Assembly: GCA_017475235.1 (NCBI GenBank)
Contig: JAFVGA010000001.1
Span: forward strand, 181,371 to 245,370
Source: Eubacterium sp.
Lineage (GTDB): Bacteria > Bacillota > Clostridia > Lachnospirales > Lachnospiraceae
Direction of reading: 5' to 3'
Length of the DNA: 64,000 bases
Shown: piece by piece, positions 1 through 64,000 of the stretch
Layout: each line of letters starts with the position of its first letter
How positions within the stretch are numbered: position 1 is the first letter of the stretch
The notes under the pieces: model-generated
The model's input: the letters and a program-made list of their open reading frames with translations, nothing else
Told to the model about the DNA's origin: nothing
Database searches by the model: none
Program-made: the position numbers and the translations under genes

Positions 1-41
1 ATGTGATTCTTGTTTGGATTACTAACTGGCTGAAATCCCAT
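1..41 (-). CDS. Start of an unidentified gene, cut by the left edge
   Basis: An ATG at 41 opens a frame (MGFQPVSNPNKNH...) that runs off the window. AAAGGAGG lies 8 nt upstream, inside the last codons of the neighbouring gene, which is the arrangement used by other gene pairs here. Only 13 codons are visible, so no function can be given. Confidence 0.45.
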   Translation of the reverse strand, partial: MGFQPVSNPNKNH

Positions 42-44
42 GCA

Positions 45-563
45 TTATTCCTCCTTTAATGCGTCTTTGCAGTCGTTGATGTCATAATCTTCTTCCGGCA
101 TTCCTCCCGCTTCATACGATTTTATTATCTCGTCGACATCTCTAATTAAGATAGGTTCGACCTCTTCCGGATGATTGACGATCATTTTTAAGAAATCATA
201 CAACGATGCCTGAACCCAGATGTTCTTTTTGTTCTGGTTAGACAATTCGATGTTTTTACAAAATACGCAAGACTCTTCGATCATATTATAGATCTCTCGG
301 TCTGTGTAGTCGCTTAATGCTGATTCGAAGTATAAGTCATAAAGACTTCTCATTACTTCATTTTTCGTACCCGTAATCTCCTTCACGTTATAAGCATCAT
401 AGGCTCTGTCTTCTGCTTCGCCTATAGCATCAGTTGTAACAAGATCACGTATAATGAATTTATACTTTTTACGTACTACCTGCTTTACTGCAGGTTCTTT
501 CTCCCTTAAAGTAGGGTCTTCTTCTGTGTGTCTGAACATATCAGACATCTGTAACTGTGCCAT
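45..563 (-). CDS. Unidentified 172-aa protein
   Basis: I do not recognise this protein. The start at 563 is preceded by AAGGAGG. The N-terminus is short and polar (MAQLQMSDMFRH), and the rest looks like a soluble alpha/beta protein rich in Asp, Glu and Lys, with two close cysteines (VFCKN near residue 101). There is no signal peptide or membrane segment. It sits downstream of the helicase at 635-1846, and an AT-rich promoter-like motif at 621-637 plus a hairpin at 596-616 lie between them, so it may have its own promoter. A replication or early role is possible from position only. Confidence 0.8.
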   Translation of the reverse strand: MAQLQMSDMFRHTEEDPTLREKEPAVKQVVRKKYKFIIRDLVTTDAIGEAEDRAYDAYNVKEITGTKNEVMRSLYDLYFESALSDYTDREIYNMIEESCVFCKNIELSNQNKKNIWVQASLYDFLKMIVNHPEEVEPILIRDVDEIIKSYEAGGMPEEDYDINDCKDALKEE

Positions 564-595
564 TTTTTATTTCCTCCTTAAGAAATTAAATTGAT

Positions 596-616
596 GTACA
601 GATTTTTGATCTGTAC
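596..616 (-). terminator. Hairpin between helicase gene and the 172-aa gene
   Basis: GTACAGAT and ATCTGTAC pair perfectly (8 bp) around a 5-nt loop. The T-rich tract after it on the minus strand is weak, so this may be a terminator of the helicase gene or a leader hairpin of the next one. Confidence 0.35.
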
Positions 617-620
617 CTCT

Positions 621-637
621 TCATAATATACAACTTA
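621..637 (-). promoter_or_regulatory. AT-rich promoter-like motif A
   Basis: Minus-strand TTGTATATTATG, about 60 nt before the start at 563. The same core, TT(G/A)TATATTAT, recurs upstream of starts at 7413, 41767, 53060, 54776, 55291 and 58797. No clear -35 element is seen. Its role as a promoter is inferred from position and recurrence. Confidence 0.4.
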
Positions 638-1846
638 CCCCTCATTTAAGACTACAGTTAAGAAATCTGTAGCTCTCGTGATACCTACATAATCGAGCGT
701 ATTGTTTAAGTCTCCTCGCATTGGCTCTTTTATATAGATTACTCTCGGGTATTCGCTACCCTGAGCGGCGTAAGATGTGATAGCATAACCAAATTCAAAT
801 AACTCCCCCTTAGTACGTCTAAGGTCATAGTCTTTGATTTTCTTTCTGGCTTGATAATCGGAGCTAAAATACTCCAAATCTACAGGTTGGTGCTCAAATA
901 GATGGGTCATATTGTCTGCTAAGAAGTCGACTGTGAATGTACCAGCTTGGTAATCCACTCCTGATATATCAGGAAAGTTCATCACTCGACCTCTTAAACC
1001 ATTTACAAGATTGATTCCATCTACTTCTATATCCCAGTTATTCTGTTTACATATGATTGGTTCTCCATGGCATGGAAGAATGCCCTTGTAACCAAGCATA
1101 TTTCTATATATCTTTGTGAATTGATCTCTCGTTACGTTCTTATTACATATAACTACATCAGACCATAACAAGAGCTCTTTACTTAATTTAGATTTAGGTA
1201 TAACCATAGCATTGTTTCCATACATTCCACAATGCATAGGTCTTCCCTCTAACGCTAATTGAGAAAGATATTCTATTCCGTTATAACTACTCAATTGTCG
1301 CATATTGGCTTCTAATCGCATAACGTTTCCATTATTAAAGAAACCTCTTGTACCGCCAACTGGAGGTAACTGATCTATATCTCCAGTTACTATAACTTTT
1401 CTATTTTGAGAAAGTATTTGTAGTGCTTCTTTATTTGGAACGCTTCCTCCCTCGTCAACTACAACGAGCTCTATCTCTGAGGGTAAATTTCGTGGTCTAA
1501 ACTTCTTCACCATAAGAGGACGATTAAGTTTATGGTCATATATGATATTCCCATGTTCATCCTGAAGCGGAACATCGTATGGTTCAAATAACCATGAATG
1601 AATAGTTTTAGCGGCAGTCATTCCTTTTCGACGCATATTGATTGCGGCAGAACCAGTGTACGTCATTGGTGCCACTTGAATGGTGGCTAATCCGAGAGTG
1701 TTAAGAATCTTATTTAAAACAAAAGTCTTTCCTCTACCCGGACCACCAGAGTATTCAAATAGTTTTTGATGTTTATCAAAAAAGAAATCTATAGCCGCAT
1801 CATGAACTCTTTGTTGGCTTGGATTTAAAACGTCAGAACTTTCCAT
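635..1846 (-). CDS. SF1 DNA helicase, Dda/RecD2-like
   Basis: ATP-dependent helicase of superfamily 1B, probably unwinding DNA at phage forks or in recombination. Visible motifs (numbering from the chosen start): Walker A GGPGRGKT near 34-41, Walker B VVVDEGG near 128-134, motif III GDIDQLPP near 155-162, and C-terminal motifs V/VI (YAITSYAAQG; YVGITRA). The 403-residue length is like T4 Dda. A longer frame begins at 1909, but ATG 1846 has GGAGG about 9 nt upstream and overlaps the preceding gene by only 14 nt, so I chose it. It lies with the DnaB-like helicase and nucleases on the same strand. Confidence 0.9.
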   Translation of the reverse strand: MESSDVLNPSQQRVHDAAIDFFFDKHQKLFEYSGGPGRGKTFVLNKILNTLGLATIQVAPMTYTGSAAINMRRKGMTAAKTIHSWLFEPYDVPLQDEHGNIIYDHKLNRPLMVKKFRPRNLPSEIELVVVDEGGSVPNKEALQILSQNRKVIVTGDIDQLPPVGGTRGFFNNGNVMRLEANMRQLSSYNGIEYLSQLALEGRPMHCGMYGNNAMVIPKSKLSKELLLWSDVVICNKNVTRDQFTKIYRNMLGYKGILPCHGEPIICKQNNWDIEVDGINLVNGLRGRVMNFPDISGVDYQAGTFTVDFLADNMTHLFEHQPVDLEYFSSDYQARKKIKDYDLRRTKGELFEFGYAITSYAAQGSEYPRVIYIKEPMRGDLNNTLDYVGITRATDFLTVVLNEG

Positions 1847-2375
1847 ATACCGGAGCCTCCAAAACATAATTGTCGTATAGCTTATTAAGTTTCTTAAGTT
1901 CCTCCTCATCTAATTCTTCTACCTGTGTCATAATTGACGCAAATGCTAAAGCGTCATTATTCATCATTTCAGATTCAACCATCCATGATTCGCCAGATCC
2001 ATCAGCTTCGCATACACAAGCCTTTACATATGACTTAGGAAATCCTTTAGGTTGAGCTTCTGTTCTGTATAGATTAGAGTACTTTATGTACTTCTCATTA
2101 GTGTAAGGCTGTTTAGAGCACCAGAAGTTAAACAGAAACTCGATAACTTTAGTGTTTCTCATTACATCCAAGCTTATCACATTCACATTTGGAGAAGCGT
2201 TAGCCTGAGGTGGATATGCTATATACTGTGGACCTTTGTATGATGGATACATTATCGGCTGTCTCGATTCATTGTCCATCAAAATACCATTTTGAACGAA
2301 GAAGCCTCCTACTCTGATAAAATAGTAACCTAATTCTTCGTATGACGGGTTTGGTGCATTATTCTTCTTTGCCAT
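1833..2375 (-). CDS. Unidentified 180-aa protein
   Basis: Not recognised. Start at 2375 has AAGGAG upstream. The N-terminal half is rich in Tyr, Pro and Asn (YPSYKGPQYIAYPPQ), and the C-terminal part carries an acidic helix (EELDEEELKKLNKLYDNY). No membrane segment. The gene overlaps the helicase start by 14 nt, so the two are translationally coupled, suggesting a helicase partner or an early gene; that is inference from position. Confidence 0.8.
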   Translation of the reverse strand: MAKKNNAPNPSYEELGYYFIRVGGFFVQNGILMDNESRQPIMYPSYKGPQYIAYPPQANASPNVNVISLDVMRNTKVIEFLFNFWCSKQPYTNEKYIKYSNLYRTEAQPKGFPKSYVKACVCEADGSGESWMVESEMMNNDALAFASIMTQVEELDEEELKKLNKLYDNYVLEAPVYGKF

Positions 2376-2446
2376 AAAAATTACTCCTTATTCTCTATGA
2401 TTGAACTAAACTATAATTTATTTAAAAGTAAAGGGGCCGATATACT

Positions 2447-2776
2447 ATGATAGATTACGAACCATGTAGGTATATTCAGGAGGCTACTCTTAATAGAAAA
2501 GAGCCTAATCCTGATGGAACGTATACTTACTATTTTATTATACCAACTCTATTACCATTAGTGAAAACTAATACTACCGGTTTTATTTTACATAGAGATA
2601 GATTAGCCAATAAGAAACCGAATCTTATTCCTACAACTAAGAAGAACTTGATCGACTTCAATGATGTAATCATACCGTGTAAAGATCCCGATAATACTTA
2701 TAATGTAGGTGATAAATTTCTCATCGCCTTTGTAGGCGGTGATCCTACAAGAATTCAAATAGTTGGGAGGATTTGA
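2447..2776 (+). CDS. OB-fold-like baseplate/spike-type protein (putative)
   Basis: A 109-residue protein ending in GDKFLIAFVGGDP (residues 88-100) followed by a short basic tail. This resembles the 'GD.VLVAF..GDp..PvviG' signature of the gpV/gp5 N-terminal OB-fold of phage baseplate hubs, so a small baseplate or hub-associated protein is plausible. Start ATG 2447 has AAAGGGG 10 nt upstream. It is the first of a two-gene plus-strand unit (next start 3 nt after its stop) closed by a terminator at 3218. The assignment rests on one motif. Confidence 0.5.
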   Translation: MIDYEPCRYIQEATLNRKEPNPDGTYTYYFIIPTLLPLVKTNTTGFILHRDRLANKKPNLIPTTKKNLIDFNDVIIPCKDPDNTYNVGDKFLIAFVGGDPTRIQIVGRI

Positions 2777-2778
2777 CC

Positions 2779-3210
2779 ATGAGTATATCAAGCAAAACTC
2801 ATACTCTAAGCGCTTTCGTAGATTCTAAAGCTGCTTCTAATACTTCATATCAAACTTTCAGTCTTATAGAATTACTTAGCACTGATAATGATACAGATAT
2901 AGAATTCCCTGCGTATTCAGTGCTAAATGATTATTATAATGACTTAAAGAAACTATGTGTTACTGTGTCATTCAATGAGAAAGAATACTTTAGGTTTAGA
3001 TTCAAACCAAAGATTCTTGCTGATTACTTGTACGGTAACGGAGAGTTATCTTTTTTAATCCTCATATTAAATGATATGGTTTCACCTAAAGACTTTGATC
3101 TCAAAACAGTTAAACTCATATCAAGGCAAAATCTCATAGATGCTTTGACTCTTATACGATCAGCAGAAACTTCTTTCATTACTGATTACAACAAATTTGC
3201 AAATGCATAA
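2779..3210 (+). CDS. Baseplate wedge-like protein (putative)
   Basis: A 143-residue protein. The stretch at residues 73-90, FRFKPKILADYLYGNGEL, followed by SFLILILNDM, looks like the 'Y.L(Y/Y)G...L.W.LL.LND' pattern of gp53-type baseplate wedge proteins. The start is ATG 2779 (GGGAGG 8 nt before) rather than the in-frame TTG at 2773. Paired with the OB-like gene upstream, it may belong to a tail/baseplate cassette, although it is isolated among minus-strand replication genes. Moderate to low certainty on function, high on the gene. Confidence 0.5.
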   Translation: MSISSKTHTLSAFVDSKAASNTSYQTFSLIELLSTDNDTDIEFPAYSVLNDYYNDLKKLCVTVSFNEKEYFRFRFKPKILADYLYGNGELSFLILILNDMVSPKDFDLKTVKLISRQNLIDALTLIRSAETSFITDYNKFANA

Positions 3211-3217
3211 TAGGACT

Positions 3218-3247
3218 CCGGTACACTATATGTGTACCGGGATACTT
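3218..3247 (+). terminator. Terminator between convergent genes
   Basis: CCGGTACAC / GTGTACCGG (9 bp, loop TATAT) followed by a short T-rich tract. It sits between the plus-strand pair and the minus-strand DnaB-like gene and may serve both. Confidence 0.75.
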
Positions 3248-3252
3248 TTGTA

Positions 3253-5190
3253 TCAGCCTACTCGTCTAAACATATCCATTATATTGAGACACTTCGGAAT
3301 TACCGGTTCTTCTATAGATATAGAAACATGCGGTTCTTCTACTGGAGCGTCATTTATAACAACAGCAGATTCCTCTTCTACTGGTGGTGTCAAATGCATC
3401 TGAGCGATTTCTTCATCGCTAAACATTGAGAAATCTTCCGGTGTAGCGAAACCATGTTCAATTCTAAACCGTCTATTCTCGTCAGCTTTCAATTTATCAT
3501 AAGCCAATTCACTCTGCCATGCGATTTCATCTCTCATTTCCTTAGAAAGCTTCTTTGGTACTCTCTTACCATACTGATTAATCGTATAACCCTTTTCTTC
3601 ACCATCAAACGCACACATATGCATCTTATTCTCATCAGGATTATACATCGTATTGAGTTCCATTCTAACTCCAGTTCCATAATCCTCTTGAAGCTTAATA
3701 TTGTTATTTACAAGATATGGAATGTAGAATGTATCAACTGGCTTCTCAGGTGTATTCGGATCTACAACTTGTGAGCCACCTCTTGATTTAAGATCCTTAA
3801 TACCTAACCATTTCCTTGTCTCACCATTCATCTGTGAATATTCATACGCAATAGCATATGCTCCATCCAAGTTTTCAATGATGAGAGTAGACTCCCCGAT
3901 ATGACTGCGAAGTAATTTTGCAACAATATTGAAATCTCCGTTTGCTCTTGCTTCCTCAACTACCTTAATTCCCTCTCTATTGAACTGTGCAACAGTAATG
4001 AATGGGATCTGTTTTGCTAAAGCAAAAGCTTTATCTTCATTTACAACCGCACCTAAACGCAGACGTTCGTCAGCATTGAATTCATTGAATTGCGATTTGA
4101 TTCGTTTTGTGTAGTCATGTATCATACATATCATTTCCATGCCACACATCGATAACTCATCATACAAGTCATAGTAATATGATGTAGAGACAGACATATT
4201 TGGTTTATACTTAACCACAATATTTATAGGATTCTCTGGATTTACAACCAATCCCTTATTAGACAGAATATCCATAATTTGTTCAATTGTATAATTAGAT
4301 AGATCACATGGACCATTGAGCATCTTAAATATACGCTCAAATGTTTCTCTACAAGCATTCTCCATTGTAAGAATACATATTGTAGGAATCTTGGTTTTAT
4401 CCTTAGATATATAGTCAGCATTGTACTTCTTAATCTGTAATGCCAAATCTACAATAGTTAACGACTTACCATCAGATGGAACTGCACAGAAGCTATATAC
4501 TCTTCCGCATTCAAATCCTCCACCAAGTAAATCATTCAAGGCGTAAATACCAGTTCTCAGTTTATTAGAACGAGATGTGAGAGTATTATAATAATCTGTA
4601 ACGCTTCTCATTCTCTGATCTCCAACGAGAGAGAAATATTCCTCTTCTTCGTGTTCTATAATAGACTGTCTATGGTCGGCGATAATCCCTTCCATACAAT
4701 TGATAAGACCCATAGCATATTCATCTCTTCTTGTAGGATCACAATGCTCTAAGTCTGATATAAGATTCTTCATTCTTGGAATTCTACTGTACACATATGT
4801 GAAAGTGAGACCCTTCTGAATAATTGTATCAATCCAAATTACTTCGTCATTCGACAATTCAGGATAAGCATTTGCTGACTGATCTCCTAAGCCTGTAATA
4901 TGACAAAGTGTAGCTTTTCTGTCCGCTATATTAAAATTTAAACGAGCATCTAATGCTCGTCTAATAAAATCCAACTTTGATTGTCTGACTTCATCTCTGT
5001 AATCGTCCGGATTAAGGGCGTTGATGAATTCACGTATATTACTATATCCACGTCTTTTGATAATAGAATTCTCAGATACCATGTATCTGCACATCATATC
5101 AAGTACGGTACTATCAAATCTAATATTGTTGTATCTATTTGCGTCTTCATCGAATTGGTGTTTGAAGACTTCGCTATTCTTTACTCGCAT
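3253..5190 (-). CDS. dnaB: DnaB-like replicative helicase
   Basis: A 645-residue RecA-fold hexameric helicase of the DnaB/T4 gp41 type, expected to drive fork unwinding. An N-terminal helical region (about 1-200) precedes the ATPase core, which opens 'LRTGIYALNDLLGGGFECGR' and carries the P-loop AVPSDGKS at 236-243. Downstream are ICILTMEN, ICMIHDYTKR (Walker B-like), ITVAQFNR and a basic 'IKDLKSRGGS' segment typical of DnaB. The first P-loop glycine is replaced by Ala. The C-terminal 100 residues are an acidic, probably flexible tail (PVEEESAVV...). The start at 5190 follows GGGAGTG. An AT-rich TCAAC motif lies upstream. Confidence 0.85.
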   Translation of the reverse strand: MRVKNSEVFKHQFDEDANRYNNIRFDSTVLDMMCRYMVSENSIIKRRGYSNIREFINALNPDDYRDEVRQSKLDFIRRALDARLNFNIADRKATLCHITGLGDQSANAYPELSNDEVIWIDTIIQKGLTFTYVYSRIPRMKNLISDLEHCDPTRRDEYAMGLINCMEGIIADHRQSIIEHEEEEYFSLVGDQRMRSVTDYYNTLTSRSNKLRTGIYALNDLLGGGFECGRVYSFCAVPSDGKSLTIVDLALQIKKYNADYISKDKTKIPTICILTMENACRETFERIFKMLNGPCDLSNYTIEQIMDILSNKGLVVNPENPINIVVKYKPNMSVSTSYYYDLYDELSMCGMEMICMIHDYTKRIKSQFNEFNADERLRLGAVVNEDKAFALAKQIPFITVAQFNREGIKVVEEARANGDFNIVAKLLRSHIGESTLIIENLDGAYAIAYEYSQMNGETRKWLGIKDLKSRGGSQVVDPNTPEKPVDTFYIPYLVNNNIKLQEDYGTGVRMELNTMYNPDENKMHMCAFDGEEKGYTINQYGKRVPKKLSKEMRDEIAWQSELAYDKLKADENRRFRIEHGFATPEDFSMFSDEEIAQMHLTPPVEEESAVVINDAPVEEPHVSISIEEPVIPKCLNIMDMFRRVG

Positions 5191-5204
5191 TTAAAGAGTT
5201 CACT

Positions 5205-5240
5205 CCCATCTCATAATAGTATAGATAAGTTGACTAAACC
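5205..5240 (-). promoter_or_regulatory. AT-rich motif B (TCAAC-type)
   Basis: Minus strand reads GTCAACTTATCTATACTATT just upstream of the DnaB-like gene. TCAAC followed by an AT-rich block also occurs before starts at 12699, 17500, 24151, 46156 and 51338, with a TGAAC variant before 35266. A phage promoter is inferred. Confidence 0.35.
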
Positions 5241-5253
5241 ATCAATTATTATT

Positions 5254-6360
5254 TTACAATGATTCCGTCAAGATAGACATGAACTGTGGGACTGTTATAA
5301 ACTGATTTCCCTCTTGCTGATTCATAAACATTACAAGTTTCTCATACTCATTTAACCCCGGATCTGATAAGAATGCGAAGTTTTCGGTAAACTTATTACT
5401 TATATCTTGTACTTCAGTGGTATCTTTCATGAACTGTACATCGTTAGCGTCTATCTGAATCTTAGTGGTGTATCTGAAGTAGTCTTTCAATACGGCTATC
5501 TTTGGTGATTCCTTACTAAATCTAATCTTTACATGGTCATTAGAGTCGGCTTGTAAGCTCTTGATGAAGTCTGCTATAACTTCTACTGGTTCTTCAAGCA
5601 TATGATCGAGATTATAAGTATCGTATCTATCTGAAGTCATAGGATTAAAATGTACGTAGTATCTATAAGACTGTGTGTCTAATAGAACTATCATAAATCC
5701 TTTAGCTTCTTCTTGACCGAATTCCCATCTATATGGACAGCCAGTATAATACATATGCTGTCTTAAGCAAGTTGAAGTATGTACATGACCTCCCATTATA
5801 GGACCCATACAGTTATAGAAATACTTCAAATCGAGAATAGGATGTTTCTCTGAATCTAATGTAGCTTCATCGCACCCATATACGGCACCTTTGACAAATC
5901 CATGGAATATACACATTTGATATATTCCCGATTCAAACAAGTGTTTATTATATACTTCCACTGGAACGTTATGTAATTCAGGAATACATAATACTCTATA
6001 GCCATGGTGTTCTACAAATCCTACAGTTTCCATAACACGCACATTTGGATTAGATGTCATTAAAGGATAGAATATCTTTATCTGGTCAGCATCATGCCCG
6101 CTCGTTCCAGATATTATTATAAGCATAGCGTCTTTCTGAAGACACATATTGGCTACATCCTGAACAAAAAGCGATGCGTAGAATACCGCATCATTATTTG
6201 TAAGATAGCGTCTTTCAAAAATATCTCCCTGTATACAGAAGAAGTCGAATCTTTCTATTTGAGATACTTTGTCTAAACATTGTTCTTTGAGCATATTATA
6301 TTGTCTTTTTGGATCGAATGCTCCAAAGTGTAAGTCTGATATATTTATTGAAATCATCAT
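5254..6360 (-). CDS. sbcD: SbcD/Mre11-like metallophosphoesterase
   Basis: Calcineurin-like DNA exonuclease subunit. Metal-binding motifs appear in order: SDLHFG (D-x-H) near the N-terminus, GDIFERR (GD), SGTSGHD (in place of GNHD), FHGF, and GGHVHTS (GHxH). At 368 residues the length fits SbcD/Mre11/gp47-type subunits, which act with an SbcC-like ATPase in repair or recombination; no SbcC is in the window. Start ATG 6360 with AGGAGG upstream is preferred over a longer frame from 6486. The GNHD asparagine is not obvious (SGTSGHD), a variation worth noting. Confidence 0.85.
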   Translation of the reverse strand: MMISINISDLHFGAFDPKRQYNMLKEQCLDKVSQIERFDFFCIQGDIFERRYLTNNDAVFYASLFVQDVANMCLQKDAMLIIISGTSGHDADQIKIFYPLMTSNPNVRVMETVGFVEHHGYRVLCIPELHNVPVEVYNKHLFESGIYQMCIFHGFVKGAVYGCDEATLDSEKHPILDLKYFYNCMGPIMGGHVHTSTCLRQHMYYTGCPYRWEFGQEEAKGFMIVLLDTQSYRYYVHFNPMTSDRYDTYNLDHMLEEPVEVIADFIKSLQADSNDHVKIRFSKESPKIAVLKDYFRYTTKIQIDANDVQFMKDTTEVQDISNKFTENFAFLSDPGLNEYEKLVMFMNQQEGNQFITVPQFMSILTESL

Positions 6361-6380
6361 ATTGAATACCTCCTGAAAAT

Positions 6381-6415
6381 AAAACTCCAAGTAGCATAAA
6401 GCTACCTGGAGTTTT
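6381..6415. terminator. Strong bidirectional hairpin upstream of sbcD-like gene
   Basis: AAAACTCCA-a-GTAGC and GCTAC-c-TGGAGTTTT pair around ATAAA. A- and T-runs on both sides make it terminator-like in either direction. On the minus strand it sits in the leader of the phosphoesterase gene, so it may attenuate read-through from the nuclease gene. Confidence 0.65.
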
Positions 6416-6477
6416 GTTGGAATAAAACAAGGCCGTAAAAAGAAGTTACACAATTTGTCAAAGTCAAGGATAGGATA

Positions 6478-6572
6478 ATATAACAATCAAGGCATTTCCT
6501 CTGGGCCAGCAATTACCCGTAAATTAAAAGAAACCGGTTTGCTCTTTTCCCCCGAAATGCCTATTGTTATAT
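6478..6572. ncRNA. Structured intergenic element of unknown class
   Basis: Two perfect outer stems, ATATAACAAT/ATTGTTATAT and GGCATTTC/GAAATGCC, enclose about 55 nt with a further AGCAA/TTGCT pairing and the palindrome AAACCGGTTT. No open frame with a ribosome binding site lies here. I could not match it to a known riboswitch or ribozyme consensus; the strand is undetermined. Confidence 0.45.
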
Positions 6573-6598
6573 TACATAGAGGATTGTGAAGAAACCAA

Positions 6599-6639
6599 GG
6601 ATAAAAGTATGTCAGATTTTATCCGAGGATTACTTTTAT
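6599..6639. promoter_or_regulatory. Mutually exclusive hairpins downstream of nuclease gene
   Basis: GGATAAAA (6599-6606) can pair with TTTTATCC (6617-6624), while the overlapping ATAAAAGTA (6601-6609) can pair with TACTTTTAT (6631-6639). The two helices share bases and cannot coexist. It may be a weak terminator or a switch. Confidence 0.35.
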
Positions 6640-6646
6640 GTTATAC

Positions 6647-7318
6647 TCAGAATGGGAAATTATTTTTCAACCAATACACTTCATGATATAACATAGTAAG
6701 CATAATCATAGCACGCTCACAGTCTTCCATGTATAGTCTATCTGATTCTTTACTGAGATCCAAGAAGTACTCTGTATACTTTGGTTTATTCTTATCCACT
6801 TGAAGAACTATAGCTCCATCTATTTCTAAGTTCTTTCTTTCTCTGAGCATATATCTGTATGCGGCTAACTGCATGCAATATTTATATCCTACATGATTAG
6901 AAGTCTTAAAGTCCATCAGGTATACTTTGCCATTGATATTTAATAGTAGATCGTATGTTCCAGCAAATAACCCTTTGGCAAATAAAGTTTCTTCTTGCCC
7001 TAAAATGGTTATATTATTCTTAGTCCATACATCATTATACCACTTCTTAAATGAGTCAAAAGCTATGATGCGGTCGACTGGTTCTTCTTGATATTTAAGA
7101 AACTTCTCTATAGCCGTATGGGTCTTAGTTCCATAATCTCCAGCATTCTTAAGAATCTCTTTATTATCTTTTCCACACCGACCCATTCTATTTGCCCAAT
7201 CTATTAAGCCTTCTGAATCTATGAATGAGAGTATTTTGGTAACTCTCGGTAATTTATACTCTTCATACCAATTGTCAGGGAATGACCCTAACTTGATGTC
7301 TTCTGAATTGAAAATCAT
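6647..7318 (-). CDS. PD-(D/E)XK nuclease, RecB/Cas4-like
   Basis: A 223-residue nuclease of the RecB-C-terminal/Cas4 family. Visible catalytic set: GTKTH (H67, motif I), GTYDLLL with D123, the D-x-K core MDFKTS (D136, K138), and the trailing QLAAY motif (150-154). Such proteins process DNA ends in phage recombination or host DNA breakdown. The start at 7318 follows GAGG. Upstream, a divergent plus-strand unit begins at 7413 with motif A between them, so this is a divergent promoter region. No iron-sulfur cysteine cluster like that of Cas4 is apparent. Confidence 0.85.
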   Translation of the reverse strand: MIFNSEDIKLGSFPDNWYEEYKLPRVTKILSFIDSEGLIDWANRMGRCGKDNKEILKNAGDYGTKTHTAIEKFLKYQEEPVDRIIAFDSFKKWYNDVWTKNNITILGQEETLFAKGLFAGTYDLLLNINGKVYLMDFKTSNHVGYKYCMQLAAYRYMLRERKNLEIDGAIVLQVDKNKPKYTEYFLDLSKESDRLYMEDCERAMIMLTMLYHEVYWLKNNFPF

Positions 7319-7337
7319 AAAAGGTAAACCTCCTCGT

Positions 7338-7351
7338 ACTTATATATTATG
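7338..7351 (+). promoter_or_regulatory. AT-rich promoter-like motif A
   Basis: ACTTATATATTATG lies 61 nt before the start at 7413. It matches the motif A core seen mainly in the minus-strand gene bank at 51-61 kb. Confidence 0.4.
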
Positions 7352-7412
7352 TAGTTGTACATTGATACAAATCAAGAAACCGTACTATAATAAAGTTGAA
7401 AGGGATGTTGAG

Positions 7413-9416
7413 ATGAAATCACACATAAGTACAAGTGCAACTCAAGCTGAATCAGCTAGAATAAAAGCTATTCAGAAAAATGCAGAAGAGTATTTTAACA
7501 ATCATCTTCTGGTCAATGATCAGGGTAGATCAAGATCAGATGAATATACAATGGACGAGAACTTCGTAAAAGAACAAGAGAAGAGGTTTGGTCCAATGAT
7601 AAAGTCTTCAACAGGCATAATGGTTCCGGAGAATGTAGCAGATCCGAATGTAAGAGATGCATTCTTAGATTCTATAATAGCAAATCCAGGATCCATTAAG
7701 CCTATCTCAAGAGAAACAGAATCTTGGGATTTATCTATGTTCCCGCCATACAATCCAAATATATCTGGACAGGGTAAGGGAATGACTGAGGATGAATACA
7801 TCTGCTGGTGTGTAGATCAGTTAGATAAGCCTCAGGTTGATGCAGAAGGAAACGTTGGTGTTTCTCTCAGGCATGAACTTCATATGCAGAAGAAATTAGC
7901 AGAAGAAGCAGCAATGTGGGAAAACAATCCTAATGATTCTTCTAGATTTGAATCTGAATATGACAATTATGATCCGGGCGAGGATGAAGACCTCGTTAGT
8001 TATTCTAATCTTCCAAAAGATGTCAAAGATGAAATCGCAAAGGGAGATGCAGGAATACATCCTGACACTGCTGTATTAGCAAGACAGGCAGAAGCAAAAG
8101 CTGCTGAAGCTGAAGATAGTTTCGGATTAGAATCTACAATGTTTCAGCCAAGTGCTTCAACAAACACAGTTCCATCTTTTGGTGGACCTCAGTTTTATAA
8201 CTACAACTATGGTCGTCCAACCTATAGCTATGGCAATTATAACTATAACTATGGTGGCTATCCACAGTATCAGTATGGTTATCCATATTATGGGGGCTAT
8301 TTTAATCCTAACTATAGCTGGTATCAGAAACAGCAGGATGATTATAAGAGGCTCCTTTGTATGACTGGTCATGCATTCCATATCCCGCAGGATATACCTC
8401 CGTATATTAGAAGGGACTATTCTAAGAATGCAAACTCACAGTTTACAAAAATAGAGAAAGACGGTAAGATGTTTTGGATAAGAACAATATCTCCGTACTT
8501 CTCAGTTATACCGGATGGGAATGAATATGCTATAGCTTTCATGTCAGTATATCAGTATCCAGATCATCCGCAGTATAAGACTATTAGGGATCTATATGAA
8601 GCTGCAGAGTTCGATTATATAAGATCGCAGAAATATGTAGCTTCACTTTTCAGAGAAGATAAGGAGACAGAATCTTTCCAGAGCTTTCTCGAGAAAGAAT
8701 ATAATCCTTACTCGTTTGAAAATGCTATTCCGGTTTATGAAGAAACTGTTAGTACAGATAGTGTGAAATATGAAGCACCAAAGCGCAGACAGATTTTTAT
8801 AGTAAATATGGAAGACGATGGATCTTGTGATGTCGTTCTTGAATCTAATATAGATCCAGAACAGGCAAAGATTGATTTAGCCGAAAGACAGCAGATGTTA
8901 AGAGAGCGTCTTAATAAGGCTTATCAGCAGGCATTTGAAATAGCTAATATGAGAAATGCCATGGCAAGAGTAGTACAGGAAGTTTATTATTACTTCCCAG
9001 AATTCAAAGAGAACTTCGATCTCACATCTGAAAAAGGAGCAGAAATAATGTCGAGATATGAAGAGCACTTTATATATGAACCGCAGAGACGTAGAGAAAG
9101 ATTCAATCATATGTATGAGCGGTTTGATATGAACATGTGGTTGTCAGATAAGAAGGAGGATATGTTAAAGAAGAACGATATCTGGCAACGAAATATGGCG
9201 GCTATTAAAGCAGAAATGGGAATAGTCGAAACAGAGGAGGATTTGAAAGAAAGAGAAATTGATAAACAGGCTTATGATATAGCGTCGAAGTATCATTCAC
9301 AAGAACTCGTACCAAATAAGCCAACGTTCAACATACCAATCTATGAATTAGAGAAGTTACCTAGGGAGGTGCTTATACGACTAGGATTAGATAACGTATT
9401 CCGTAATGCCTATTAG
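7413..9416 (+). CDS. Unidentified 667-aa protein with Tyr/Gly/Asn-rich segment
   Basis: Not recognised. The protein is hydrophilic, with a low-complexity Tyr/Gly/Asn/Pro-rich stretch at about residues 260-306 (units like NYNYG, YPYYGG). After it comes a longer helical part with EL/K/R-rich coiled-coil character (about 490-660). Tyr-Gly-rich tracts often act as flexible or self-associating linkers. Start ATG 7413 has AAAGGG 8 nt upstream; the open frame extends further 5' but without a better site. It heads a co-directional five-gene unit ending at the 12612 terminator, possibly a virion or DNA-packaging-associated set; that role is a guess. Confidence 0.8.
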   Translation: MKSHISTSATQAESARIKAIQKNAEEYFNNHLLVNDQGRSRSDEYTMDENFVKEQEKRFGPMIKSSTGIMVPENVADPNVRDAFLDSIIANPGSIKPISRETESWDLSMFPPYNPNISGQGKGMTEDEYICWCVDQLDKPQVDAEGNVGVSLRHELHMQKKLAEEAAMWENNPNDSSRFESEYDNYDPGEDEDLVSYSNLPKDVKDEIAKGDAGIHPDTAVLARQAEAKAAEAEDSFGLESTMFQPSASTNTVPSFGGPQFYNYNYGRPTYSYGNYNYNYGGYPQYQYGYPYYGGYFNPNYSWYQKQQDDYKRLLCMTGHAFHIPQDIPPYIRRDYSKNANSQFTKIEKDGKMFWIRTISPYFSVIPDGNEYAIAFMSVYQYPDHPQYKTIRDLYEAAEFDYIRSQKYVASLFREDKETESFQSFLEKEYNPYSFENAIPVYEETVSTDSVKYEAPKRRQIFIVNMEDDGSCDVVLESNIDPEQAKIDLAERQQMLRERLNKAYQQAFEIANMRNAMARVVQEVYYYFPEFKENFDLTSEKGAEIMSRYEEHFIYEPQRRRERFNHMYERFDMNMWLSDKKEDMLKKNDIWQRNMAAIKAEMGIVETEEDLKEREIDKQAYDIASKYHSQELVPNKPTFNIPIYELEKLPREVLIRLGLDNVFRNAY

Positions 9417-9429
9417 TGGAGGATCGGAG

Positions 9430-10779
9430 ATGGAACTAATTGAATCAATCAAGAACTTTGCTATAGAGCAGAGTTCTGCTGACATATATGATAAGACGTC
9501 ATTTGATATGATGTCTTTAGGTAAACGATTAAATGATTATCTGCCGCTGAATGTTCAGCAGTATATTTATCATGAGATCATAGACAACCCACACTGGGCG
9601 AAAGATGCTATCCTTAAGAAAAAAGAGATAGACAGAATAGTTCGCCCATATGGATTAGAGCGATGGTTCAGTGGAACTAATCGTATGGTGTATAAGGTGA
9701 ATTATGACGACAGAGTTGTCATAAAGATTCCTTTCAAACATTCCGGATTACCAGATGCCGGTAAGGAGATGGTAATCCAGCATTTCTTAAAGCCGTTCGT
9801 ACCTAAGGTCTTTGACGTAGGTTATAATGGCGTGGCATCTCTTAATGAGAGAATTTATCCGATCAGAAATAGAGAAGAGTTTCATATGATGAGAGGAATG
9901 CATTTCGAAATGATGCGTTACTTTAAGAAGATGGGCTTCTTTATAAATGATGCAGGTGTAAGAGCATTCATGAACTTCGGTATTAGGGAAAACTTCGGAT
10001 TGGTATTCTGTGATTTCCCAGAAGTATATAAAGCTCTTGATGGCTTACGTTGTAAGCGTTGCGGTGGAAAGATTGGATATACTCCTTGTTTCGACAAGAT
10101 CCAATGTAGAAGCTGCAATAAAGATTATAATGCGCAAGAAGTAGCGGCTGGAACAATCCAGAGCTACTTTTATAAACAAGCATTGAGACAGTCAAGTCAA
10201 AATGCACAAAATAATAGTAAAGGAGGTACTCATAATATGAGAGTACAGATTTTATCATTCGGCGAAGATGGCGTAACTTGCCTCACAGACACAGGCGTTA
10301 TCGGTTCAACAAAAACAGTGCAGCAGCCAGCAAAGAAATCAGCGGCTGATTTTAAAAAGAAGGCGGTTAAGCATATGGTTATGCTTCCACCAGAAGTAAA
10401 GATTCAGAAGGATCCGGTTAGCATAATCGGAACTAAGAACAATCCTGGCAAGAAGACAGATACGCCGTTAACAAGCCATGAAGGTAAAGTTATAACTAAT
10501 GACAAACCTTCAAATAAGAAGACATCCCGTAAGAAGGATGCCGAGAAAATACAGGAAACTCCAGTCTCAGAAGAGCCAGAACTTCAGCATGAAGAAACTT
10601 CTCCGTTAATAACTCCAAGCAAAGAGCCAGAGCCAGAACCGGAACAGGAAGAAGCCGCAATCTACGACATCGATCCTGAGGAGCTGAAAGGCCGTAAGGA
10701 TGGTAAGAAGAAGAGAGAAGTTGATCGTAAGAAGAAAAAGACCAAGTATGACGAGGAGTTTGATGAGGAGGACTTCTAA
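9430..10779 (+). CDS. Zinc-ribbon protein with kinase-like N-terminal region; possible dual start
   Basis: A 449-residue protein started at ATG 9430 (GGAGG upstream). Residues 80-102 (GTNRMVYKV then VVIKIPF) resemble the glycine loop and beta-3 lysine of a protein-kinase-like N-lobe, and LVFCDF near 191-196 could be its DF motif; this is only a resemblance. A four-Cys zinc ribbon follows: C208, C211, C226, C229. The last 180 residues are a different, Lys/Glu/Pro-rich tail that starts with an internal Met at residue 270 behind a perfect AAAGGAGG, so a separate C-terminal product is likely (see 10237-10779). The stop overlaps the next start (TAATG). Confidence 0.7.
   Translation: MELIESIKNFAIEQSSADIYDKTSFDMMSLGKRLNDYLPLNVQQYIYHEIIDNPHWAKDAILKKKEIDRIVRPYGLERWFSGTNRMVYKVNYDDRVVIKIPFKHSGLPDAGKEMVIQHFLKPFVPKVFDVGYNGVASLNERIYPIRNREEFHMMRGMHFEMMRYFKKMGFFINDAGVRAFMNFGIRENFGLVFCDFPEVYKALDGLRCKRCGGKIGYTPCFDKIQCRSCNKDYNAQEVAAGTIQSYFYKQALRQSSQNAQNNSKGGTHNMRVQILSFGEDGVTCLTDTGVIGSTKTVQQPAKKSAADFKKKAVKHMVMLPPEVKIQKDPVSIIGTKNNPGKKTDTPLTSHEGKVITNDKPSNKKTSRKKDAEKIQETPVSEEPELQHEETSPLITPSKEPEPEPEQEEAAIYDIDPEELKGRKDGKKKREVDRKKKKTKYDEEFDEEDF
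10237..10779 (+). CDS. Possible nested 180-aa product from an in-frame internal start
   Basis: ATG 10237 is in frame with the 9430 gene. It is preceded by AAAGGAGGT (10219-10227) at ideal spacing, as strong as any true start in the window. The product would begin MRVQILSFGEDGV and continue into a basic/acidic low-complexity tail ending KKKKTKYDEEFDEEDF. Either the two were once separate genes whose stop was lost, or the longer gene also makes a short form. The sequence alone does not decide. Confidence 0.45.
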   Translation: MRVQILSFGEDGVTCLTDTGVIGSTKTVQQPAKKSAADFKKKAVKHMVMLPPEVKIQKDPVSIIGTKNNPGKKTDTPLTSHEGKVITNDKPSNKKTSRKKDAEKIQETPVSEEPELQHEETSPLITPSKEPEPEPEQEEAAIYDIDPEELKGRKDGKKKREVDRKKKKTKYDEEFDEEDF

Positions 10780-11270
10780 TGATACGAATAGATTCAAACC
10801 CAAACAATAGGACACCTTTAACTAAAGTAGTCTTTATGGATGAGAATCTGGATCCGTCATTTATTAAGAATATTCCGAATGCTACATCGGGGACGGTACT
10901 TTTGCCGCCCCCGTCCGTAGTACGGAATTATATTGATTCAAATGACTTAAACTACTATACATTCGAATACCAAGGTTATATGTCAATGTACTGCAGGGAC
11001 TTTATAGCAGCTATGCTATATGATGCCGTGTTTTTTAACACTGATATATTAATTGTGATTGATTCGAATCATGATATGTATATGAATCAGATTCTTATGT
11101 TTATGGATAATATGTATGGATTCAATATTAATACTCAAACTCTTGCACCAGATCCGAATAGGATTATGACACTTAGAAATGATTTGGTGATGCTCTGTGG
11201 AGTTAGTGAGTATGAGGTTACATCTAAATTGTATCCTAATGCAATCAGTCCATTCATCAGGAGGCGATAG
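10779..11270 (+). CDS. Unidentified 163-aa protein
   Basis: Not recognised. It starts within the stop of the upstream gene (TAATG), a translationally coupled arrangement. Features include a proline run (LLPPPSVV near 41-48), a hydrophobic strand followed by acid residues (DILIVIDSNHD near 89-99) and Met/Tyr-rich helices. No transmembrane segment is certain. Its place within the 7413-12616 unit suggests a shared role with its neighbours. Confidence 0.8.
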   Translation: MIRIDSNPNNRTPLTKVVFMDENLDPSFIKNIPNATSGTVLLPPPSVVRNYIDSNDLNYYTFEYQGYMSMYCRDFIAAMLYDAVFFNTDILIVIDSNHDMYMNQILMFMDNMYGFNINTQTLAPDPNRIMTLRNDLVMLCGVSEYEVTSKLYPNAISPFIRRR

Positions 11271-11271
11271 T

Positions 11272-11850
11272 ATGCTTATATTCTATGAAGGAACAGAACC
11301 ATCGCATATAAGTGGTTTTGATTCTAAGACATATAATATCAACGTACCTAATGCCATCCCATCAGGAGAATACCCTGATGTGGATGGTAGATTATTAGAT
11401 CCGTACTTTACATACGGAGCAGGATTTATTCCTGCAGCCATTCAGCAGGATGAAATAACAAGGGGTTCTTATTTGAGAGAATTCCTAGTGAAGTTCCTAT
11501 ATGATGATCCAGAGAAGTTAAGGTTGTTGGCAAGAATATTTGTCGATATCTTGCATAATGATTATGTATTGATGAGAGTAAACAACTCGTCTTTTGGATC
11601 GATTCTTACTGAGGCATACCTTAAAGTATTCGGTGATACATTCGGACTGAGTGTTTGTCATCTTGAATATCCATGCGATCTCAGAGAAGAAGTTTTAGCC
11701 TTGAATAAGAAAGGTGAATTCCAGAACTTCAACAAATTCAATTGTATGGGCTACGAGAACTTTAAACAGATTCTCGAAGAGTATGGCGGAATAATGGTAT
11801 CTCCTGAAGAACTACAGTATTTAGGGGATGATTATTATGATCCGTACTAA
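11272..11850 (+). CDS. Unidentified 192-aa protein
   Basis: Not recognised. ATG 11272 has AGGAGG 7-8 nt upstream and lies one base after the previous stop; a longer in-frame extension from 11197 has no ribosome binding site. Mixed alpha/beta composition with an acidic end (GDDYYDPY). The next gene's ribosome binding site is inside its 3' end. Confidence 0.8.
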   Translation: MLIFYEGTEPSHISGFDSKTYNINVPNAIPSGEYPDVDGRLLDPYFTYGAGFIPAAIQQDEITRGSYLREFLVKFLYDDPEKLRLLARIFVDILHNDYVLMRVNNSSFGSILTEAYLKVFGDTFGLSVCHLEYPCDLREEVLALNKKGEFQNFNKFNCMGYENFKQILEEYGGIMVSPEELQYLGDDYYDPY

Positions 11851-12616
11851 TCTATGGAAAAAAGATAATTGGACGGTCAAGGAATCTTACGTGATTAACT
11901 CGATATATGAATATGATATAGCGAAAGCTAATATTAGTATCTTATACGAGTTGGGCATAATCAACGACGCGCAATATAATACTCTGTATGTAGCAGATAG
12001 AAAGTACAGAGAAGTGAAAGTCGGATTAATGCAAAAAGATCGTGAGATTGCCAAGGCTTTGTCTGATGGGTTTAAATTTTTTAGACAGAAATTATTTGAA
12101 GCCAATCAGATTCAGGATGACGAGGTAATATCCATAAAGAAAGATGCGGTGTTTGTTACTCGTCCATTAGCATTTACTACATTTGGAAGAGTGAATTTCA
12201 AAGCTAAGAATAAATATGGTTTAATGATTAAGAGTGGTTCATTAGAAATCTATTACGGATATGATTCTGTAATACAAGAGCACATATTAGATATCAAAGG
12301 TATACGAGATGATAAACTCGAAGCCTACGATAGCTATTTTGCTTACATTTTGATTTCAGTGTTATACCTTGTCTCAACCCGTTCTTATAAGGATGCGTTG
12401 GGAACGCTTAATTCATTTATAGCTCAATATATGGCTTTGCAATTACCTGTATCTGCATACAGAGAATTCAATAAAATCTATATGTATAAGATTAAGAATT
12501 CGACGTATTATTGTGATGAAGTGTATCAGGAGCACGTTCATCAATTGGATATATCTTACAATCTGAAATTATTAATGTATCTTAAAGTAGCATTGATAAA
12601 TATGTATTATGGATAG
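11837..12616 (+). CDS. Unidentified 259-aa protein, last of the operon
   Basis: Not recognised. ATG 11837 is favoured (AGGGG 10 nt before) over the in-frame ATG at 11828. It overlaps the preceding gene by 14 nt. The protein is helical, with a Tyr/Lys-rich C-terminus (KIKNSTYYCDEVYQEHVHQ). Its stop codon lies inside the terminator stem at 12612, so the transcript ends immediately. Confidence 0.8.
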   Translation: MIRTNLWKKDNWTVKESYVINSIYEYDIAKANISILYELGIINDAQYNTLYVADRKYREVKVGLMQKDREIAKALSDGFKFFRQKLFEANQIQDDEVISIKKDAVFVTRPLAFTTFGRVNFKAKNKYGLMIKSGSLEIYYGYDSVIQEHILDIKGIRDDKLEAYDSYFAYILISVLYLVSTRSYKDALGTLNSFIAQYMALQLPVSAYREFNKIYMYKIKNSTYYCDEVYQEHVHQLDISYNLKLLMYLKVALINMYYG

Positions 12617-12642
12617 TGGAGTAACGCTCCACTATCTTTTTT
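12612..12642 (+). terminator. Rho-independent terminator
   Basis: GATAGTGGAG / CTCCACTATC (10-bp stem, 5-nt loop) followed by TTTTTT. It overlaps the stop codon of the preceding gene and closes the 7413-12616 unit. Confidence 0.9.
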
Positions 12643-12660
12643 GTCACTGGATAGGCAATC

Positions 12661-12680
12661 TCAACTTTTATGTAATAATT
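12661..12680 (+). promoter_or_regulatory. AT-rich motif B before the first adhesin gene
   Basis: TCAACTTTTATGTAATAATT lies between the terminator and AAGGAGG of the next gene. Near-identical blocks precede the starts at 17500, 24151 and 35266. Probably a late promoter or leader element. Confidence 0.45.
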
Positions 12681-12698
12681 TATAAGGAGGTAATAAAC

Positions 12699-15600
12699 AT
12701 GGCTACAGAATTACTCAACCGTAGTTTGGACCTTATACACTCGAAAGTTGGTACGGTCCATACGTTGGAATTCGATACCACTTATCCGACTAAGCTAAAT
12801 GGATTCGTTATTAAGATATTCAGAGCCACAGCAAACTATAGTACTGGAGATACTTTTTCTCTTAAGCTTGCTGACGACGATATTCTTACGATAAATAAAG
12901 TAAATTCTTTCCAAGGACAGTATACAGTCGCTGATTACTTTAAGAGTGGAAGTGCTGTTCTCTGTGTAATCGAAGTTACAGAGAATAGATTAAATGGTGC
13001 TATTCGTTTATGGGATATTAGTAGAGAATATTCTAAGAATATGGATGCTATGATATTAGATTATACATGCAATCAGGATAATGATGCTGATATAATCAAT
13101 GGTATGATAGCAGCATTACAAACCTATGATGGTGAATCCGGAGATATAGATGATGATACTTACGGAATACATATCTCGGAAAATATGAGAAGAGCTACAA
13201 GACAGCTCATCATTAAATTCTATGGACAGTTAGGTCTTAAGTTTGCTCATCCTTGGACTAATGCTGGAGAAAATCTTAATGATGTAAGATCTAAGCGTCT
13301 CGAATTCATTCATATCGTTTCTAACAATACTCGTGAAATTACACACGGTAGTCAGACCGCTACTGTACAAGAAGAGGATTTATTTACGTATGTGCTTGAT
13401 TTCGAGAATTGTATCATCATTGATGATGCTAAAGCTATAATCAATTCCGTATGCAGTGAATATGGGATCACTGGAGATAACTGGGGAACAAGAGCTTTCC
13501 TTGTGGGTCTTGCAGGTGATTCTAAATGTAGTCTTACTATCAGAGGTCTTAGATTCTGTAAAGACTATATGGGTATCGTTTTCGTTGATGGTAAGGATAA
13601 GCTTGTAAATATCGAGAACTGTACGATCGTAACTAATACTTTCAATGGTAAGATTGCTCCATCTATTTATAAGTCATACTATGATAATAACCAAGAAGAC
13701 GATATTCTTCTTTATATTGGTGACGATAATAGCGACTTTGATGAAGACTTAGATACTCAGGAGTATTCAAAAAGATATCGTTTCCCAATGATAATCGATA
13801 ACTATAGTCCTACATCCACAGTAAATATCAGCAATACAGATATCAATCCTTCTAATGATGGATATAGTGCTATTCCTCATATCATTCATAATAGTGGTAA
13901 GATGAATATCGATAGTAGTAATATCAATTTCTATTACTGTATCAAGTATTATGATAACAACACATTCACAACACAGTCTGGCGCTATTTACAATGAGCCT
14001 AGATTAATTGATGATAATGCCGTAGAGTATACTAAGTATCAGCTTACAGGAGATGACATGGTTGATCCAACTCTTTTCTTAATGAGAAGTATTCTTGGGT
14101 CATTTAATGACTTCACCGAAGGCACTGTTTCCACTCCAGAAGAACCTGGTTATTGGTGGAAACCATCTTTTGCTCTCCCTACTATTAAGAGATATAATAC
14201 GCCAGATCATATCAGTTATTGGCGTAATATCAACGTGAATCTTTCTAATGCCGTTAAGCCTACACTCACTTTAAGTAATTCTAACGTTAAACATACGAGA
14301 GGTATGTTTATCTCGAACTTATGGGGAACTGTAACTATCTACAATTCTAGATTAGAATTAGTAAATGGTGTTACTAAGTATATTCCAAATAGCCATTCTA
14401 TTGGTGATGTATATCCATATTATGGAACCGCTCTGTATAATAGAATGGTTGACTCATATGGTGGTGAGCTCGATATTAAGGACAACACCTTTGTATCAAA
14501 CGGATTTAATATCCAGCTTATCGGTGTTGCTTGCTGTAAGGAAGATAACGTTTATAGAGGAGCATCTTTATCTTGTATAAACAATGTCTTCTATATGATA
14601 CATTCATACCAGCATATTAAGGATGCTTCTGTTTGTATTAAAGCCATGTCTTATGATCCTGCCACATTAGGAAATAACTTCTCTAATACTATGGGTAATA
14701 AGATTACGATACAGAATTGTAATGTGTCATGCGAATACACAGGAAGCTATGCTGCTCTGATAAATACTACAGGAATGTCTCAAGATGAGAGTGCGGCTTA
14801 TCAGGGAATTCTTAATATGAATTTCCAGTATCCTAATATGAGATACGTGATAGCATATCTTCTTATCTACACAGGTTTATTTGCTGGTCAGAGAGATTAT
14901 AAGCTTTCTGGCGATGAGCTCAATATGGAACCTAATGTAGTATATAGACTTACAGATATAGCCGGTACAAACTTCATATACAATATAGGTGACAACTACA
15001 TTTCTATCAATAACTGCTATACGGACAGAATGGGAGCTAGCGTTTCTAAGTCTCCTATGTTTGGTATTTATGACCAATCAGTAAGTAAGAACGGTAAACT
15101 TGATATTGCAAATAGTGATATCGGAGCTTGGTTCAACTGTGTTTCAAGTATTCTCCTTAGAGAAATATACGAAACAGAAGCATATAGAAATCAAGCTTTT
15201 GCTCATGATGTATATATCAACAACACGTTATTCACAAACTTTGTTGAATATTCTCACAAAGTAGCGACAGCTGAAAAGTCTGTGATTATTCCATCTACAT
15301 ACTTCGAAACAAACCAGTATGTGGATATTAACCGATCTAAGTTTTTAGGTAGTGACGTTGTTATTAATACTGATGCCACATCTAAAGTTACTGTGGATGG
15401 TTGTAAGTTTGATAAGGTTAAGCTCTTATTCAATGTATACAAAGATCCGCTAGTAATTACTAAGACTGCAACTGCCGGTTCATCTAACTATACTAAAGAT
15501 TGGTGTGTAGCAAGTTACAATCCTTTAAGGTATAGTGGTGCAGTAAATAGAAGAACTAGAACATCAAAAGATGAGCTCTTCATCAGAGATTGCGAATTCA

Positions 15601-17435
15601 CTGGATTATCATATACTAAGATAAAAGCAATACTTACAGATATCGATGGCAATGATAATTTAATTTTCAGAGTCGGAACAGTTGAGTATGCTGATGATAT
15701 GTATACAGAAAGATCGTGCATAGATGGTTGTCCTGTTGTAATCAATTCCATTCGTAAAGCTACATTAGAAAACAATAGATTTGATAATGCGGCAAATAAT
15801 GTGATATATTTAGGACAGCAGTCTATGTTTGCTGAGTACTATGATCTCTTCTCGGTAGAACCTGTTGGTGTAGTTGGAGTTGATAACGAGATAATCGCCA
15901 GAACAAATAGAGCTATACCATTCTTTGACTTCGACTTAGAATTATCCGGCAATATATTCAAGTCGTTTATCTCTGATAAAGATAAATACAACGTAATCTG
16001 CGATACTGAAGATATAGATGATCATTTTATCGCTTCTAATATACTCATTCTTGGTGATACGGTAAATCTTGATGCGCACGATAATACATTCCTTATGGCA
16101 TCATATGAAGGTGCGGCTAATATTCTTACTATGAGTGATAGACTCTATAATAATTGTGTAATGCCGTATTACATTCATGAGTATGATACAGTCACCTTTG
16201 ATCCTCCAATTTCACCAACACTGGTTATTCCTGTACCGGACAGCGTTGTAGAGGAACGAATGAAGACTATCAAAAATGATTTGAATATTCAGAATAACGA
16301 GTTTGCTTCAATAATCTTCGGAATAGACCAAGATTTCCCTGGTATTACTATGAAGAATATTTTCACTTGGTTTACATTGCTTGATAAGACTGAAAAAATA
16401 CCTGTTATTCGTGAAGATACAGCATTGGCTAAAATTGTAAGGGCAGTATACCGTGCATTCAATATCGGTATCAAAAATTGTAATACTAATTTTACAATAG
16501 CCTCTAATATATTCACAAAATCAAGAGGTAAGAATGATGGATCCGAAATATCAACTGTCGGTATGTATAAGAAGAAGATATACAAGACATATGGCGGAGA
16601 AGATATAATATTATTTGATGCTACAAAGCCGAACGATAATGACGTATTCTCAGGATTTAACCTTGCTCTTGAATCGACAAGAGATGCTATAGGAAATAAT
16701 GATACGCACTATAGAGTAAACGGTACAATCTACGATAATATTGTTGGCGCTTATGAAGATACTACGGAACTCGGATTAACCGACTATGTGTACAAATTAG
16801 ATATGCAGGGTCTTATATTCCACAATAACCCGGGTGGTGGAGATAAGCCATATCCTCTTGCAGTATATGCGGACTATTATGCTTCTATGCAAATGGATCT
16901 TGAACAAACAATTGAATCTGGCGGTATTACTGATTTCAATGTCAAGGCCCTGAATGTTCGAACTTGGTCGGATCCAGAGTACAAAGATAGAAGTATAAAG
17001 GTTTATCATTATTATGAAGCTACCAAGGGTGCTGAAATTATAGATCCTACAGAATCTCAGAAGGCTGCCGCTATTCTTGAATATAAGTATTATAAAGAAG
17101 GTCAGGAAGTTCTTAATCCTATACCAGAACAAATTCCCGATCTTATCGAAGACGACGGACATTATTATCAGAAAGAAGAAACAACAGCTGATGATCCAGA
17201 TGTCGTTCTTCAGGAACCTCATTACTACACTAAAGTGAAGGGTAATGAGATTGTAAATCCTACAGAACAGCAGAAGCTTGCTGCTATTGTAGAGACTGAG
17301 AATAAGGATATATCTTATCTGGAATTCGCAAAAGACGATGATTCTAATAGACTCGAATGCGATCATCCTGAATGGAATCCTTATTCATGCCACGGATATT
17401 CTATTATCACAGCAACAAAAGAAATTTATCGTTAA
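12699..17435 (+). CDS. Giant beta-helix-like phage surface/tail protein (1578 aa)
   Basis: Probably a tail fibre, spike or adhesin acting outside the cell. An N-terminal module (about 1-110) has a pattern shared with the next three genes. A long central region (about 200-1400) is built of degenerate right-handed beta-helix repeats with Asn ladders: VNIENCTIV, VNISNTDI, LENNRFDNA, LSGNIFKSF, IQNNEFASI, IASNIFTKS. A C-terminal part (about 1440-1560) holds a twofold repeat of 'G.EI..PTE.QK.AAI'. Start ATG 12699 has AAGGAGG and lies after a terminator and motif B. No enzymatic motif was recognised, so binding is more likely than depolymerase activity. Confidence 0.75.
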   Translation: MATELLNRSLDLIHSKVGTVHTLEFDTTYPTKLNGFVIKIFRATANYSTGDTFSLKLADDDILTINKVNSFQGQYTVADYFKSGSAVLCVIEVTENRLNGAIRLWDISREYSKNMDAMILDYTCNQDNDADIINGMIAALQTYDGESGDIDDDTYGIHISENMRRATRQLIIKFYGQLGLKFAHPWTNAGENLNDVRSKRLEFIHIVSNNTREITHGSQTATVQEEDLFTYVLDFENCIIIDDAKAIINSVCSEYGITGDNWGTRAFLVGLAGDSKCSLTIRGLRFCKDYMGIVFVDGKDKLVNIENCTIVTNTFNGKIAPSIYKSYYDNNQEDDILLYIGDDNSDFDEDLDTQEYSKRYRFPMIIDNYSPTSTVNISNTDINPSNDGYSAIPHIIHNSGKMNIDSSNINFYYCIKYYDNNTFTTQSGAIYNEPRLIDDNAVEYTKYQLTGDDMVDPTLFLMRSILGSFNDFTEGTVSTPEEPGYWWKPSFALPTIKRYNTPDHISYWRNINVNLSNAVKPTLTLSNSNVKHTRGMFISNLWGTVTIYNSRLELVNGVTKYIPNSHSIGDVYPYYGTALYNRMVDSYGGELDIKDNTFVSNGFNIQLIGVACCKEDNVYRGASLSCINNVFYMIHSYQHIKDASVCIKAMSYDPATLGNNFSNTMGNKITIQNCNVSCEYTGSYAALINTTGMSQDESAAYQGILNMNFQYPNMRYVIAYLLIYTGLFAGQRDYKLSGDELNMEPNVVYRLTDIAGTNFIYNIGDNYISINNCYTDRMGASVSKSPMFGIYDQSVSKNGKLDIANSDIGAWFNCVSSILLREIYETEAYRNQAFAHDVYINNTLFTNFVEYSHKVATAEKSVIIPSTYFETNQYVDINRSKFLGSDVVINTDATSKVTVDGCKFDKVKLLFNVYKDPLVITKTATAGSSNYTKDWCVASYNPLRYSGAVNRRTRTSKDELFIRDCEFTGLSYTKIKAILTDIDGNDNLIFRVGTVEYADDMYTERSCIDGCPVVINSIRKATLENNRFDNAANNVIYLGQQSMFAEYYDLFSVEPVGVVGVDNEIIARTNRAIPFFDFDLELSGNIFKSFISDKDKYNVICDTEDIDDHFIASNILILGDTVNLDAHDNTFLMASYEGAANILTMSDRLYNNCVMPYYIHEYDTVTFDPPISPTLVIPVPDSVVEERMKTIKNDLNIQNNEFASIIFGIDQDFPGITMKNIFTWFTLLDKTEKIPVIREDTALAKIVRAVYRAFNIGIKNCNTNFTIASNIFTKSRGKNDGSEISTVGMYKKKIYKTYGGEDIILFDATKPNDNDVFSGFNLALESTRDAIGNNDTHYRVNGTIYDNIVGAYEDTTELGLTDYVYKLDMQGLIFHNNPGGGDKPYPLAVYADYYASMQMDLEQTIESGGITDFNVKALNVRTWSDPEYKDRSIKVYHYYEATKGAEIIDPTESQKAAAILEYKYYKEGQEVLNPIPEQIPDLIEDDGHYYQKEETTADDPDVVLQEPHYYTKVKGNEIVNPTEQQKLAAIVETENKDISYLEFAKDDDSNRLECDHPEWNPYSCHGYSIITATKEIYR

Positions 17436-17443
17436 TAATTACA

Positions 17444-17477
17444 GAGGATACCCTTACGAGGGTATCCTCAACTTTTT
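17444..17477 (+). terminator. Rho-independent terminator
   Basis: GAGGATACCC / GGGTATCCTC (10 bp, loop TTACGA) followed by AACTTTTTATT. The T-tract doubles as the start of motif B. Confidence 0.85.
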
Positions 17478-17485
17478 ATTAATAA
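17468..17485 (+). promoter_or_regulatory. AT-rich motif B before the LRR adhesin
   Basis: TCAACTTTTTATTAATAA follows directly on the terminator stem, with AAAGGAGG just behind it. Compare 12661, 24117 and 35232. Confidence 0.4.
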
Positions 17486-17499
17486 AGGAGGTCGATAAT

Positions 17500-20400
17500 A
17501 TGAACTTCTCTACAGAAATAAAAGACTCTACTTTAAGAGAAACATCGTGTACTAACCACGTACATTATCTTGAAGTAGGAAACTATATGCCTATACTGCA
17601 TCCTACAGCGAATACTTCTCTTCCTGGAACGGATGTAAGAATGAATAAGATATTTATTGCTGCATATGACTATGCAGAAGGGGATGTCTATTCTATTTTT
17701 GGGCAGGAGTTAAGTCTTGTAAATAGAGATCTTAAGATTTATACTGGGGATTATGTAAAAGCTACAATAGATTTCTCAGATAATTCAATCAAGCTTGTAA
17801 ATATTTCAAGAGTCACATATACTCCTAATACGGAATTAGGAGATGTAGATTATACATATGATGTAGTAATCGGTAGTAGCCGAGTTACTATTCATGAACA
17901 GAAGATATACCTAACAGAGAATACTGATATATCTATAAACACAACAGCTTATGCTAATATGCCTGCAGGTACATTATACTTAGAGCTATATAATGGCTCT
18001 ACTCTTTTAAACACAAGTGCTTATTCTGCTAATATTGCTAAGCGTTATGTATTACAGAATGCATTCAGTATGCCTGATATGGGTATCGATACACATCTCG
18101 ATATCAAAGTAAAGCTCTATTTCATTAAAGAAGACCCTGACGATCCTGATTGTGTTCTTGAAAACAGAGCTGCAGCCGTAAGTGTTACTGGTAAGAATAT
18201 AGAATGGGATTATCCTGTTTGGACTCCAGATGCTTTAGATGAAATAGGATACTACTATCAGGTTGAAGCAAATGATACGGTTACTCTTATGTATCCATAT
18301 AGTAAAAATAATAGACATAAGATAGGTGTTCTTCCTGCTACAGTAGATAATAAACCCGTTAAGACCATCAATCAACTTCTTCTTTTTAATATGGAGAACT
18401 TTGATCCTCAGGATAACGTTGATATCTTAGCTGATATTGTAGATAATAGTGTTCTTATTGATGGCGGCGCATTCTATAATACCAAAATAGGAATGATCAT
18501 CCCGAATGATAAACCTATTGATGCAAGAGAATTCGCTTTTGCTAATAGTGAAGTCAAAAATGAAACTTTCACCGACTCAGCCATTTTAAATTATCCTGAC
18601 GCGGTTGATATTCTTACTGAGTATCCGGCTTGGTTTATAATGCATCCGCCTTATGTGTTAGAAATAAATGACACGAACTGGTTAAACACTAAAATTCCAT
18701 CATACTGTTTCGAAAATTGTGAGAATTTAGGAATGGTTGTATTCATAACCGATAATTGTGTTTCGATCGAAGAAGGCGCCTTTGCTAATGATAATATACA
18801 TTACCTCTATTTCGATGACGATTCTGTAGTGCGAGTAGAGCCTAATGCTTTTAGTGGTGCTACAATTCGTCATCTCAGAATTGATGGTGATTATCCTGAT
18901 ATTTCTTTACAGAAATTACGTTTGGATAACTCCTCTATTTTCGAAAACTTTAGACTTCCGAGAATAGATGATTGTGCTTTTTACAATGTAAGGGGTAATA
19001 TTGATTTTATCCAAGATAACTTCTATCACTATGATGAAGATGCATTTGGTCATAGAACTCATAATTATTATGAGGATGCCGCATATTGGGCTCGCAATAT
19101 TAAGACTCTTAAAATAGAAGGATTATGGTATAATGCTGATTATGATAAGATGACTGATGCGGATCCAGGAGAAGTTATTAGGCCTTGCGTTATACCTGCT
19201 ATGTCGAAAGAAGAACGCGCTGATTTCTACGATGATGTATATATAGGAAAAACTATAGATAATTTAAGTTTGAATAGCACATACTGCAGCAATTTCTCTA
19301 TAGAACCTAGAAATCGGAGTGTTGGAATAGACTACAATCTGTATGATGAGAATGATAATATAATAGTTGGTCCAGATGATTCCTATAATAAAGGATTCTT
19401 TAAGATGGTTGATGATTGTTATTTCGATCAACAATCTATCCAGCCTCTACAAGTAGATAAACTTGATATAATTGGATATAATGCTACTCCTAGGATACGA
19501 CTAAATATATTGATGGAGACTACAAAAAGCGGTAGCAGTACATATTATTCGTATAAAAATACACATATCGAACTGCTTAACAAGCCGGTTCCTTTAGACT
19601 TCCGTCATGTAGAATTTTCAGAAAATACCGATTTATCTAGTCTATGTAATACAGCAGCATATAGCGAAGGATATTTATATGATTTATATAATGGAACAAG
19701 AAGTCAACTAAATGATGTATTTTCCACATTACGTATACTTCTTCCTAAATATTGCGAATATATACCTCTACATTGTTGTTCCCCAAAACCATCTGTTAAT
19801 AGTTCTAACTCTAATAAATGGAGATATTCGGCTGCATATCTATTTCAAATAGGCGGAACTATAATGGATATCCCTTCAACAAATATAATCAGATCATACA
19901 CTTTTGATAATATGGGTGCCTTTGAATGGGATATAAATGGTAGGTGTGATAAGTTTATTCCTTGTAAAAAGATGGAGGGGTATGCGTTCTGGTATAGAAA
20001 TGGCGTGAGTTATGCATATAATGCGGCCGATGAATGGAGTATCGCTATGATTGCGTATGGATGTACTGAAATAAGTCAGTATGCTATATACGGATATCCA
20101 AATATAACTACTATATTGATACCTCCTACAGTAACAAGATTATCCAATCAAGCTTTTAGAGTTGGTTACAGTAGTAGTGGATCCCAAACTAGGACTATAG
20201 CTCTTCCGGATACTTTAAATGGTTCTGGATTCTATATGTATGGATTATACAACACGTCATGGAATGTTGTATATTATGATGCAACTTATCAATCATACTT
20301 CACATTCTCTGATTCTGGTGACACATCTACTATAACAGGATTCGATACTCCTACTGCAAACAATCTGTATTATTACATAGGCACTTATGTTGTTCCTGAA

Positions 20401-23400
20401 AAACACGGCGATAAGCCAGTTGTAGCAATGAATGCGGTATTTAATGGAAAAGATGGCTCAGGAAGTACGGCTAGATATTATAGATTATATGAAATAGTAG
20501 TAGATGCAAAAATCGGAACTATTGTTGCTAATACTTTTAAGAATGTAAAAACTCTTAGAAGAGTTATTCTTCCTGATACAGTAACAGTTATAGGTGATTA
20601 TGCCTTCCAGAACTGTATACGATTAAATTATCTCGAATTTAATTGTGAGAATTTTACATCTATAGGTCAGTATGCTTTTGCTGAAGTAGGACACTCTTAT
20701 CCTTTCTGTACATTTGATAGTAATGTAGTACCTAGTTCATCTTCAAGTTATGATTGGAAAAGATATGATGCATATTCTAAATTCATTCTACCTTTATGCA
20801 GAGTAAATAATAATAGATTCGAAACTGATGACTGGTACATGCAGGACATGTCTATTAAGCCATTCAAATTTTCGAATAGCATTACAGCAATAGGTGCTCA
20901 TGCTTTCCATAATTCGATAGTTCCAACTGGAGCAGTATATCTTCCTGAAAATTCTTCATATACTATTATTCAGGACTATACATTCTACGGTGCGCCATAT
21001 ATCACATCTATGTATATTCCTGACACTATTACAACAATCAAAACTCACTCATTAGAGAAAATGTATGGTTGTGAGTATTTAAGAATTCCTAATACAGCTA
21101 CACTTCAGAGTACTCTTGAAGGATGTGAATCTCTTAAAGCTATATCGTATGTATTTACGTCATTCCTTGCTAATCAGTTCAAGAACTGTCACAGTCTTGT
21201 GCAGTTTATGGATAAGGGTATAGCAGATATGGAAGTAAACGGAAATCTTCAATCTAGTATTGCGACTATTCCAAACTACTGCTTCTATAATTGTGAAATG
21301 ATTACGGATTATATCTGGCTTTGGGATAATGGAAGAGAAATATCTGATCCAGCACCAATTACTATTGGTGATTACGCATATTATGGATGTAAGAGTCTTA
21401 CTCACTTAGATGGTAGAAAAGCTGTTACAAGCGTAGGTCAATACGCCTTCCAGAATTCATCTGTTGATGGAGATGCATTTGTATTCTTATATCACAACAG
21501 ATATAATTGGGAGAAACCTGATCCTAATTCATCATATACATTTAGAGATTATCCAACCGCAAATACTGGTGTTTTTGCAGGGGATGAGAATCTTAGAGTA
21601 ATTGATATTCCTCTTGGTCACTACGAATACGATAATTCAAATAATCGAACAGCGGTTACAGAAAACTACATGTTCCCTACAGCTGTTGGAATGTATGAGG
21701 GTTGTACAAATCTTACTACTATAACTTCACATCCATATAATGACGAGGTTCCAGAATTCGTAGCTTCTACTTTAGAATTCCCGTCTTCTATACCAGAAAG
21801 ATGCTTTAAGGGAACCAATCTCGATTCAGCCACAATAACTCTTATTCTTTCATTCGCAACAACTGTTTCTGCTGGAGCATTCAGGGGAAATACAAATATA
21901 ACAAGGCTTGTAATTCCTAATAGCATAACAAGTATTGGAGCTTATGCTTTTGCTGATTGTCCAAACTTAGAGGAAGTTGTATTCTCTAATCCGGCATTAG
22001 TTATTGGTGAAGGTGCATTCTCAGGATGTACATCTCTTGATACGTTGTCTGTTGCTTCGGGATCTAACTTCAAGTTTGTTAATCTTCCAGTTAAATGCTT
22101 TGAGTATTGTAGTCTTGCTAACTGTGAGACATTATTCGAAGACTTAGAGTCTGCAGGAGAAAGATGCTTTGCTGGAAATAAGATGACTCACATGGTTATT
22201 CCAATAGCAGAATATGGAACCCAGTGTTTTATAGACGGTGAATCAGAAGACATCACATTTATTTCGGGTCAAACAGACACACTTGTCTTGGGTTACGGTT
22301 GCTTTATGAGTAATGTAAATTTGACCGAACTTAATTTCCCTAGTGGTTGTAAACTTGGATTATATGGTGGTGTTTTTGAATTTGATAATGCTTTGAATCT
22401 GGCGCCGCATGAATTGTATAACCAATTCGAAAAGATTATATTCCTCGGTGTATATAAACCATTCAACACTAATAATGCGTATTTCTGCTCTCCATTCTCT
22501 ACTACTTTTGGAGCCGGTAATACGTATCCAACGTATGGAGCGGTCACAGTATCGACTGAATTCGAATTAGGATATACGACATCGTATATAACTGAGAACG
22601 GTTCTACTTATGGTAGTTCAGTATCCAGCGATCTTATGTCAGCTTTTAATGTAAGAGAATACACCAATATCACTTTCGAAAAGTGTATTCCTCCAGGAAC
22701 ATTCTTTACTGGTAGTACATACACATACCAATTAACAGGAGATTTACTTGATAGAGTTAATGCTAATGGAGGAGTTTCTGGTGCACCAATTGGATCACTA
22801 ATGAATATAACTCTTGGGTCTAACTTTAAGAAAGTTTGTAATTACGCATCTAATGGATTATCGTTAGGTGCTGGAGCTTTATCTATCACCAACAATACAA
22901 CAGGACCATGGACTATAGGATGTAACGGGTTCTATGATCTTGAAAAGCTATCTTCAATAGATATAAATAACTGTACATCTATAGGAAACTATGCCTTCTA
23001 TCAGGTAGCTAATTTAACCACTGTATCCAATACTAGTGCTCTTAAATATATAGGAAAAGGTGCTTTTTATCAGTGCACTAATTTAAAGACTTTTGATTTC
23101 TATGGAGTCGAAACTATAGGAGAGCAAGCTTTCTATGATTCGGGTATAATTGTTAATATTAGTAATCAATTCAGAAGTACGGTTAAATATATAGGAGATA
23201 CAGCTTTCGGTAATTGTTCTACTGTAACGGAAGTACATCTTGAAGCTTGTACCAGCCTTGATTATTTGGGAAAAAATAGCTTTAGTGCAACTACTGTAAC
23301 AAAAATATACTTCCCTAATGTACCTATCGGAATATTCCATTATCCTAACGCTAATAATTACTCATACAACACATGGCAAAATGCTCCTAAATATACAGCT

Positions 23401-24087
23401 TTAGGATATCAAGCATTTTACGGTGTTAGATTTAATGCTAACGTTGTAACAGATGGAGTATATACAGTGGATTCTAACTGTACCACATTCTATGGAGGAC
23501 AACAATTTGGAGGTCTTCCTTCAAGTGGTAATGGTCTTATAAATACACTTATAGTTCCAGATACAGTTACAGACTTATGTGCTACTGCACCATATACAGT
23601 AGCTGATGCTAATCATGGTTCTATTCTATACAATTCAACAAGTGTAAAGACTCTCAAAATAACTGGTAATAGAACGGCGTTATATAGTTCTAGATTTGAT
23701 TCGGAAGGATACACCTATAATTCTAATACTGGATTATTTAGATATTCTAGAATTACAGATCTAACACTCACTGATTCTATTACAAAAATTCCTAATTACT
23801 GTTTCTATAATATTAATACATTGGTGAATTTCAATATTCCGGAAGCATGCACAGAAATAGGTGAATATGCTTTTAATGGTGCTAAGCCTACAGGTAGCGT
23901 TGTATATCTATCACAGAGAACAATGCTTGTTAAAAGATATGCTTTCACTAATATTACAAGTATATATCTTTCAAGAGACTGTGTATTAGAAAGCAATGCT
24001 ATTCCTAGTAACTGTACTAAGTACTATTATGAAGATATGTCCGATTTAACCGATCCTAAGATTCCGGGAAATACTCCTGTAAATTAA
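17500..24087 (+). CDS. Giant BspA-type leucine-rich-repeat protein (2195 aa)
   Basis: Putative adhesin. N-terminal module (about 25-110) shares the 'GD.ys...(I/V)y.GDyV.a.ID....I.LvNIS' pattern with neighbouring genes; a second beta-sandwich-like module follows (about 130-260). From about residue 400 to the end are LRR_5 (BspA/Treponema pallidum) repeats, for example LPDTVTVIGDYAFQNC near 1024, IPNSITSIGAYAFADC near 1472 and repeated 'IG.yAF..C..L..'. BspA-type repeats in bacteria bind host or matrix proteins; in a phage they probably mediate attachment to cell surface, biofilm or mucus. No signal peptide or LPXTG. Start ATG 17500 has AAAGGAGG. Confidence 0.85.
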   Translation: MNFSTEIKDSTLRETSCTNHVHYLEVGNYMPILHPTANTSLPGTDVRMNKIFIAAYDYAEGDVYSIFGQELSLVNRDLKIYTGDYVKATIDFSDNSIKLVNISRVTYTPNTELGDVDYTYDVVIGSSRVTIHEQKIYLTENTDISINTTAYANMPAGTLYLELYNGSTLLNTSAYSANIAKRYVLQNAFSMPDMGIDTHLDIKVKLYFIKEDPDDPDCVLENRAAAVSVTGKNIEWDYPVWTPDALDEIGYYYQVEANDTVTLMYPYSKNNRHKIGVLPATVDNKPVKTINQLLLFNMENFDPQDNVDILADIVDNSVLIDGGAFYNTKIGMIIPNDKPIDAREFAFANSEVKNETFTDSAILNYPDAVDILTEYPAWFIMHPPYVLEINDTNWLNTKIPSYCFENCENLGMVVFITDNCVSIEEGAFANDNIHYLYFDDDSVVRVEPNAFSGATIRHLRIDGDYPDISLQKLRLDNSSIFENFRLPRIDDCAFYNVRGNIDFIQDNFYHYDEDAFGHRTHNYYEDAAYWARNIKTLKIEGLWYNADYDKMTDADPGEVIRPCVIPAMSKEERADFYDDVYIGKTIDNLSLNSTYCSNFSIEPRNRSVGIDYNLYDENDNIIVGPDDSYNKGFFKMVDDCYFDQQSIQPLQVDKLDIIGYNATPRIRLNILMETTKSGSSTYYSYKNTHIELLNKPVPLDFRHVEFSENTDLSSLCNTAAYSEGYLYDLYNGTRSQLNDVFSTLRILLPKYCEYIPLHCCSPKPSVNSSNSNKWRYSAAYLFQIGGTIMDIPSTNIIRSYTFDNMGAFEWDINGRCDKFIPCKKMEGYAFWYRNGVSYAYNAADEWSIAMIAYGCTEISQYAIYGYPNITTILIPPTVTRLSNQAFRVGYSSSGSQTRTIALPDTLNGSGFYMYGLYNTSWNVVYYDATYQSYFTFSDSGDTSTITGFDTPTANNLYYYIGTYVVPEKHGDKPVVAMNAVFNGKDGSGSTARYYRLYEIVVDAKIGTIVANTFKNVKTLRRVILPDTVTVIGDYAFQNCIRLNYLEFNCENFTSIGQYAFAEVGHSYPFCTFDSNVVPSSSSSYDWKRYDAYSKFILPLCRVNNNRFETDDWYMQDMSIKPFKFSNSITAIGAHAFHNSIVPTGAVYLPENSSYTIIQDYTFYGAPYITSMYIPDTITTIKTHSLEKMYGCEYLRIPNTATLQSTLEGCESLKAISYVFTSFLANQFKNCHSLVQFMDKGIADMEVNGNLQSSIATIPNYCFYNCEMITDYIWLWDNGREISDPAPITIGDYAYYGCKSLTHLDGRKAVTSVGQYAFQNSSVDGDAFVFLYHNRYNWEKPDPNSSYTFRDYPTANTGVFAGDENLRVIDIPLGHYEYDNSNNRTAVTENYMFPTAVGMYEGCTNLTTITSHPYNDEVPEFVASTLEFPSSIPERCFKGTNLDSATITLILSFATTVSAGAFRGNTNITRLVIPNSITSIGAYAFADCPNLEEVVFSNPALVIGEGAFSGCTSLDTLSVASGSNFKFVNLPVKCFEYCSLANCETLFEDLESAGERCFAGNKMTHMVIPIAEYGTQCFIDGESEDITFISGQTDTLVLGYGCFMSNVNLTELNFPSGCKLGLYGGVFEFDNALNLAPHELYNQFEKIIFLGVYKPFNTNNAYFCSPFSTTFGAGNTYPTYGAVTVSTEFELGYTTSYITENGSTYGSSVSSDLMSAFNVREYTNITFEKCIPPGTFFTGSTYTYQLTGDLLDRVNANGGVSGAPIGSLMNITLGSNFKKVCNYASNGLSLGAGALSITNNTTGPWTIGCNGFYDLEKLSSIDINNCTSIGNYAFYQVANLTTVSNTSALKYIGKGAFYQCTNLKTFDFYGVETIGEQAFYDSGIIVNISNQFRSTVKYIGDTAFGNCSTVTEVHLEACTSLDYLGKNSFSATTVTKIYFPNVPIGIFHYPNANNYSYNTWQNAPKYTALGYQAFYGVRFNANVVTDGVYTVDSNCTTFYGGQQFGGLPSSGNGLINTLIVPDTVTDLCATAPYTVADANHGSILYNSTSVKTLKITGNRTALYSSRFDSEGYTYNSNTGLFRYSRITDLTLTDSITKIPNYCFYNINTLVNFNIPEACTEIGEYAFNGAKPTGSVVYLSQRTMLVKRYAFTNITSIYLSRDCVLESNAIPSNCTKYYYEDMSDLTDPKIPGNTPVN

Positions 24088-24094
24088 TATTTTA

Positions 24095-24128
24095 GAGGTG
24101 CTCCTTCGAGAGCACCTCAACTTTTATA
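24095..24128 (+). terminator. Rho-independent terminator
   Basis: GAGGTGCTC / GAGCACCTC (9 bp, loop CTTCGA) followed by AACTTTTATAT, again merging into motif B. Confidence 0.85.
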
Positions 24129-24132
24129 TAAT
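24117..24132 (+). promoter_or_regulatory. AT-rich motif B before the 244-aa stub gene
   Basis: TCAACTTTTATATAAT, nearly identical to the copy at 35232 (TGAACTTTTATATAAT), with AAAGGAGG 6 nt behind it. Confidence 0.45.
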
Positions 24133-24150
24133 TTCAAAGGAGGGATACAA

Positions 24151-24885
24151 ATGGAAAGAAAACGACTCTCAGCTTTTTACTATCATTTTGATAGTAGTAC
24201 AAATACTCACAAGCTTTCTTCTAATTATGAACTAAGCGATGATGTTGAATATGTAGTTTCAAGCTTTTCGCCTACACATTCTTATGCTTCTACTGATGTG
24301 ATTACTGTAAACGATGTACAGTATTTCCCAGTAAAATATAATGGAGGTTCTATAGATACTGGATATTTCTTTACTATAGGTCAAGGACAATCCGGAGAAA
24401 CTAATTTCAAAGGCTATATAGAATTTACTCTTGATGTGAAGAAACGAATCATCATGTTCAATAAGATGAACATTGACAAGATGAATGCCATTGAGTTTAA
24501 AAACTCGCAACAGGAAACTATTCATGTTGATCATACTTATACTAAGCTAATCGACTTCGATTTCATTTCATATGATTCAAATGATAACCCTACGGCTTTA
24601 GGAATATTTGATATGACTATACATAATAACTCGCAATCTTCATTCCTGGAATTCAAGATTCTGAATAACGGAGAGGAATTATATTACCATCCTAAAGTTT
24701 CATTTATGAATACGGATCCTACAGTAGGATTCCATTTCCTTATTCCTTTTGCTATAAATAAAGGAGGAGATAACACAATAAGCATATATGTAAAGACGCC
24801 TCTCGAAGGAGATGTCTGTGATATTGCTTCTAATGATATTGCGTGTATTCTCAAAGGAGTTAATATCTTTAAATACAACGAATGA
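24151..24885 (+). CDS. Adhesin N-terminal module 'stub' (244 aa)
   Basis: This short protein appears to contain only the two N-terminal modules of its giant neighbours. A first module (about 40-115) ends 'KGYIEFTLDVKKRIIMFNKM', aligned in pattern with 'GDYVKATIDFSDNSIKLVNIS' parts of the 17500 gene (each within the shared module). A second beta-rich module (about 125-240) matches the region preceding the repeats in the 17500 and 24903 proteins. It lacks any LRR or helix repeats. It may cap, assemble or attach the large fibres. It starts with AAAGGAGG and is followed after 17 nt by the 24903 gene without a terminator, so the two are co-transcribed. Confidence 0.75.
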   Translation: MERKRLSAFYYHFDSSTNTHKLSSNYELSDDVEYVVSSFSPTHSYASTDVITVNDVQYFPVKYNGGSIDTGYFFTIGQGQSGETNFKGYIEFTLDVKKRIIMFNKMNIDKMNAIEFKNSQQETIHVDHTYTKLIDFDFISYDSNDNPTALGIFDMTIHNNSQSSFLEFKILNNGEELYYHPKVSFMNTDPTVGFHFLIPFAINKGGDNTISIYVKTPLEGDVCDIASNDIACILKGVNIFKYNE

Positions 24886-24902
24886 GAAAGTGAGGGATTA
24901 AC

Positions 24903-27900
24903 TTGAGATATACTTTTCTTACTCATACAAAAGAAAACAATAAGCATTATCTGAATTTAGATATAGATATGTCTACTCATGATTTTCTCGTGGAAAGTTC
25001 ATTTATTGCTACGGATGTTTATTTAGGAAATGAGTCGGTTTATTTTAATGGGACATTATACACGGCTATTATGGTTCCAGATACAGAGTTGCTTTTTTCA
25101 GCTAATGATTGCGTGTATTGTGTTATTGATATGAAACATAAGAAGATTATCGTTACTGATATACATAAAGCCGCTTGCGACTCTCTTATAGTTTTCAATA
25201 ACTTCTCCAACAATCCAACCACACAATTTCCTTCCCAAAATAACATTCTCTTTTCTAAGTCAATCACTATAGTAAATGATACTGATAGATATCAGGATAT
25301 TATTATGGGTGGTTGTATAATTCTTGAGAATGCTATGTCTGAAGATGGTGTTGGTTCATTCGCAATGTATCTCGATGTGTACTTCAATGGAAAACACACA
25401 TATAGATATACTCTGGATTGTACTCGCAAGCACGAATGTTTATGTTTCGATCATCTGTTTAAGAACGTTAAAACAAACGAGCCGATTGATATTTACGTTC
25501 AGTACAGTTATGGTACCCATATATATGGCGGTTCATATGTATCACCTACAATATATAATAACAATGTCACATTCTATATTGAAGGTGCTAATATATCCTA
25601 TGGCGATTCGTCTAATATATTTACATACACTATTTCCGATGAAACACATTCTGGGGTATCTGGTTATGGTTCTAGTCTTCCATATGCTACAGTTACTGGT
25701 GTAATTAATTCTTCTCTTACAGCATATAGAGTGCCGGATTATTGTACTGTAAATGGAGTAAAGTATCCTGTAAAACAATTCAATCTTAACACAACTTTGC
25801 CTAACTGCAAATACATTGCTTTCGGAAATAATATAGAAGTTATAATTTGTAGTAATGTATATACCAATGATATGACTCAATCGCCATTATATAGCACCGA
25901 TTATGTTTCTGCAGAACAATCTGGATACTTTAAAAACAAGGGTGTTATTGTTGTTTATCCTGACAGTGGCGTCCGTTATATTTATGGTGGCGACAACTAT
26001 AATAACTATGGTGGATTCTATAATGATCAGAAATCATATGTCATAAACGGAAATCCTGAGAGATTACTATACCTCTATTATGATATCGGTGGATCATCTT
26101 TACCAAGAGGAGAATATCCATCATTAACTTTTGATAACGTTGGTATCTTTTATTGCGATAATAGTAGTATGTCTTTTAGAAAGACTAACAATTTAACTAT
26201 AAACGCAAAGCTTATAGGCAGGTTATACTATAGTAATACATATTATAGCTACAGAAATACTAGTTATCCGGGAATAGCGGCATTAAATCAATCAGAAGGT
26301 GGTTTATCTATTCAGGAGCCAGATAATACTATATTAATTAATCTTAATTGTGAGGTTTGTAATACGTATTATTTGATGTACTATTATCATTGCGGAAGAG
26401 CTGTATGGAGTATTGATGATGGTGTAGAATACGATGATTATAAAGGTTATGATCCATCGGTGTTCTTCCCTAACGTTGTCCGTTTTTATGAACAGAAGAT
26501 AATATTCAATATAAACGGAACAGTTGTTTATACGAGCAACGCATACGGATACATTAGCAATTTATATAGTCCAGAAACATTTATCAAACTTTTAACTGAC
26601 ATAAGCGAAAATAGTTCAACAGGAGAAATAACTTATTCAGTGAGCGCACCATCTCCATCAGAGTATAATTACACTGTTAGTAGTTATAATTCTTGGTCTA
26701 TGGTGTACAATTATGCTTCTAGCTTAGGATTTAATGCCGCGGTTAGACCTTGGTTAATTATCAATATAGAAGGTGACTGCTACTCTTCTCTTTATACAAG
26801 TTCGTATTATGTACAGATTAAAGTGACTATAGATGGAAATCTTCATTATATCCCTATGGGAGCTTATTGTTATTTATATAATAATCCATTTGCTGATTCC
26901 TACATACAGAACGATTATTATTATCGTGACGGCTATTATTATGCTAGTGATTGGGAAGTTAAAGGAACGTATGATATCTCGAAATCATTCATTAAAACTG
27001 TAGTACGTCGTATTACAGAAAGACGTGGTTGGTATTTTGATAATAATGGGAATAAACTCCCATCATATAAATACTTTACTAAAGTCTGGGAACCTGATTA
27101 CGCTATAACGCCATCTATCAATTTAGCTAGTTTATGTAGTTATAGTTTAAATAACACCTCATATTTTAGACGTTTTAAAGCTCATAGATTAGCTGGAATA
27201 GTATATATTCCTACTAAATATACAGGTACATCATCATACAGTATGTATCCTAAAGCTAAAGAGGGAGATATTACCACAAGGCCTAATTATAGTTATTTTT
27301 GTAACAATTCGTGGGCTGATTTTTCATATGATGAGATAGCTGATGATACTATCATACTTTCTTTCGGTATGAGAGATCTAACAAATAATCCTATAGACTT
27401 TTCTAAATTATCATGTATAGGAAATCTCTATTACTGTAATATTCTTAGAATAGAATTAGAAGATCCTGTGGTAGCATTCCTTGTTCCTCCGGATCCTAGT
27501 TACTTTTATAGGGTATCTGCATATACAGGAAATTATATATATGACACTCCTGATGGCCAATGGGATCCAAATTGGCACACCTATGATGATCGGTATGATG
27601 CATACATAGAGTTCAATGCTGTTTGTTTAGGCAACATCATTCTTCAATATGAATCAGAAAAGATTCCGGATGAAGAAGTAGAAGAGAATATGTATATCAA
27701 ATATAGACTGAATTGCTCTTCTGCAACAGACGAAGATATTGCCGAAATGGAAGAGTACCTAAGCGCATTAACCGAAGAGCAGAGGGAGTCCGATAGTTCA
27801 CACAATTACAGAAAAGCTGAGTGTGATTACTATAGATTGAAACTTCCTAAGAAATCCAATATAGCTTTAGGTGTAGAGGACTTTGAATTCGATAGGACTA

Positions 27901-30900
27901 GCTCTTTTAACTACGCTAGCTATTCTTCTGTAATCAATAATGAATTTGTGGTATATCCACAGATAAAATTATATGATTGCACAAAATATGTCGGTTCTGG
28001 ATTCTTATATAACCATCCGTATTATCCAGAAAAAGATGGGGATATAATTACTCTTCCAGCAAATCTTAAGTTCTTCGGAAACCGTTCTTTCCGTTATACT
28101 ATGTATAAGAAAGTAATAGTCGATACTTATGTGTATTACAGACAAGTACAGTTGAACGATAACTATTCATATTATGGGTATAAAGCCGGAGAAACATCTA
28201 CGTCGACATTTGACTTTATAGAAGATTCAGTCTTCGAAGGATACCCTATCAGTGAAGTTAGAATCGGTAAATACCTTGAGGTATTACCAGAAGTATTCCC
28301 TTATGCTGATAGAATGACGATAGATCCAGAGAATCCAAACTTTGTTATCTCTAATGGATATATATTCAGCCCTGATATGAAGACTCTTTATAGACCAGTG
28401 TGCTATTCGGAATTAGCTGCTATAGAGCCTACAGCTCAGAATAAGTATGTATTCCAGTCAAGTGTTCTTGAAAATATAGTTGATTTCCGTTCTTTCAAAA
28501 ATGATAGACGTATCACTGGCATCGAGATAACTTCGGATAGACTTGTTATTAAGCCTAATAGTTCTGCCACATTATACTTACCAGAAAATTGCGACAGAAT
28601 TATTCTTCCATCGGGTGATTATACTATTCTCGATAGTGATTTCGATAAACTTTCGTATATCGAATTCCTTAATATTACTCCTACATCTAAGTACTATACC
28701 ATCCCAGGATCAGAAGCCGGAGATGTATATAGTAATTTTAATAAGACATATTATTATACAATGAATGATCCTAATTCAATGTCTTCTTCATGGCAAAGCT
28801 TTAGCGTTACTGGTTCAAGAATGATCTTTATTAGACCTGGGGCTAACGTGACTATTCCTAACACTTGTATTGAATTGGGTGGTAAAGTTCAAACTGGCAT
28901 GGTAACTATCCAACAGGATAAAATTACAGAGTTGAATGTAAGTAGTCCTAACGTTAAAGTAGAAGGTTATGATATTGCAGGAGCAAATAGTATTTTCTTT
29001 AAGGATGGTACTGATGCTTATTATACAGTAGATGGCCAAATAAAATCTGATTTTCTTTGGAGTAGAATGAACAAAAACACTGGAAGTCAATCTTCTACTA
29101 CAGTATTCTTATATAAAGTACCTACTGGCCCAGAGATTGATACAATGACTATTAATCTCGATTACGATAAGTATATTAGTCCAGCAGCATTAAAATTCTG
29201 TAATATTTCCAATCTCGTCATTTCTGCTAGAGCTAATCCTAATAATGGAAACGCTAGAAATTATTTCATCTTTAAAATTCCTATCACTACAGAAAGTAAT
29301 AGGAATACTGTTCCTTATGGATTCTTCAATGACTACGATAAGACATTACATTATGATGATGAGAATGTTGCTGATCTAACACAGTATGCAATATCTACCG
29401 GTAATAGAGCATCTTATAATTATGGGTACCTTTTCAATCAAACTCATTATGCTGATGATCAGTTTTTCTTTAATAAATTATGTATGCCAGTTCTTAATAA
29501 CCATCTCGATTCATTAACTATAGATTTTGATCCGACTTTATTGACTGGTAGAATTGGATGGAATGGAATTTATATATCAACAGGTATAACTTTAAAGCAG
29601 GCTAATAATAATTATAGCGCGACTTTTGCTAGCATGTATTATTCAGGTAATGAATGGTTAGTAAACTACTGGGTATTACCAGAGATAGATGATTTCTATA
29701 TTAACTATGATTATACTTCCGGTAATGCAATTTTCCTCCCATTCCCCGTAGATGAAAAGTTTAAGAATATTCACTTTAATCCAGCTTATATAACAGGAAT
29801 TGCAAGAATATCATCTCTTGTTGTATGTGCGGCTGGAGTAAAAATATTCCCGTCAGATCTTCTTGATCAGATCACTAATCATAGTTATAAGCTGTATTAT
29901 TGTCCTGATACAAACCTTTCTTTATCAGCAACAAGTTATACAAATCATACATTCGGTGAACAGAGTGGTTGTCCGTTCCCAAGCAATTCAACTATCACAC
30001 TTACAACATGCTTCGTACATCCTTTATTTGTACATCCGGAAGTATGCTCAGGTATAAATCTCGTTCTTACCGCTGATACAAAGTTCGGATTTTCTACGCA
30101 AATAGTAACAGACCCATCTCTTGTCGGTACTAATAAGAATATGCTTAATCAGTATTCTGATTATATAAGATCCTGGAATTCGTCTTCCTATTTCAATGGA
30201 ACTACTGATCAGCTCGGTAAATATTTTTACTTATTCAGCCCAGCTCTCAGTAAGGCTGCTTATATGGCTAAGCAATTAGCGGTATTCTCACATATCACTT
30301 CCCCAAGATTATTCACATATCTTTTCAGAGCGGTCAATATTTCATCTTCAGATGATACATATAAGATATTTAACGGATCATGGTTTGAATTAAACTGTGT
30401 GACTCTTGTAAGCATCCCGTACTACTGTTTCGATGTAGATACAACAGATGATGTTGTTGGCTCTGGATATAACGTTTTCACATATCAGCAATTCCATGAT
30501 ATGCTCCTGGATCTCACGTCTATAGATGAGGGAAATAAAATACAAATTCCTATAAACCCTAATGGTGATACAGATTACATGCTTAACTCTAATCTCATAG
30601 ATTGGAAAGCTCCTTTCGTATCAAAACAACAAAAACGAATTGATAGTTGGACTATAACAAATTCAACTTTCAATGGATTTGTAGATAGAAACGTATTACT
30701 TCATTTTATTGACCATATCATATATTCTGGAACAGCAACAGCATTTATGATTTTCGGTAAAATAAATGGTAGTGGGTCTTCTTCCAGCTATAATTACAAT
30801 TCAACCAATGATACATATCGCAATAGCTATACATATTTTACTGGAACTGAGGATATCACTGTCACTATAGATCCGGGTTCATTAAGTGATCCTGTTGTAA

Positions 30901-31979
30901 TTGACTTTGGCGGTGCTAGAGTTCAAGATATTCAAAACGCTTCTATTCGTAATTATCTGAAACCTACGTCGTTATACCATAATAATTTTATTATGGACTT
31001 CACTGCCAATAAAAATTATGTCATCAGGCAGATATGTATGCCAAACTGTGATTCGGAGGAATTGGATTTTACACAATATCCTACATGTAATTTCGTTCTT
31101 GGCGATTCAACTAACTTCTATGCTGTAACAGAACATGAAAGATGCTATGCTAAGATTAGCGGATTTAAGAGAGTTGTACTGGGTTCAAATGTTTCTATTT
31201 ATCAAGGCAATGGATCTAGTATTCCAGCTCTTCCTAATATATTATTCTATTCAGCTCAAGTAGAAGAAATAGAGTATCTTGGATCTGAAGTATACGGTAT
31301 TACAAATTATAGCGGCTCAAACAATATATCAACGACATTCGGAAACAATATTACGAATTTCGACACTATATTCTGTGGAGCCGGAGCTAATTCAGGTCTT
31401 ATAGAAGTCGATCTTAATAGGGTTGAAACTATTGTAGGTTGGTCTCAGTATACGACATATACAGATCAAAATACTGTAGGCTATGCATTCTGTTATTGTG
31501 ACTTCACTAATTCATCATTCGATCACTTAATAAGCATTGCATCCAATGGTGGAATCAAATTTTCTGTGTTCGCTTCTCAAATTACCATGCCTAACCTTAC
31601 CTCAATAGGGACTAGTGGTATGAGGGAAAACAGCGGAATTGAAGAATTAAGCATACCTCTGTGCACTAGTCTAGGCGAGTACGCATTTTATCGAAATAGG
31701 GCTCTTGCTACTCTTTCAGCACCATCTCTTGTTACAATTGGAGCCTATGCTTTCTATGATTGTCCAATCTCTGGAGTACTCACTTTAGCGTCTGCAGAAA
31801 CAATTGGTTCTAATGCTTTCAATTCATTAGATATCACAGAAGTATATTTACCATCTGCAACAAATATTGCAGACAACGCATTCTATGCTTGTAGAAATAT
31901 CACCAAAGCTTACATTCCAGCAGGCTGTACTATTTCTATTACATCATTCTTTAATAATACAGAAATCGTTAGAACTTAA
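24903..31979 (+). CDS. Giant repeat adhesin with C-terminal LRR_5 repeats (2358 aa)
   Basis: The start is a TTG at 24903 behind GAGGG; no ATG with a ribosome binding site fits. The N-terminal module (about 28-95) ends 'CVYCVIDMKHKKIIVTDI', and the second module (about 115-235) matches the stub and the 17500 protein. A very long Tyr/Asn/Ser-rich beta-structured middle follows, with scattered degenerate BspA-like units (for example 'GNRSFRYTMYKKVIV'). Clear LRR_5 repeats are at the C-terminus (about 2225-2355: LTSIGTSGM, SLGEYAFYRN, VTIGAYAFYDC, ETIGSNAFN, NIADNAFYAC). A surface-binding role is inferred. Confidence 0.8.
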   Translation: MRYTFLTHTKENNKHYLNLDIDMSTHDFLVESSFIATDVYLGNESVYFNGTLYTAIMVPDTELLFSANDCVYCVIDMKHKKIIVTDIHKAACDSLIVFNNFSNNPTTQFPSQNNILFSKSITIVNDTDRYQDIIMGGCIILENAMSEDGVGSFAMYLDVYFNGKHTYRYTLDCTRKHECLCFDHLFKNVKTNEPIDIYVQYSYGTHIYGGSYVSPTIYNNNVTFYIEGANISYGDSSNIFTYTISDETHSGVSGYGSSLPYATVTGVINSSLTAYRVPDYCTVNGVKYPVKQFNLNTTLPNCKYIAFGNNIEVIICSNVYTNDMTQSPLYSTDYVSAEQSGYFKNKGVIVVYPDSGVRYIYGGDNYNNYGGFYNDQKSYVINGNPERLLYLYYDIGGSSLPRGEYPSLTFDNVGIFYCDNSSMSFRKTNNLTINAKLIGRLYYSNTYYSYRNTSYPGIAALNQSEGGLSIQEPDNTILINLNCEVCNTYYLMYYYHCGRAVWSIDDGVEYDDYKGYDPSVFFPNVVRFYEQKIIFNINGTVVYTSNAYGYISNLYSPETFIKLLTDISENSSTGEITYSVSAPSPSEYNYTVSSYNSWSMVYNYASSLGFNAAVRPWLIINIEGDCYSSLYTSSYYVQIKVTIDGNLHYIPMGAYCYLYNNPFADSYIQNDYYYRDGYYYASDWEVKGTYDISKSFIKTVVRRITERRGWYFDNNGNKLPSYKYFTKVWEPDYAITPSINLASLCSYSLNNTSYFRRFKAHRLAGIVYIPTKYTGTSSYSMYPKAKEGDITTRPNYSYFCNNSWADFSYDEIADDTIILSFGMRDLTNNPIDFSKLSCIGNLYYCNILRIELEDPVVAFLVPPDPSYFYRVSAYTGNYIYDTPDGQWDPNWHTYDDRYDAYIEFNAVCLGNIILQYESEKIPDEEVEENMYIKYRLNCSSATDEDIAEMEEYLSALTEEQRESDSSHNYRKAECDYYRLKLPKKSNIALGVEDFEFDRTSSFNYASYSSVINNEFVVYPQIKLYDCTKYVGSGFLYNHPYYPEKDGDIITLPANLKFFGNRSFRYTMYKKVIVDTYVYYRQVQLNDNYSYYGYKAGETSTSTFDFIEDSVFEGYPISEVRIGKYLEVLPEVFPYADRMTIDPENPNFVISNGYIFSPDMKTLYRPVCYSELAAIEPTAQNKYVFQSSVLENIVDFRSFKNDRRITGIEITSDRLVIKPNSSATLYLPENCDRIILPSGDYTILDSDFDKLSYIEFLNITPTSKYYTIPGSEAGDVYSNFNKTYYYTMNDPNSMSSSWQSFSVTGSRMIFIRPGANVTIPNTCIELGGKVQTGMVTIQQDKITELNVSSPNVKVEGYDIAGANSIFFKDGTDAYYTVDGQIKSDFLWSRMNKNTGSQSSTTVFLYKVPTGPEIDTMTINLDYDKYISPAALKFCNISNLVISARANPNNGNARNYFIFKIPITTESNRNTVPYGFFNDYDKTLHYDDENVADLTQYAISTGNRASYNYGYLFNQTHYADDQFFFNKLCMPVLNNHLDSLTIDFDPTLLTGRIGWNGIYISTGITLKQANNNYSATFASMYYSGNEWLVNYWVLPEIDDFYINYDYTSGNAIFLPFPVDEKFKNIHFNPAYITGIARISSLVVCAAGVKIFPSDLLDQITNHSYKLYYCPDTNLSLSATSYTNHTFGEQSGCPFPSNSTITLTTCFVHPLFVHPEVCSGINLVLTADTKFGFSTQIVTDPSLVGTNKNMLNQYSDYIRSWNSSSYFNGTTDQLGKYFYLFSPALSKAAYMAKQLAVFSHITSPRLFTYLFRAVNISSSDDTYKIFNGSWFELNCVTLVSIPYYCFDVDTTDDVVGSGYNVFTYQQFHDMLLDLTSIDEGNKIQIPINPNGDTDYMLNSNLIDWKAPFVSKQQKRIDSWTITNSTFNGFVDRNVLLHFIDHIIYSGTATAFMIFGKINGSGSSSSYNYNSTNDTYRNSYTYFTGTEDITVTIDPGSLSDPVVIDFGGARVQDIQNASIRNYLKPTSLYHNNFIMDFTANKNYVIRQICMPNCDSEELDFTQYPTCNFVLGDSTNFYAVTEHERCYAKISGFKRVVLGSNVSIYQGNGSSIPALPNILFYSAQVEEIEYLGSEVYGITNYSGSNNISTTFGNNITNFDTIFCGAGANSGLIEVDLNRVETIVGWSQYTTYTDQNTVGYAFCYCDFTNSSFDHLISIASNGGIKFSVFASQITMPNLTSIGTSGMRENSGIEELSIPLCTSLGEYAFYRNRALATLSAPSLVTIGAYAFYDCPISGVLTLASAETIGSNAFNSLDITEVYLPSATNIADNAFYACRNITKAYIPAGCTISITSFFNNTEIVRT

Positions 31980-32112
31980 TGTAAAACTTTACAGGACAAA
32001 ATCTAACGAAACATAAGAGTAATTTATAGTAAAATAATTCTTATTAACCTCCCTAATTTAAGACATTTTCTAAAATTACTCTAAAATTTGCTTTGTAATC
32101 ATGTGCAAGAAT

Positions 32113-32149
32113 TTCCAGTACTCCTTGTGAGTACTGGAATATTCTTTTA
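32113..32149 (+). terminator. Rho-independent terminator of the adhesin block
   Basis: TTCCAGTACTC / GAGTACTGGAA (11-bp stem, loop CTTGT) followed by TATTCTTTTA. Confidence 0.85.
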
Positions 32150-32265
32150 CATTAGCCACAACAATTTCATAAGTTTATAGGTGCGTATTGGGAATAATAC
32201 TCTATACTAAATTCAGATATCTTCTTTAAAATTTCATTCAATATTATTCTCAAAAGGTATATGTA

Positions 32266-32298
32266 GATCAGTACATTTGTACTGATCGCTATACTTTT
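32266..32298 (+). terminator. Second hairpin, terminator-like
   Basis: GATCAGTAC / GTACTGATC around ATTT, then GCTATACTTTTG. It lies 40 nt before the small gene at 32330, so it could also be a leader structure. Confidence 0.5.
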
Positions 32299-32329
32299 GC
32301 TCAACCTTAAAATAAAGGAGAGTGATATT

Positions 32330-32530
32330 ATGCCTAAGTCAATAGATTTAGAAAATCCATTTCCAAAGTATTGCACTAAATGTAAAAGTTCGGAATATAC
32401 AAACGTAATAGGATATGATTCTAAAACAGAATTATTCTGTTTCGCTATTGGATATCCATGTGAACAGATTAAGAAATGTACCAATGTAAACTATGCTCCA
32501 ATCTATCATGAGAAGCATCCTGAGTTGTAA
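32330..32530 (+). CDS. Small cysteine-rich protein (66 aa)
   Basis: Unidentified. ATG 32330 has AAAGGAGAG upstream. Five cysteines: a CxxC pair at residues 15-18 (YCTKC) and three more at 37, 44 and 50 (FCFAIGYPC; KKC). This suggests a small zinc-binding fold. It stands alone between two terminators. Confidence 0.7.
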   Translation: MPKSIDLENPFPKYCTKCKSSEYTNVIGYDSKTELFCFAIGYPCEQIKKCTNVNYAPIYHEKHPEL

Positions 32531-32548
32531 CCAAATTGTAATCTTTTG

Positions 32549-32577
32549 TTGGAGGTTTGTAACCTCCAACTTTTTTC
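32549..32577 (+). terminator. Rho-independent terminator
   Basis: TTGGAGGTT / AACCTCCAA with loop TGT, then CTTTTTTC. Ends the 66-aa gene. Confidence 0.9.
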
Positions 32578-32632
32578 TTTGTGTAACAGTATTTTACATT
32601 TTTAAGTAATATATTGCTAAAATTTTTGAAAT

Positions 32633-32779
32633 TACAAAATTTTACACTAGCGTGAACATACTTAAAAATTAAAAATTTACTTAATTTATTAATTTAATTA
32701 AGCATGGCAGGGATACAGTGTGGCTTTCCCTGAAACCCTGAAAACTCGTGCTACGCAACTTTTCAAGTTGCTTGCACTC
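32633..32779 (+). ncRNA. Structured repeat element, copy 1
   Basis: About 147 nt, sharing most of its length with copy 2. It has an AT-rich 5' part, then CAGGGA/TCCCTG stem, then GTGC-GCAACTT-TTC-AAGTTGC-GCAC nested hairpin. The loop of the first stem contains CAG, which can pair with CTG downstream of the stem. A terminator follows 30 nt later (32810), so copy 1 could be a free-standing small RNA. Confidence 0.55.
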
Positions 32780-32809
32780 TATGGATTCTAGTATACATTT
32801 CTTTATCTT

Positions 32810-32840
32810 ATCCAGAGATTTTTCTCTGGATATTTCTTCT
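32810..32840 (+). terminator. Rho-independent terminator between the two repeat copies
   Basis: ATCCAGAGA / TCTCTGGAT around TTTT, followed by ATTTCTTCTG. Confidence 0.7.
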
Positions 32841-32853
32841 GTTGTTTCTGAAA

Positions 32854-33002
32854 TACAAAATTTTACATTGACTTGAACATACTTAAAAATTAAAAATTTA
32901 CTTAATTTATTAATTTAATTAAGTATGGCAGGGATGCAAAAGGCGAATTTCCCTGAAAGCATTAAAGTTCGTGCTACGCAACTTTTCAAGTTGCTTGCAC
33001 TC
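32854..33002 (+). ncRNA. Structured repeat element, copy 2, in the tmk leader
   Basis: About 149 nt. Stems are conserved with copy 1, while the loop of the CAGGGA/TCCCTG hairpin and the linker after it differ. In this copy the loop ATGC can pair with GCAT in the linker, replacing the CAG/CTG pair of copy 1. That covariation-like change supports a pseudoknot. It ends 7 nt before the GAAAGG of the kinase gene, so it may regulate it. Confidence 0.6.
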
Positions 33003-33025
33003 CAGTTTGAAAGGTAGTGATTTAT

Positions 33026-33673
33026 TTGAATACTTTTAATGGTAAGCGTATTATCTGTATTGAAGGTCTGGATTGTGTTGGTAAAACTACAATTTTCAAT
33101 TCGACAAAAAATATTATCCAGCGAAATAATAATCCGATTCTTCATGCGTTAAATTACAATGGCAATATTATCTTTGAGCATTTTCCTACAGATGGATCTG
33201 AAGCCAGAAGAATTCGTAAAACCGAGAAAAATATTGATGAAGAAAAACTTCAGTCTCTTATGCTTGAAGATTTGGTAAATAGAACCGATAAGTTTTTCAA
33301 TCAGGATAAAGAATCCGTTATGATTTGTGATAGATATCTATTCTCCAATTATATCTATTCTTTCAATATGAAATCTGTAAGTGAATTCTTAAATACTCTA
33401 AGCGGATATTGGGCACAGAAGAATCTTCCTATGTATGATATCTTTGTAAAGAATTGTCTTACTACAATTGTAGTTAGTATTCCTGAAGATGTCAGACTGA
33501 AGAGAATGTTTTTCAATAGATCTGAATCCGAAAGAGACTCAAATGAAAATGAAATTTACCAGCAGAAGCTTTATGATCGTTACTACAATATTATGTCTCA
33601 CGACAGATATCAACTCAATAAAGCTTTCAATATTCAATTGTATTATCCAAAATTAACTGACTCTATTCTGTAA
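33026..33673 (+). CDS. tmk: Thymidylate kinase-like protein
   Basis: A 215-residue nucleoside monophosphate kinase, expected to phosphorylate dTMP to dTDP for phage DNA synthesis. Seen: P-loop IEGLDCVGKTT near the N-terminus, FPTDGSEA (the substrate-binding FP motif), the DRY motif in ICDRYLFSNY, and an Arg-rich lid (RLKRMFFNRSESERD). Start is uncertain: TTG 33026 has AAAGG at good spacing, while the in-frame GTG 33017 is too close to it; I chose TTG. The leader carries the structured element, copy 2. Confidence 0.85.
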   Translation: MNTFNGKRIICIEGLDCVGKTTIFNSTKNIIQRNNNPILHALNYNGNIIFEHFPTDGSEARRIRKTEKNIDEEKLQSLMLEDLVNRTDKFFNQDKESVMICDRYLFSNYIYSFNMKSVSEFLNTLSGYWAQKNLPMYDIFVKNCLTTIVVSIPEDVRLKRMFFNRSESERDSNENEIYQQKLYDRYYNIMSHDRYQLNKAFNIQLYYPKLTDSIL

Positions 33674-33736
33674 TTTATAACAAACACCTTAACTTACAAT
33701 TGAAGTATTAACGCCCTAATTGTAGAAAGGACTATT

Positions 33737-35152
33737 ATGAATCAGATAAAAAATATTCAATATACTTGTGTAGAGGGAAAAGATCAGATTGCTAAGTTCT
33801 GTATTGTTCCTTTTGAGGAAGTCCCTATCGAAATAAGAAAGTATTTAATATCCACAGATAATAAAATTGCCAGAAATGTAATGCCTCCTTATGTAAAAGA
33901 CTCCATAAGCGCATTCAGCAATAATATTTTACAAACTTTTTTAAATAAACTCGGTATTTATGATAACTATGATGAGAGAAAAGAAAGCATAGCTTTTGTA
34001 GATGCATTCGTTTATCCGAAAAATAAAAAAGATAAATTCTTTTACTACAGAGTGCATTATATAGGATTCGACTTAGATCGAAAAGGTTCTATTTGTGCTA
34101 TCTCTAGAGTTCTTAAGCCAGCAGAAACAACTAGACCTAATTTTAAAACGGTAGAAACTGTAATCTGCAGAAAAGGTTTCTGGTTAAGAAATGGATTTGC
34201 TTGGAGACAGAGTTATTTAAGAGAAGATATTGAACAGCAGTTTACTGTAGAAAACTTAGACCGAGTTTTCAAAGAAGAATACGGTCAAGCTTACAATAAT
34301 CATATCGGTATTGATAAAAGAGACAAATACAATAGGTGTCAATTCCCTAATGACGAAACTCTTTACACAAGCAGAGAGTTACACAGAACTCTTTCTCAGC
34401 CGTTAAAACTCAAAGACAAAACTGTAGTTACTCATAGACTTCAGACATTTGGAGAATTTGCATTTAAATTTGGTCCGATGTTTGTGTATAACAATAGACA
34501 TACCCTGCTTCCAAGCAAGACTAATATAAGTATTGCTGAATTAAGGACTTGCATTTGTGCATCAAATGATCTTATGTGGTATCATGATAATGTAAACAAA
34601 AGTATTCATGGTGAAGCAAAGATCGTTCATGTCGAAATTGAAGAAATCAAAGATCAGGAATTGCTTGATATGGCTTCTTTTGGACAAGATGATTATAATA
34701 GAAATATTTATCGTAAGTACAAAAAGTATCCAGGAACAATCACTATAGCTATAGTGCTCGAAGCTGCCAAGACTAAAAGGCATTTGCAGTTTAGACATAA
34801 ATTCACTTTAGACGTTGGAGGACTTGCTACTTCAAAATTTCCATACACCTGTGATCCAAACTATGAAACAAAAACTGACGATTTGTTGAAATGCTTGGAG
34901 ATTGATAATGTACTGAAGTCCATGGAGATTGAAGAAGATAAATATAAACGCGGATACAGTTTAGATGTATTAAAAGACGCTCTCGAACCTTTATTCGAAA
35001 AAGCGGATGAAGTTCCTGATGATAAAAAATTCAATGAAGAAACTACGGCTGCAGATGAAGCTGTACATGCTTCAACAAATAAAGAAGATGATAAAGCCTG
35101 TGACGTAGATCTCGAAGAGATCCTCGAAGAAACTGATCATCCTGAAGATTGA
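33737..35152 (+). CDS. Unidentified 471-aa protein
   Basis: Not recognised. ATG 33737 has GAAAGGA upstream, and a TACAATT/AATTGTA pairing sits in the leader. The first about 400 residues look like a compact globular domain. The C-terminal 70 residues are strongly acidic (EEDKYKRG, then DDKACDVDLEEILEETDHPED), like a DNA-mimic or interaction tail. It follows thymidylate kinase on the same strand and is closed by a terminator at 35197, so a DNA-metabolism role is possible. Confidence 0.8.
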   Translation: MNQIKNIQYTCVEGKDQIAKFCIVPFEEVPIEIRKYLISTDNKIARNVMPPYVKDSISAFSNNILQTFLNKLGIYDNYDERKESIAFVDAFVYPKNKKDKFFYYRVHYIGFDLDRKGSICAISRVLKPAETTRPNFKTVETVICRKGFWLRNGFAWRQSYLREDIEQQFTVENLDRVFKEEYGQAYNNHIGIDKRDKYNRCQFPNDETLYTSRELHRTLSQPLKLKDKTVVTHRLQTFGEFAFKFGPMFVYNNRHTLLPSKTNISIAELRTCICASNDLMWYHDNVNKSIHGEAKIVHVEIEEIKDQELLDMASFGQDDYNRNIYRKYKKYPGTITIAIVLEAAKTKRHLQFRHKFTLDVGGLATSKFPYTCDPNYETKTDDLLKCLEIDNVLKSMEIEEDKYKRGYSLDVLKDALEPLFEKADEVPDDKKFNEETTAADEAVHASTNKEDDKACDVDLEEILEETDHPED

Positions 35153-35196
35153 CATTTTCTATAATCTTTTCATCTCATAATAAAGACACAAAAGTT

Positions 35197-35225
35197 CCGT
35201 GGAGTAAATCTCCACGGGATTTTTG
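35197..35225 (+). terminator. Rho-independent terminator
   Basis: CCGTGGAG / CTCCACGG (8 bp, loop TAAAT) followed by GATTTTTG. Confidence 0.85.
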
Positions 35226-35231
35226 TGCAAT

Positions 35232-35247
35232 TGAACTTTTATATAAT
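35232..35247 (+). promoter_or_regulatory. AT-rich motif B before a structural operon
   Basis: TGAACTTTTATATAAT, 15 of 16 positions like the copy at 24117, in the same terminator-motif-ribosome-binding-site order. Confidence 0.45.
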
Positions 35248-35265
35248 CCGAAAGGGGTGAATGTT

Positions 35266-35997
35266 TTGGAGTCAACTAACCTGATGAGACTAAGTGAGAA
35301 TAGTTTTCCCGATATACAGAGCATAAATATATCTGGAAATCCAACCTTAGTTACACCAAATAAAGAAGATTCTATATCGTTAAGGCATACCTATGCAGAC
35401 TTACAAGATATAGACGAATATGTAAAGTTCATACGAAATTCTGTTAAACTCTTTAGAGGAACAGAATACTATAAACTCTATAAGGGTCACTTATTAGAAC
35501 TGGGTCTAGATAGATGCCAAGTACTAGGCAATCTTCCTGTAGATACAGATAATAATGATTCCTTAGTTACTATTGAGATGAATCATGTGATTATAACTGT
35601 ATTTGATGTAGCTCTCATTATATGTGAGACTATATTAAAAACTTATGGCAGTATTACTTCTTTTGAATTAGTAAATCTGCTTATAAAAGAACACGCTGAA
35701 CATAGAGTTCCGTTAGTAATGATGTGCAAATCTGTACATCAAGCATATCATGCAGATCCATTGTTTTTCGTACAACCGAATATGATATTCGGTAAATGGT
35801 GGGAGTTGTTAGACCGATATAAATTGGGTATAACTCCCGAAATAGCTTCGAAAGTTTCTTATTACTGTAAGAAGTGCCAAGAACAATCTGGTACATTTGA
35901 TAATGGATTACTTCAGATCTCTAAACAAGTACAAGAATGGGGGTCATATAATAATGGATTTATTGACTTGGATGTTAATTGGAATGATGATATCTAG
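35266..35997 (+). CDS. Unidentified 243-aa protein, first of a structural unit
   Basis: Not recognised. The likely start is TTG 35266, 9-10 nt after AAAGGGG; an open frame runs further 5' through the terminator and is not credible there. Helical C-terminus with a CxxC near the end (YYCKKCQEQ). It overlaps the next gene by 44 nt and precedes two large structural genes. Confidence 0.75.
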   Translation: MESTNLMRLSENSFPDIQSINISGNPTLVTPNKEDSISLRHTYADLQDIDEYVKFIRNSVKLFRGTEYYKLYKGHLLELGLDRCQVLGNLPVDTDNNDSLVTIEMNHVIITVFDVALIICETILKTYGSITSFELVNLLIKEHAEHRVPLVMMCKSVHQAYHADPLFFVQPNMIFGKWWELLDRYKLGITPEIASKVSYYCKKCQEQSGTFDNGLLQISKQVQEWGSYNNGFIDLDVNWNDDI

Positions 35998-36415
35998 CGT
36001 TATACTTTCATGGTATTGCGCTATTACTCATAATATCTATAAGAGGAAGAATTACGAATTGAGAGCGCTCAATTCATATAATCTTAACCAGTTTAAGAAT
36101 AAAGAACTCAATCTCAATTCTAATATTGATTCTGATATTGAAGCTGAGCTCGATAAGTTTATCACTGAAATAGTAAATGAGTACGTTCTCTTAAACTATG
36201 CTCATACTAAGAATTATCTTAATGCTGAAGAATGTGAAAAGATGTTCAGGGAAGTTTCTGAAACTATCAAGAAACGCCTTACTCCAGCATTGTTCGATAA
36301 GCTTTGCTTATACTATAATAAATCTGAACTTGGAAATATCATTATACACAAAGCATACTTTGCTGTAGTTCAATTTGTAATGTATAGAAACAACAAGCTT
36401 CAGGTAGATATTTAA
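35954..36415 (+). CDS. Small membrane-anchored protein (153 aa)
   Basis: Starting at ATG 35954, the first 23 residues form one transmembrane helix (LLTWMLIGMMISSVILSWYC), followed by a soluble helical domain (about 40-150). GGGGG lies 11 nt upstream; an in-frame ATG at 35897 would bury the hydrophobic segment internally and has no good site. The topology (short N-terminus, one helix, soluble C-terminus) fits an inner-membrane phage protein. Function unknown. Confidence 0.7.
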   Translation: MDLLTWMLIGMMISSVILSWYCAITHNIYKRKNYELRALNSYNLNQFKNKELNLNSNIDSDIEAELDKFITEIVNEYVLLNYAHTKNYLNAEECEKMFREVSETIKKRLTPALFDKLCLYYNKSELGNIIIHKAYFAVVQFVMYRNNKLQVDI

Positions 36416-36439
36416 AATACTCAAGGAGGTGAATATCTA

Positions 36440-38911
36440 ATGTCTGAAGAGAAGATGGTGTACTCAGAAAATCCTTACGTGGATGTCTTAGTACACTATA
36501 CGAAGCAACTCATAACAGACAGTATAGTTAAAGATGCAGCCGAAGAAAATAAGTATGAGACGCTTCAATCTCGTACTGGCTCATTAAACTATATACACGC
36601 CTATAGAAATTCAGATGATCCTGATTCTATAGAATATACGGAATTCAATAATTATATCAGACTTCTCAACGGAGAACCTCCTATACCTACACCAGAAGAA
36701 GAAGTCGAATACGTTAATAAACTTGCTGACACATATTCGCCAGAAGAATTGGAAAGACGATATCCTGAGGGGAAGTATCCAACAGAACAGATGTATTGGA
36801 TAGATGTAAAGCGATTCAGAGATACTACTAAGAATCCTTTGGGCCCAGTTGAAGATGATGTATGTGAAGCTCTTGCAATACCATATACACTTATTCCAGA
36901 TCCGCAATATCCAGATGATCCAGATAAAGCTACAAAGGTTTATGACGACACCCCACTGTATCTTCACTTGATGAGTTCCGAATATCTGACTTTGTTTACT
37001 ATAAATGGATATTTAGATGAAGTTAGAGAGCTATATACTGGAAGACACTATTCATATGTAAATCATCTTGGTGTAAAGAAAGTTCCACCTATTAAATCAA
37101 GAATGGCGGATGCTTTCCAATTACTCTATGTGCCGGATATAGACTATTCAGATATAAAACAGAAGTTTGAAGAAGTCTATGAAAAGAATAGAATATATGT
37201 GCTTAGATGTATATACTCTAATGCATTCAAACTCGATAACCAATACTATGATAAATTCATAACCATTCTTATTAAAGTAATAACCATGGTTGATATGGTA
37301 TCGGAAGTATTCAACTATCTCATTCGTACCGATGTATTCGATTCTCGTACTATAAGATTCTTGTTTGAATCATATGGTGTAGACTACTACTCAGAGATTC
37401 CTACAAGATATCAGGTAGCAATGATAAAGAATATGAATACTCTTCTTAAATACAAGTCTACTAATAGAAATATTATAGACATTTGTAGTCTATTTGGCTG
37501 TCCTAATCTTGAAGTATTCAAATACTACATTATGAAAGAAAGAACGTCAAATACGCTTGAATTTAAAGAAGACGGTACCGAAGCCTTCGAAAACAATTAT
37601 ACGTTAAAATTCATAAAAGTACCTCTCCAAGAAGACCTAGATAGGTACACTCAGGCGGTTGAAAACAAAATTCCATACGATGAAGTTACTTCTCAAGATC
37701 CTTTCTGGTATGCTGTTGATGCTAAAGATTCTGATGTATTATCTTATGATGATACTCAGAGATTTATTGCTCAAAAGAAGCGAGAAATACTTAGTAAGGA
37801 ATTCTCGTATGTAAGAACCAAATATCTTTCTATAGATACTTCATATGAAGTAGCAGAAATGGCTCAGCAGATATGCTACTTCTATAATATGCTATATGAT
37901 AAATGGCATGAAGATATCGACTTCACTGTGGAAATCCCTAAATTATCAGAAAACCCTATAGATATAGGTATAGTATTTTGCTTCTTAACTGCTATGGGGT
38001 TTATATATAATGGTGTCGAAGATGATATCATTACTGCTGACTTTGAAAAGAATATGTTTGTTTATGGATTCAATCTCGATTCCAATGAACTTGTGGATAT
38101 GGAACCAGGAGTTGATTGGGAAGACAGGACAATAAACAATCTCTGGTGCATTCTTAAAAGAGATTTCGATATAGATATAGCAGTTGATGGTTCAGGCCAT
38201 ACAGTTTTAACCGATCTTCTTAACGGTGAAGAATTCTATTTTGATGATCGCTACTCGTTTAGCCCTGTTGATAGTTTGGATAAGTTTATTAAGATTCTGG
38301 AAAACAACCTGGATGTTGCAAAGTACGTAGAGGGAATCTTGATTGAAGAACGAGAAAAGAAAACTTACGATCTTTACTTCGCTATATACAAATCTCTCAT
38401 GCTTAGAGAATTCTCTACAGAATACTATGAGGTGAATGGACAAGTTCCTCGTACATATACAGACTTTCTAATGACTAAATCACCAGATCTATATACGGTT
38501 CTTACAGAAGCTAAGAGTATTACTAACGACGAAAAGAGAAAAATCTATATAAGCGATATCATGGATAATGTGTTGTACGCTTTAGAGGAGAAATTCCCTC
38601 AGAATGAATTCGGTTATATTTATAATGTAGTACCAACAAGAAATCAATCTTTCTTGACTCAGTGTATTATAAAAGTGGTAAACTTCTTCAAGTCATATAA
38701 GACTCAGATGATCGGGTTCTCTGCTGTTTATAAGCTTGATGATAAACTTGATAACTATATTAAGATTCTCGAAGACTTAGAAATGTCAGCAGATATTTCT
38801 CCGATAGATGTAGTTCAACCTCTTGAACATGCATCTTTCGAATCTAGTTTTGATATTAAAGACTCGGTTGATATATTTGAACGAGCATATATCACTCCGG
38901 TTACAGTATAA
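36440..38911 (+). CDS. Large structural protein, probably baseplate/tail (823 aa)
   Basis: Not firmly recognised. Strong start (AAGGAGGTGAATATCTAATG). No membrane segment or enzyme motif; acidic, with many Tyr/Asp-rich stretches. The segment 'STNRNIIDICSLFGCPNLEV' near residues 338-357 and following 'FKYYIMKER' recall baseplate wedge proteins of large myophages by eye. It is co-directional with the 332-aa protein 14 nt downstream, which also looks structural. The assignment to the tail is inference. Confidence 0.6.
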   Translation: MSEEKMVYSENPYVDVLVHYTKQLITDSIVKDAAEENKYETLQSRTGSLNYIHAYRNSDDPDSIEYTEFNNYIRLLNGEPPIPTPEEEVEYVNKLADTYSPEELERRYPEGKYPTEQMYWIDVKRFRDTTKNPLGPVEDDVCEALAIPYTLIPDPQYPDDPDKATKVYDDTPLYLHLMSSEYLTLFTINGYLDEVRELYTGRHYSYVNHLGVKKVPPIKSRMADAFQLLYVPDIDYSDIKQKFEEVYEKNRIYVLRCIYSNAFKLDNQYYDKFITILIKVITMVDMVSEVFNYLIRTDVFDSRTIRFLFESYGVDYYSEIPTRYQVAMIKNMNTLLKYKSTNRNIIDICSLFGCPNLEVFKYYIMKERTSNTLEFKEDGTEAFENNYTLKFIKVPLQEDLDRYTQAVENKIPYDEVTSQDPFWYAVDAKDSDVLSYDDTQRFIAQKKREILSKEFSYVRTKYLSIDTSYEVAEMAQQICYFYNMLYDKWHEDIDFTVEIPKLSENPIDIGIVFCFLTAMGFIYNGVEDDIITADFEKNMFVYGFNLDSNELVDMEPGVDWEDRTINNLWCILKRDFDIDIAVDGSGHTVLTDLLNGEEFYFDDRYSFSPVDSLDKFIKILENNLDVAKYVEGILIEEREKKTYDLYFAIYKSLMLREFSTEYYEVNGQVPRTYTDFLMTKSPDLYTVLTEAKSITNDEKRKIYISDIMDNVLYALEEKFPQNEFGYIYNVVPTRNQSFLTQCIIKVVNFFKSYKTQMIGFSAVYKLDDKLDNYIKILEDLEMSADISPIDVVQPLEHASFESSFDIKDSVDIFERAYITPVTV

Positions 38912-38925
38912 AGGAGGTTCATAAA

Positions 38926-39924
38926 ATGGGACATAAGAAAATTATGGAAATGAATAATGGTATTATTAAAGATACCAAAGTTGTTATAAGAGCGACAGAC
39001 ATTCTTCCTTCGGGTAAACCGATGTTTAGATATATCGAGGGTAAGAATAAGACAATAGTTTCTGGATCAGAAGTAAATGCTAATAAGCTTTTTAACTTCG
39101 GTACAGGCAAGTGCTTCATGACGAATAATAAAATCAGCACATACCCGAATGATCTTGAAAATGAATATAGTCATTATTCGAGCAAGATATTAAATTACGA
39201 TACTGCTATGGCGGCTAATGGTAAATCACTCTATTTTCCGGGAACTTTATCCAGATATAATCCTCAGGGTTATTCATTTGAAGAATCTAGAAAGATATAT
39301 CTCTTCTGTTGTGGTATAGATGGATGTGGTATTGAAGATTCCAGAAAGTTTGCTGTAATGAAAGATAGATGGATTGCACCATACGGTCCACTTAGAACAG
39401 GAAACGTAGACGAGACAGATCCTAATATTACAACTTGTTTAATACCATTCAGATATCAGCCAATCACTGGAGGACAGAATGATTTATCTGCTGCTGAGAG
39501 AGATGTATATTTTGGTAGATCAGTTATAACTGCTACTGATGGTACATATGCCGCTTACTTCTTTAAGACATTTGATGCTCCGCCGGAACTCGTAGAACGC
39601 TATGAAGACGGCACAAGCTTTGCAGACTTATCAGAAAACTCAATCTGGTTAGCAGACAAGAATACTGATCCTGAAGTTTGCGTAAAACTTAGAATGTCTG
39701 TATCTAATACTGATATCAAAGAATGGTTTAGTAATACAACTGGACAGGGTACTTGCAGAGTAAACTGTATTTCATTATGTACTGCTATCCCATATCTTGA
39801 AACAGGAACAGGAGGTCCATTATACTTTAAGGACATCAGACCTATCACAAGATACAACTTCAATAATGAATCACTTCAGGAATCTACTAAAGCGTTAGAT
39901 ATTACATATTACCTGTATTTCTAA
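38926..39924 (+). CDS. Structural protein (332 aa), unidentified
   Basis: Start ATG 38926 behind AAAGGAGG, 14 nt after the 823-aa gene. Composition and the C-terminal 'RPITRYNFNNESLQESTKAL' followed by a beta strand are typical of phage structural proteins, but I cannot name a family. There is a short Cys/Gly motif CCGIDGCGIED near the middle. A terminator follows at 40006. Confidence 0.6.
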   Translation: MGHKKIMEMNNGIIKDTKVVIRATDILPSGKPMFRYIEGKNKTIVSGSEVNANKLFNFGTGKCFMTNNKISTYPNDLENEYSHYSSKILNYDTAMAANGKSLYFPGTLSRYNPQGYSFEESRKIYLFCCGIDGCGIEDSRKFAVMKDRWIAPYGPLRTGNVDETDPNITTCLIPFRYQPITGGQNDLSAAERDVYFGRSVITATDGTYAAYFFKTFDAPPELVERYEDGTSFADLSENSIWLADKNTDPEVCVKLRMSVSNTDIKEWFSNTTGQGTCRVNCISLCTAIPYLETGTGGPLYFKDIRPITRYNFNNESLQESTKALDITYYLYF

Positions 39925-40005
39925 CATTAAAGTAACCCTTATTGGTGTTAAGGGTGAGTTTCTCCGAAAAGCTAAGAAAAACATTGATGAGTTCTCAAAC
40001 AAGAA

Positions 40006-40040
40006 ACTCCAGAGGGATTTACCCTCTGGAGTTTTCTTTT
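40006..40040 (+). terminator. Rho-independent terminator
   Basis: ACTCCAGAGGG / CCCTCTGGAGT (11 bp, loop ATTTA) followed by TTTCTTTT. Confidence 0.9.
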
Positions 40041-40065
40041 ACAATATATATAACTATAAAGTAAT

Positions 40066-40290
40066 CCCGAGGGAGTTGCCATTGTACATGAAGACGCTCC
40101 TTTCATAATGAAAAAATGGTACAACAATAATTTAAGTTCTTTTTTAACGTGTCGGCGATGAGGTCTAATCGAACATTCAACCTCCCAGTACTGATCCGAT
40201 GCGTTGGTGGTCCAATAGACTTAAACCTTCGTTTAATCGTAAATACCTTGTGTGATTTCGCAAATGTGGATGGGAAGCAACTCCCTCGGG
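40066..40290. ncRNA. Large closed RNA structure of unknown class (about 225 nt)
   Basis: CCCGAGGGAGTTGC (40066-40079) is perfectly complementary to GCAACTCCCTCGGG (40277-40290), closing a 197-nt interior. Inside are TTGTAC/GTACAA, TTTCAT/ATGAAA and GAGGT/ACCTC pairings. It is isolated between terminators and next to the RNA polymerase genes. It does not match the tRNA, 5S, tmRNA, SRP or RNase P consensus that I can recall. Strand unknown. Confidence 0.5.
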
Positions 40291-40387
40291 TAACATTTTC
40301 ATTAACCTGGCAGTATTTATAATACTGTCTCTCTTAATATCCTTTTTACAACACGTGCATTTTCTTTTTCTCCAATCATTTAAAATG

Positions 40388-40418
40388 TCCCGTGGGTTTA
40401 TACCCACGGGAACTTTTT
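40388..40418. terminator. Bidirectional terminator
   Basis: TCCCGTGGG / CCCACGGGA around TTTATA, with ACTTTTTT on the plus side and a T-run on the minus side. It closes the beta-prime C-terminal gene. Confidence 0.85.
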
Positions 40419-41659
40419 TATTCATCTGGAAATACTTTATTAAGATCCATTGTTGTATATTTAAGAGTACCATCATGGAAAGCTTTCATGGCAATATTCT
40501 TAAGTGTAGATTGAATCTGAGCAGAAGCTATACCTACATTCTCCATTCCAATGATATAGAAGAAGTCTCCTATACACTTATTACAAAATGCATGGTTCTT
40601 TCCTACTCCATGACATAAAGATGAATATCTCATCTTAACAGTCTTGCCTTCATACTTACTCTTATTTGTAGAGTCAAGTCTTATAAGCTTAGATCCTTCT
40701 ACTATATAAGAATACATCATCTGGTCTAAATAGGTTCCTTTAAGTGTAACAGTGATAGTATGCTTAGATCCACAATCAGACCCTTTAGGACCAATCTTCA
40801 TATCCTGGAATGCTGAAACATATCTCTTTTCATTCCAACCACCAGTAGCAGTCTTAGCTGCTCTTGAATATGGACCTGCGGCAAGTGAGTTAGCCATCTT
40901 AGAATATTCTTCCTTACTAACACCATCAGCATAGTTAGATGTAATGATATTATACTTACCAGTAATAGCATCTTTCTGTGCTCCCTTGAATACGTACATA
41001 TTCTTAAAGTTATTACCCCAAGAACCAACACCTGAATCGTAGTAGTCCATACAAGGATCATCTTTAAGAACTTCTTTACAGTAATCAAGAAGCTCCTTTT
41101 CGATCTTATCAGCAATAAGAGCATCGCCGGCTTCAATCTCTTTCTTGTATTTCTTGCAGAGTTCTTCTTTCTTAGGTCGAACTATAGCTGCGATATTAAA
41201 CATATTCTCTGAAATAGATTCTGATACTACAGAAGAGTAAGCTTGGAATTTCTGTTGAGTAAGAATATATTTCTTTAACGCTTCAAGAGGAACTCTACCT
41301 TCGTTTACAGCATATGAAATCTGCTTATTAAGATTACCGATCAACTTCTTTGTCAGTGGTTCATTAATATAACCGAGTTCATATAAGAGATACTCTTCAA
41401 TAAAAGCCTTATTGAATATAAATCTTCCTACAGTAGTAACTACAGCATTCTTGTTCTTCTTAGAAGTACCAAATGAGTTTGGCGGAATAGTCATAATGTC
41501 ATAAGGATTAAACCTTGCTTTTCTATCTTCGAACGGTGCAAATAGATCCATGAATACAGACATCTTACAAGCATCATAGGGAGTTAACTTTAATAACTCC
41601 TGAGTCTCTTCTGCTGTAATAACTCTGGATTCACGCTTCTTTACGGATTTAGCTTTCAT
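40418..41659 (-). CDS. rpoC: RNA polymerase beta-prime subunit, C-terminal half
   Basis: A 413-residue protein matching the second half of bacterial beta-prime. Seen: TTVGRFIFNK (75-84; bacterial TTVGR), SGVGSWGNNFKN (209-220, bridge-helix region), trigger-loop-like SLAAGPYSRAAKTATGGW (258-275) and RRY..AFQDM equivalents, a four-cysteine zinc site (C296, C349, C359, C362) and the ENVGIASAQIQST...FHDGT segment (373-397; bacterial GE.VGIIAAQSIGEP...TFH.GG). It must pair with the N-terminal half encoded on the opposite strand at 42256-44252. The start at 41659 has AAGGAGG, partly held in a hairpin (41663-41686). Confidence 0.9.
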   Translation of the reverse strand: MKAKSVKKRESRVITAEETQELLKLTPYDACKMSVFMDLFAPFEDRKARFNPYDIMTIPPNSFGTSKKNKNAVVTTVGRFIFNKAFIEEYLLYELGYINEPLTKKLIGNLNKQISYAVNEGRVPLEALKKYILTQQKFQAYSSVVSESISENMFNIAAIVRPKKEELCKKYKKEIEAGDALIADKIEKELLDYCKEVLKDDPCMDYYDSGVGSWGNNFKNMYVFKGAQKDAITGKYNIITSNYADGVSKEEYSKMANSLAAGPYSRAAKTATGGWNEKRYVSAFQDMKIGPKGSDCGSKHTITVTLKGTYLDQMMYSYIVEGSKLIRLDSTNKSKYEGKTVKMRYSSLCHGVGKNHAFCNKCIGDFFYIIGMENVGIASAQIQSTLKNIAMKAFHDGTLKYTTMDLNKVFPDE

Positions 41660-41662
41660 AGC

Positions 41663-41686
41663 AACAACCTCCTTTATATGGTTGTT
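41663..41686 (-). promoter_or_regulatory. Hairpin over the ribosome binding site of beta-prime C
   Basis: On the minus strand AACAACC and GGTTGTT pair around a 10-nt loop. The AAAGGAGG lies partly in the loop and partly in the 3' stem, three nt before the ATG. Such masking could tune translation. It also resembles a weak plus-strand terminator, but nothing would need it there. Confidence 0.4.
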
Positions 41687-41730
41687 TTTAAAAAAGTACC
41701 TCGAGTCAAACTATATATATAATAGATTTG

Positions 41731-41744
41731 GTTGTATATTATGT
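41731..41744 (+). promoter_or_regulatory. AT-rich promoter-like motif A
   Basis: GTTGTATATTATGT, 22 nt before the start at 41767; a second AT-rich block (CTATATATATAAT, 41711-41723) lies just before it. Confidence 0.4.
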
Positions 41745-41766
41745 ATACAGAAAGGAGTGTAGGTAT

Positions 41767-42234
41767 ATGCAATCATTCTTTACTTACCAAATTGATGAGT
41801 TGAAAGATAGGATGATTCGTGGCGAATCATCTGAAAATTTGTCTTCTCCACAGAAAGCGGAGATAATTAAGACTAACGTTATAGTAGTCAACAAACTCAC
41901 TGTAATAATAGTGGAACGTCAGGGAGAAAACATTAGCATCGAAATCGAAGCTGACATACAGCCAATCCTTGATGGTGAAAATGAGATAACGGTAAACTTT
42001 GAAATGGCCGATGAGCCGATTGAATTTACAGAAGACGGTTTAAGACTTCATAAGATAACTTCGGTTATTCAGAAGCAAGCATATGCACAGTATCCAAACT
42101 TGTTTAAGTCAGAGGATCCTGATGTCATAATAAGTAACTACAGCCTAGTAATCAGGAAAGACTCAGAAACTTTCCCTGATTTTAAGGATACAATTTTAGA
42201 TTCTCTGTATGGAGTATTTCATATAGACGTCTAG
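41767..42234 (+). CDS. Unidentified 155-aa protein upstream of beta-prime N
   Basis: Not recognised. ATG 41767 follows GAAAGGAG at good spacing. Soluble, acidic, beta-rich (VNKLTVIIVERQGENISIEIE). It is 21 nt upstream of the beta-prime N gene on the same strand, hence probably co-transcribed; a polymerase-associated factor is possible but unproven. Confidence 0.75.
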   Translation: MQSFFTYQIDELKDRMIRGESSENLSSPQKAEIIKTNVIVVNKLTVIIVERQGENISIEIEADIQPILDGENEITVNFEMADEPIEFTEDGLRLHKITSVIQKQAYAQYPNLFKSEDPDVIISNYSLVIRKDSETFPDFKDTILDSLYGVFHIDV

Positions 42235-42255
42235 TAGAAAGGATGGGGTTAAGAA

Positions 42256-43551
42256 ATGCAACAGATCACAGAACAAGAGCTAATAGATTTCAGAACTAAA
42301 ATAGTCTTTAATCTTCAGTATCCATCGAAAGATATGGACGTGAATGTATTCTTACGTCGTTATAATATTGACGACTTAGCTCAGAAAAAAATTGTTAACG
42401 GTGATGGATTCATCATTAAATCTTCTCAAAAGATTAAGAATGATGTAACAGGTAAAAATGAGAATTCGATATTCTCGCCTAAGTTTGGTAAGACACTTAA
42501 CGACATAAATAATCCTATGTCATCAGATTATAAGTGTTCTTGTGGGGAAACGATAGGTCGTATTTATGAGGGTCATATATGTCCAAAATGTAAGACCAGA
42601 ATAGAATTAAGACCTGTTGACTTTAGTAAGTTTGGATACATTCCAACTTATGGTTATCCGATCATTCATCCGAATCTGTATAGAAGTATCGAAACTTATC
42701 TTGGAGCAAAGATACTTACAGACATATTGATTCCGGAAGAAGAGCTCTCGATAGATGGAACACCTGTAGAGAAAACAGGTAGAAGTTCTCTATCTGCAAG
42801 AGATCAGATTAAGAAGTCTAAGAGAAAGTCAAAGGCGACCAAGAAACGTATGCTGACCGAAACTAAGGCTTCCGCTGACAATCCGTTTTTAGGAATAGGA
42901 ATGTTAGGTTTCTATGAACGATTCGATGAAATCCTAGATTACTATTATCCTAAGAAGCAAAAAGCTGCTAAGGAGATATATCTAGATATAAAGAAAGAGC
43001 GCAAAAATGTGTTCTGTCATTATGTTTCGGTATATACAACACAGTTAAGACCTTTCAGTGTTAACGATAATGTGTTCAACACAGAGGGCAACAATAAGTC
43101 TTTCCAGAATATTGCTAGTTTAAGTAACATGCTGAAGAATCATGCTACACGGTATGGTGATAATCGTAAAGGTATCAATCGTGTCTTGTGGAGAATTCAG
43201 GACAACTGGAATGATATCTATGATGATAATGAGAAAGCACTTGCTGGTAAGAAGGGCGATATTAGAGAATGTATGTCTGCAAGAGTCAACTTCTCTGTTA
43301 GATCAATTATTGTACCAGCAATAGATTTAGAGATGGATGAAATCAGACTTCCATATGCTGCTTGCATGGAACTGTTGAGATTCCATATTATAAATATCTT
43401 GAAGAAATCTTACAGCTATAACTATTCACAGGCTTACTATGAATGGTATAAGGCTAAGATTGCTCCAAACCCAATCATGAAAGAACTTATGATGAATATT
43501 ATTAGAGAGTCTAGATATGGTGGACTTCCAATACTGTTCAACAGAAATCCT
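42256..43551 (+). CDS. rpoC: RNA polymerase beta-prime N-terminal half, exon 1
   Basis: 432 codons. The beta-prime zinc-binding domain is seen as C94, C96, C109, C112 (CSCGETIG...CPKC). Downstream, ARVNFSVRSIIVPAIDLEMD matches bacterial 'KRVDYSGRSVIVVGPEL', and the exon stops at ILFNRNP, the start of the LNRAPTLH motif. Splicing to exon 2 joins NRNP to TIQYGS, restoring that motif in frame. Without splicing the frame ends 9 codons later (KLVGGIIER, then stop). Start at 42256 behind AAAGGATGGGG. The full spliced product is 546 aa. Catalytic residues are in exon 2. Confidence 0.9.
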
Positions 43552-43907
43552 AAACTTGTGGGCGGTATTATCGAAAGATAGTGCTGCATTACTTACCAAA
43601 AAGCTGGGAAGTTGTAAAGCTCTCTTGCCCTAGTGGAATCGAAAGATAGAAATAAGTAGAGAGATGGGCTATGCTGAAATAAAAGCTTGCTATGTACACC
43701 GTATGCATATCAAGTGCTAAGGTCTATCAACAATCAATTATCAGCACTTTTAACAAAGTTCGACGGCTATCCCTGAAATGGGAGTAGGATTCAAGCGAAT
43801 CCGGAACGGTAAGCATCTAAGTATCGAAAGATATATGATGGAGATATAGCCTGATCTTCTGGAGAAATACCAGAGAGTGATGTAGCGAATCACGTAACAC
43901 AAAAATG
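43552..43907 (+). ncRNA. Group I self-splicing intron (td-like, IA2 type), no ORF
   Basis: A 356-nt insert ending in G after a 5' exon ending in U, as group I introns require. The core matches the T4 td intron by eye: ACGGCTATCCC...GGGAGTAGGATTCAAG (43762-43795) and GGAGATATAGCCTGATC (43840-43856, P7 region). Three GAAA-capped hairpins occur (TATCGAAAGATA at 43569-43580 and 43822-43833; a similar one at 43638). The third sits on a CUAAG/UAUG internal loop like the 11-nt tetraloop receptor. P1 is short: CCU at the exon end can pair with GGG at 43560-43562. No homing endonuclease is encoded. Confidence 0.9.
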
Positions 43908-44252
43908 ACAATACAATACGGCTCTATTCTTATGATGAAATGCATCGGTATTACTGATTCATATTCTATGCAGGTTAACTCATTATGTTTGAGATATATC
44001 GCAGGCGACTATGATGGTGATACAATCAATAATATATTGCTTCTTAATGATGATATCATAAAGCGAGCAATGATCACATTGAATCCAGTCAACGCAATGA
44101 TTATAAGTAAGAATGACGGTACATTCAATCCGGATGCTAACTTACAGACTGAATCATTGATAACAATCAACACAATTAGACATTTAGCTGAGAGATACTC
44201 TGAAGAAGAGGAAGCTATGTTTGCTGATTGTCTCAGTTGTGCACCGGCTTAA
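43908..44252 (+). CDS. rpoC: RNA polymerase beta-prime N-terminal half, exon 2
   Basis: 114 codons that hold the catalytic magnesium site: RYIAGDYDGDTINN, equivalent to bacterial YNADFDGDQMA, with all three aspartates kept. It begins TIQYGSILMMK, completing the NRxPT(L/I) motif begun in exon 1. The ATG at 43905 straddles the intron end and is not a true start; no ribosome binding site precedes it. The exon ends at 44252, just before AAGGAGG of the next gene. Confidence 0.9.
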   Translation, partial: TIQYGSILMMKCIGITDSYSMQVNSLCLRYIAGDYDGDTINNILLLNDDIIKRAMITLNPVNAMIISKNDGTFNPDANLQTESLITINTIRHLAERYSEEEEAMFADCLSCAPA

Positions 44253-44262
44253 GGAGGTTACA

Positions 44263-44526
44263 ATGAAAGCTATACAGTGGTATACCTTGATTATGAGCAT
44301 TATGAGCACAGCCGCTCTTGTAATCAATATTCACACATTCATTCTTCAGAATAAACTCCACAAGAGAATTATGAGAATGAGAAGAGAGCTCACACCTACA
44401 GTCTACGATTTTGAGAAGCTCTATGAAGAGTCAAAAAATAAGAAAAAAGTAGTCTACGATTTTGAAGAGCTTTATGAAGAATCTAATAAGAGGAAAGTAG
44501 ATCTCTCTAAAAAAGATATTATCTAA
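44263..44526 (+). CDS. Small membrane protein with tandem YDFE(K/E)LYEES repeats (87 aa)
   Basis: ATG 44263 has AAGGAGG (first bases in the previous stop region). An N-terminal hydrophobic helix (about 5-30: WYTLIMSIMSTAALVINIHT) is followed by a basic segment and two copies of VYDFE-LYEES about 22 residues apart. The duplicated motif could be a short docking peptide on the cytoplasmic side. Function unknown. Confidence 0.75.
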   Translation: MKAIQWYTLIMSIMSTAALVINIHTFILQNKLHKRIMRMRRELTPTVYDFEKLYEESKNKKKVVYDFEELYEESNKRKVDLSKKDII

Positions 44527-44557
44527 CATTTCGAATGGCACATATATGAATAGCAAA

Positions 44558-44582
44558 GAGGAGGGATGGCTATTCCCTCCTC
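44558..44582 (+). terminator. GC-rich hairpin between small genes
   Basis: GAGGAGGGA / TCCCTCCTC (9 bp, 7-nt loop) without a clear T-run. Possibly a processing or mRNA-stability hairpin rather than a terminator. Confidence 0.4.
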
Positions 44583-44613
44583 AGAGTTATTCGCTTGTAA
44601 GGAGTATATTTTA

Positions 44614-44745
44614 ATGGAAATTTTATTCTTATTATTTGTAGTATTCGCAATGCTTAAACCTATAATTGCTACGAATAGTAATGATGAAAGGGATAAGGGT
44701 ACAAAAAATGAATATGTACAACGAGGAAATCGTAAGGAATTGTAA
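44614..44745 (+). CDS. 43-aa membrane peptide
   Basis: ATG 44614 with TAAGGAG upstream. It begins MEILFLLFVVFAML, a hydrophobic helix, followed by a charged tail ending GNRKEL. It overlaps the next small gene by 38 nt. Plausible holin-like or membrane regulator, but too short to assign. Confidence 0.6.
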   Translation: MEILFLLFVVFAMLKPIIATNSNDERDKGTKNEYVQRGNRKEL

Positions 44746-44896
44746 TAATGCATTTAACGATCTATTTAAAATCTATGGTGCGCTATCAAAAGATGCTGCT
44801 AAAGATGAAAAGCTGACTCTGCTTGAGTCTATGAAAATGTATCAGGAAATAAGCTTGAGAGTTATTGATGCAAGCATAGATAGTTTCAAAAAATAA
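44708..44896 (+). CDS. 62-aa helical protein
   Basis: Start ATG 44708 (MNMYNEEIV...) with AAGGG upstream. Soluble, helical, lysine/aspartate-rich. Unidentified. It is closed by the terminator at 44903. Confidence 0.6.
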   Translation: MNMYNEEIVRNCNNAFNDLFKIYGALSKDAAKDEKLTLLESMKMYQEISLRVIDASIDSFKK

Positions 44897-44902
44897 AAAA
44901 GA

Positions 44903-44934
44903 TGGGGAGCTAGCGCTCCCCAGTTTATTTTTTT
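44903..44934. terminator. Strong bidirectional terminator
   Basis: TGGGGAGC / GCTCCCCA (8 bp, loop TAGC) with T-runs on both sides (TTTATTTTTTTTTT on plus; TCTTTTTT on minus). It separates the small plus genes from the convergent lytic gene. Confidence 0.9.
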
Positions 44935-44995
44935 TTCTGTCTGTTAAATTAGTGTAGTGTAGTATATTTGTCTTTCTTCTGTATTTCTATAAAAT

Positions 44996-46156
44996 CTATT
45001 TTAAAGCCAAGATTCGGTCTCGCTGGGCTATAGCACTCTCGGCGTAACTGCTGTAGCCACCAACACAGGACGAATATAGTCCATTAGCATATGCACAACA
45101 CGCGTCATACATATTTCCAAATTTATTTAAGCACGCTGCCATAGTGTGTACACCTACGTGTATATTATCTTCTACACTATAGACATCGTTCGGGTAATAA
45201 CCCGTATCTATGTAAAACTGCTGTACTGTTATAGGCATTACTTGACATAAGCCCATCGCTCCGCAGTACGAGGTTGCATATTGATTATATCCTGATTCTT
45301 TACTTATAACCGCAAGCATCAGTTCATAATCAACGTTATATTGGTCGCAATACTTCTTAAGTATTGCCTGATTTTCTTTTTCCCAAGTCGTAGTACTTCC
45401 ATCTCCAGCATATAATGTCGGATAATACCAAGACTCATCTTCAGGTTCAGGTTCCGTTACAGTTGTTTCTTCTGTAACTGTAGTTGTTGATTCCGTAGTT
45501 TCTGATATTGAAGTAACTTCTGACACATTAGTTACTTCCGAAGTAATAGTAGATGTAGCTTCTGTTGATATCGGAGCAGATTCTTCTGCTTTTGATTCTT
45601 CAGGAGTATACGGAAGTGGCTCTGTTTCTACAACCGCCACAGGTTCATATGATAGTCCCAAAGGCTGTACTTGAATTACAGGTTCATAATACTCCTCAGC
45701 AGACCATTCTGGTTCAACAATTTCTATCTCTTCTGAGATAATAGGTTCCTCAACTACCTCTTTAGGCTTTGTTGGGGATACAGGTTTTGATAAATCAATG
45801 AGTTTAGACTTATCCAGTACTATTCCACAGAACTCTTCATCATCCGTCGATTTAGCTGAATCCTGTGATTTAGTTGTTAAAGGTTTTGAAGCATTAGTCG
45901 ACTCTGCTTCAATAAGTTGTTTTGATATTTCTTTCCAGTTAGTCCATTCTATTGTCCATTCTACACTTTTTTCTTTGCTGTTGTCGCTATCTGAATCGGC
46001 TCTAGAATTCGATTCGATAGTTTCATTGCTCGAATACTCAGTAAGAACTTCCTTGATGGAAGTAATAATAAGGTGTGTTCCACCTATAAAAGAAAATAAA
46101 ATAAAGATTGAGAGAATTCGTGCAATTAATTTTGAATACTTAGATGGGGTATTCAT
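44996..46156 (-). CDS. Membrane-anchored lytic transglycosylase (SLT domain)
   Basis: A 386-residue protein. N-terminal signal anchor (about 10-32: LIARILSIFILFSFIGGTHLI), a Ser/Thr/Glu/Pro-rich stalk (about 45-255, e.g. TSEVTNVSEVTSISETT), and a C-terminal soluble-lytic-transglycosylase domain (about 265-386). The catalytic glutamate is E287 in AVISKESGYN, followed by GAMGLCQVMP. It would cleave peptidoglycan glycan strands at the membrane face. Unlike a free endolysin it is tethered, suggesting a role in lysis or in local wall remodelling. It starts behind GGAAGGAGG, after a GAGGCAT/ATGCCTC hairpin. Confidence 0.9.
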   Translation of the reverse strand: MNTPSKYSKLIARILSIFILFSFIGGTHLIITSIKEVLTEYSSNETIESNSRADSDSDNSKEKSVEWTIEWTNWKEISKQLIEAESTNASKPLTTKSQDSAKSTDDEEFCGIVLDKSKLIDLSKPVSPTKPKEVVEEPIISEEIEIVEPEWSAEEYYEPVIQVQPLGLSYEPVAVVETEPLPYTPEESKAEESAPISTEATSTITSEVTNVSEVTSISETTESTTTVTEETTVTEPEPEDESWYYPTLYAGDGSTTTWEKENQAILKKYCDQYNVDYELMLAVISKESGYNQYATSYCGAMGLCQVMPITVQQFYIDTGYYPNDVYSVEDNIHVGVHTMAACLNKFGNMYDACCAYANGLYSSCVGGYSSYAESAIAQRDRILALK

Positions 46157-46174
46157 AATTAATTTCCTCCTTCC

Positions 46175-46190
46175 GAGGCATCAATGCCTC
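46175..46190 (-). promoter_or_regulatory. Hairpin next to the ribosome binding site
   Basis: GAGGCAT-CA-ATGCCTC is a perfect inverted repeat immediately before GGAAGGAGG of the transglycosylase gene on the minus strand. It may protect the mRNA end or modulate initiation. Confidence 0.4.
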
Positions 46191-46213
46191 ATATAGTAAT
46201 GTTTATAGTTGAA
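46191..46213 (-). promoter_or_regulatory. AT-rich motif B-like block
   Basis: Minus strand TTCAACTATAAACATTACTA upstream of the transglycosylase gene, sharing TCAAC plus an AT-rich block with other motif B sites. Confidence 0.3.
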
Positions 46214-46221
46214 TGATTTTG

Positions 46222-46254
46222 TAAAAAATCATCCTGTGGTCTAAAACCACAGGA
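46222..46254 (-). terminator. Rho-independent terminator
   Basis: CCTGTGGT / ACCACAGG around 5 nt, with GATTTTTTAC on the minus strand. It ends the 46268-47035 gene. Confidence 0.85.
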
Positions 46255-46267
46255 CGATAATATACAA

Positions 46268-47035
46268 TCAAACTTTGTCTTGATAGTTGGAATACTCCAT
46301 TATAGGTGCAAGCTTTATAGCGACTTCGACTAATTCATTCCTGATAAAATCAACCATATTATCATCAACCAATTCATTAGCATATTCAGCCATAGCAACA
46401 CCAAGAATTTCATTCTTACTATTATATATAGCAACCATTACCATACTCTTGATTGTATTATTCTTAAGCATAGAGAATAAAGCGGGGAACTCTTCTCTGA
46501 TTTCTGCTATATCTTTTATAATAAGATAACCATGATCGTATAATTGATAAAGACTATTATCAAATACTGCTAATGGAATAGCGACCTGTTCTTTTAATAC
46601 AGGCTTAGTTTTCGATGCAACCTTTATCTGCTCAGATATACATGATACTTTAAAGAATGGGAATCCATGAGAAGCACGAGTTCCATTATGAAAAGCGTAC
46701 ACAGATAATCTTTCACAGTCTAATCTAAGTTTAGAGTGAGTAAGAATATCCTTCATAGCACTATCCAGTTTTATGAATATCTCAAGGACATTCTCAGTCT
46801 TTTGCTGTTTATCTGCGGCTTCTTTTATCAGTTCTTTTAAAGTCTTAGTCATTTCATCCTGCATAACTGTTATGCGGTCATACATCTTATTATTATTAGA
46901 AATGATTGATCGGAATAGAAGTACAAATAGCATAATGAATACAGCTACTATAATTACCTCCATCCCATATTGTTTAATTAATCCCGCTAAACCAGCGACA
47001 TGTTGTACATCGCTAGTTTGATTTAGTAATACCAT
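46268..47035 (-). CDS. Membrane protein with coiled coil and GAF-like domain (255 aa)
   Basis: An N-terminal transmembrane helix (about 24-45: MEVIIVAVFIMLFVLLFRSI), a coiled-coil linker (about 50-95), then a GAF-like domain (about 105-240) with the signature 'LSVYAFHNGTRASHGFPFF' and a terminal LGVAMAEYA strand. Phage proteins of this build are seen near lysis or tail genes; the GAF-like part could sense a small ligand or simply be structural. Start at 47035 with AAGGAGGGG. It is next to the transglycosylase, hence a lysis-timing role is conceivable; this is inference. Confidence 0.7.
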   Translation of the reverse strand: MVLLNQTSDVQHVAGLAGLIKQYGMEVIIVAVFIMLFVLLFRSIISNNNKMYDRITVMQDEMTKTLKELIKEAADKQQKTENVLEIFIKLDSAMKDILTHSKLRLDCERLSVYAFHNGTRASHGFPFFKVSCISEQIKVASKTKPVLKEQVAIPLAVFDNSLYQLYDHGYLIIKDIAEIREEFPALFSMLKNNTIKSMVMVAIYNSKNEILGVAMAEYANELVDDNMVDFIRNELVEVAIKLAPIMEYSNYQDKV

Positions 47036-47075
47036 AAATGGCCCCTCCTTATTTTAACATACTACACACATACTA

Positions 47076-50000
47076 CTAAGATGTATATTCTTCCATAAAG
47101 TCATCCCACATCTTTCTCTGTAAGAGAGAACGTTCTTTACTGAATACGAATACTTCCGGATCATTTTCTGATGGTTCTTGATCAACCACATCCATAAGTC
47201 TATCAGTTTTATCCGGATCATTTGGAATAAAGTCATTAAGCAACGTTTGTGTATCGTTGTCTTGTAGAGTATGTAATGGCTGCATATTCGCAATAAGTTC
47301 CGGATTCATAGAACTGATATAGACATTAGTATGTGATACAAGGTCATTCAGTTTTTCTTCATAATCTGGATCGTCTTCATCAGGTAATTCAGCAAAGTAG
47401 AATGCGTCTTTAGAAAGAGTAACATCCAATATTTTAGTTCTATCTTGAGATACATTAAGTATAAACTCAGGAGATACTCTCTTACCGTTAATAAATATCG
47501 ATAAGTGTTCTGATCTTAAAAGACTATTCGTTACATATCTAGGAAGAGTGATATACGCTGAAAGCGTTCCATCATCCTTTGGAACTAGCTGGATATAATC
47601 CGCTCTTGTTGCATCAGTACAAGTTGTAAGACTCCATAAGAAATCCGGGATATAGAATACTTCAACTACATTTCCTTGTCTTACAGGAGTATTGAAGTAT
47701 ACCCTATTTTCATATACAGGTGAATCTAACTGAGGGAAAGATATCACATATGAGTCTGGTAAGAACTTTTGATTTATAAATACCATATACATATGAGGTG
47801 CATATTCAGGATTACTGCAATATATAAATGTATCATGTGGTAATGTGATATATTCGCAATAATCCTCCTCAATTACTTCCCTGTAGTAATGGAATTGTCT
47901 TAAACTACATACTGTAGCGGTATCACCATAATTAAAACGAATATCGTCTTCTGATGGTAAGATTCGATATAATTCTGGATCATCGATAAGTACGCCAATT
48001 TCAGCTTCGCCATAATCATCGTCATCATCGTCTTCACCTGGATCAACCGGAGTTGTCTCGTCTTCTAATTGAAGGATATCTTCAATCAAATCAGCTACTT
48101 CTCCACTAGTATCATCTATTGTATCTGAGAGATGTCTTCTCAAAGATAGTTCTTCGGTAATATGATCCGTAGTATGAGCCCTTCTAGCGAGCGACACAAG
48201 GAGTTCTCTTAGATCTGGATCTGATATTTGGTCGTTGATCATTCCAATGGCTGTATTCATTGTGTTTTCATCAACAAAATAGATTACATCATCCACAGAA
48301 GTATCGTTGTCATCATAATGCAATATAACTTCCTTACGAGTCATTACTGTTCCCGACGGACCAGGTGTAGGACCAGGACTTGGTTTAACCTTTCCTCGGT
48401 CAAACACCCAAGGTAAGTCTATTGTAAATGGAATAGAATACTGAACTGGAGACCCTAAATTTTCTTCAGGGAAAGGATACTGGTTACCTCTAATCTTATG
48501 ATCGTATAACTGAACTTCAAATTGTGAGAATTCAGTCACATTCTGTATCATAGACTTATTAAAAGTAATTTGCTTTTTCTTATTATTACATCTTGTATAG
48601 AATACAAACTGGAATACATCATCATCTACCAATGGTAAACTTGAAACTGGTAAGGAGAATGTAGAGTCTGTATATGTCAACTGATAATATGTGCTAATAA
48701 GATTACCATTAAGATAAACTATAACGAATGTATCTTTATTGCCTACATTACGTCTTCCCATAGTGATAGTTGTATTCACCAAGAAGCCATTATCTATTAA
48801 CTCTTTACGAGTAAAAGTTTCAGTATAGTTCCAAGGTGTAAAAGCTGTTGTAAGTTTATCTGCATCATACCAATCAATATACCAAGCAGCATTCTCGATA
48901 TTCCTATTGAAGTTATATCTATCTGTGTGCTGGAAGTTGAATGATATATCAAATAAAGAAAAATCATCCAAGTAATCGAGCATAGAATGATCTGGAGCAA
49001 ACATTTCCGGAAGATGTTTTCTCAGGAACCATTCATTCGGTGTGAAATTAGGATTATCTCTCAGATTCTCATAGTAAGCTGATTCTACAATATCATGCAT
49101 TATAGCTTGAACTTCCATAGAAGAATCCGCAAATAACTGCCCTACTAATTCATCAAGAACTTGTCTGGTTTCTTCCTTAAGATAGAATATACATTCATCT
49201 AAAGGAGTACATCCTTCTTCCATACAGTTTAACCTATAGTCTCTTACAATAAAACCATATATATTACCTGTAGGATCCGACTCCATGTAATCGTATATTA
49301 TACTAATAAACTTCTCACAAGCATTCTCAAGTGAATTTAGATATCCCCTGAATGCCATAATCACATTAGGAAGTGTAGTCCTAGGGATTCGCATAGCATT
49401 ATCCTGATCATATATAACCATTTCGTTATAAAATAGAACAGCTTTATTGTTACTTCCTGGAGGAAACTCTATAGTGGCTATATTACCATTATGAGTTTCT
49501 ATAGGTACATCCTTAACCAGTCTACCATTTTGGAAACAAAAAATATTCTCCTTTTTGATTTTATTCCAATAAGGAAAGTTCCTGAATATGTAATTGTACT
49601 GTGTACCAGTTACACCTACATGATTATTATCACAGAATTCTACCTTACACTTGACATGTCCATCTGTAGTCCAGACACTTATACTTCCTTCATTATTAAG
49701 ACAACCGGTTTCATCAAATTTAAGGATAGGATTTCCCTTTCCCTCTTCTGATCGTTCCGTAAGAAAGTTACATTGTAGTATATCTATATTATCCAGATTT
49801 ATATCTGTATGGGCATTCAGTATATCTTCAGCCCAGACAATAATATAGTCGTAAAGACCATCAGTCTTTACTTCAATATTTTCCATAGAGACATAATAGC
49901 CATCTAAGAATACAGCAAATTTGTTAATGAGACCATATCGATACATATTCTCCATTGTACAACGCATATCAGTTTTTATCTGAGTTCCTTCTAATGAAGC

Positions 50001-50387
50001 ATTATTTACAGGAATATCAGGATTGCGTTGAATGAGAGCTGTCAGATTCATACTCATTCTCTTTGAGAAGTCTATAAGTGATTCATTATCTAATAAGCAG
50101 AAAGTTATAGTAGAGTCACACACTGCTCGCTTTCTTACATTAAGAAAATGAATCTTATCCGTTTTGTATACAATCTTATATCCGGGTCCACCATCATGGA
50201 TGAGTTCACCATTGAATATGTAATGTCTAACACGAGTAATATACCCAGACTTTGACAGTCTAGGTATAATAGCGTGCTCTAATGAATCATTAACGAATTC
50301 TGTACGAGATCTAAGATAGTCTATTCTGTCTTCAACAATAGCTCGTCCTTTTGCTCGAGCTTCATTCTCATAATCGAGAACACTCAT
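47076..50387 (-). CDS. Large virion-type protein with repeated 'FxNG' modules (1103 aa)
   Basis: Probably a tail or baseplate component. An N-terminal helix (about 1-45, ARAKGRAIVEDRIDYLRSR) is followed by several beta-rich modules each built around a hairpin such as YIFNGELIHD, CFQNGRLVKD, VYLNGNLIST, VFINQKFLPD and IFINGKRVSP. A proline linker (PSPGPTPGPSG near 665-675) divides the protein, and an acidic DDDDDYGEAE segment follows at about 790. No enzyme motif is visible. GGAGGG precedes ATG 50387. Its neighbours (309-aa gene upstream, GAF protein downstream) are of unknown or membrane type. Confidence 0.6.
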   Translation of the reverse strand: MSVLDYENEARAKGRAIVEDRIDYLRSRTEFVNDSLEHAIIPRLSKSGYITRVRHYIFNGELIHDGGPGYKIVYKTDKIHFLNVRKRAVCDSTITFCLLDNESLIDFSKRMSMNLTALIQRNPDIPVNNASLEGTQIKTDMRCTMENMYRYGLINKFAVFLDGYYVSMENIEVKTDGLYDYIIVWAEDILNAHTDINLDNIDILQCNFLTERSEEGKGNPILKFDETGCLNNEGSISVWTTDGHVKCKVEFCDNNHVGVTGTQYNYIFRNFPYWNKIKKENIFCFQNGRLVKDVPIETHNGNIATIEFPPGSNNKAVLFYNEMVIYDQDNAMRIPRTTLPNVIMAFRGYLNSLENACEKFISIIYDYMESDPTGNIYGFIVRDYRLNCMEEGCTPLDECIFYLKEETRQVLDELVGQLFADSSMEVQAIMHDIVESAYYENLRDNPNFTPNEWFLRKHLPEMFAPDHSMLDYLDDFSLFDISFNFQHTDRYNFNRNIENAAWYIDWYDADKLTTAFTPWNYTETFTRKELIDNGFLVNTTITMGRRNVGNKDTFVIVYLNGNLISTYYQLTYTDSTFSLPVSSLPLVDDDVFQFVFYTRCNNKKKQITFNKSMIQNVTEFSQFEVQLYDHKIRGNQYPFPEENLGSPVQYSIPFTIDLPWVFDRGKVKPSPGPTPGPSGTVMTRKEVILHYDDNDTSVDDVIYFVDENTMNTAIGMINDQISDPDLRELLVSLARRAHTTDHITEELSLRRHLSDTIDDTSGEVADLIEDILQLEDETTPVDPGEDDDDDDYGEAEIGVLIDDPELYRILPSEDDIRFNYGDTATVCSLRQFHYYREVIEEDYCEYITLPHDTFIYCSNPEYAPHMYMVFINQKFLPDSYVISFPQLDSPVYENRVYFNTPVRQGNVVEVFYIPDFLWSLTTCTDATRADYIQLVPKDDGTLSAYITLPRYVTNSLLRSEHLSIFINGKRVSPEFILNVSQDRTKILDVTLSKDAFYFAELPDEDDPDYEEKLNDLVSHTNVYISSMNPELIANMQPLHTLQDNDTQTLLNDFIPNDPDKTDRLMDVVDQEPSENDPEVFVFSKERSLLQRKMWDDFMEEYTS

Positions 50388-50408
50388 AACTATCCCTCCA
50401 ATCTCGTA

Positions 50409-51338
50409 TTACTGAACAAAAGTAGATCCTTTCTGGAGTACTTCTTTAGTATATTCAACCATTCTCTTATCACATATCTTTTCGATAGTTTTCTGGTTAT
50501 TTATGTATGAACCAACGTAAGCATCTGTTATAATAGCAGAGAATGCAGGGAAGTATTCAAGACCAAATGGTGTGGTTGTACCATACAGCATCATCCATCT
50601 ATCTACGAATATATCGACAGTAATATTTTCTTTCTTAAGAACTTTACCTACGAAGTCAATAAATGTCTTTATATTGAGGAAAGAAGATTCATCCTTATAG
50701 AGCTCAATGATATTCTCTTCTCTTTCAGATAAACCAGTAAACTTTCTTGCAGCGAATCTAAGTTTATCATAAGATTCACCAAGGATACCTTCAGCAAAAT
50801 ACATACAAGCCATAAGTTGTACTCTAGCTTTAAGCGCTGGATCAAGAGAAATCTTTAAGAGGTAGTCTGCTACATGAGTAAAAAGTAAAGCGAAATTCTG
50901 CATACCGAGAATTTGAATATTCTGTGAAAGCAGAAGCTGTGGTTTTAATGTGTATGCCATACATACCATGGCATTTACAAGATGCGCTACAAGAGTGTCT
51001 ATATCCATACACTTATATACACCAGTAGAACTATTCTTTACAACGAGATTTGTTACATCAACAAAAATCTTGTACTGCTGTTTATCTTTAGGGTCTTTGG
51101 CAGCGATCACCTTTAATGCTCTAGGCATAGCTTTTGTTGCTTCGATAAGCACAACCTTAGGTGATTTGAGTATCTTGTATAAATAGTCAGCAATCTGACG
51201 ATGCTTGAATTCGAATACAATATCGTCGAATTCTTTATTATTAATATTTAAACGCTCACCCTTCATAAGGAATTCCATGATATTCTTTTGATATTCTGGA
51301 AATTTATTATAAAGGTATGAATCAGCATAAGTCTTCAT
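50409..51338 (-). CDS. Unidentified 309-aa protein
   Basis: Not recognised. Start ATG 51338 (MKTYADSYLYNKFPEY) behind AAAGGAGG is preferred over a longer frame from 51422. Helical and soluble with hydrophobic patches (QNFALLFTHVADYLLKI). It lies 21 nt upstream of the large virion-like gene and likely shares its transcript. It has a motif B-type block at 51360-51380. Confidence 0.75.
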   Translation of the reverse strand: MKTYADSYLYNKFPEYQKNIMEFLMKGERLNINNKEFDDIVFEFKHRQIADYLYKILKSPKVVLIEATKAMPRALKVIAAKDPKDKQQYKIFVDVTNLVVKNSSTGVYKCMDIDTLVAHLVNAMVCMAYTLKPQLLLSQNIQILGMQNFALLFTHVADYLLKISLDPALKARVQLMACMYFAEGILGESYDKLRFAARKFTGLSEREENIIELYKDESSFLNIKTFIDFVGKVLKKENITVDIFVDRWMMLYGTTTPFGLEYFPAFSAIITDAYVGSYINNQKTIEKICDKRMVEYTKEVLQKGSTFVQ

Positions 51339-51359
51339 ATTAACTTCCTCCTTTAAGTA

Positions 51360-51380
51360 AATTTTTATGTAAATGTTGAA
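51360..51380 (-). promoter_or_regulatory. AT-rich motif B-like block
   Basis: Minus strand TTCAACATTTACATAAAAAT, 6 nt before the AAAGGAGG region of the 309-aa gene and just after the terminator at 51398. Confidence 0.4.
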
Positions 51381-51397
51381 GTGGGGTATTTCGTGGT

Positions 51398-51428
51398 AAA
51401 AAATAAGGGTGTGCCGTGACACACCCTT
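51398..51428 (-). terminator. Rho-independent terminator
   Basis: AAGGGTGTG / CACACCCTT (9 bp, 6-nt loop) followed on the minus strand by ATTTTTTAC. Ends the 51456-52295 gene. Confidence 0.9.
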
Positions 51429-51455
51429 AAAGTTGTAGAGATTTTACCCGATTAG

Positions 51456-52295
51456 TTATTTGTCTATATCTGTAGATGATATTGCATTGAGCATTTCATC
51501 GATCACAGATTCCGATGCATCCATTGATTCCATCAGTAACTTTTTCAATTTAGCACGCTCTTCTGGATCCCCTACAAACGAGAATCCTCCAGAAAAGTTT
51601 ATAATGCATACTGGGAATGGCAGTACTGGCATTAAAACTCCATCTACAGTCATATTTATGGTTTTTATGCTATGTGAGCCTTTAAACCATAATCCGCTGT
51701 TTGCTTTAGACTTAGTAGTAACCTGCGTCTGAATTCCGAACTGGGCGTTATTGTACTCGAAGAATTCACCAGGACTTCTGAAATCATCGAAGATGGTTTC
51801 TTCTTCCTCACGGAATTCTCCAGAAGCATCATTCTTTTTATTTGCGAATGCTGCAAAATTCCCAACCACGAATCCTCTATTCTGTTTAATAAAGTCTTCT
51901 ATGCTTGAAAAGAACTTAGGATCTGGATATAACACATCATAATCCGCAGACCACACCAATTCGCCATGGTCAAATAGACCCAGCATATAAAATGTTTTAG
52001 TCGGGTTGTTCGGATCCATGAATATTTCCGGATCTTTCTTGAACAGAACTAAAGATAGGAATCTGAACTTTTCGAATCCTTCAGTAGGAATATCGATATA
52101 ATGCAGGGCTTTCTGTACTATATAACCTGCCCTTATTAAGAAATTCGCGTCTATTACGACGAAGTTTTTTGTTTCAACGAGGTCTTCACCATTAAAGCAG
52201 ACATCATTTGACAAGATGCTTATATCGGTGTATAAAAGTTTCAATCCGAGATCTAATGCCTCGATATAGAAAGCTCTCTTTTCATTACTTAACAT
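51456..52295 (-). CDS. Unidentified 279-aa protein
   Basis: Not recognised. Start at 52295 behind TAAGGAGGAATT. Mixed alpha/beta, with an acidic middle (EFREEEETIFDDF) and a hydrophobic beta segment (VLPFPVCIINFSGGFSF). No membrane helix. Second gene of a unit with the 249-aa gene 15 nt upstream. Confidence 0.8.
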   Translation of the reverse strand: MLSNEKRAFYIEALDLGLKLLYTDISILSNDVCFNGEDLVETKNFVVIDANFLIRAGYIVQKALHYIDIPTEGFEKFRFLSLVLFKKDPEIFMDPNNPTKTFYMLGLFDHGELVWSADYDVLYPDPKFFSSIEDFIKQNRGFVVGNFAAFANKKNDASGEFREEEETIFDDFRSPGEFFEYNNAQFGIQTQVTTKSKANSGLWFKGSHSIKTINMTVDGVLMPVLPFPVCIINFSGGFSFVGDPEERAKLKKLLMESMDASESVIDEMLNAISSTDIDK

Positions 52296-52310
52296 AATAA
52301 TTCCTCCTTA

Positions 52311-53060
52311 TTAATAAATAAATCCACCATTAAAGCGGCACTTAAAAATCTCTTCATTGGTTTCTGCATCAACAATCTTCTGCGTTCCAACTTCTATTAA
52401 GCCGTTATGAGAAACATAATCACAATGTATCATACAATTACGAATCTCACCATGTGCATTTCTGTATACAAACTTAGACTCGTCTGTATCGAAATGCATT
52501 GTGTCGTATGATAGGTGATACTGGCATGGTTCTGCTGTTGCCGCTTCTAATCTGTCCGTTACGTTGTCTATCCAGGTTCTCGCAAGATATTCCCCCTGAT
52601 TATTTATCAGTAAGAAATCAGCCCAAAGATTGAAACCTGGAGTATTAAACATTTTGTATGCGGTGTCCCATATGTACTCACCATTGTTGATACCAAAGTT
52701 AGGATCAAATAGTATTTCTCGATGAGTCTGGCACACAGAAGCGTCATACTCTTTTGCTGTAATATACTGAACGCCTGTGTAGGAGTCTGAGTCTGATGCT
52801 TCTGGAAATATCTTGTTAAGTACATCCATATGGCGAGTCAAGGTATAATAACCATGGCCTTTAGGCCACTCTAAATTCCCGGCATTTGCGGAATAATTCG
52901 GTTCTTTAGACATTACCTGAATTTTTGCTTCATATAAGCATTTCAGCCACCTAAACACGTTTATTCTGAAATTGATATCTTTAAAATGAAACTTTAATGC
53001 TTCGAGCTCATTTTCGATCTCTTTAATATCTTTTAGAGATCTAGGTTTTAAAATATCCAT
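52311..53060 (-). CDS. Unidentified 249-aa protein
   Basis: Not recognised. Start 53060 behind AGGAGG. The N-terminus is a basic helical segment (PRSLKDIKEIENELEALKFHF), the remainder aromatic-rich (Trp, Tyr, His), ending in KCRFNGGFIY. Motif A sits about 60 nt upstream. Confidence 0.8.
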   Translation of the reverse strand: MDILKPRSLKDIKEIENELEALKFHFKDINFRINVFRWLKCLYEAKIQVMSKEPNYSANAGNLEWPKGHGYYTLTRHMDVLNKIFPEASDSDSYTGVQYITAKEYDASVCQTHREILFDPNFGINNGEYIWDTAYKMFNTPGFNLWADFLLINNQGEYLARTWIDNVTDRLEAATAEPCQYHLSYDTMHFDTDESKFVYRNAHGEIRNCMIHCDYVSHNGLIEVGTQKIVDAETNEEIFKCRFNGGFIY

Positions 53061-53117
53061 ATAATTACCTCCTATATGGTTTAAAAGTTTATGGAGCTTT
53101 GCAACTCCTCGTACATA

Positions 53118-53140
53118 CCAATAATATACAAGAAAAAGTA
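53118..53140 (-). promoter_or_regulatory. AT-rich promoter-like motif A
   Basis: Minus strand CTTTTTCTTGTATATTATTG, about 60 nt before ATG 53060. Confidence 0.45.
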
Positions 53141-53149
53141 TGTTTGAAA

Positions 53150-53176
53150 CAAAAAATAGGACTCCATAGGGAGCCC
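53150..53176 (-). terminator. Rho-independent terminator
   Basis: On the minus strand GGGCTCC / GGAGTCC (one G-U pair) around CTAT, then TATTTTTTG. Ends the three-paralogue unit. Confidence 0.8.
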
Positions 53177-53181
53177 TGTAT

Positions 53182-53787
53182 TTATTCTTTTGAAACGAGA
53201 CAGTAGGCTACAATCAAGTCCATCAGCTCATCCATTGCTTCCGAGTTTTGTTTGTTTGAAACATTTGTATCCAGAGCACCCTTGGTTTTTATTTTGTGTG
53301 CCATATTCTCAACAGAGCGAATAGTTCTCCCTAACAACATTGCTATCTGGCTACTTGGTACACCATCAGCTTTGAGAATTAAAAGTATTTCTTTTTCTTC
53401 AAAACTCCAGGTTCTGTTATAATTGTGTGCTGTTAGTTTTGACTTATTGTTAGCATTCGTGTGGTTCCGCTTATTATTTTCCTTATGTCTATCTTTGTTA
53501 TTTTCATACCAGTTTCGACTCCATTCTTTACATTGTTCTTTATTCCTTTGGTAATAATCGGCTGATCGTTTTTTAACAGAGTCCTTATTCTGTCGTTGAT
53601 ACTCTTTTACCTTTCCATTTATATTTTCTTTATTCCTTTGGTAATACTCTTTTTTCCTTGCCGATATACGATCTTTATTCTTTTGATAGTATTCTCTATA
53701 TTTGTTTTTGTGCTCTTCTTTATCTATAAAATTCTCGTAATACATTTTGTTGTACCCTTTTCTCTTTTCTTCATCTTTATATGGCAT
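53182..53787 (-). CDS. Repeat/HTH protein, paralogue 1 of 3 (201 aa)
   Basis: The N-terminal half is made of about five 14-17-residue repeats of the form (D/E)YYQ(K/R)NK(D/E)..., very rich in Lys, Tyr and Asn, probably a long basic helix. The C-terminal half (about 125-170) is a SANT/GcrA-type helix-turn-helix: WSFEEKEILLILKADG then SQIAMLLGRTIRSVENM. A DNA-binding regulator or nucleoid-type protein is likely. YYxxNK repeats also occur in phage endonucleases and HTH proteins. It overlaps in style with the next two genes, spaced by 1 nt each. Start behind AGGAGG. Confidence 0.8.
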   Translation of the reverse strand: MPYKDEEKRKGYNKMYYENFIDKEEHKNKYREYYQKNKDRISARKKEYYQRNKENINGKVKEYQRQNKDSVKKRSADYYQRNKEQCKEWSRNWYENNKDRHKENNKRNHTNANNKSKLTAHNYNRTWSFEEKEILLILKADGVPSSQIAMLLGRTIRSVENMAHKIKTKGALDTNVSNKQNSEAMDELMDLIVAYCLVSKE

Positions 53788-53788
53788 A

Positions 53789-54313
53789 CTAATCTCCTCC
53801 TAAGCTAGAGTTGATATGATACAGTTCTATTAAATCCTGTAATTCATTTATCGACTCCATCCTTTGTTTTCTATGTATTCTACCTATTTTGCTTTGTACT
53901 GACTCTCTTGATCGACCTAAGGCAATAGCTATTTCTGTACAAGTAAGACCTTCTTTCCGAAGTTCAAACAATGTTGCCTCTTCTTCGGCAGTCCATATAG
54001 CTCTTTTAGCACTAGCTAAGCGTTTATTGCACGCATAAACCACTGCTTTACTGTTTTTATTGTAATCACGCATATATTGCCTATGATATTTTTGTATTCG
54101 GTCTTTATTGTTTTGATAGTAATTGCGCATATATTGCGTATGCTGTTTTGATATTTTCTCTTTATTGTTTGCATAGTATCGCCTCGCAGACTCCCTCTCT
54201 TCTTCTCTATGTTCGGCATAGTATCGCTTTCTGTATTCGTTTTCCTTCTCTTTATTCACAGCATGGTATCTTTTTCTGTATTCCTTTGCTTTTTCTTTAT
54301 CTTTATATCCCAT
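53789..54313 (-). CDS. Repeat/HTH protein, paralogue 2 of 3 (174 aa)
   Basis: Same build as its neighbours: MGYKDKEKAKEYRKR start, four to five YY/Y-x-NK repeats with inserted QYMR segments, then an HTH (IWTAEEEATLFELRKEG; CTEIAIALGRSRESVQSKI near 110-150). The C-terminus, LQDLIELYHINSSLGGD, is nearly the same as in paralogue 3, so 2 and 3 are the closer pair. AGGAGG precedes 54313. Confidence 0.8.
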   Translation of the reverse strand: MGYKDKEKAKEYRKRYHAVNKEKENEYRKRYYAEHREEERESARRYYANNKEKISKQHTQYMRNYYQNNKDRIQKYHRQYMRDYNKNSKAVVYACNKRLASAKRAIWTAEEEATLFELRKEGLTCTEIAIALGRSRESVQSKIGRIHRKQRMESINELQDLIELYHINSSLGGD

Positions 54314-54314
54314 A

Positions 54315-54776
54315 CTAATTACCTCCTAAATTGGAATTGATGTAATAGAGTTCAATCAAATCCAGTAGCTCTTCCATAGCTTCTGAATTCTGCTCTTTAA
54401 CAAAAACACCCTGTTTATATAATTTATTAACGGCGGCGTTAATAGACTTAATAGATCTTCCTAACAACTCTGCTATTTCTCTATTCGTTACACCTTCATC
54501 TTTAAGTTTTCTAACCATCTCAATTTCATCGAGACTCCAGCGCTTGTGTGTATTATATGCCGTTTCTCTCGTTTTGTCGTTAGCTTTTTTCTGATTCCTA
54601 GTAGCATTTGCGATAACCCTATCTTTATTTTCAGTATACCATTTATGAGAGTATTCGCTGAGACGCTCTTTATTCTTCTGATAATACTCAGCTGCTCGTT
54701 TACTAATTTCGTCTTTATGCTGATAGTAATACTCTCTGGTTGCCTCCCTTTTCTTTTCTTTATCTTTGTATGCCAT
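54315..54776 (-). CDS. Repeat/HTH protein, paralogue 3 of 3 (153 aa)
   Basis: MAYKDKEKKREATREY start, three YY.(K/H)NK repeats, then the HTH (RWSLDEIEMVRKLKDEG; NREIAELLGRSIKSINAAV near 80-120) and a LLDLIELYYINSNLGG tail. Shortest of the trio because it has fewest repeats. First gene of the unit, with motif A about 40-60 nt upstream. Start 54776 behind AGGGAGG. Confidence 0.8.
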   Translation of the reverse strand: MAYKDKEKKREATREYYYQHKDEISKRAAEYYQKNKERLSEYSHKWYTENKDRVIANATRNQKKANDKTRETAYNTHKRWSLDEIEMVRKLKDEGVTNREIAELLGRSIKSINAAVNKLYKQGVFVKEQNSEAMEELLDLIELYYINSNLGGN

Positions 54777-54811
54777 AGCTATTCCTCCCTAAGTTTGAAT
54801 CGGTGCTTACA

Positions 54812-54836
54812 GAATAATAATATATAAGAAAAAATA
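54812..54836 (-). promoter_or_regulatory. AT-rich promoter-like motif A
   Basis: Minus strand TTTTTTCTTATATATTATTA, upstream of paralogue 3. A TTGTCA about 17 nt before the TATTAT gives it a sigma70-like look. Confidence 0.45.
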
Positions 54837-54843
54837 AAATTGA

Positions 54844-54877
54844 CAAAAAATAAGGCGAGCCCAAACGGACCCGCCTT
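54844..54877 (-). terminator. Rho-independent terminator
   Basis: On the minus strand AAGGCGGGTCC pairs with GGGCTCGCCTT (11 bp using two G-U pairs) around GTTT, followed by ATTTTTTG. The G-U pairs form only in minus-strand RNA. Confidence 0.9.
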
Positions 54878-54901
54878 GAATACTTGAATAGGTGAAATAC
54901 A

Positions 54902-55291
54902 TTAAAACTCTTTAGCAGACAGATACTCATATGAGTTGCGTCCAAGATAATTCCTGTTATCCTTTGCAAGATACTTTCGGATTTTCTTTAATAATTCGTA
55001 TGTTTCAGTAATAGTATACTTTCCAGGCTGCACATAAAGTACCTCCTGGTTTTCCCCTATTATATTTCCATCCGCCCACTTTTTGTAGTAGGCAAATGAT
55101 GGAGCGTCTGATCCATTGAAATTGAAATTTAGATCATAGTTGTGACTGTAATCGTGCTCCTTATAGTTGCACGTTTCGGCTACGCCATCTGAGACGATGG
55201 CGTAGCCCTTCTGCCGACAGTGCGGTTCATACTCCGCTTCAATACCAAAAATCCTAAGGCCTTCTGTGAGCATTTTTATTGTTGTTTTCAT
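54902..55291 (-). CDS. Unidentified 129-aa protein with structured leader
   Basis: Not recognised. Start 55291 behind AGGAGG. A helix-rich small protein with KYTITETYELLKKIRKYLAKD near the C-terminus (19-21 residue helix) and aromatic residues in the middle. Its 5' leader of about 130 nt between motif A (55425-55450) and the start is strongly structured, so its expression may be controlled at the RNA level. Confidence 0.75.
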   Translation of the reverse strand: MKTTIKMLTEGLRIFGIEAEYEPHCRQKGYAIVSDGVAETCNYKEHDYSHNYDLNFNFNGSDAPSFAYYKKWADGNIIGENQEVLYVQPGKYTITETYELLKKIRKYLAKDNRNYLGRNSYEYLSAKEF

Positions 55292-55299
55292 AGTGTGCT

Positions 55300-55424
55300 G
55301 CTCCTCCTGGAGCTATGCCTTTCCCTGGCTGACTAGACCCGAGAGCGAATTATTTTCGCACCGTATCATAGACCTTTTCTATGTGCGGCTGAGGCTTCGA
55401 ATAGGATACCTTTTGGTTCCTATT
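55300..55424 (-). promoter_or_regulatory. Structured mRNA leader, riboswitch-like
   Basis: From 5' to 3' on the minus strand: AATAGGA..ACC/GGT..TCCTATT (55400-55424), CGCA-CATAGA/TCTATG-TGCG (55357-55387), an alternative GCGAA/TTCGC helix (55345-55359) that shares bases with it, and GCC/GGC before the ribosome binding site. The mutually exclusive helices suggest a switch. No known riboswitch consensus was recognised. Confidence 0.45.
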
Positions 55425-55450
55425 ACATAATAATAATATACAAAGAAAGA
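55425..55450 (-). promoter_or_regulatory. AT-rich promoter-like motif A
   Basis: Minus strand TCTTTGTATATTATTATTAT, about 135 nt before the 129-aa gene, leaving room for the structured leader. Confidence 0.45.
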
Positions 55451-55473
55451 ATCCCAGTTTAACAAACAAGTTA

Positions 55474-55494
55474 GAGGACTCATAAAGAGTCCTC
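55474..55494 (-). terminator. Terminator-like hairpin
   Basis: GAGGACTC / GAGTCCTC (8 bp, loop ATAAA). On the minus strand the following tract (TAACTTGTTTGTT) is only moderately T-rich. Confidence 0.6.
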
Positions 55495-55528
55495 CAATTC
55501 GTGTATATTTATGTCCGTATATTAAAGA

Positions 55529-56074
55529 TTAGATATCGTCATCTTCATCTTTCTTCTTATTCTTCTTGTCTTTCTTGCCTACTTTAGAACCTTTCTTAGC
55601 AGGCTTCTTAACTACCTTAACCTTTTCCTTAAGCTTGTTTACGGCATCAGTAGTCTTCTTCATGCCCTTAGTCTTAGCTTCTTCAAGTTTGCTTCCCTTA
55701 GCAGTCTTAGCTTCAGCGATAATCATACTGATTAAATCATCTGATTCTACAACTACAGCCATGTTGTCCACATCAATACCATCAGCTTCAGCAATCATAT
55801 CGATAGCTTCTTCAAGTGATACTTCATTGTAGTCGGCAACCTTAGCAACTTGTTCGAGTTCGATATAATATGTGCCATTATTCTCGAATACTACAGCAGC
55901 TTGAGGAGCATATACACAGTAGTCTTCTTCGATCTCATCAAGACACGCGAATGTATCAACAAAGTCATTTAAAAGATCCTGGCTGAAGATAGAATCTACA
56001 TATGAGTCTTCAATATCTCCGCATTCGTTAAGTATTGAACAAGTGTCCATAACTGTCTTTCCAAAAATATTCAT
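55529..56074 (-). CDS. Acidic protein with lysine-rich tail (181 aa)
   Basis: Not recognised. Residues 1-120 are acidic and helical. The tail (about 125-181) is extremely Lys-rich (KKPAKKGSKVGKK, then KKDEDDDI), resembling histone-like or nucleic-acid-binding tails. Start 56074 behind AAGGAGG. It follows the nuclease gene by 12 nt and probably shares its transcript. Confidence 0.75.
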   Translation of the reverse strand: MNIFGKTVMDTCSILNECGDIEDSYVDSIFSQDLLNDFVDTFACLDEIEEDYCVYAPQAAVVFENNGTYYIELEQVAKVADYNEVSLEEAIDMIAEADGIDVDNMAVVVESDDLISMIIAEAKTAKGSKLEEAKTKGMKKTTDAVNKLKEKVKVVKKPAKKGSKVGKKDKKNKKKDEDDDI

Positions 56075-56086
56075 TATTATTCCTCC

Positions 56087-57502
56087 TTATACAAGAATAC
56101 TATTAATCATGGCTTCAGATATATTATATATATCTTTTTCACCCACGGTTCGTTTTCCTGTCATTAAATTTACAGCAAAATACTCCTCATTAAGATCTTG
56201 GAAAACCTTAACCATAGGAGTATCTTTTAATAAATTGTTGACGTATCGTAGCTTTTGTACATCCAAAACTTCGAATAATGGATCCAGTTTACCGCCGTTA
56301 CAAGCGTACTTATATTCAGCTTCAAATGTAGCCATAGCAGTTCTAAAGCATTCGATTTTAGCTTCAATATCTATTGGGGTTAAGAAGTCATAACACTCTA
56401 ATTGTTCATCACAGAGTTTCTTATGACCAGTGAATAGTTCAAAGATATAGTCATCCGATACAGTCTTCTTAGACTTGTAATCTTCAAATAGCTTCTTCAA
56501 TAGATCTACGGAGTCATCTCCATTATATTGGAATATATTACACGAAGCATCTTTAATATCTTCCATTTTCTTTTTGGCAAGTGCTTTATTATCCACGCAC
56601 ATCAAGTAATCTCCAATAACGTTATTGGTTACACCAACAGCTCGCTTATTTCCAAGCTTATAGTCGACCAAATATACATGAGGAGTTACATCTGTTCTAG
56701 GTAAAGCACATCCAAATCCAGCGTGTTCGTTAATATGCGTCACCTTCTTATCTGGTTCATCACTTCTTGATTGTTCTTTTAAGTCGATAAAGATATCAAT
56801 CAATTGGATGAAGTTGTTGTTTGTTAGTCTTAGATAGTTATACTTTCCTAACTTGACAATAGCATCTTCTTTAGCGACAGTCTTTGCTCTCGTTTCAGGC
56901 ATATTGGTCTTATTAGGATTATCTCCGCCATCTTTTACTTCTATAATAAGATTATACGGTAAGTAATAAAAGTCTGTTATATAGTTCTTCTTCTTACCAT
57001 TATAATTATACTCTATAGTAGGACCAGGAGCAATAATGTCTTCAGATGATATATCCATTACTTGATCCATGAACTCCAATAGTTTGTGTTCATATGAACC
57101 AGTATAAGATACATATCCTCCATCTTTAAATTTATATTTACCGGATATTTTACGATTAGCAAGCATATGCTTCTCTTGCCACTCTACATCATCTAATAGA
57201 GTTTCTTTACCATATACTTTAATCATATTCTTCTGTGCATTCTCCCGCATCTTCTTCTTACATTCGTCAGAGCAATACACTTTATATCTTCCAGACTTAG
57301 GATCCCATTCTGTCGGGGACTTACATATATTACAAGAGCCATGTCCATTACCGACATCTTTATTATTACATATATCAAAAACAAGACGTTCCGTAGTATA
57401 GTCTTGAGGAATCATATCTTCATGCATACGATTTATATGAGTAACAAGAGCAGATCGCTCATACTTCTTGTTACAGTATATGCATTTATACTTCTTTCCC
57501 AT
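56087..57502 (-). CDS. Zinc-finger plus Vsr/PD-(D/E)XK-like nuclease (471 aa)
   Basis: Probable sequence-specific endonuclease. A C2H2 finger at C7, C10, H22, H27 and a second four-cysteine finger at C57, C60, C77, C81. Then a Vsr/EDxHD-like core: E138 in SYEHKLLEF, TDFYYLP with D177, IIEVKDGG with E188 and K190, and YLRLTNNNF after it. About 250 further residues have no family I can name. The architecture resembles free-standing homing endonucleases of large phages (for example the I-Bth0305I class). AAGGAGG precedes 57502. Confidence 0.75.
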   Translation of the reverse strand: MGKKYKCIYCNKKYERSALVTHINRMHEDMIPQDYTTERLVFDICNNKDVGNGHGSCNICKSPTEWDPKSGRYKVYCSDECKKKMRENAQKNMIKVYGKETLLDDVEWQEKHMLANRKISGKYKFKDGGYVSYTGSYEHKLLEFMDQVMDISSEDIIAPGPTIEYNYNGKKKNYITDFYYLPYNLIIEVKDGGDNPNKTNMPETRAKTVAKEDAIVKLGKYNYLRLTNNNFIQLIDIFIDLKEQSRSDEPDKKVTHINEHAGFGCALPRTDVTPHVYLVDYKLGNKRAVGVTNNVIGDYLMCVDNKALAKKKMEDIKDASCNIFQYNGDDSVDLLKKLFEDYKSKKTVSDDYIFELFTGHKKLCDEQLECYDFLTPIDIEAKIECFRTAMATFEAEYKYACNGGKLDPLFEVLDVQKLRYVNNLLKDTPMVKVFQDLNEEYFAVNLMTGKRTVGEKDIYNISEAMINSILV

Positions 57503-57542
57503 AATAGACCTCCTTCCAAATTATATAAATGTTTCGGATACA

Positions 57543-57574
57543 AAAAAGAACGGACCCTCATAAAGAGCCCGTTC
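57543..57574 (-). terminator. Rho-independent terminator
   Basis: On the minus strand GAACGGGCTC / GAGGGTCCGTTC (imperfect) followed by TTTTTTG. Ends the 57693-58797 unit. Confidence 0.75.
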
Positions 57575-57692
57575 AAATTTAGGACTTTGCTTTTAAGCTG
57601 ATTAATCAACACCCATTCTTCCTTTAAGCTTATAAACATTCGGCAAAGGGTATGTAGGATAAGGGGACGCACCTTTAGAATATATTTCTGAG

Positions 57693-58268
57693 CTAAAATC
57701 CTTTCATGTACCGTACTCCATGTACATCTAATTGTGGGTAGTTATCTAGCCACGATTTAACCTCAGCTAAAACTTTTGGTTCTTTCCCATAACCAAGATA
57801 TCGTCCACATCCGACATTTAATCTGAGTTCATCTATTATCTCAAATATAATGTCATAGTATTCTTCCCACTTATCAGCTATATCCTTTTTATTATATGGC
57901 TCACCGGTATATCCTCCATTTAAGCAGTCTTTTGGATCAAGAAGTCTGCATTCATACGGACGATCCTCGAAATCTAATCGGCAACCTATGTCAGTTAGAT
58001 TCAGGCAGGTGCCTCCGCAGAGACCGCCGTAGCAAACATCTAAAGATCCTCTTGGCCTTAAGTAAGGATGCAAGCAGAACTCTTCGTCCTCATAACCATC
58101 AATGGAAATTCTTCCATTCTTGATAAGATTAAGCATTCCACCTTTTGTAAGCTGATCTGCCGTAAAATCTTCAGGAAGATACGCTCCTGGATTATTCTTA
58201 CAACACTTCCCACCACAGGCGGAACATTTTTCTTTATTTTCGTTCTTCATAACAATCTTCTTCAGCAT
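57693..58268 (-). CDS. YkgJ-type cysteine cluster protein (191 aa)
   Basis: A putative zinc/iron-chelating protein of the YkgJ/CxxCxxxCC family. The cluster is seen as CSACGGKCCKN near the N-terminus, with further conserved-looking cysteines (EFCLHPYL; CYGGLCGGTCLN; IGCRLDFEDRPYECR). Such proteins bind a metal cluster; the role in phage is unknown. Start ATG 58268 behind AGGAGG, overlapping the upstream gene by 35 nt. After its stop the +1 frame stays open for about 31 codons (see findings). Confidence 0.75.
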   Translation of the reverse strand: MLKKIVMKNENKEKCSACGGKCCKNNPGAYLPEDFTADQLTKGGMLNLIKNGRISIDGYEDEEFCLHPYLRPRGSLDVCYGGLCGGTCLNLTDIGCRLDFEDRPYECRLLDPKDCLNGGYTGEPYNKKDIADKWEEYYDIIFEIIDELRLNVGCGRYLGYGKEPKVLAEVKSWLDNYPQLDVHGVRYMKGF

Positions 58269-58797
58269 TGTATTTGAACCTCCTAACGTTCTGCTCACGC
58301 ATAACGTACTTTGCATTCATTTCCTTGAACTTTGTAAGTGACGTTTTTACCATAACGAAATTACCACTAAAGTCCAGTATATGGTCTGCCGTCATGTAGC
58401 CGTGCGAACAAGCCACACCCATATTTTGCCAATTGAAGTTTGATTCTTTGTCAACTATAAAGAACACTGCTACGGTATCCCAGTTTACGTGTCTTCCACG
58501 CATTTTATCAGAGTGTGCGAAATTCATGAAAATATAATTCGATACCATTTCCAAGGACTCATCCATAGCATGATTAGACCAGTCGCAAATGGTTATCACG
58601 GTATCAACAATACTATGGCACATATCAAATATTTCCGAATTAATGATCCCTAGATCATCGTCATTCATAGGATTAATTCTCGTGTCAATAATATTGAATG
58701 CCGCTTCAACATTATGACCGCAACGAGTGTTTTCTGCAGTTTCTTCAAGACGCACTTTTGTGTATCCTGGACGTACTGTTCTTTCATTTATATCCAT
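58234..58797 (-). CDS. Unidentified 187-aa protein
   Basis: Not recognised. ATG 58797 behind CCGGAGG is favoured over a longer frame from 58911. Mixed alpha/beta with an acidic N-terminal half (DIINSEIF-like helices) and basic C-terminus (REQNVRRFKYNAEEDCYEERK region, read in parts). Co-transcribed with the YkgJ-type gene, which it overlaps. Confidence 0.75.
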   Translation of the reverse strand: MDINERTVRPGYTKVRLEETAENTRCGHNVEAAFNIIDTRINPMNDDDLGIINSEIFDMCHSIVDTVITICDWSNHAMDESLEMVSNYIFMNFAHSDKMRGRHVNWDTVAVFFIVDKESNFNWQNMGVACSHGYMTADHILDFSGNFVMVKTSLTKFKEMNAKYVMREQNVRRFKYNAEEDCYEERK

Positions 58798-58857
58798 TAT
58801 TAACCTCCGGAGCACGGATGAGTTCTTTATAACCTTTTTGGTATCCGCACTACATAT

Positions 58858-58873
58858 GAATAATATATAAGTG
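58858..58873 (-). promoter_or_regulatory. AT-rich promoter-like motif A
   Basis: Minus strand CACTTATATATTATTC, about 60 nt before ATG 58797 and right behind the hairpin at 58881. Confidence 0.45.
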
Positions 58874-58880
58874 AAAACAA

Positions 58881-58908
58881 TTTCACGGGGTAACAATACC
58901 CCGTGAAA
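58881..58908 (-). terminator. Strong hairpin, probable terminator
   Basis: TTTCACGGGGTA / TACCCCGTGAAA (12-bp perfect stem, loop ACAA) with TTGTTTTC after it on the minus strand. Ends the 58935-59423 gene. Confidence 0.75.
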
Positions 58909-58934
58909 CATTTTGCAATAAGAAATATAATAGA

Positions 58935-59423
58935 TTATGCTTCTTCGTCTTTTTCTGTGCCGAAGTTTACTCTGATAGAACCATTTGCTACATCACGCAT
59001 GATATCTTCAGAGAGTCCATTAAAATTTCCGTAGAAGTCCGATGTATCATCGTTATAAAACTGGATAACTTCCTTCTTGAAAATTACATATGTCTCTGAT
59101 GGTGAAAGAGGAGTAGCAACTTCCTGAATCTGAGAAACTCTTGGATTACCAGCAAATGCAGTCTTAAAGAGTGCAGCAACAGATTCTTTTTCTGCATTCT
59201 TTACAAGACACTTTACAGTAACAGTGATATTACCAAATGCCTTCTGTGGTTCAAGAATCTTTTCAAGAGCCATGATCTTAAAAGTATTCTCTGATTCGAT
59301 AGTGATAGTATAAGTATCCTGATCGAATTTTACTGTGAGGTCTTTATCTTCTCCAAAGAGAGCCATAAGCTTTTTAGAGTAAGTAACCCAAGGACTTGAA
59401 AGCCCTGTCTTCTGCTTTTCCAT
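58935..59423 (-). CDS. Unidentified 162-aa protein
   Basis: Not recognised. Start ATG 59423 behind GAAAGGCGG; an in-frame TTG further up is less likely. It opens MEKQKTGLSSPWVTYSKKL and has a beta-rich core (YTITIESENTF; ITVTVKCLV), ending in an acidic tail (FGTEKDEEA). A stand-alone transcript with a palindrome at 59460 upstream. Confidence 0.8.
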   Translation of the reverse strand: MEKQKTGLSSPWVTYSKKLMALFGEDKDLTVKFDQDTYTITIESENTFKIMALEKILEPQKAFGNITVTVKCLVKNAEKESVAALFKTAFAGNPRVSQIQEVATPLSPSETYVIFKKEVIQFYNDDTSDFYGNFNGLSEDIMRDVANGSIRVNFGTEKDEEA

Positions 59424-59459
59424 TCGATTACCGCCTTTCAATTTTTATATAATACATTT

Positions 59460-59477
59460 AAGATGTGTACACATCTT
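59460..59477. promoter_or_regulatory. Perfect 18-nt palindrome
   Basis: AAGATGTGTACACATCTT lies between the stop of the 241-aa gene and the start of the 162-aa gene. With no T-run after it, an operator for a dimeric regulator is as likely as a terminator. Confidence 0.35.
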
Positions 59478-59501
59478 TATCAAAATGTTTTATTATTTTT
59501 C

Positions 59502-60227
59502 TTAATCGTCTTCATCTTCATCATCTTCGTCGTCATCATAAAACGGATCTTCACAGAATATTTCAACTCCGAAGTTTTCTTTTGTATAAGGATTAAATTT
59601 CCATCCATATTTACCATATACGTCTCCATCTTCATTAGGATAACGAAGAAAGTTAGCAAAGGAATTAGTGTGAGTATTAGTCTCGCTTCCATTAGCCGAA
59701 TGAGTTATTATAGTATATTCAAAAGTCTTATCACTGAGTAAATCAGGACAGTTCTTTTCAACCCATTCTCTAGAAGCGGAAATACAATAGTGTTCAGACA
59801 TATCTATATTTCCAAATTTAACTGCGAGCTTATTCTCTTTACACCAATCAGGATCAGAAAACTTTCTGGTTGAAATCCAAGTAGAGAAAGGCTCGACATC
59901 AGGATAATCTCTTCCTCCAAACCAGTTATTGAGTTCAAAATAAACAACATTCTTTTTCTTTTCTTCTTCATACTTATTGATGAAGTCTTTAAGTCTATCT
60001 ATATCGTCGTCATTTACTTTAGACACATCCAAGTTTTTAGTAAGAAATACACATTGGATGTTATTACTTTTTGCTAAACGACCAAATTTCACTAAGTTTC
60101 TAAGAGTATCTCTAGATGTAGACATCGGATCTAATCTCACACAGAGCGTATCTCCGGAACTTAAATTGAGTGTGTCTTTAAAGATGTTTTTCAGCGTATG
60201 ATGCTTTTTTCTTTGACGTGTATTCAT
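59502..60227 (-). CDS. Unidentified 241-aa protein with acidic tail
   Basis: Not recognised. Start 60227 behind AAAGAGG. The N-terminal half looks like an alpha/beta domain (DTLCVRLDPMSTSRDTL; IQCVFLTKNLDVSK), perhaps a Rossmann-like or radical-enzyme-like layout, but no motif is decisive. The last 12 residues are Asp/Glu (DDDEDDEDEDD). First or second gene of a minus-strand run. Confidence 0.75.
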   Translation of the reverse strand: MNTRQRKKHHTLKNIFKDTLNLSSGDTLCVRLDPMSTSRDTLRNLVKFGRLAKSNNIQCVFLTKNLDVSKVNDDDIDRLKDFINKYEEEKKKNVVYFELNNWFGGRDYPDVEPFSTWISTRKFSDPDWCKENKLAVKFGNIDMSEHYCISASREWVEKNCPDLLSDKTFEYTIITHSANGSETNTHTNSFANFLRYPNEDGDVYGKYGWKFNPYTKENFGVEIFCEDPFYDDDEDDEDEDD

Positions 60228-60255
60228 ATTAATCCTCTTTCATATTTGGTTAGAA

Positions 60256-60444
60256 TTATTTTTGGATTTCGTATCTAAGGAATCTTACTATCGATTTAGT
60301 CGGTTCGATAGCAATATCTCCTCGTTTAACAAGCGACATTATCATGCCCTGAATCTGATCGTCCTCAAATCCTAAGTTTTTCATTCGGTTGATATATTCG
60401 CTAAGCGGTAATGATTTAGTCTTTGCTTCTGCAACAGTATTCAT
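60256..60444 (-). CDS. 62-aa helical protein
   Basis: Start 60444 behind AGAGGAAGG. It contains an HTH-like stretch (LPLSEYINRMKNLGF then DDQIQGMIMSLVKRG), so a small DNA-binding protein is possible. Otherwise unidentified. Confidence 0.6.
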   Translation of the reverse strand: MNTVAEAKTKSLPLSEYINRMKNLGFEDDQIQGMIMSLVKRGDIAIEPTKSIVRFLRYEIQK

Positions 60445-60475
60445 TATTATATCTTCCTTCCTCTACAAAATTGGT

Positions 60476-60562
60476 TCAGTTGTGTGAATCTATAAGATAA
60501 AAGATAAATCCACCAACCCACCCTATAAGTACACATAGTAGAAATGTTGCTTTTGAAATCAA
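60476..60562 (-). CDS. 28-aa transmembrane peptide
   Basis: TTG start at 60562 with GGAGGTGAG at good spacing. The peptide MISKATFLLCVLIGWVGGFI and eight more residues form one membrane helix. It is placed between two small genes. Too small to assign. Confidence 0.55.
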   Translation of the reverse strand: MISKATFLLCVLIGWVGGFIFYLIDSHN

Positions 60563-60599
60563 CTTTCTCACCTCCACAAAATTAATTTCGATTCAATAA

Positions 60600-60983
60600 T
60601 TATTCGAACACTACTGAATCGTACGGAGAATATTTTAAAATCATAGAAGCTAAAAACTGTTTTTCATGATCGTTTAAGTCAAATATTAAATACGATCCAT
60701 TTCGTTTTTCCATCAATTCTAAAACAGAATCATATTCATTCTCTGTTTTTTCGACTTCATAATGTGCGTGATATTTAGGTTTTAACTCTCCAGTATCAGA
60801 TAATTCTGTTACATCGTGTATGGTTAGCTTGAACTTTTTTTCGGCATATCCATAAGCTAGCGTCTTGTCTAAGAAGACCGAATCAAAATCATCAAGAATC
60901 AAACGATATTTAACAACATTATCCTGTTCATATGACATGACTTTTGCGTTACCTTTTATATCGACCTTTATGATATCTACCAT
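60600..60983 (-). CDS. Unidentified 127-aa protein
   Basis: Not recognised. Start 60983 behind GGAGGTGAGAAG. Beta-rich N-terminal half (VDIIKVDIKGNAKVM) and an acidic, aromatic C-terminal half (SYLIFDLNDHEKQFL). The same GGAGGTGAGAAAG-type leader is used by the 28-aa peptide downstream. Confidence 0.7.
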   Translation of the reverse strand: MVDIIKVDIKGNAKVMSYEQDNVVKYRLILDDFDSVFLDKTLAYGYAEKKFKLTIHDVTELSDTGELKPKYHAHYEVEKTENEYDSVLELMEKRNGSYLIFDLNDHEKQFLASMILKYSPYDSVVFE

Positions 60984-61081
60984 CTTCTCACCTCCGATTA
61001 TATAGTTCTAATTCTTTTCTAATAACTTATTAAAGTATTATTAGGTTAGTGTATTTGTAAATAAAAATTTTGGACTTTATG

Positions 61082-61110
61082 AAAAATCCGGAGGGAAATT
61101 CCCTCCGGAT
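61082..61110 (-). terminator. Rho-independent terminator
   Basis: ATCCGGAGGGAA / TTCCCTCCGGAT (12-bp perfect stem) followed on the minus strand by TTTTTC. Confidence 0.9.
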
Positions 61111-61173
61111 ATTATTTTGTGAATCAAATTTGGATTTCTTTTATTTCGGACGAAATCAAATTTATAGGTTGAA

Positions 61174-61290
61174 TTATTCGTCCGGATCATCTCTGTAAAC
61201 GCAACCATGCCAGTGTGGATCGGGATCTACAATGTCTGGTAAGATAAAGGCAAGCCACAATACTCCACACACAATAATTGCTTCAATCAT
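61174..61290 (-). CDS. 38-aa membrane peptide
   Basis: ATG 61290 behind AGAGGAAG. The first 18 residues (MIEAIIVCGVLWLAFILP) form a membrane helix; the tail is acidic with His and Cys (DPDPHWHGCVYRDDPDE). Unidentified. Confidence 0.6.
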   Translation of the reverse strand: MIEAIIVCGVLWLAFILPDIVDPDPHWHGCVYRDDPDE

Positions 61291-61326
61291 ATTTTCACTT
61301 CCTCTATCAAATAAGATTTTGGTCGG

Positions 61327-61638
61327 TTACTTGAATTTAGCTATAATCGCTCTGATAAAACAATAGAGCTTGTTATCTTCCCATGAAGCTTTTATTGGAG
61401 TTGCTTCGCCCCATGTTCCGTCAATATTCTGTCGTTCATTCATTTTTAATATTACTCCTCTCTTCACAAAGCTCGAATTTGGCGTAGTATTTTTAATAAT
61501 TGCGCATCTCTGTCCGTCTCCCGGTAATGCGCTCGTCAACCCACCCGTATTTTTGTATACAAAATCCGTATACGATGTTGGTTTCATCTTTAACAAGGTT
61601 GATCCCCACGAAATAGGGCAGAAAACTTCCTTATACAC
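61327..61638 (-). CDS. Possible 103-aa protein, start uncertain
   Basis: An open frame from a GTG at 61638, with internal ATGs (for example MKPTSYTDF...). No good ribosome binding site precedes any candidate start. The C-terminus (EDNKLYCFIRAIIAKFK) looks protein-like. A competing plus-strand frame exists but has no site either. Treat as tentative. Confidence 0.4.
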   Translation of the reverse strand: MYKEVFCPISWGSTLLKMKPTSYTDFVYKNTGGLTSALPGDGQRCAIIKNTTPNSSFVKRGVILKMNERQNIDGTWGEATPIKASWEDNKLYCFIRAIIAKFK

Positions 61639-61742
61639 ATCTTTTCACTTATTGGCTTGTGCGTTTAAACACCTGAGGCTCTAATGTCCATCAGCACAGC
61701 CGCCCTATTTTCTACCCGACCAAATTTGATTTTAGTATAGCT

Positions 61743-61889
61743 TTAATCAATTCCTAAAGCTTCACGAATTTGATTTATGTCATTTTCTGTAAGCTTCGGA
61801 TAGTCGGCAAGGATGTCCTCAAAAGATTCACCGCTTGCCATTCTGCGAGTAAATACTGACACCATGAGTTTAAGTTTTGCATTACTCAT
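61743..61889 (-). CDS. 48-aa protein, DUF433/XkdX-like
   Basis: ATG 61889 behind GGAGGTGACGAAG, overlapping the upstream gene by 4 nt. It reads MSNAKLKLMVSVFTRRMASG then SFEDILADYPKLTENDI. The second part resembles the 'peeILedYPhLt..di' signature of DUF433 antitoxin-like HTH domains; small XkdX-like proteins downstream of tail-fibre genes in clostridial phages are a second possibility. Last gene of the DGR transcript. Confidence 0.6.
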   Translation of the reverse strand: MSNAKLKLMVSVFTRRMASGESFEDILADYPKLTENDINQIREALGID

Positions 61890-62149
61890 TCTTCGTCACC
61901 TCCGAAAAGTAACTCAGCAAGGACATCTTCAATCTCTGCTGTTCTATCCTCTGTTGCCCATAATTCTTTTACATACTCATATACATCTTTCTTAATCTTT
62001 ACATATTCGAATTCATAGTATGTTTCAGAGCCACCGTTGTCTGTTTCTCTCTGTTTTTCAGTAAAATTACGATACAAATATACATATGTCGCTGATGATG
62101 TATCATCTATAGCGGGCAGTATTTCTGTACTTGTGCCTTTCTTCCACAT
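61886..62149 (-). CDS. 87-aa protein downstream of the DGR reverse transcriptase
   Basis: ATG 62149 overlaps the reverse transcriptase stop (TAATG), with AAAAGGAGG inside the RT gene's end. It has a beta-rich N-terminal half (ATYVYLYRNFTEK) and a helical acidic C-terminal half (KKDVYEYVKELWATEDRT, then EDVLAELLFGG). It is shorter than, and not obviously like, the Avd accessory protein of DGRs; it resembles small proteins that follow tail genes in Firmicutes phages. Translational coupling implies a shared role or common mobilisation with the DGR. Confidence 0.65.
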   Translation of the reverse strand: MWKKGTSTEILPAIDDTSSATYVYLYRNFTEKQRETDNGGSETYYEFEYVKIKKDVYEYVKELWATEDRTAEIEDVLAELLFGGDEE

Positions 62150-63216
62150 TATTGCATCCTCCTTTTAGCATCATCTGATATGATCTTTTTAAGATTATCG
62201 AAATTTACATATGGATTTATATACTTATTCACGAAATCATATGAATCTGTATGTTTTATCCATCCATAATACGCAAGCATTCTGCGTGCATCAGCTACTG
62301 TTATAGTTTCTTTCTTACTAAGTTTATATGCTAATTTCATAGCTTTTCGTGCTATAGATCTTCGCATAGTAGTGTGATCTCTGTAAAATCTGAATCCCAT
62401 GAAGTCAAGGAAACGTCCTTTATGGTCTTTCGTGTCAAATCGGAATATCTGCCAGTTATCCTTGAACCAAACATGAAGTTGTTCTTGTAGAAATTCAAGC
62501 ATCAGATCTTTATCTTTATGAAGTTCTTTCTTGTTAGAGCCGAATATAACCATATCATCCATATAACGCATATAGTATTTTACACCCAGCTGTTCTTTTA
62601 CATAGTGATCGAAATCCTGTAAATAGAAATTAGCAAACCACTGTGAAGTATAGAATCCTAATGGTAAACCTCTGTCTGTTGTACGTATTATTTTAATAAG
62701 TAAATCCATGAATCGGTCATCGTCAATTATTCTTTTGAGCTTATCAATAAGAATATCTTGATCGATGTTTTCAAAGAATTTTCTTATATCGAATTTACCA
62801 CAGTATTTGATGTGTCTACCACCTTCTTCTATCCATTTCTTCATTCTTGCTGCACCATTGTGACAGCCTCGGTATGGGATAGAAGCATAAGAATGCTCGT
62901 ACATACCTTTCATAAAGATTGGCTTTAGTACCAACATTACGGCATGTTGCGTAATATGCTCACCTATAGTCGGAACAATTATTTCACGTTTCTTTTGAGT
63001 GATACCGTCGTTAATTATCATTGGTGTATGCTGTGCTGGAATATAGTTTTCTATCTTCTCGCGTATCTCCGGAATCTTACTTTCAATATAAAAGTTAATA
63101 TCCAAAAGTATAGCTTGACGTTTTCCTCTGACAGCACCATGCGATGCATTATACACAGCTTCTCTGATATTTTCATCCGATATTAATTCTTCCCATAAAT
63201 GATTATAGGTTTTCAT
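62149..63216 (-). CDS. DGR reverse transcriptase
   Basis: A 355-residue reverse transcriptase of the diversity-generating retroelement type. Motif A KFDIRKFFENID (D143), the DGR-diagnostic motif GLPLGFYTSQ (183-192; G-x-x-x-SQ in place of the usual QG), and catalytic YMDD at 218-221. A thumb-like basic helical region follows to residue 355. It would make adenine-mutated cDNA from the template repeat RNA for transfer into the variable repeat. ATG 63216 behind AAAGGA. No maturase zinc finger or endonuclease domain. It is encoded directly downstream of the template repeat. Confidence 0.95.
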   Translation of the reverse strand: MKTYNHLWEELISDENIREAVYNASHGAVRGKRQAILLDINFYIESKIPEIREKIENYIPAQHTPMIINDGITQKKREIIVPTIGEHITQHAVMLVLKPIFMKGMYEHSYASIPYRGCHNGAARMKKWIEEGGRHIKYCGKFDIRKFFENIDQDILIDKLKRIIDDDRFMDLLIKIIRTTDRGLPLGFYTSQWFANFYLQDFDHYVKEQLGVKYYMRYMDDMVIFGSNKKELHKDKDLMLEFLQEQLHVWFKDNWQIFRFDTKDHKGRFLDFMGFRFYRDHTTMRRSIARKAMKLAYKLSKKETITVADARRMLAYYGWIKHTDSYDFVNKYINPYVNFDNLKKIISDDAKRRMQ

Positions 63217-63248
63217 TTTCTCTTATCCTTTCTTGACCGCTTTCTTAT

Positions 63249-63298
63249 TTATTTCTATAGAGTAGGCGCATATGCACCCACTCAAAATATAGAAATAA
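63249..63298 (-). ncRNA. Long hairpin in the TR-RT spacer
   Basis: Outer arms TTATTTCTATA / TATAGAAATAA (11 bp) and an inner stem closing on GCATATGC. In minus-strand RNA the inner stem is fully paired because two positions form G-U pairs; in plus-strand RNA they would be A-C mismatches. This points to function in the RNA that carries the template repeat, possibly as the 3' structure bound by the reverse transcriptase. Confidence 0.6.
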
Positions 63299-63391
63299 TA
63301 CTTACTAACAGTCGTATGTCGAAAGCAAATTTCACCAAGGGGTGAGGATTTAATGAAGCAAGTTTGTAAAGCTTTTAAATAAGGATTAGTT

Positions 63392-63492
63392 AGAGCGCCC
63401 CCGATATTCCAATTCGCATTCCCAGCGCCATTGTTCAGATTGACATAGAACCCGCAATTCGAGCCATTGTCGGAATTGCCACCCAGAAGGGC
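63392..63492 (-). repeat. DGR template repeat (TR)
   Basis: 101 nt aligned without gaps to the variable repeat at 63648-63748. The coding-strand sequence carries 21 adenines; 16 of them differ in the variable repeat and no other base does. Its would-be translation (GGNSDNGSNCGFYVNLNNG) is rich in AAT/AAC codons, which are diversification sites. Located between the target gene and the reverse transcriptase. Confidence 0.95.
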
Positions 63493-63622
63493 CACACGAA
63501 GGGCTTTTGCTTCATTAAACCCTATATTATTATATGTGTTCAAACAATAATAATTTTCTATGAAGAAACTTGCTTAATTCCAATTTTTCGGAGACAACTA
63601 CGTTTTCTCCAAACCTCTTTCC

Positions 63623-64000
63623 TTAGCCGACCTGCGGTCGGCAAGAGAGAGCGCCCCCGATAGTCCAACCCGCAACCCCAGCGCCAACGCCCAGACTGAC
63701 AGAGAACCCGCAATGCGAGCCACAGCCGGAATCGCCACCCAGAAGGGCATAATTTGATTGCCTGTTGTTTACATAGTAATAGTTACAGTAGTATGTTGCA
63801 TCAGTGCCCGCAGTTTCGATGATCTTATATCCCATCGTATTGTCTGCTTGCATCTTCTTAACAAATCCATCTGTACCGTAGGTTGAACCATAATTAAGAT
63901 AACCAGCACCTGTTGGGTTATATCCAATAGCAGAGCTACCATCTGCAACACCATAAGTCATTTTGACTTTAAGAGTACCGTTATCATTAATGAGACCAGC
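63623..64000 (-). CDS. DGR target protein, C-terminal C-type-lectin-like domain (5' end outside the window)
   Basis: 125 codons are visible, running in from the right edge with no start in view. The C-terminus reads as a DGR ligand-binding fold: SNYALLGGDSGCG, CGFSVSLGVGAG, WTIGGALSCRP. The last part is the variable repeat (63648-63748), whose residues are set by mutagenic retrohoming. Eleven codons differ from the template. The preceding region (GSSAIGYNPTGAGYLNYG...) is a Gly/Tyr/Ser-rich stalk. Likely a receptor-binding tail-tip protein. It ends CRPQVG within a DNA hairpin. Confidence 0.9.
   Translation of the reverse strand, partial: AGLINDNGTLKVKMTYGVADGSSAIGYNPTGAGYLNYGSTYGTDGFVKKMQADNTMGYKIIETAGTDATYYCNYYYVNNRQSNYALLGGDSGCGSHCGFSVSLGVGAGVAGWTIGGALSCRPQVG
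63626..63642 (-). promoter_or_regulatory. Hairpin/cruciform just after the variable repeat
   Basis: GCCGACC / GGTCGGC (7-bp stem, 3-nt loop), beginning 5 nt beyond the variable repeat and overlapping the stop codon. DGRs such as that of phage BPP-1 have a short inverted repeat at this position that raises retrohoming efficiency; the loop here is shorter than the usual four nt. Confidence 0.7.
63648..63748 (-). repeat. DGR variable repeat (VR)
   Basis: 101 nt at the 3' end of the target gene, identical to the template except at 16 template adenines (11 codons changed: N to D, C, H, S, G, V, V, G, T; D to G; Y to S). The invariant GGGGGCGCTC at its 3' end is the likely initiation-of-mutagenic-homology (IMH) region; beyond it the two repeats diverge. 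Confidence 0.95.

Follow-up and report, generated by a model that had tools for sequence, protein, structure and literature searches.

An Avd-less diversity-generating retroelement on a 245 kb jumbo-phage contig

The right edge of the window (by which we mean the whole 64,000-nucleotide stretch of DNA that was analysed) carries a canonical Avd-less diversity-generating retroelement (DGR), and the contig that ends at this edge, C26 (245,370 bp), is that of a jumbo phage with a multi-subunit RNA polymerase. An earlier note on this DNA had interpreted the locus as a DGR, and our analysis supports this interpretation. The full explanation that best fits the sequence data is very likely a working Avd-less DGR of a jumbo tailed phage. 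The element itself is an ordinary Avd-less DGR of a known kind, and the news lies in its host and its passenger gene.

Cassette anatomy and the adenine rule

The cassette consists of the following parts (window coordinates; compared loci and records carry L numbers).

63623..64000, minus strand: 3' end of the target gene (125 codons and stop codon), encoding a tail-fibre-type protein of PHROG 5302; cut by the contig end
63648..63748, minus strand: variable repeat (VR), 101 nt, 16 differences from the template repeat, all at template A
63626..63642, minus strand: GC-rich inverted repeat with a stem of 7 bp and a GCA loop, beginning 5 nt 3' of the VR; candidate homing hairpin or cruciform
63392..63492, minus strand: template repeat (TR); 21/21 adenines conserved in the TR of L003
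62149..63216, minus strand: DGR-type reverse transcriptase (RT), 355 amino acids; RVT_1, phrog_1423, motifs LGFYTSQ and YMDD
61886..62149, minus strand: ORF87, 87 amino acids, candidate accessory factor from an RT-linked family; overlaps the RT stop by one base
61743..61889, minus strand: ORF48, 48 amino acids, DUF433 domain (PF04255, E 4.6e-7); a cassette passenger in the closest relatives, with homologues at the same place in L003, L004 and L005

The earlier note had placed the target 3' end, VR, TR and RT on one strand, and this is correct to the base. Re-alignment of the TR with the VR reproduces 101 gap-free nucleotides with 16 mismatches, all of them at template adenines, and the chance of 16 mismatches landing on 21 adenines out of 101 positions is 1.3e-14. 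The five template adenines that are unchanged had been taken as the residue of random replacement, and they agree with the 25% that is expected (binomial p = 1.0). All 21 adenines occupy codon position 1 (10 cases) or 2 (11 cases) and are contained in nine AAY codons together with GAC, TAT and ATC. Eleven VR codons are changed relative to the TR, while the last 15 nt of both repeats are identical and would correspond to the IMH cis element.

The inverted repeat is located directly before the target stop codon and no hairpin is present behind the TR. In BPP-1, a hairpin a few nucleotides behind the VR is required for efficient homing, according to the available part of PMC3240598. Among 70 rows, some of them near-duplicates (the window together with 53 viral and 16 genome loci), a stem of at least 6 bp is found behind 28 VRs versus 7 TRs, and with a stricter cut (7 bp, at least four GC pairs) behind 7 VRs versus 2 TRs, with a shuffled expectation of 0.6. 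These features make the inverted repeat a candidate homing hairpin or cruciform.

The VR lies at the 3' end of a target with a C-type lectin fold, as had been proposed for its C-terminus. The last 125 residues match PHROG 5302 ('tail protein', 3.6e-15), and this 3' part is 78% identical to residues 510–631 of the L003 target, the fold of which agrees with the DGR reading.

The reverse transcriptase and the gene behind it

The RT has an unbroken frame and matches RVT_1 (E 4.9e-16) and phrog_1423 (3e-96). Both motifs named in the earlier note are intact: LGFYTSQ, which conforms to (L/I/V)GxxxSQ, starts at residue 186 and YMDD at residue 218. That the enzyme belongs to another class (group II intron, retron or DRT) and stands next to an incidental repeat is exceedingly improbable. 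Models of other RT classes do match it (TIGR04416 with 107 bits, Drt3a with 77 bits), as do 59 PADLOC families with E values no higher than 0.01, but the NCBIfam scores are far under their curated cut-offs of 300 and 200 and the DGR motif is present. Moreover, a search with the RT retrieved 62 loci from viral contigs and another 20 from contigs of genomes, and a TR/VR pair obeying the adenine rule adjoins the RT in 53 of the viral loci and in 16 of the 18 genome loci that were examined (L114 and L115 were left out, and L109 and L116 yielded no pair); in eight of the nine other viral loci the contig ends within 450 nt of the RT start. The 64 distinct TR/VR pairs together contain 995 mismatches, of which 952 are at a template A and two have an A in the VR, as counted with a scoring that gives no preference to adenines.

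In a tree of 62 chosen rows, rooted at the midpoint, the window RT groups with the named phage DGR RTs, and three RTs of relatives that do not look DGR-like stand apart; BPP-1 and one of these three form long branches, and row L112 (13 stops, wrong frame) is not trustworthy. The window RT pairs with L003 (100/100), followed by L004 (100/99), L005 (96/91) and L026 (100/99), whose source contigs measure 41, 36, 45 and 112 kb, respectively.

No Avd lies between the TR and the RT, in agreement with the earlier note, and a search with PF22296 (E up to 1), a model that does match the BPP-1 Avd, finds none in the assembly, which is about 76% complete. A phmmer search with the BPP-1 Avd likewise gives no match in C26; among the loci, Avd is detected by phmmer only in distant ones (L055, L056, L060–L064, L115 and L117). 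A homologue of the accessory gene is absent in about one quarter of DGRs according to the available part of PMC7290462.

What follows the RT instead is ORF87. From the 82 loci, 42 were chosen within the Avd-less branch, and in 39 of these the gene behind the RT belongs to the ORF87 family, as counted with an iterative profile trained on those same loci, and the best PHROG for 11 of 14 members is 20201, of unknown function. As tblastn with ORF87 gave no match in 50,697 phage records, profiles were used. The 14-row profile A3, applied to two overlapping draws of genomes, 146 from the order and 391 from the class, hits five places besides the window, the weakest with E 5e-4.

Whether this protein serves the retroelement is finely balanced. 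We place the chance that ORF87 is a DGR accessory protein, judged from sequence, at somewhat under one half, and slightly favour the view that it is a tail-module protein occupying the place of the usual gene before xkdX. An ORF87-type gene precedes xkdX in FP_Epona, L153 and L154 and, in L104, looks by eye as if joined to an XkdX-like end; the profile matches the pre-xkdX gene of several RT-less prophages with E values of 0.1–8. In crAssLMMB (E 0.1) and LBR48 (E 0.16), two phages from the wider branch that also have DGRs, a clear homologue is missing. Against a plain tail-module role, all five further A3 matches are directly behind an RT that is 43–73% identical to the DGR RTs of our set, with the profile itself being built solely from RT-adjacent members. 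The 146 genomes contain 25 xkdX loci. One of them has a DGR RT of this group and also the ORF87 family (E 1.4e-20; it is one of the five places), a second has a distant RT with no clear match (0.087), and in the 23 RT-less loci the profile gives no match below E 0.1 (in L158 the upstream gene is cut off). One further DGR-linked protein without a Pfam family was proposed in Wu et al. 2018, according to the available part of PMC10053308, and it may or may not be the ORF87 family.

The jumbo-phage host and the origin of the cassette

At 245,370 bp, C26 exceeds 200 kb and carries phage RNA polymerase β/β' genes. Its two β-type proteins match phrog_3148 (6e-128) and phrog_3015 (5e-48), and the RNA polymerase genes have tblastn matches to PBS1, S6 and LPJP1. 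The ten best phage matches of β', which include Listeria LPJP1, Bacillus Goe21 and staphylococcal jumbo phages, are 26–31% identical. The contig also encodes a GroEL-like protein, a helicase and a DNA polymerase, the latter related to phiKZ gp50, and homologues of phiKZ gp50 and gp55 are present. Some jumbo phages shield their DNA inside a shell; the nucleus-forming ones constitute the Chimalliviridae, with a chimallin shell protein and PhuZ. Neither phiKZ gp54 nor PhuZ has a match in C26, but a single-query search with gp54 reaches only phages named after Gram-negative hosts (95 records). The assembly comprises 1.45 Mb in 26 contigs, 17% of which is C26, presumably a guest introduced by binning. 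A phage-like 180 kb contig from an assembly of the same genus (G021:C94) was considered for comparison and proved too distant, with 7 of 199 C26 ORFs matching at 23–35%.

The target gene is split over both contig ends. Its 5' part is found at C26:1-1137, on the same strand, as 379 codons that remain open at the contig end. The last 170 residues of this product are 81% identical to residues 233–402 of the L003 target, and the first 206 are unlike L003 and have almost no relatives among the compared loci. The missing stretch amounts to 107 codons by comparison with L003 and L004 and to 114 with L005. The assembly thus contains the target gene only in part, with about 107 of its codons absent. 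No terminal overlap of C26 was found.

The genes at the two ends tell the same story. The endonuclease gene (window 56087-57502) and C26:1240-1611 sit at opposite ends of the contig, and their homologues adjoin each other in L137 and are one gene apart in both L145 and L146; L133 and L134 show a different arrangement or do not cover it. Together with the split target gene, the neighbouring homologues in L137 make a cut circle the best reading of C26 and assign the DGR to the jumbo phage. The interval filled by the DGR, its target and several small ORFs (57693-60983) is almost empty in L137, a 183.7 kb record and the closest jumbo relative, which is only 58% identical in β' and offers no base-exact empty site. 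Single-protein queries with 59502-60227 and 56087-57502 returned no relatives in viral contigs; these empty answers mean little, as tblastn finds relatives of the 56087-57502 endonuclease in L133, L137, L145 and L146.

A false join of the last ~2.3 kb, derived from an ordinary phage, to a jumbo contig would explain why the similarity to the phage contig L003 starts abruptly at window position 61721 and why C26 ends inside the cassette. Such a chimera is unlikely by a wide measure. It would require two separate false joins into one gene, given that the other end of C26 holds the 5' part of the target on the same strand, with a gap consistent by L003 and L004, and that the first 206 target codons are unlike L003. 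The adjoining of genes from both C26 ends in L137 also argues against it, as does L048, an independent case of such a phage with a DGR (see below).

By sequence similarity the cassette is akin to those of other phages. DNA similarity to L003 (77%) extends from the window edge to 61721, directly behind ORF48, and then ends, while at the left contig end it begins about 210 codons into the target gene. On these limits, the block of target C-terminus, VR, TR, RT, ORF87 and ORF48 looks transferred. It was probably acquired as one block, the donor being an ordinary phage that shares this RT branch, and the transfer would then have run from ordinary to jumbo phage. The nearest cassette relatives are on contigs of 36–112 kb, the available parts of which show no clear jumbo genes; L003, L004 and L026 have no match to non-cassette C26 proteins in the available stretches and L005 has two weak ones (26% and 33%). 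The donor-like phages would be of ordinary size, as judged from the lengths of contigs that may be incomplete. Downstream in L003 there are genes that by eye resemble HK97-type head genes.

A second jumbo lineage provides a parallel. The 17.6 kb contig that contains L048 (record L136) is a jumbo-phage fragment (β' 47%) with its own TR/VR pair, in which 13/13 differences are at A, and its target is a leucine-rich repeat (LRR) fibre. The L048 RT is on a different supported branch (99/96) and its frame is interrupted, appearing as two ORFs. L135, L138 and L142 are 88–93% identical to L136 in the main flanking pieces on both sides and have no counterpart of L136 ~5078-8294, which holds the target C-terminus, VR, TR, RT and an ORF87-type gene. 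This difference can be either a gain in L048 or a loss in the other three. Of 15 such jumbo records, several being fragments, the one of L048 and a 333 kb record contain RVT_1 and the other 13 do not. The simplest reading of the tree and the flanks would be two DGR captures in two jumbo lineages.

Homing activity and biological meaning

Comparison of related cassettes suggests that homing has continued during their divergence. The TRs of the window and L003 differ at 13 non-adenine positions and both VRs mirror 13/13 of them; the corresponding numbers are 15/15 for L004, 26/26 for L026 and 23/24 for L005. All 21 template adenines are common to the window and L003 TRs, and 15 of the corresponding VR sites differ between the two. 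As the VRs follow the non-A changes of their TRs, homing has most likely occurred since the split of the window and L003 in one or both lineages.

Near-identical loci give a closer view. Among 35 near-identical pairs, 16 have a TR and a VR in both members (the pairs share members); 11 of these show VR changes, overwhelmingly at template-A sites, and five show none. In L108/L110, 14/24 template-A sites of the VR differ, versus 0/86 other VR, 0/110 TR and 0/3145 flanking positions. The values for L045/L046 are 11/20 template-A sites, 1/93 other VR and 1/3106 flanking positions, and those for L034/L035 are 18/27, 1/88 other VR, 0/115 TR and 4/2072 flanking positions.

It is very improbable that the window element is a relic, meaning a DGR that has ceased to work in this phage. 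Present VR variation is a read-level question and the target gene is incomplete, but the RT frame is intact with both motifs and no template adenine has been lost relative to L003. A relic would gather non-A differences between TR and VR; their complete absence, even though 13 non-A TR positions differ from L003, speaks against it.

For the working element, the TR would be transcribed and then copied by the RT with random bases opposite adenines. The cDNA would then home into the VR and replace it, starting from the GC-rich 3' end in which both repeats are identical and from the hairpin behind it. In this way 11–12 codons of a C-type-lectin-like tip of the tail-fibre type would be redrawn, most likely the receptor-binding tip. 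ORF87 may serve either the RT or the fibre.

Several known systems resemble parts of this locus. The order target–VR–TR–RT, with the TR between target and RT, the lack of Avd and a tail target with C-type lectin fold are shared with crAssphage LMMB (available part of PMC7290462, where its DGR is placed in RT lineage 3 of Wu et al.); its RT is 34% identical, there is no clear ORF87 homologue and the ~98 kb genome is not that of a jumbo phage. Butyrivibrio phage Arawn and Faecalibacterium phage FP_Epona belong to the same wider RT branch and have the same small gene behind the RT (E 2e-6 and 2e-21, respectively; six-sequence test), followed by XkdX, whereas the window has the DUF433 gene in the place of xkdX. 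Their RTs are 44% and 33% identical and they are 31–50 kb phages. The BPP-1 DGR (mtd/avd/brt) shares adenine mutagenesis, a C-lectin target, (I/L)GxxxSQ with YMDD and the hairpin behind the VR, but has Avd between VR and TR. The RNA polymerase-encoding jumbo phages (PBS1, the staphylococcal S6 group, Listeria LPJP1 and phiKZ) are similar in multi-subunit RNA polymerase, DNA polymerase and size, with RNA polymerase identities to C26 of only about 27–31%.

Phage DGRs are abundant in the gut according to the available parts of PMC8241571 and PMC8144416. The absence of FGS (C-type-lectin-fold) domains is reported for 224 surveyed jumbo phages (PMC7824862, as far as its text was available), and the RT of staphylococcal jumbo phages is said to be without the characteristic DGR regions (available part of PMC10638138, citing Korn et al. 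2021). The words 'jumbo' and 'Avd' are absent from the available text of Roux et al. 2021 (PMC8144416). In the literature searched (most subscription papers and all preprints lie outside it, and the catalogue tables of PMC8241571 could hold cases), no described case of a DGR in a jumbo phage came to light. As the gene order and the lack of Avd are known already, the new points are the uncommon host and the candidate accessory gene.

DGR cassettes are well known from ordinary-sized phages, and they have apparently entered giant phages more than once. The comparison of L048 with its cassette-free relatives suggests that capture may proceed by C-terminal fusion to a fibre gene that is already present. 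A bolder proposal, which we put forward tentatively and think rather unlikely, is that fibre tip, VR, TR, RT and ORF87 form a mobile plug-in that moves among unrelated tailed phages, including at least two jumbo lineages, and replaces or extends the resident fibre tip, with ORF87 as a new accessory protein that takes over the role of Avd in a large branch lacking it. ORF87 is a testable candidate for the replacement of Avd. Jumbo phages with their own RNA polymerase, some of which have a DNA shell, also raise the question of how the TR RNA, the RT and the target DNA would meet.

Mismatch spectrum and reverse transcriptases of other jumbo phages

Over the 995 mismatches in the 64 distinct TR/VR pairs from the window and related loci, the four letters do not occur equally often in the VR: G stands at 512 of them, T at 298, C at 183 and A at 2. 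The VR of the window itself carries G at ten mismatches and T and C at three each. In L048, a contig fragment of a second jumbo phage with its own DGR, the reverse transcriptase is broken into two ORFs (4771-5993), and the TR/VR pair nevertheless obeys the adenine rule. A reverse transcriptase is also present in another jumbo phage, L149 (record G070, 333 kb), with an RVT_1 match at 4.5e-11. By eye, the ORF87-type protein of the related locus L104 (7062-7433) appears to have an XkdX-like C-terminus fused onto it.

Other genes of the phage contig

Genes of contig C26 (window coordinates unless marked C26)
24903-31979: protein of 2358 aa with BspA-type leucine-rich repeats at its C-terminal end (PF13306, 1.4e-22)
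42256-43581: phiKZ gp55 homologue (RNA polymerase)
43905-44252: short frame with a DYDGD motif, following the gp55 homologue
C26:3847-5562: beta' gene, separate from the genes at window 42256-44252

The 2358-aa protein and its 2249-aa neighbour have repeats in common with LRR fibre genes of other jumbo phages. At window 53182-54776, three small proteins in tandem seem related by eye; their N-termini are charged and repetitive, and the C-terminus resembles a helix-turn-helix. With the gp55 homologue and the DYDGD frame in one place and the separate beta' gene in another, C26 perhaps encodes two RNA polymerases.

Place of the contig in the assembly

About 17% of the bacterial assembly, which serves as a species genome, consists of the 245 kb contig G000:C26, a jumbo phage. 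Its presence there may reflect a binning guest or an episome.
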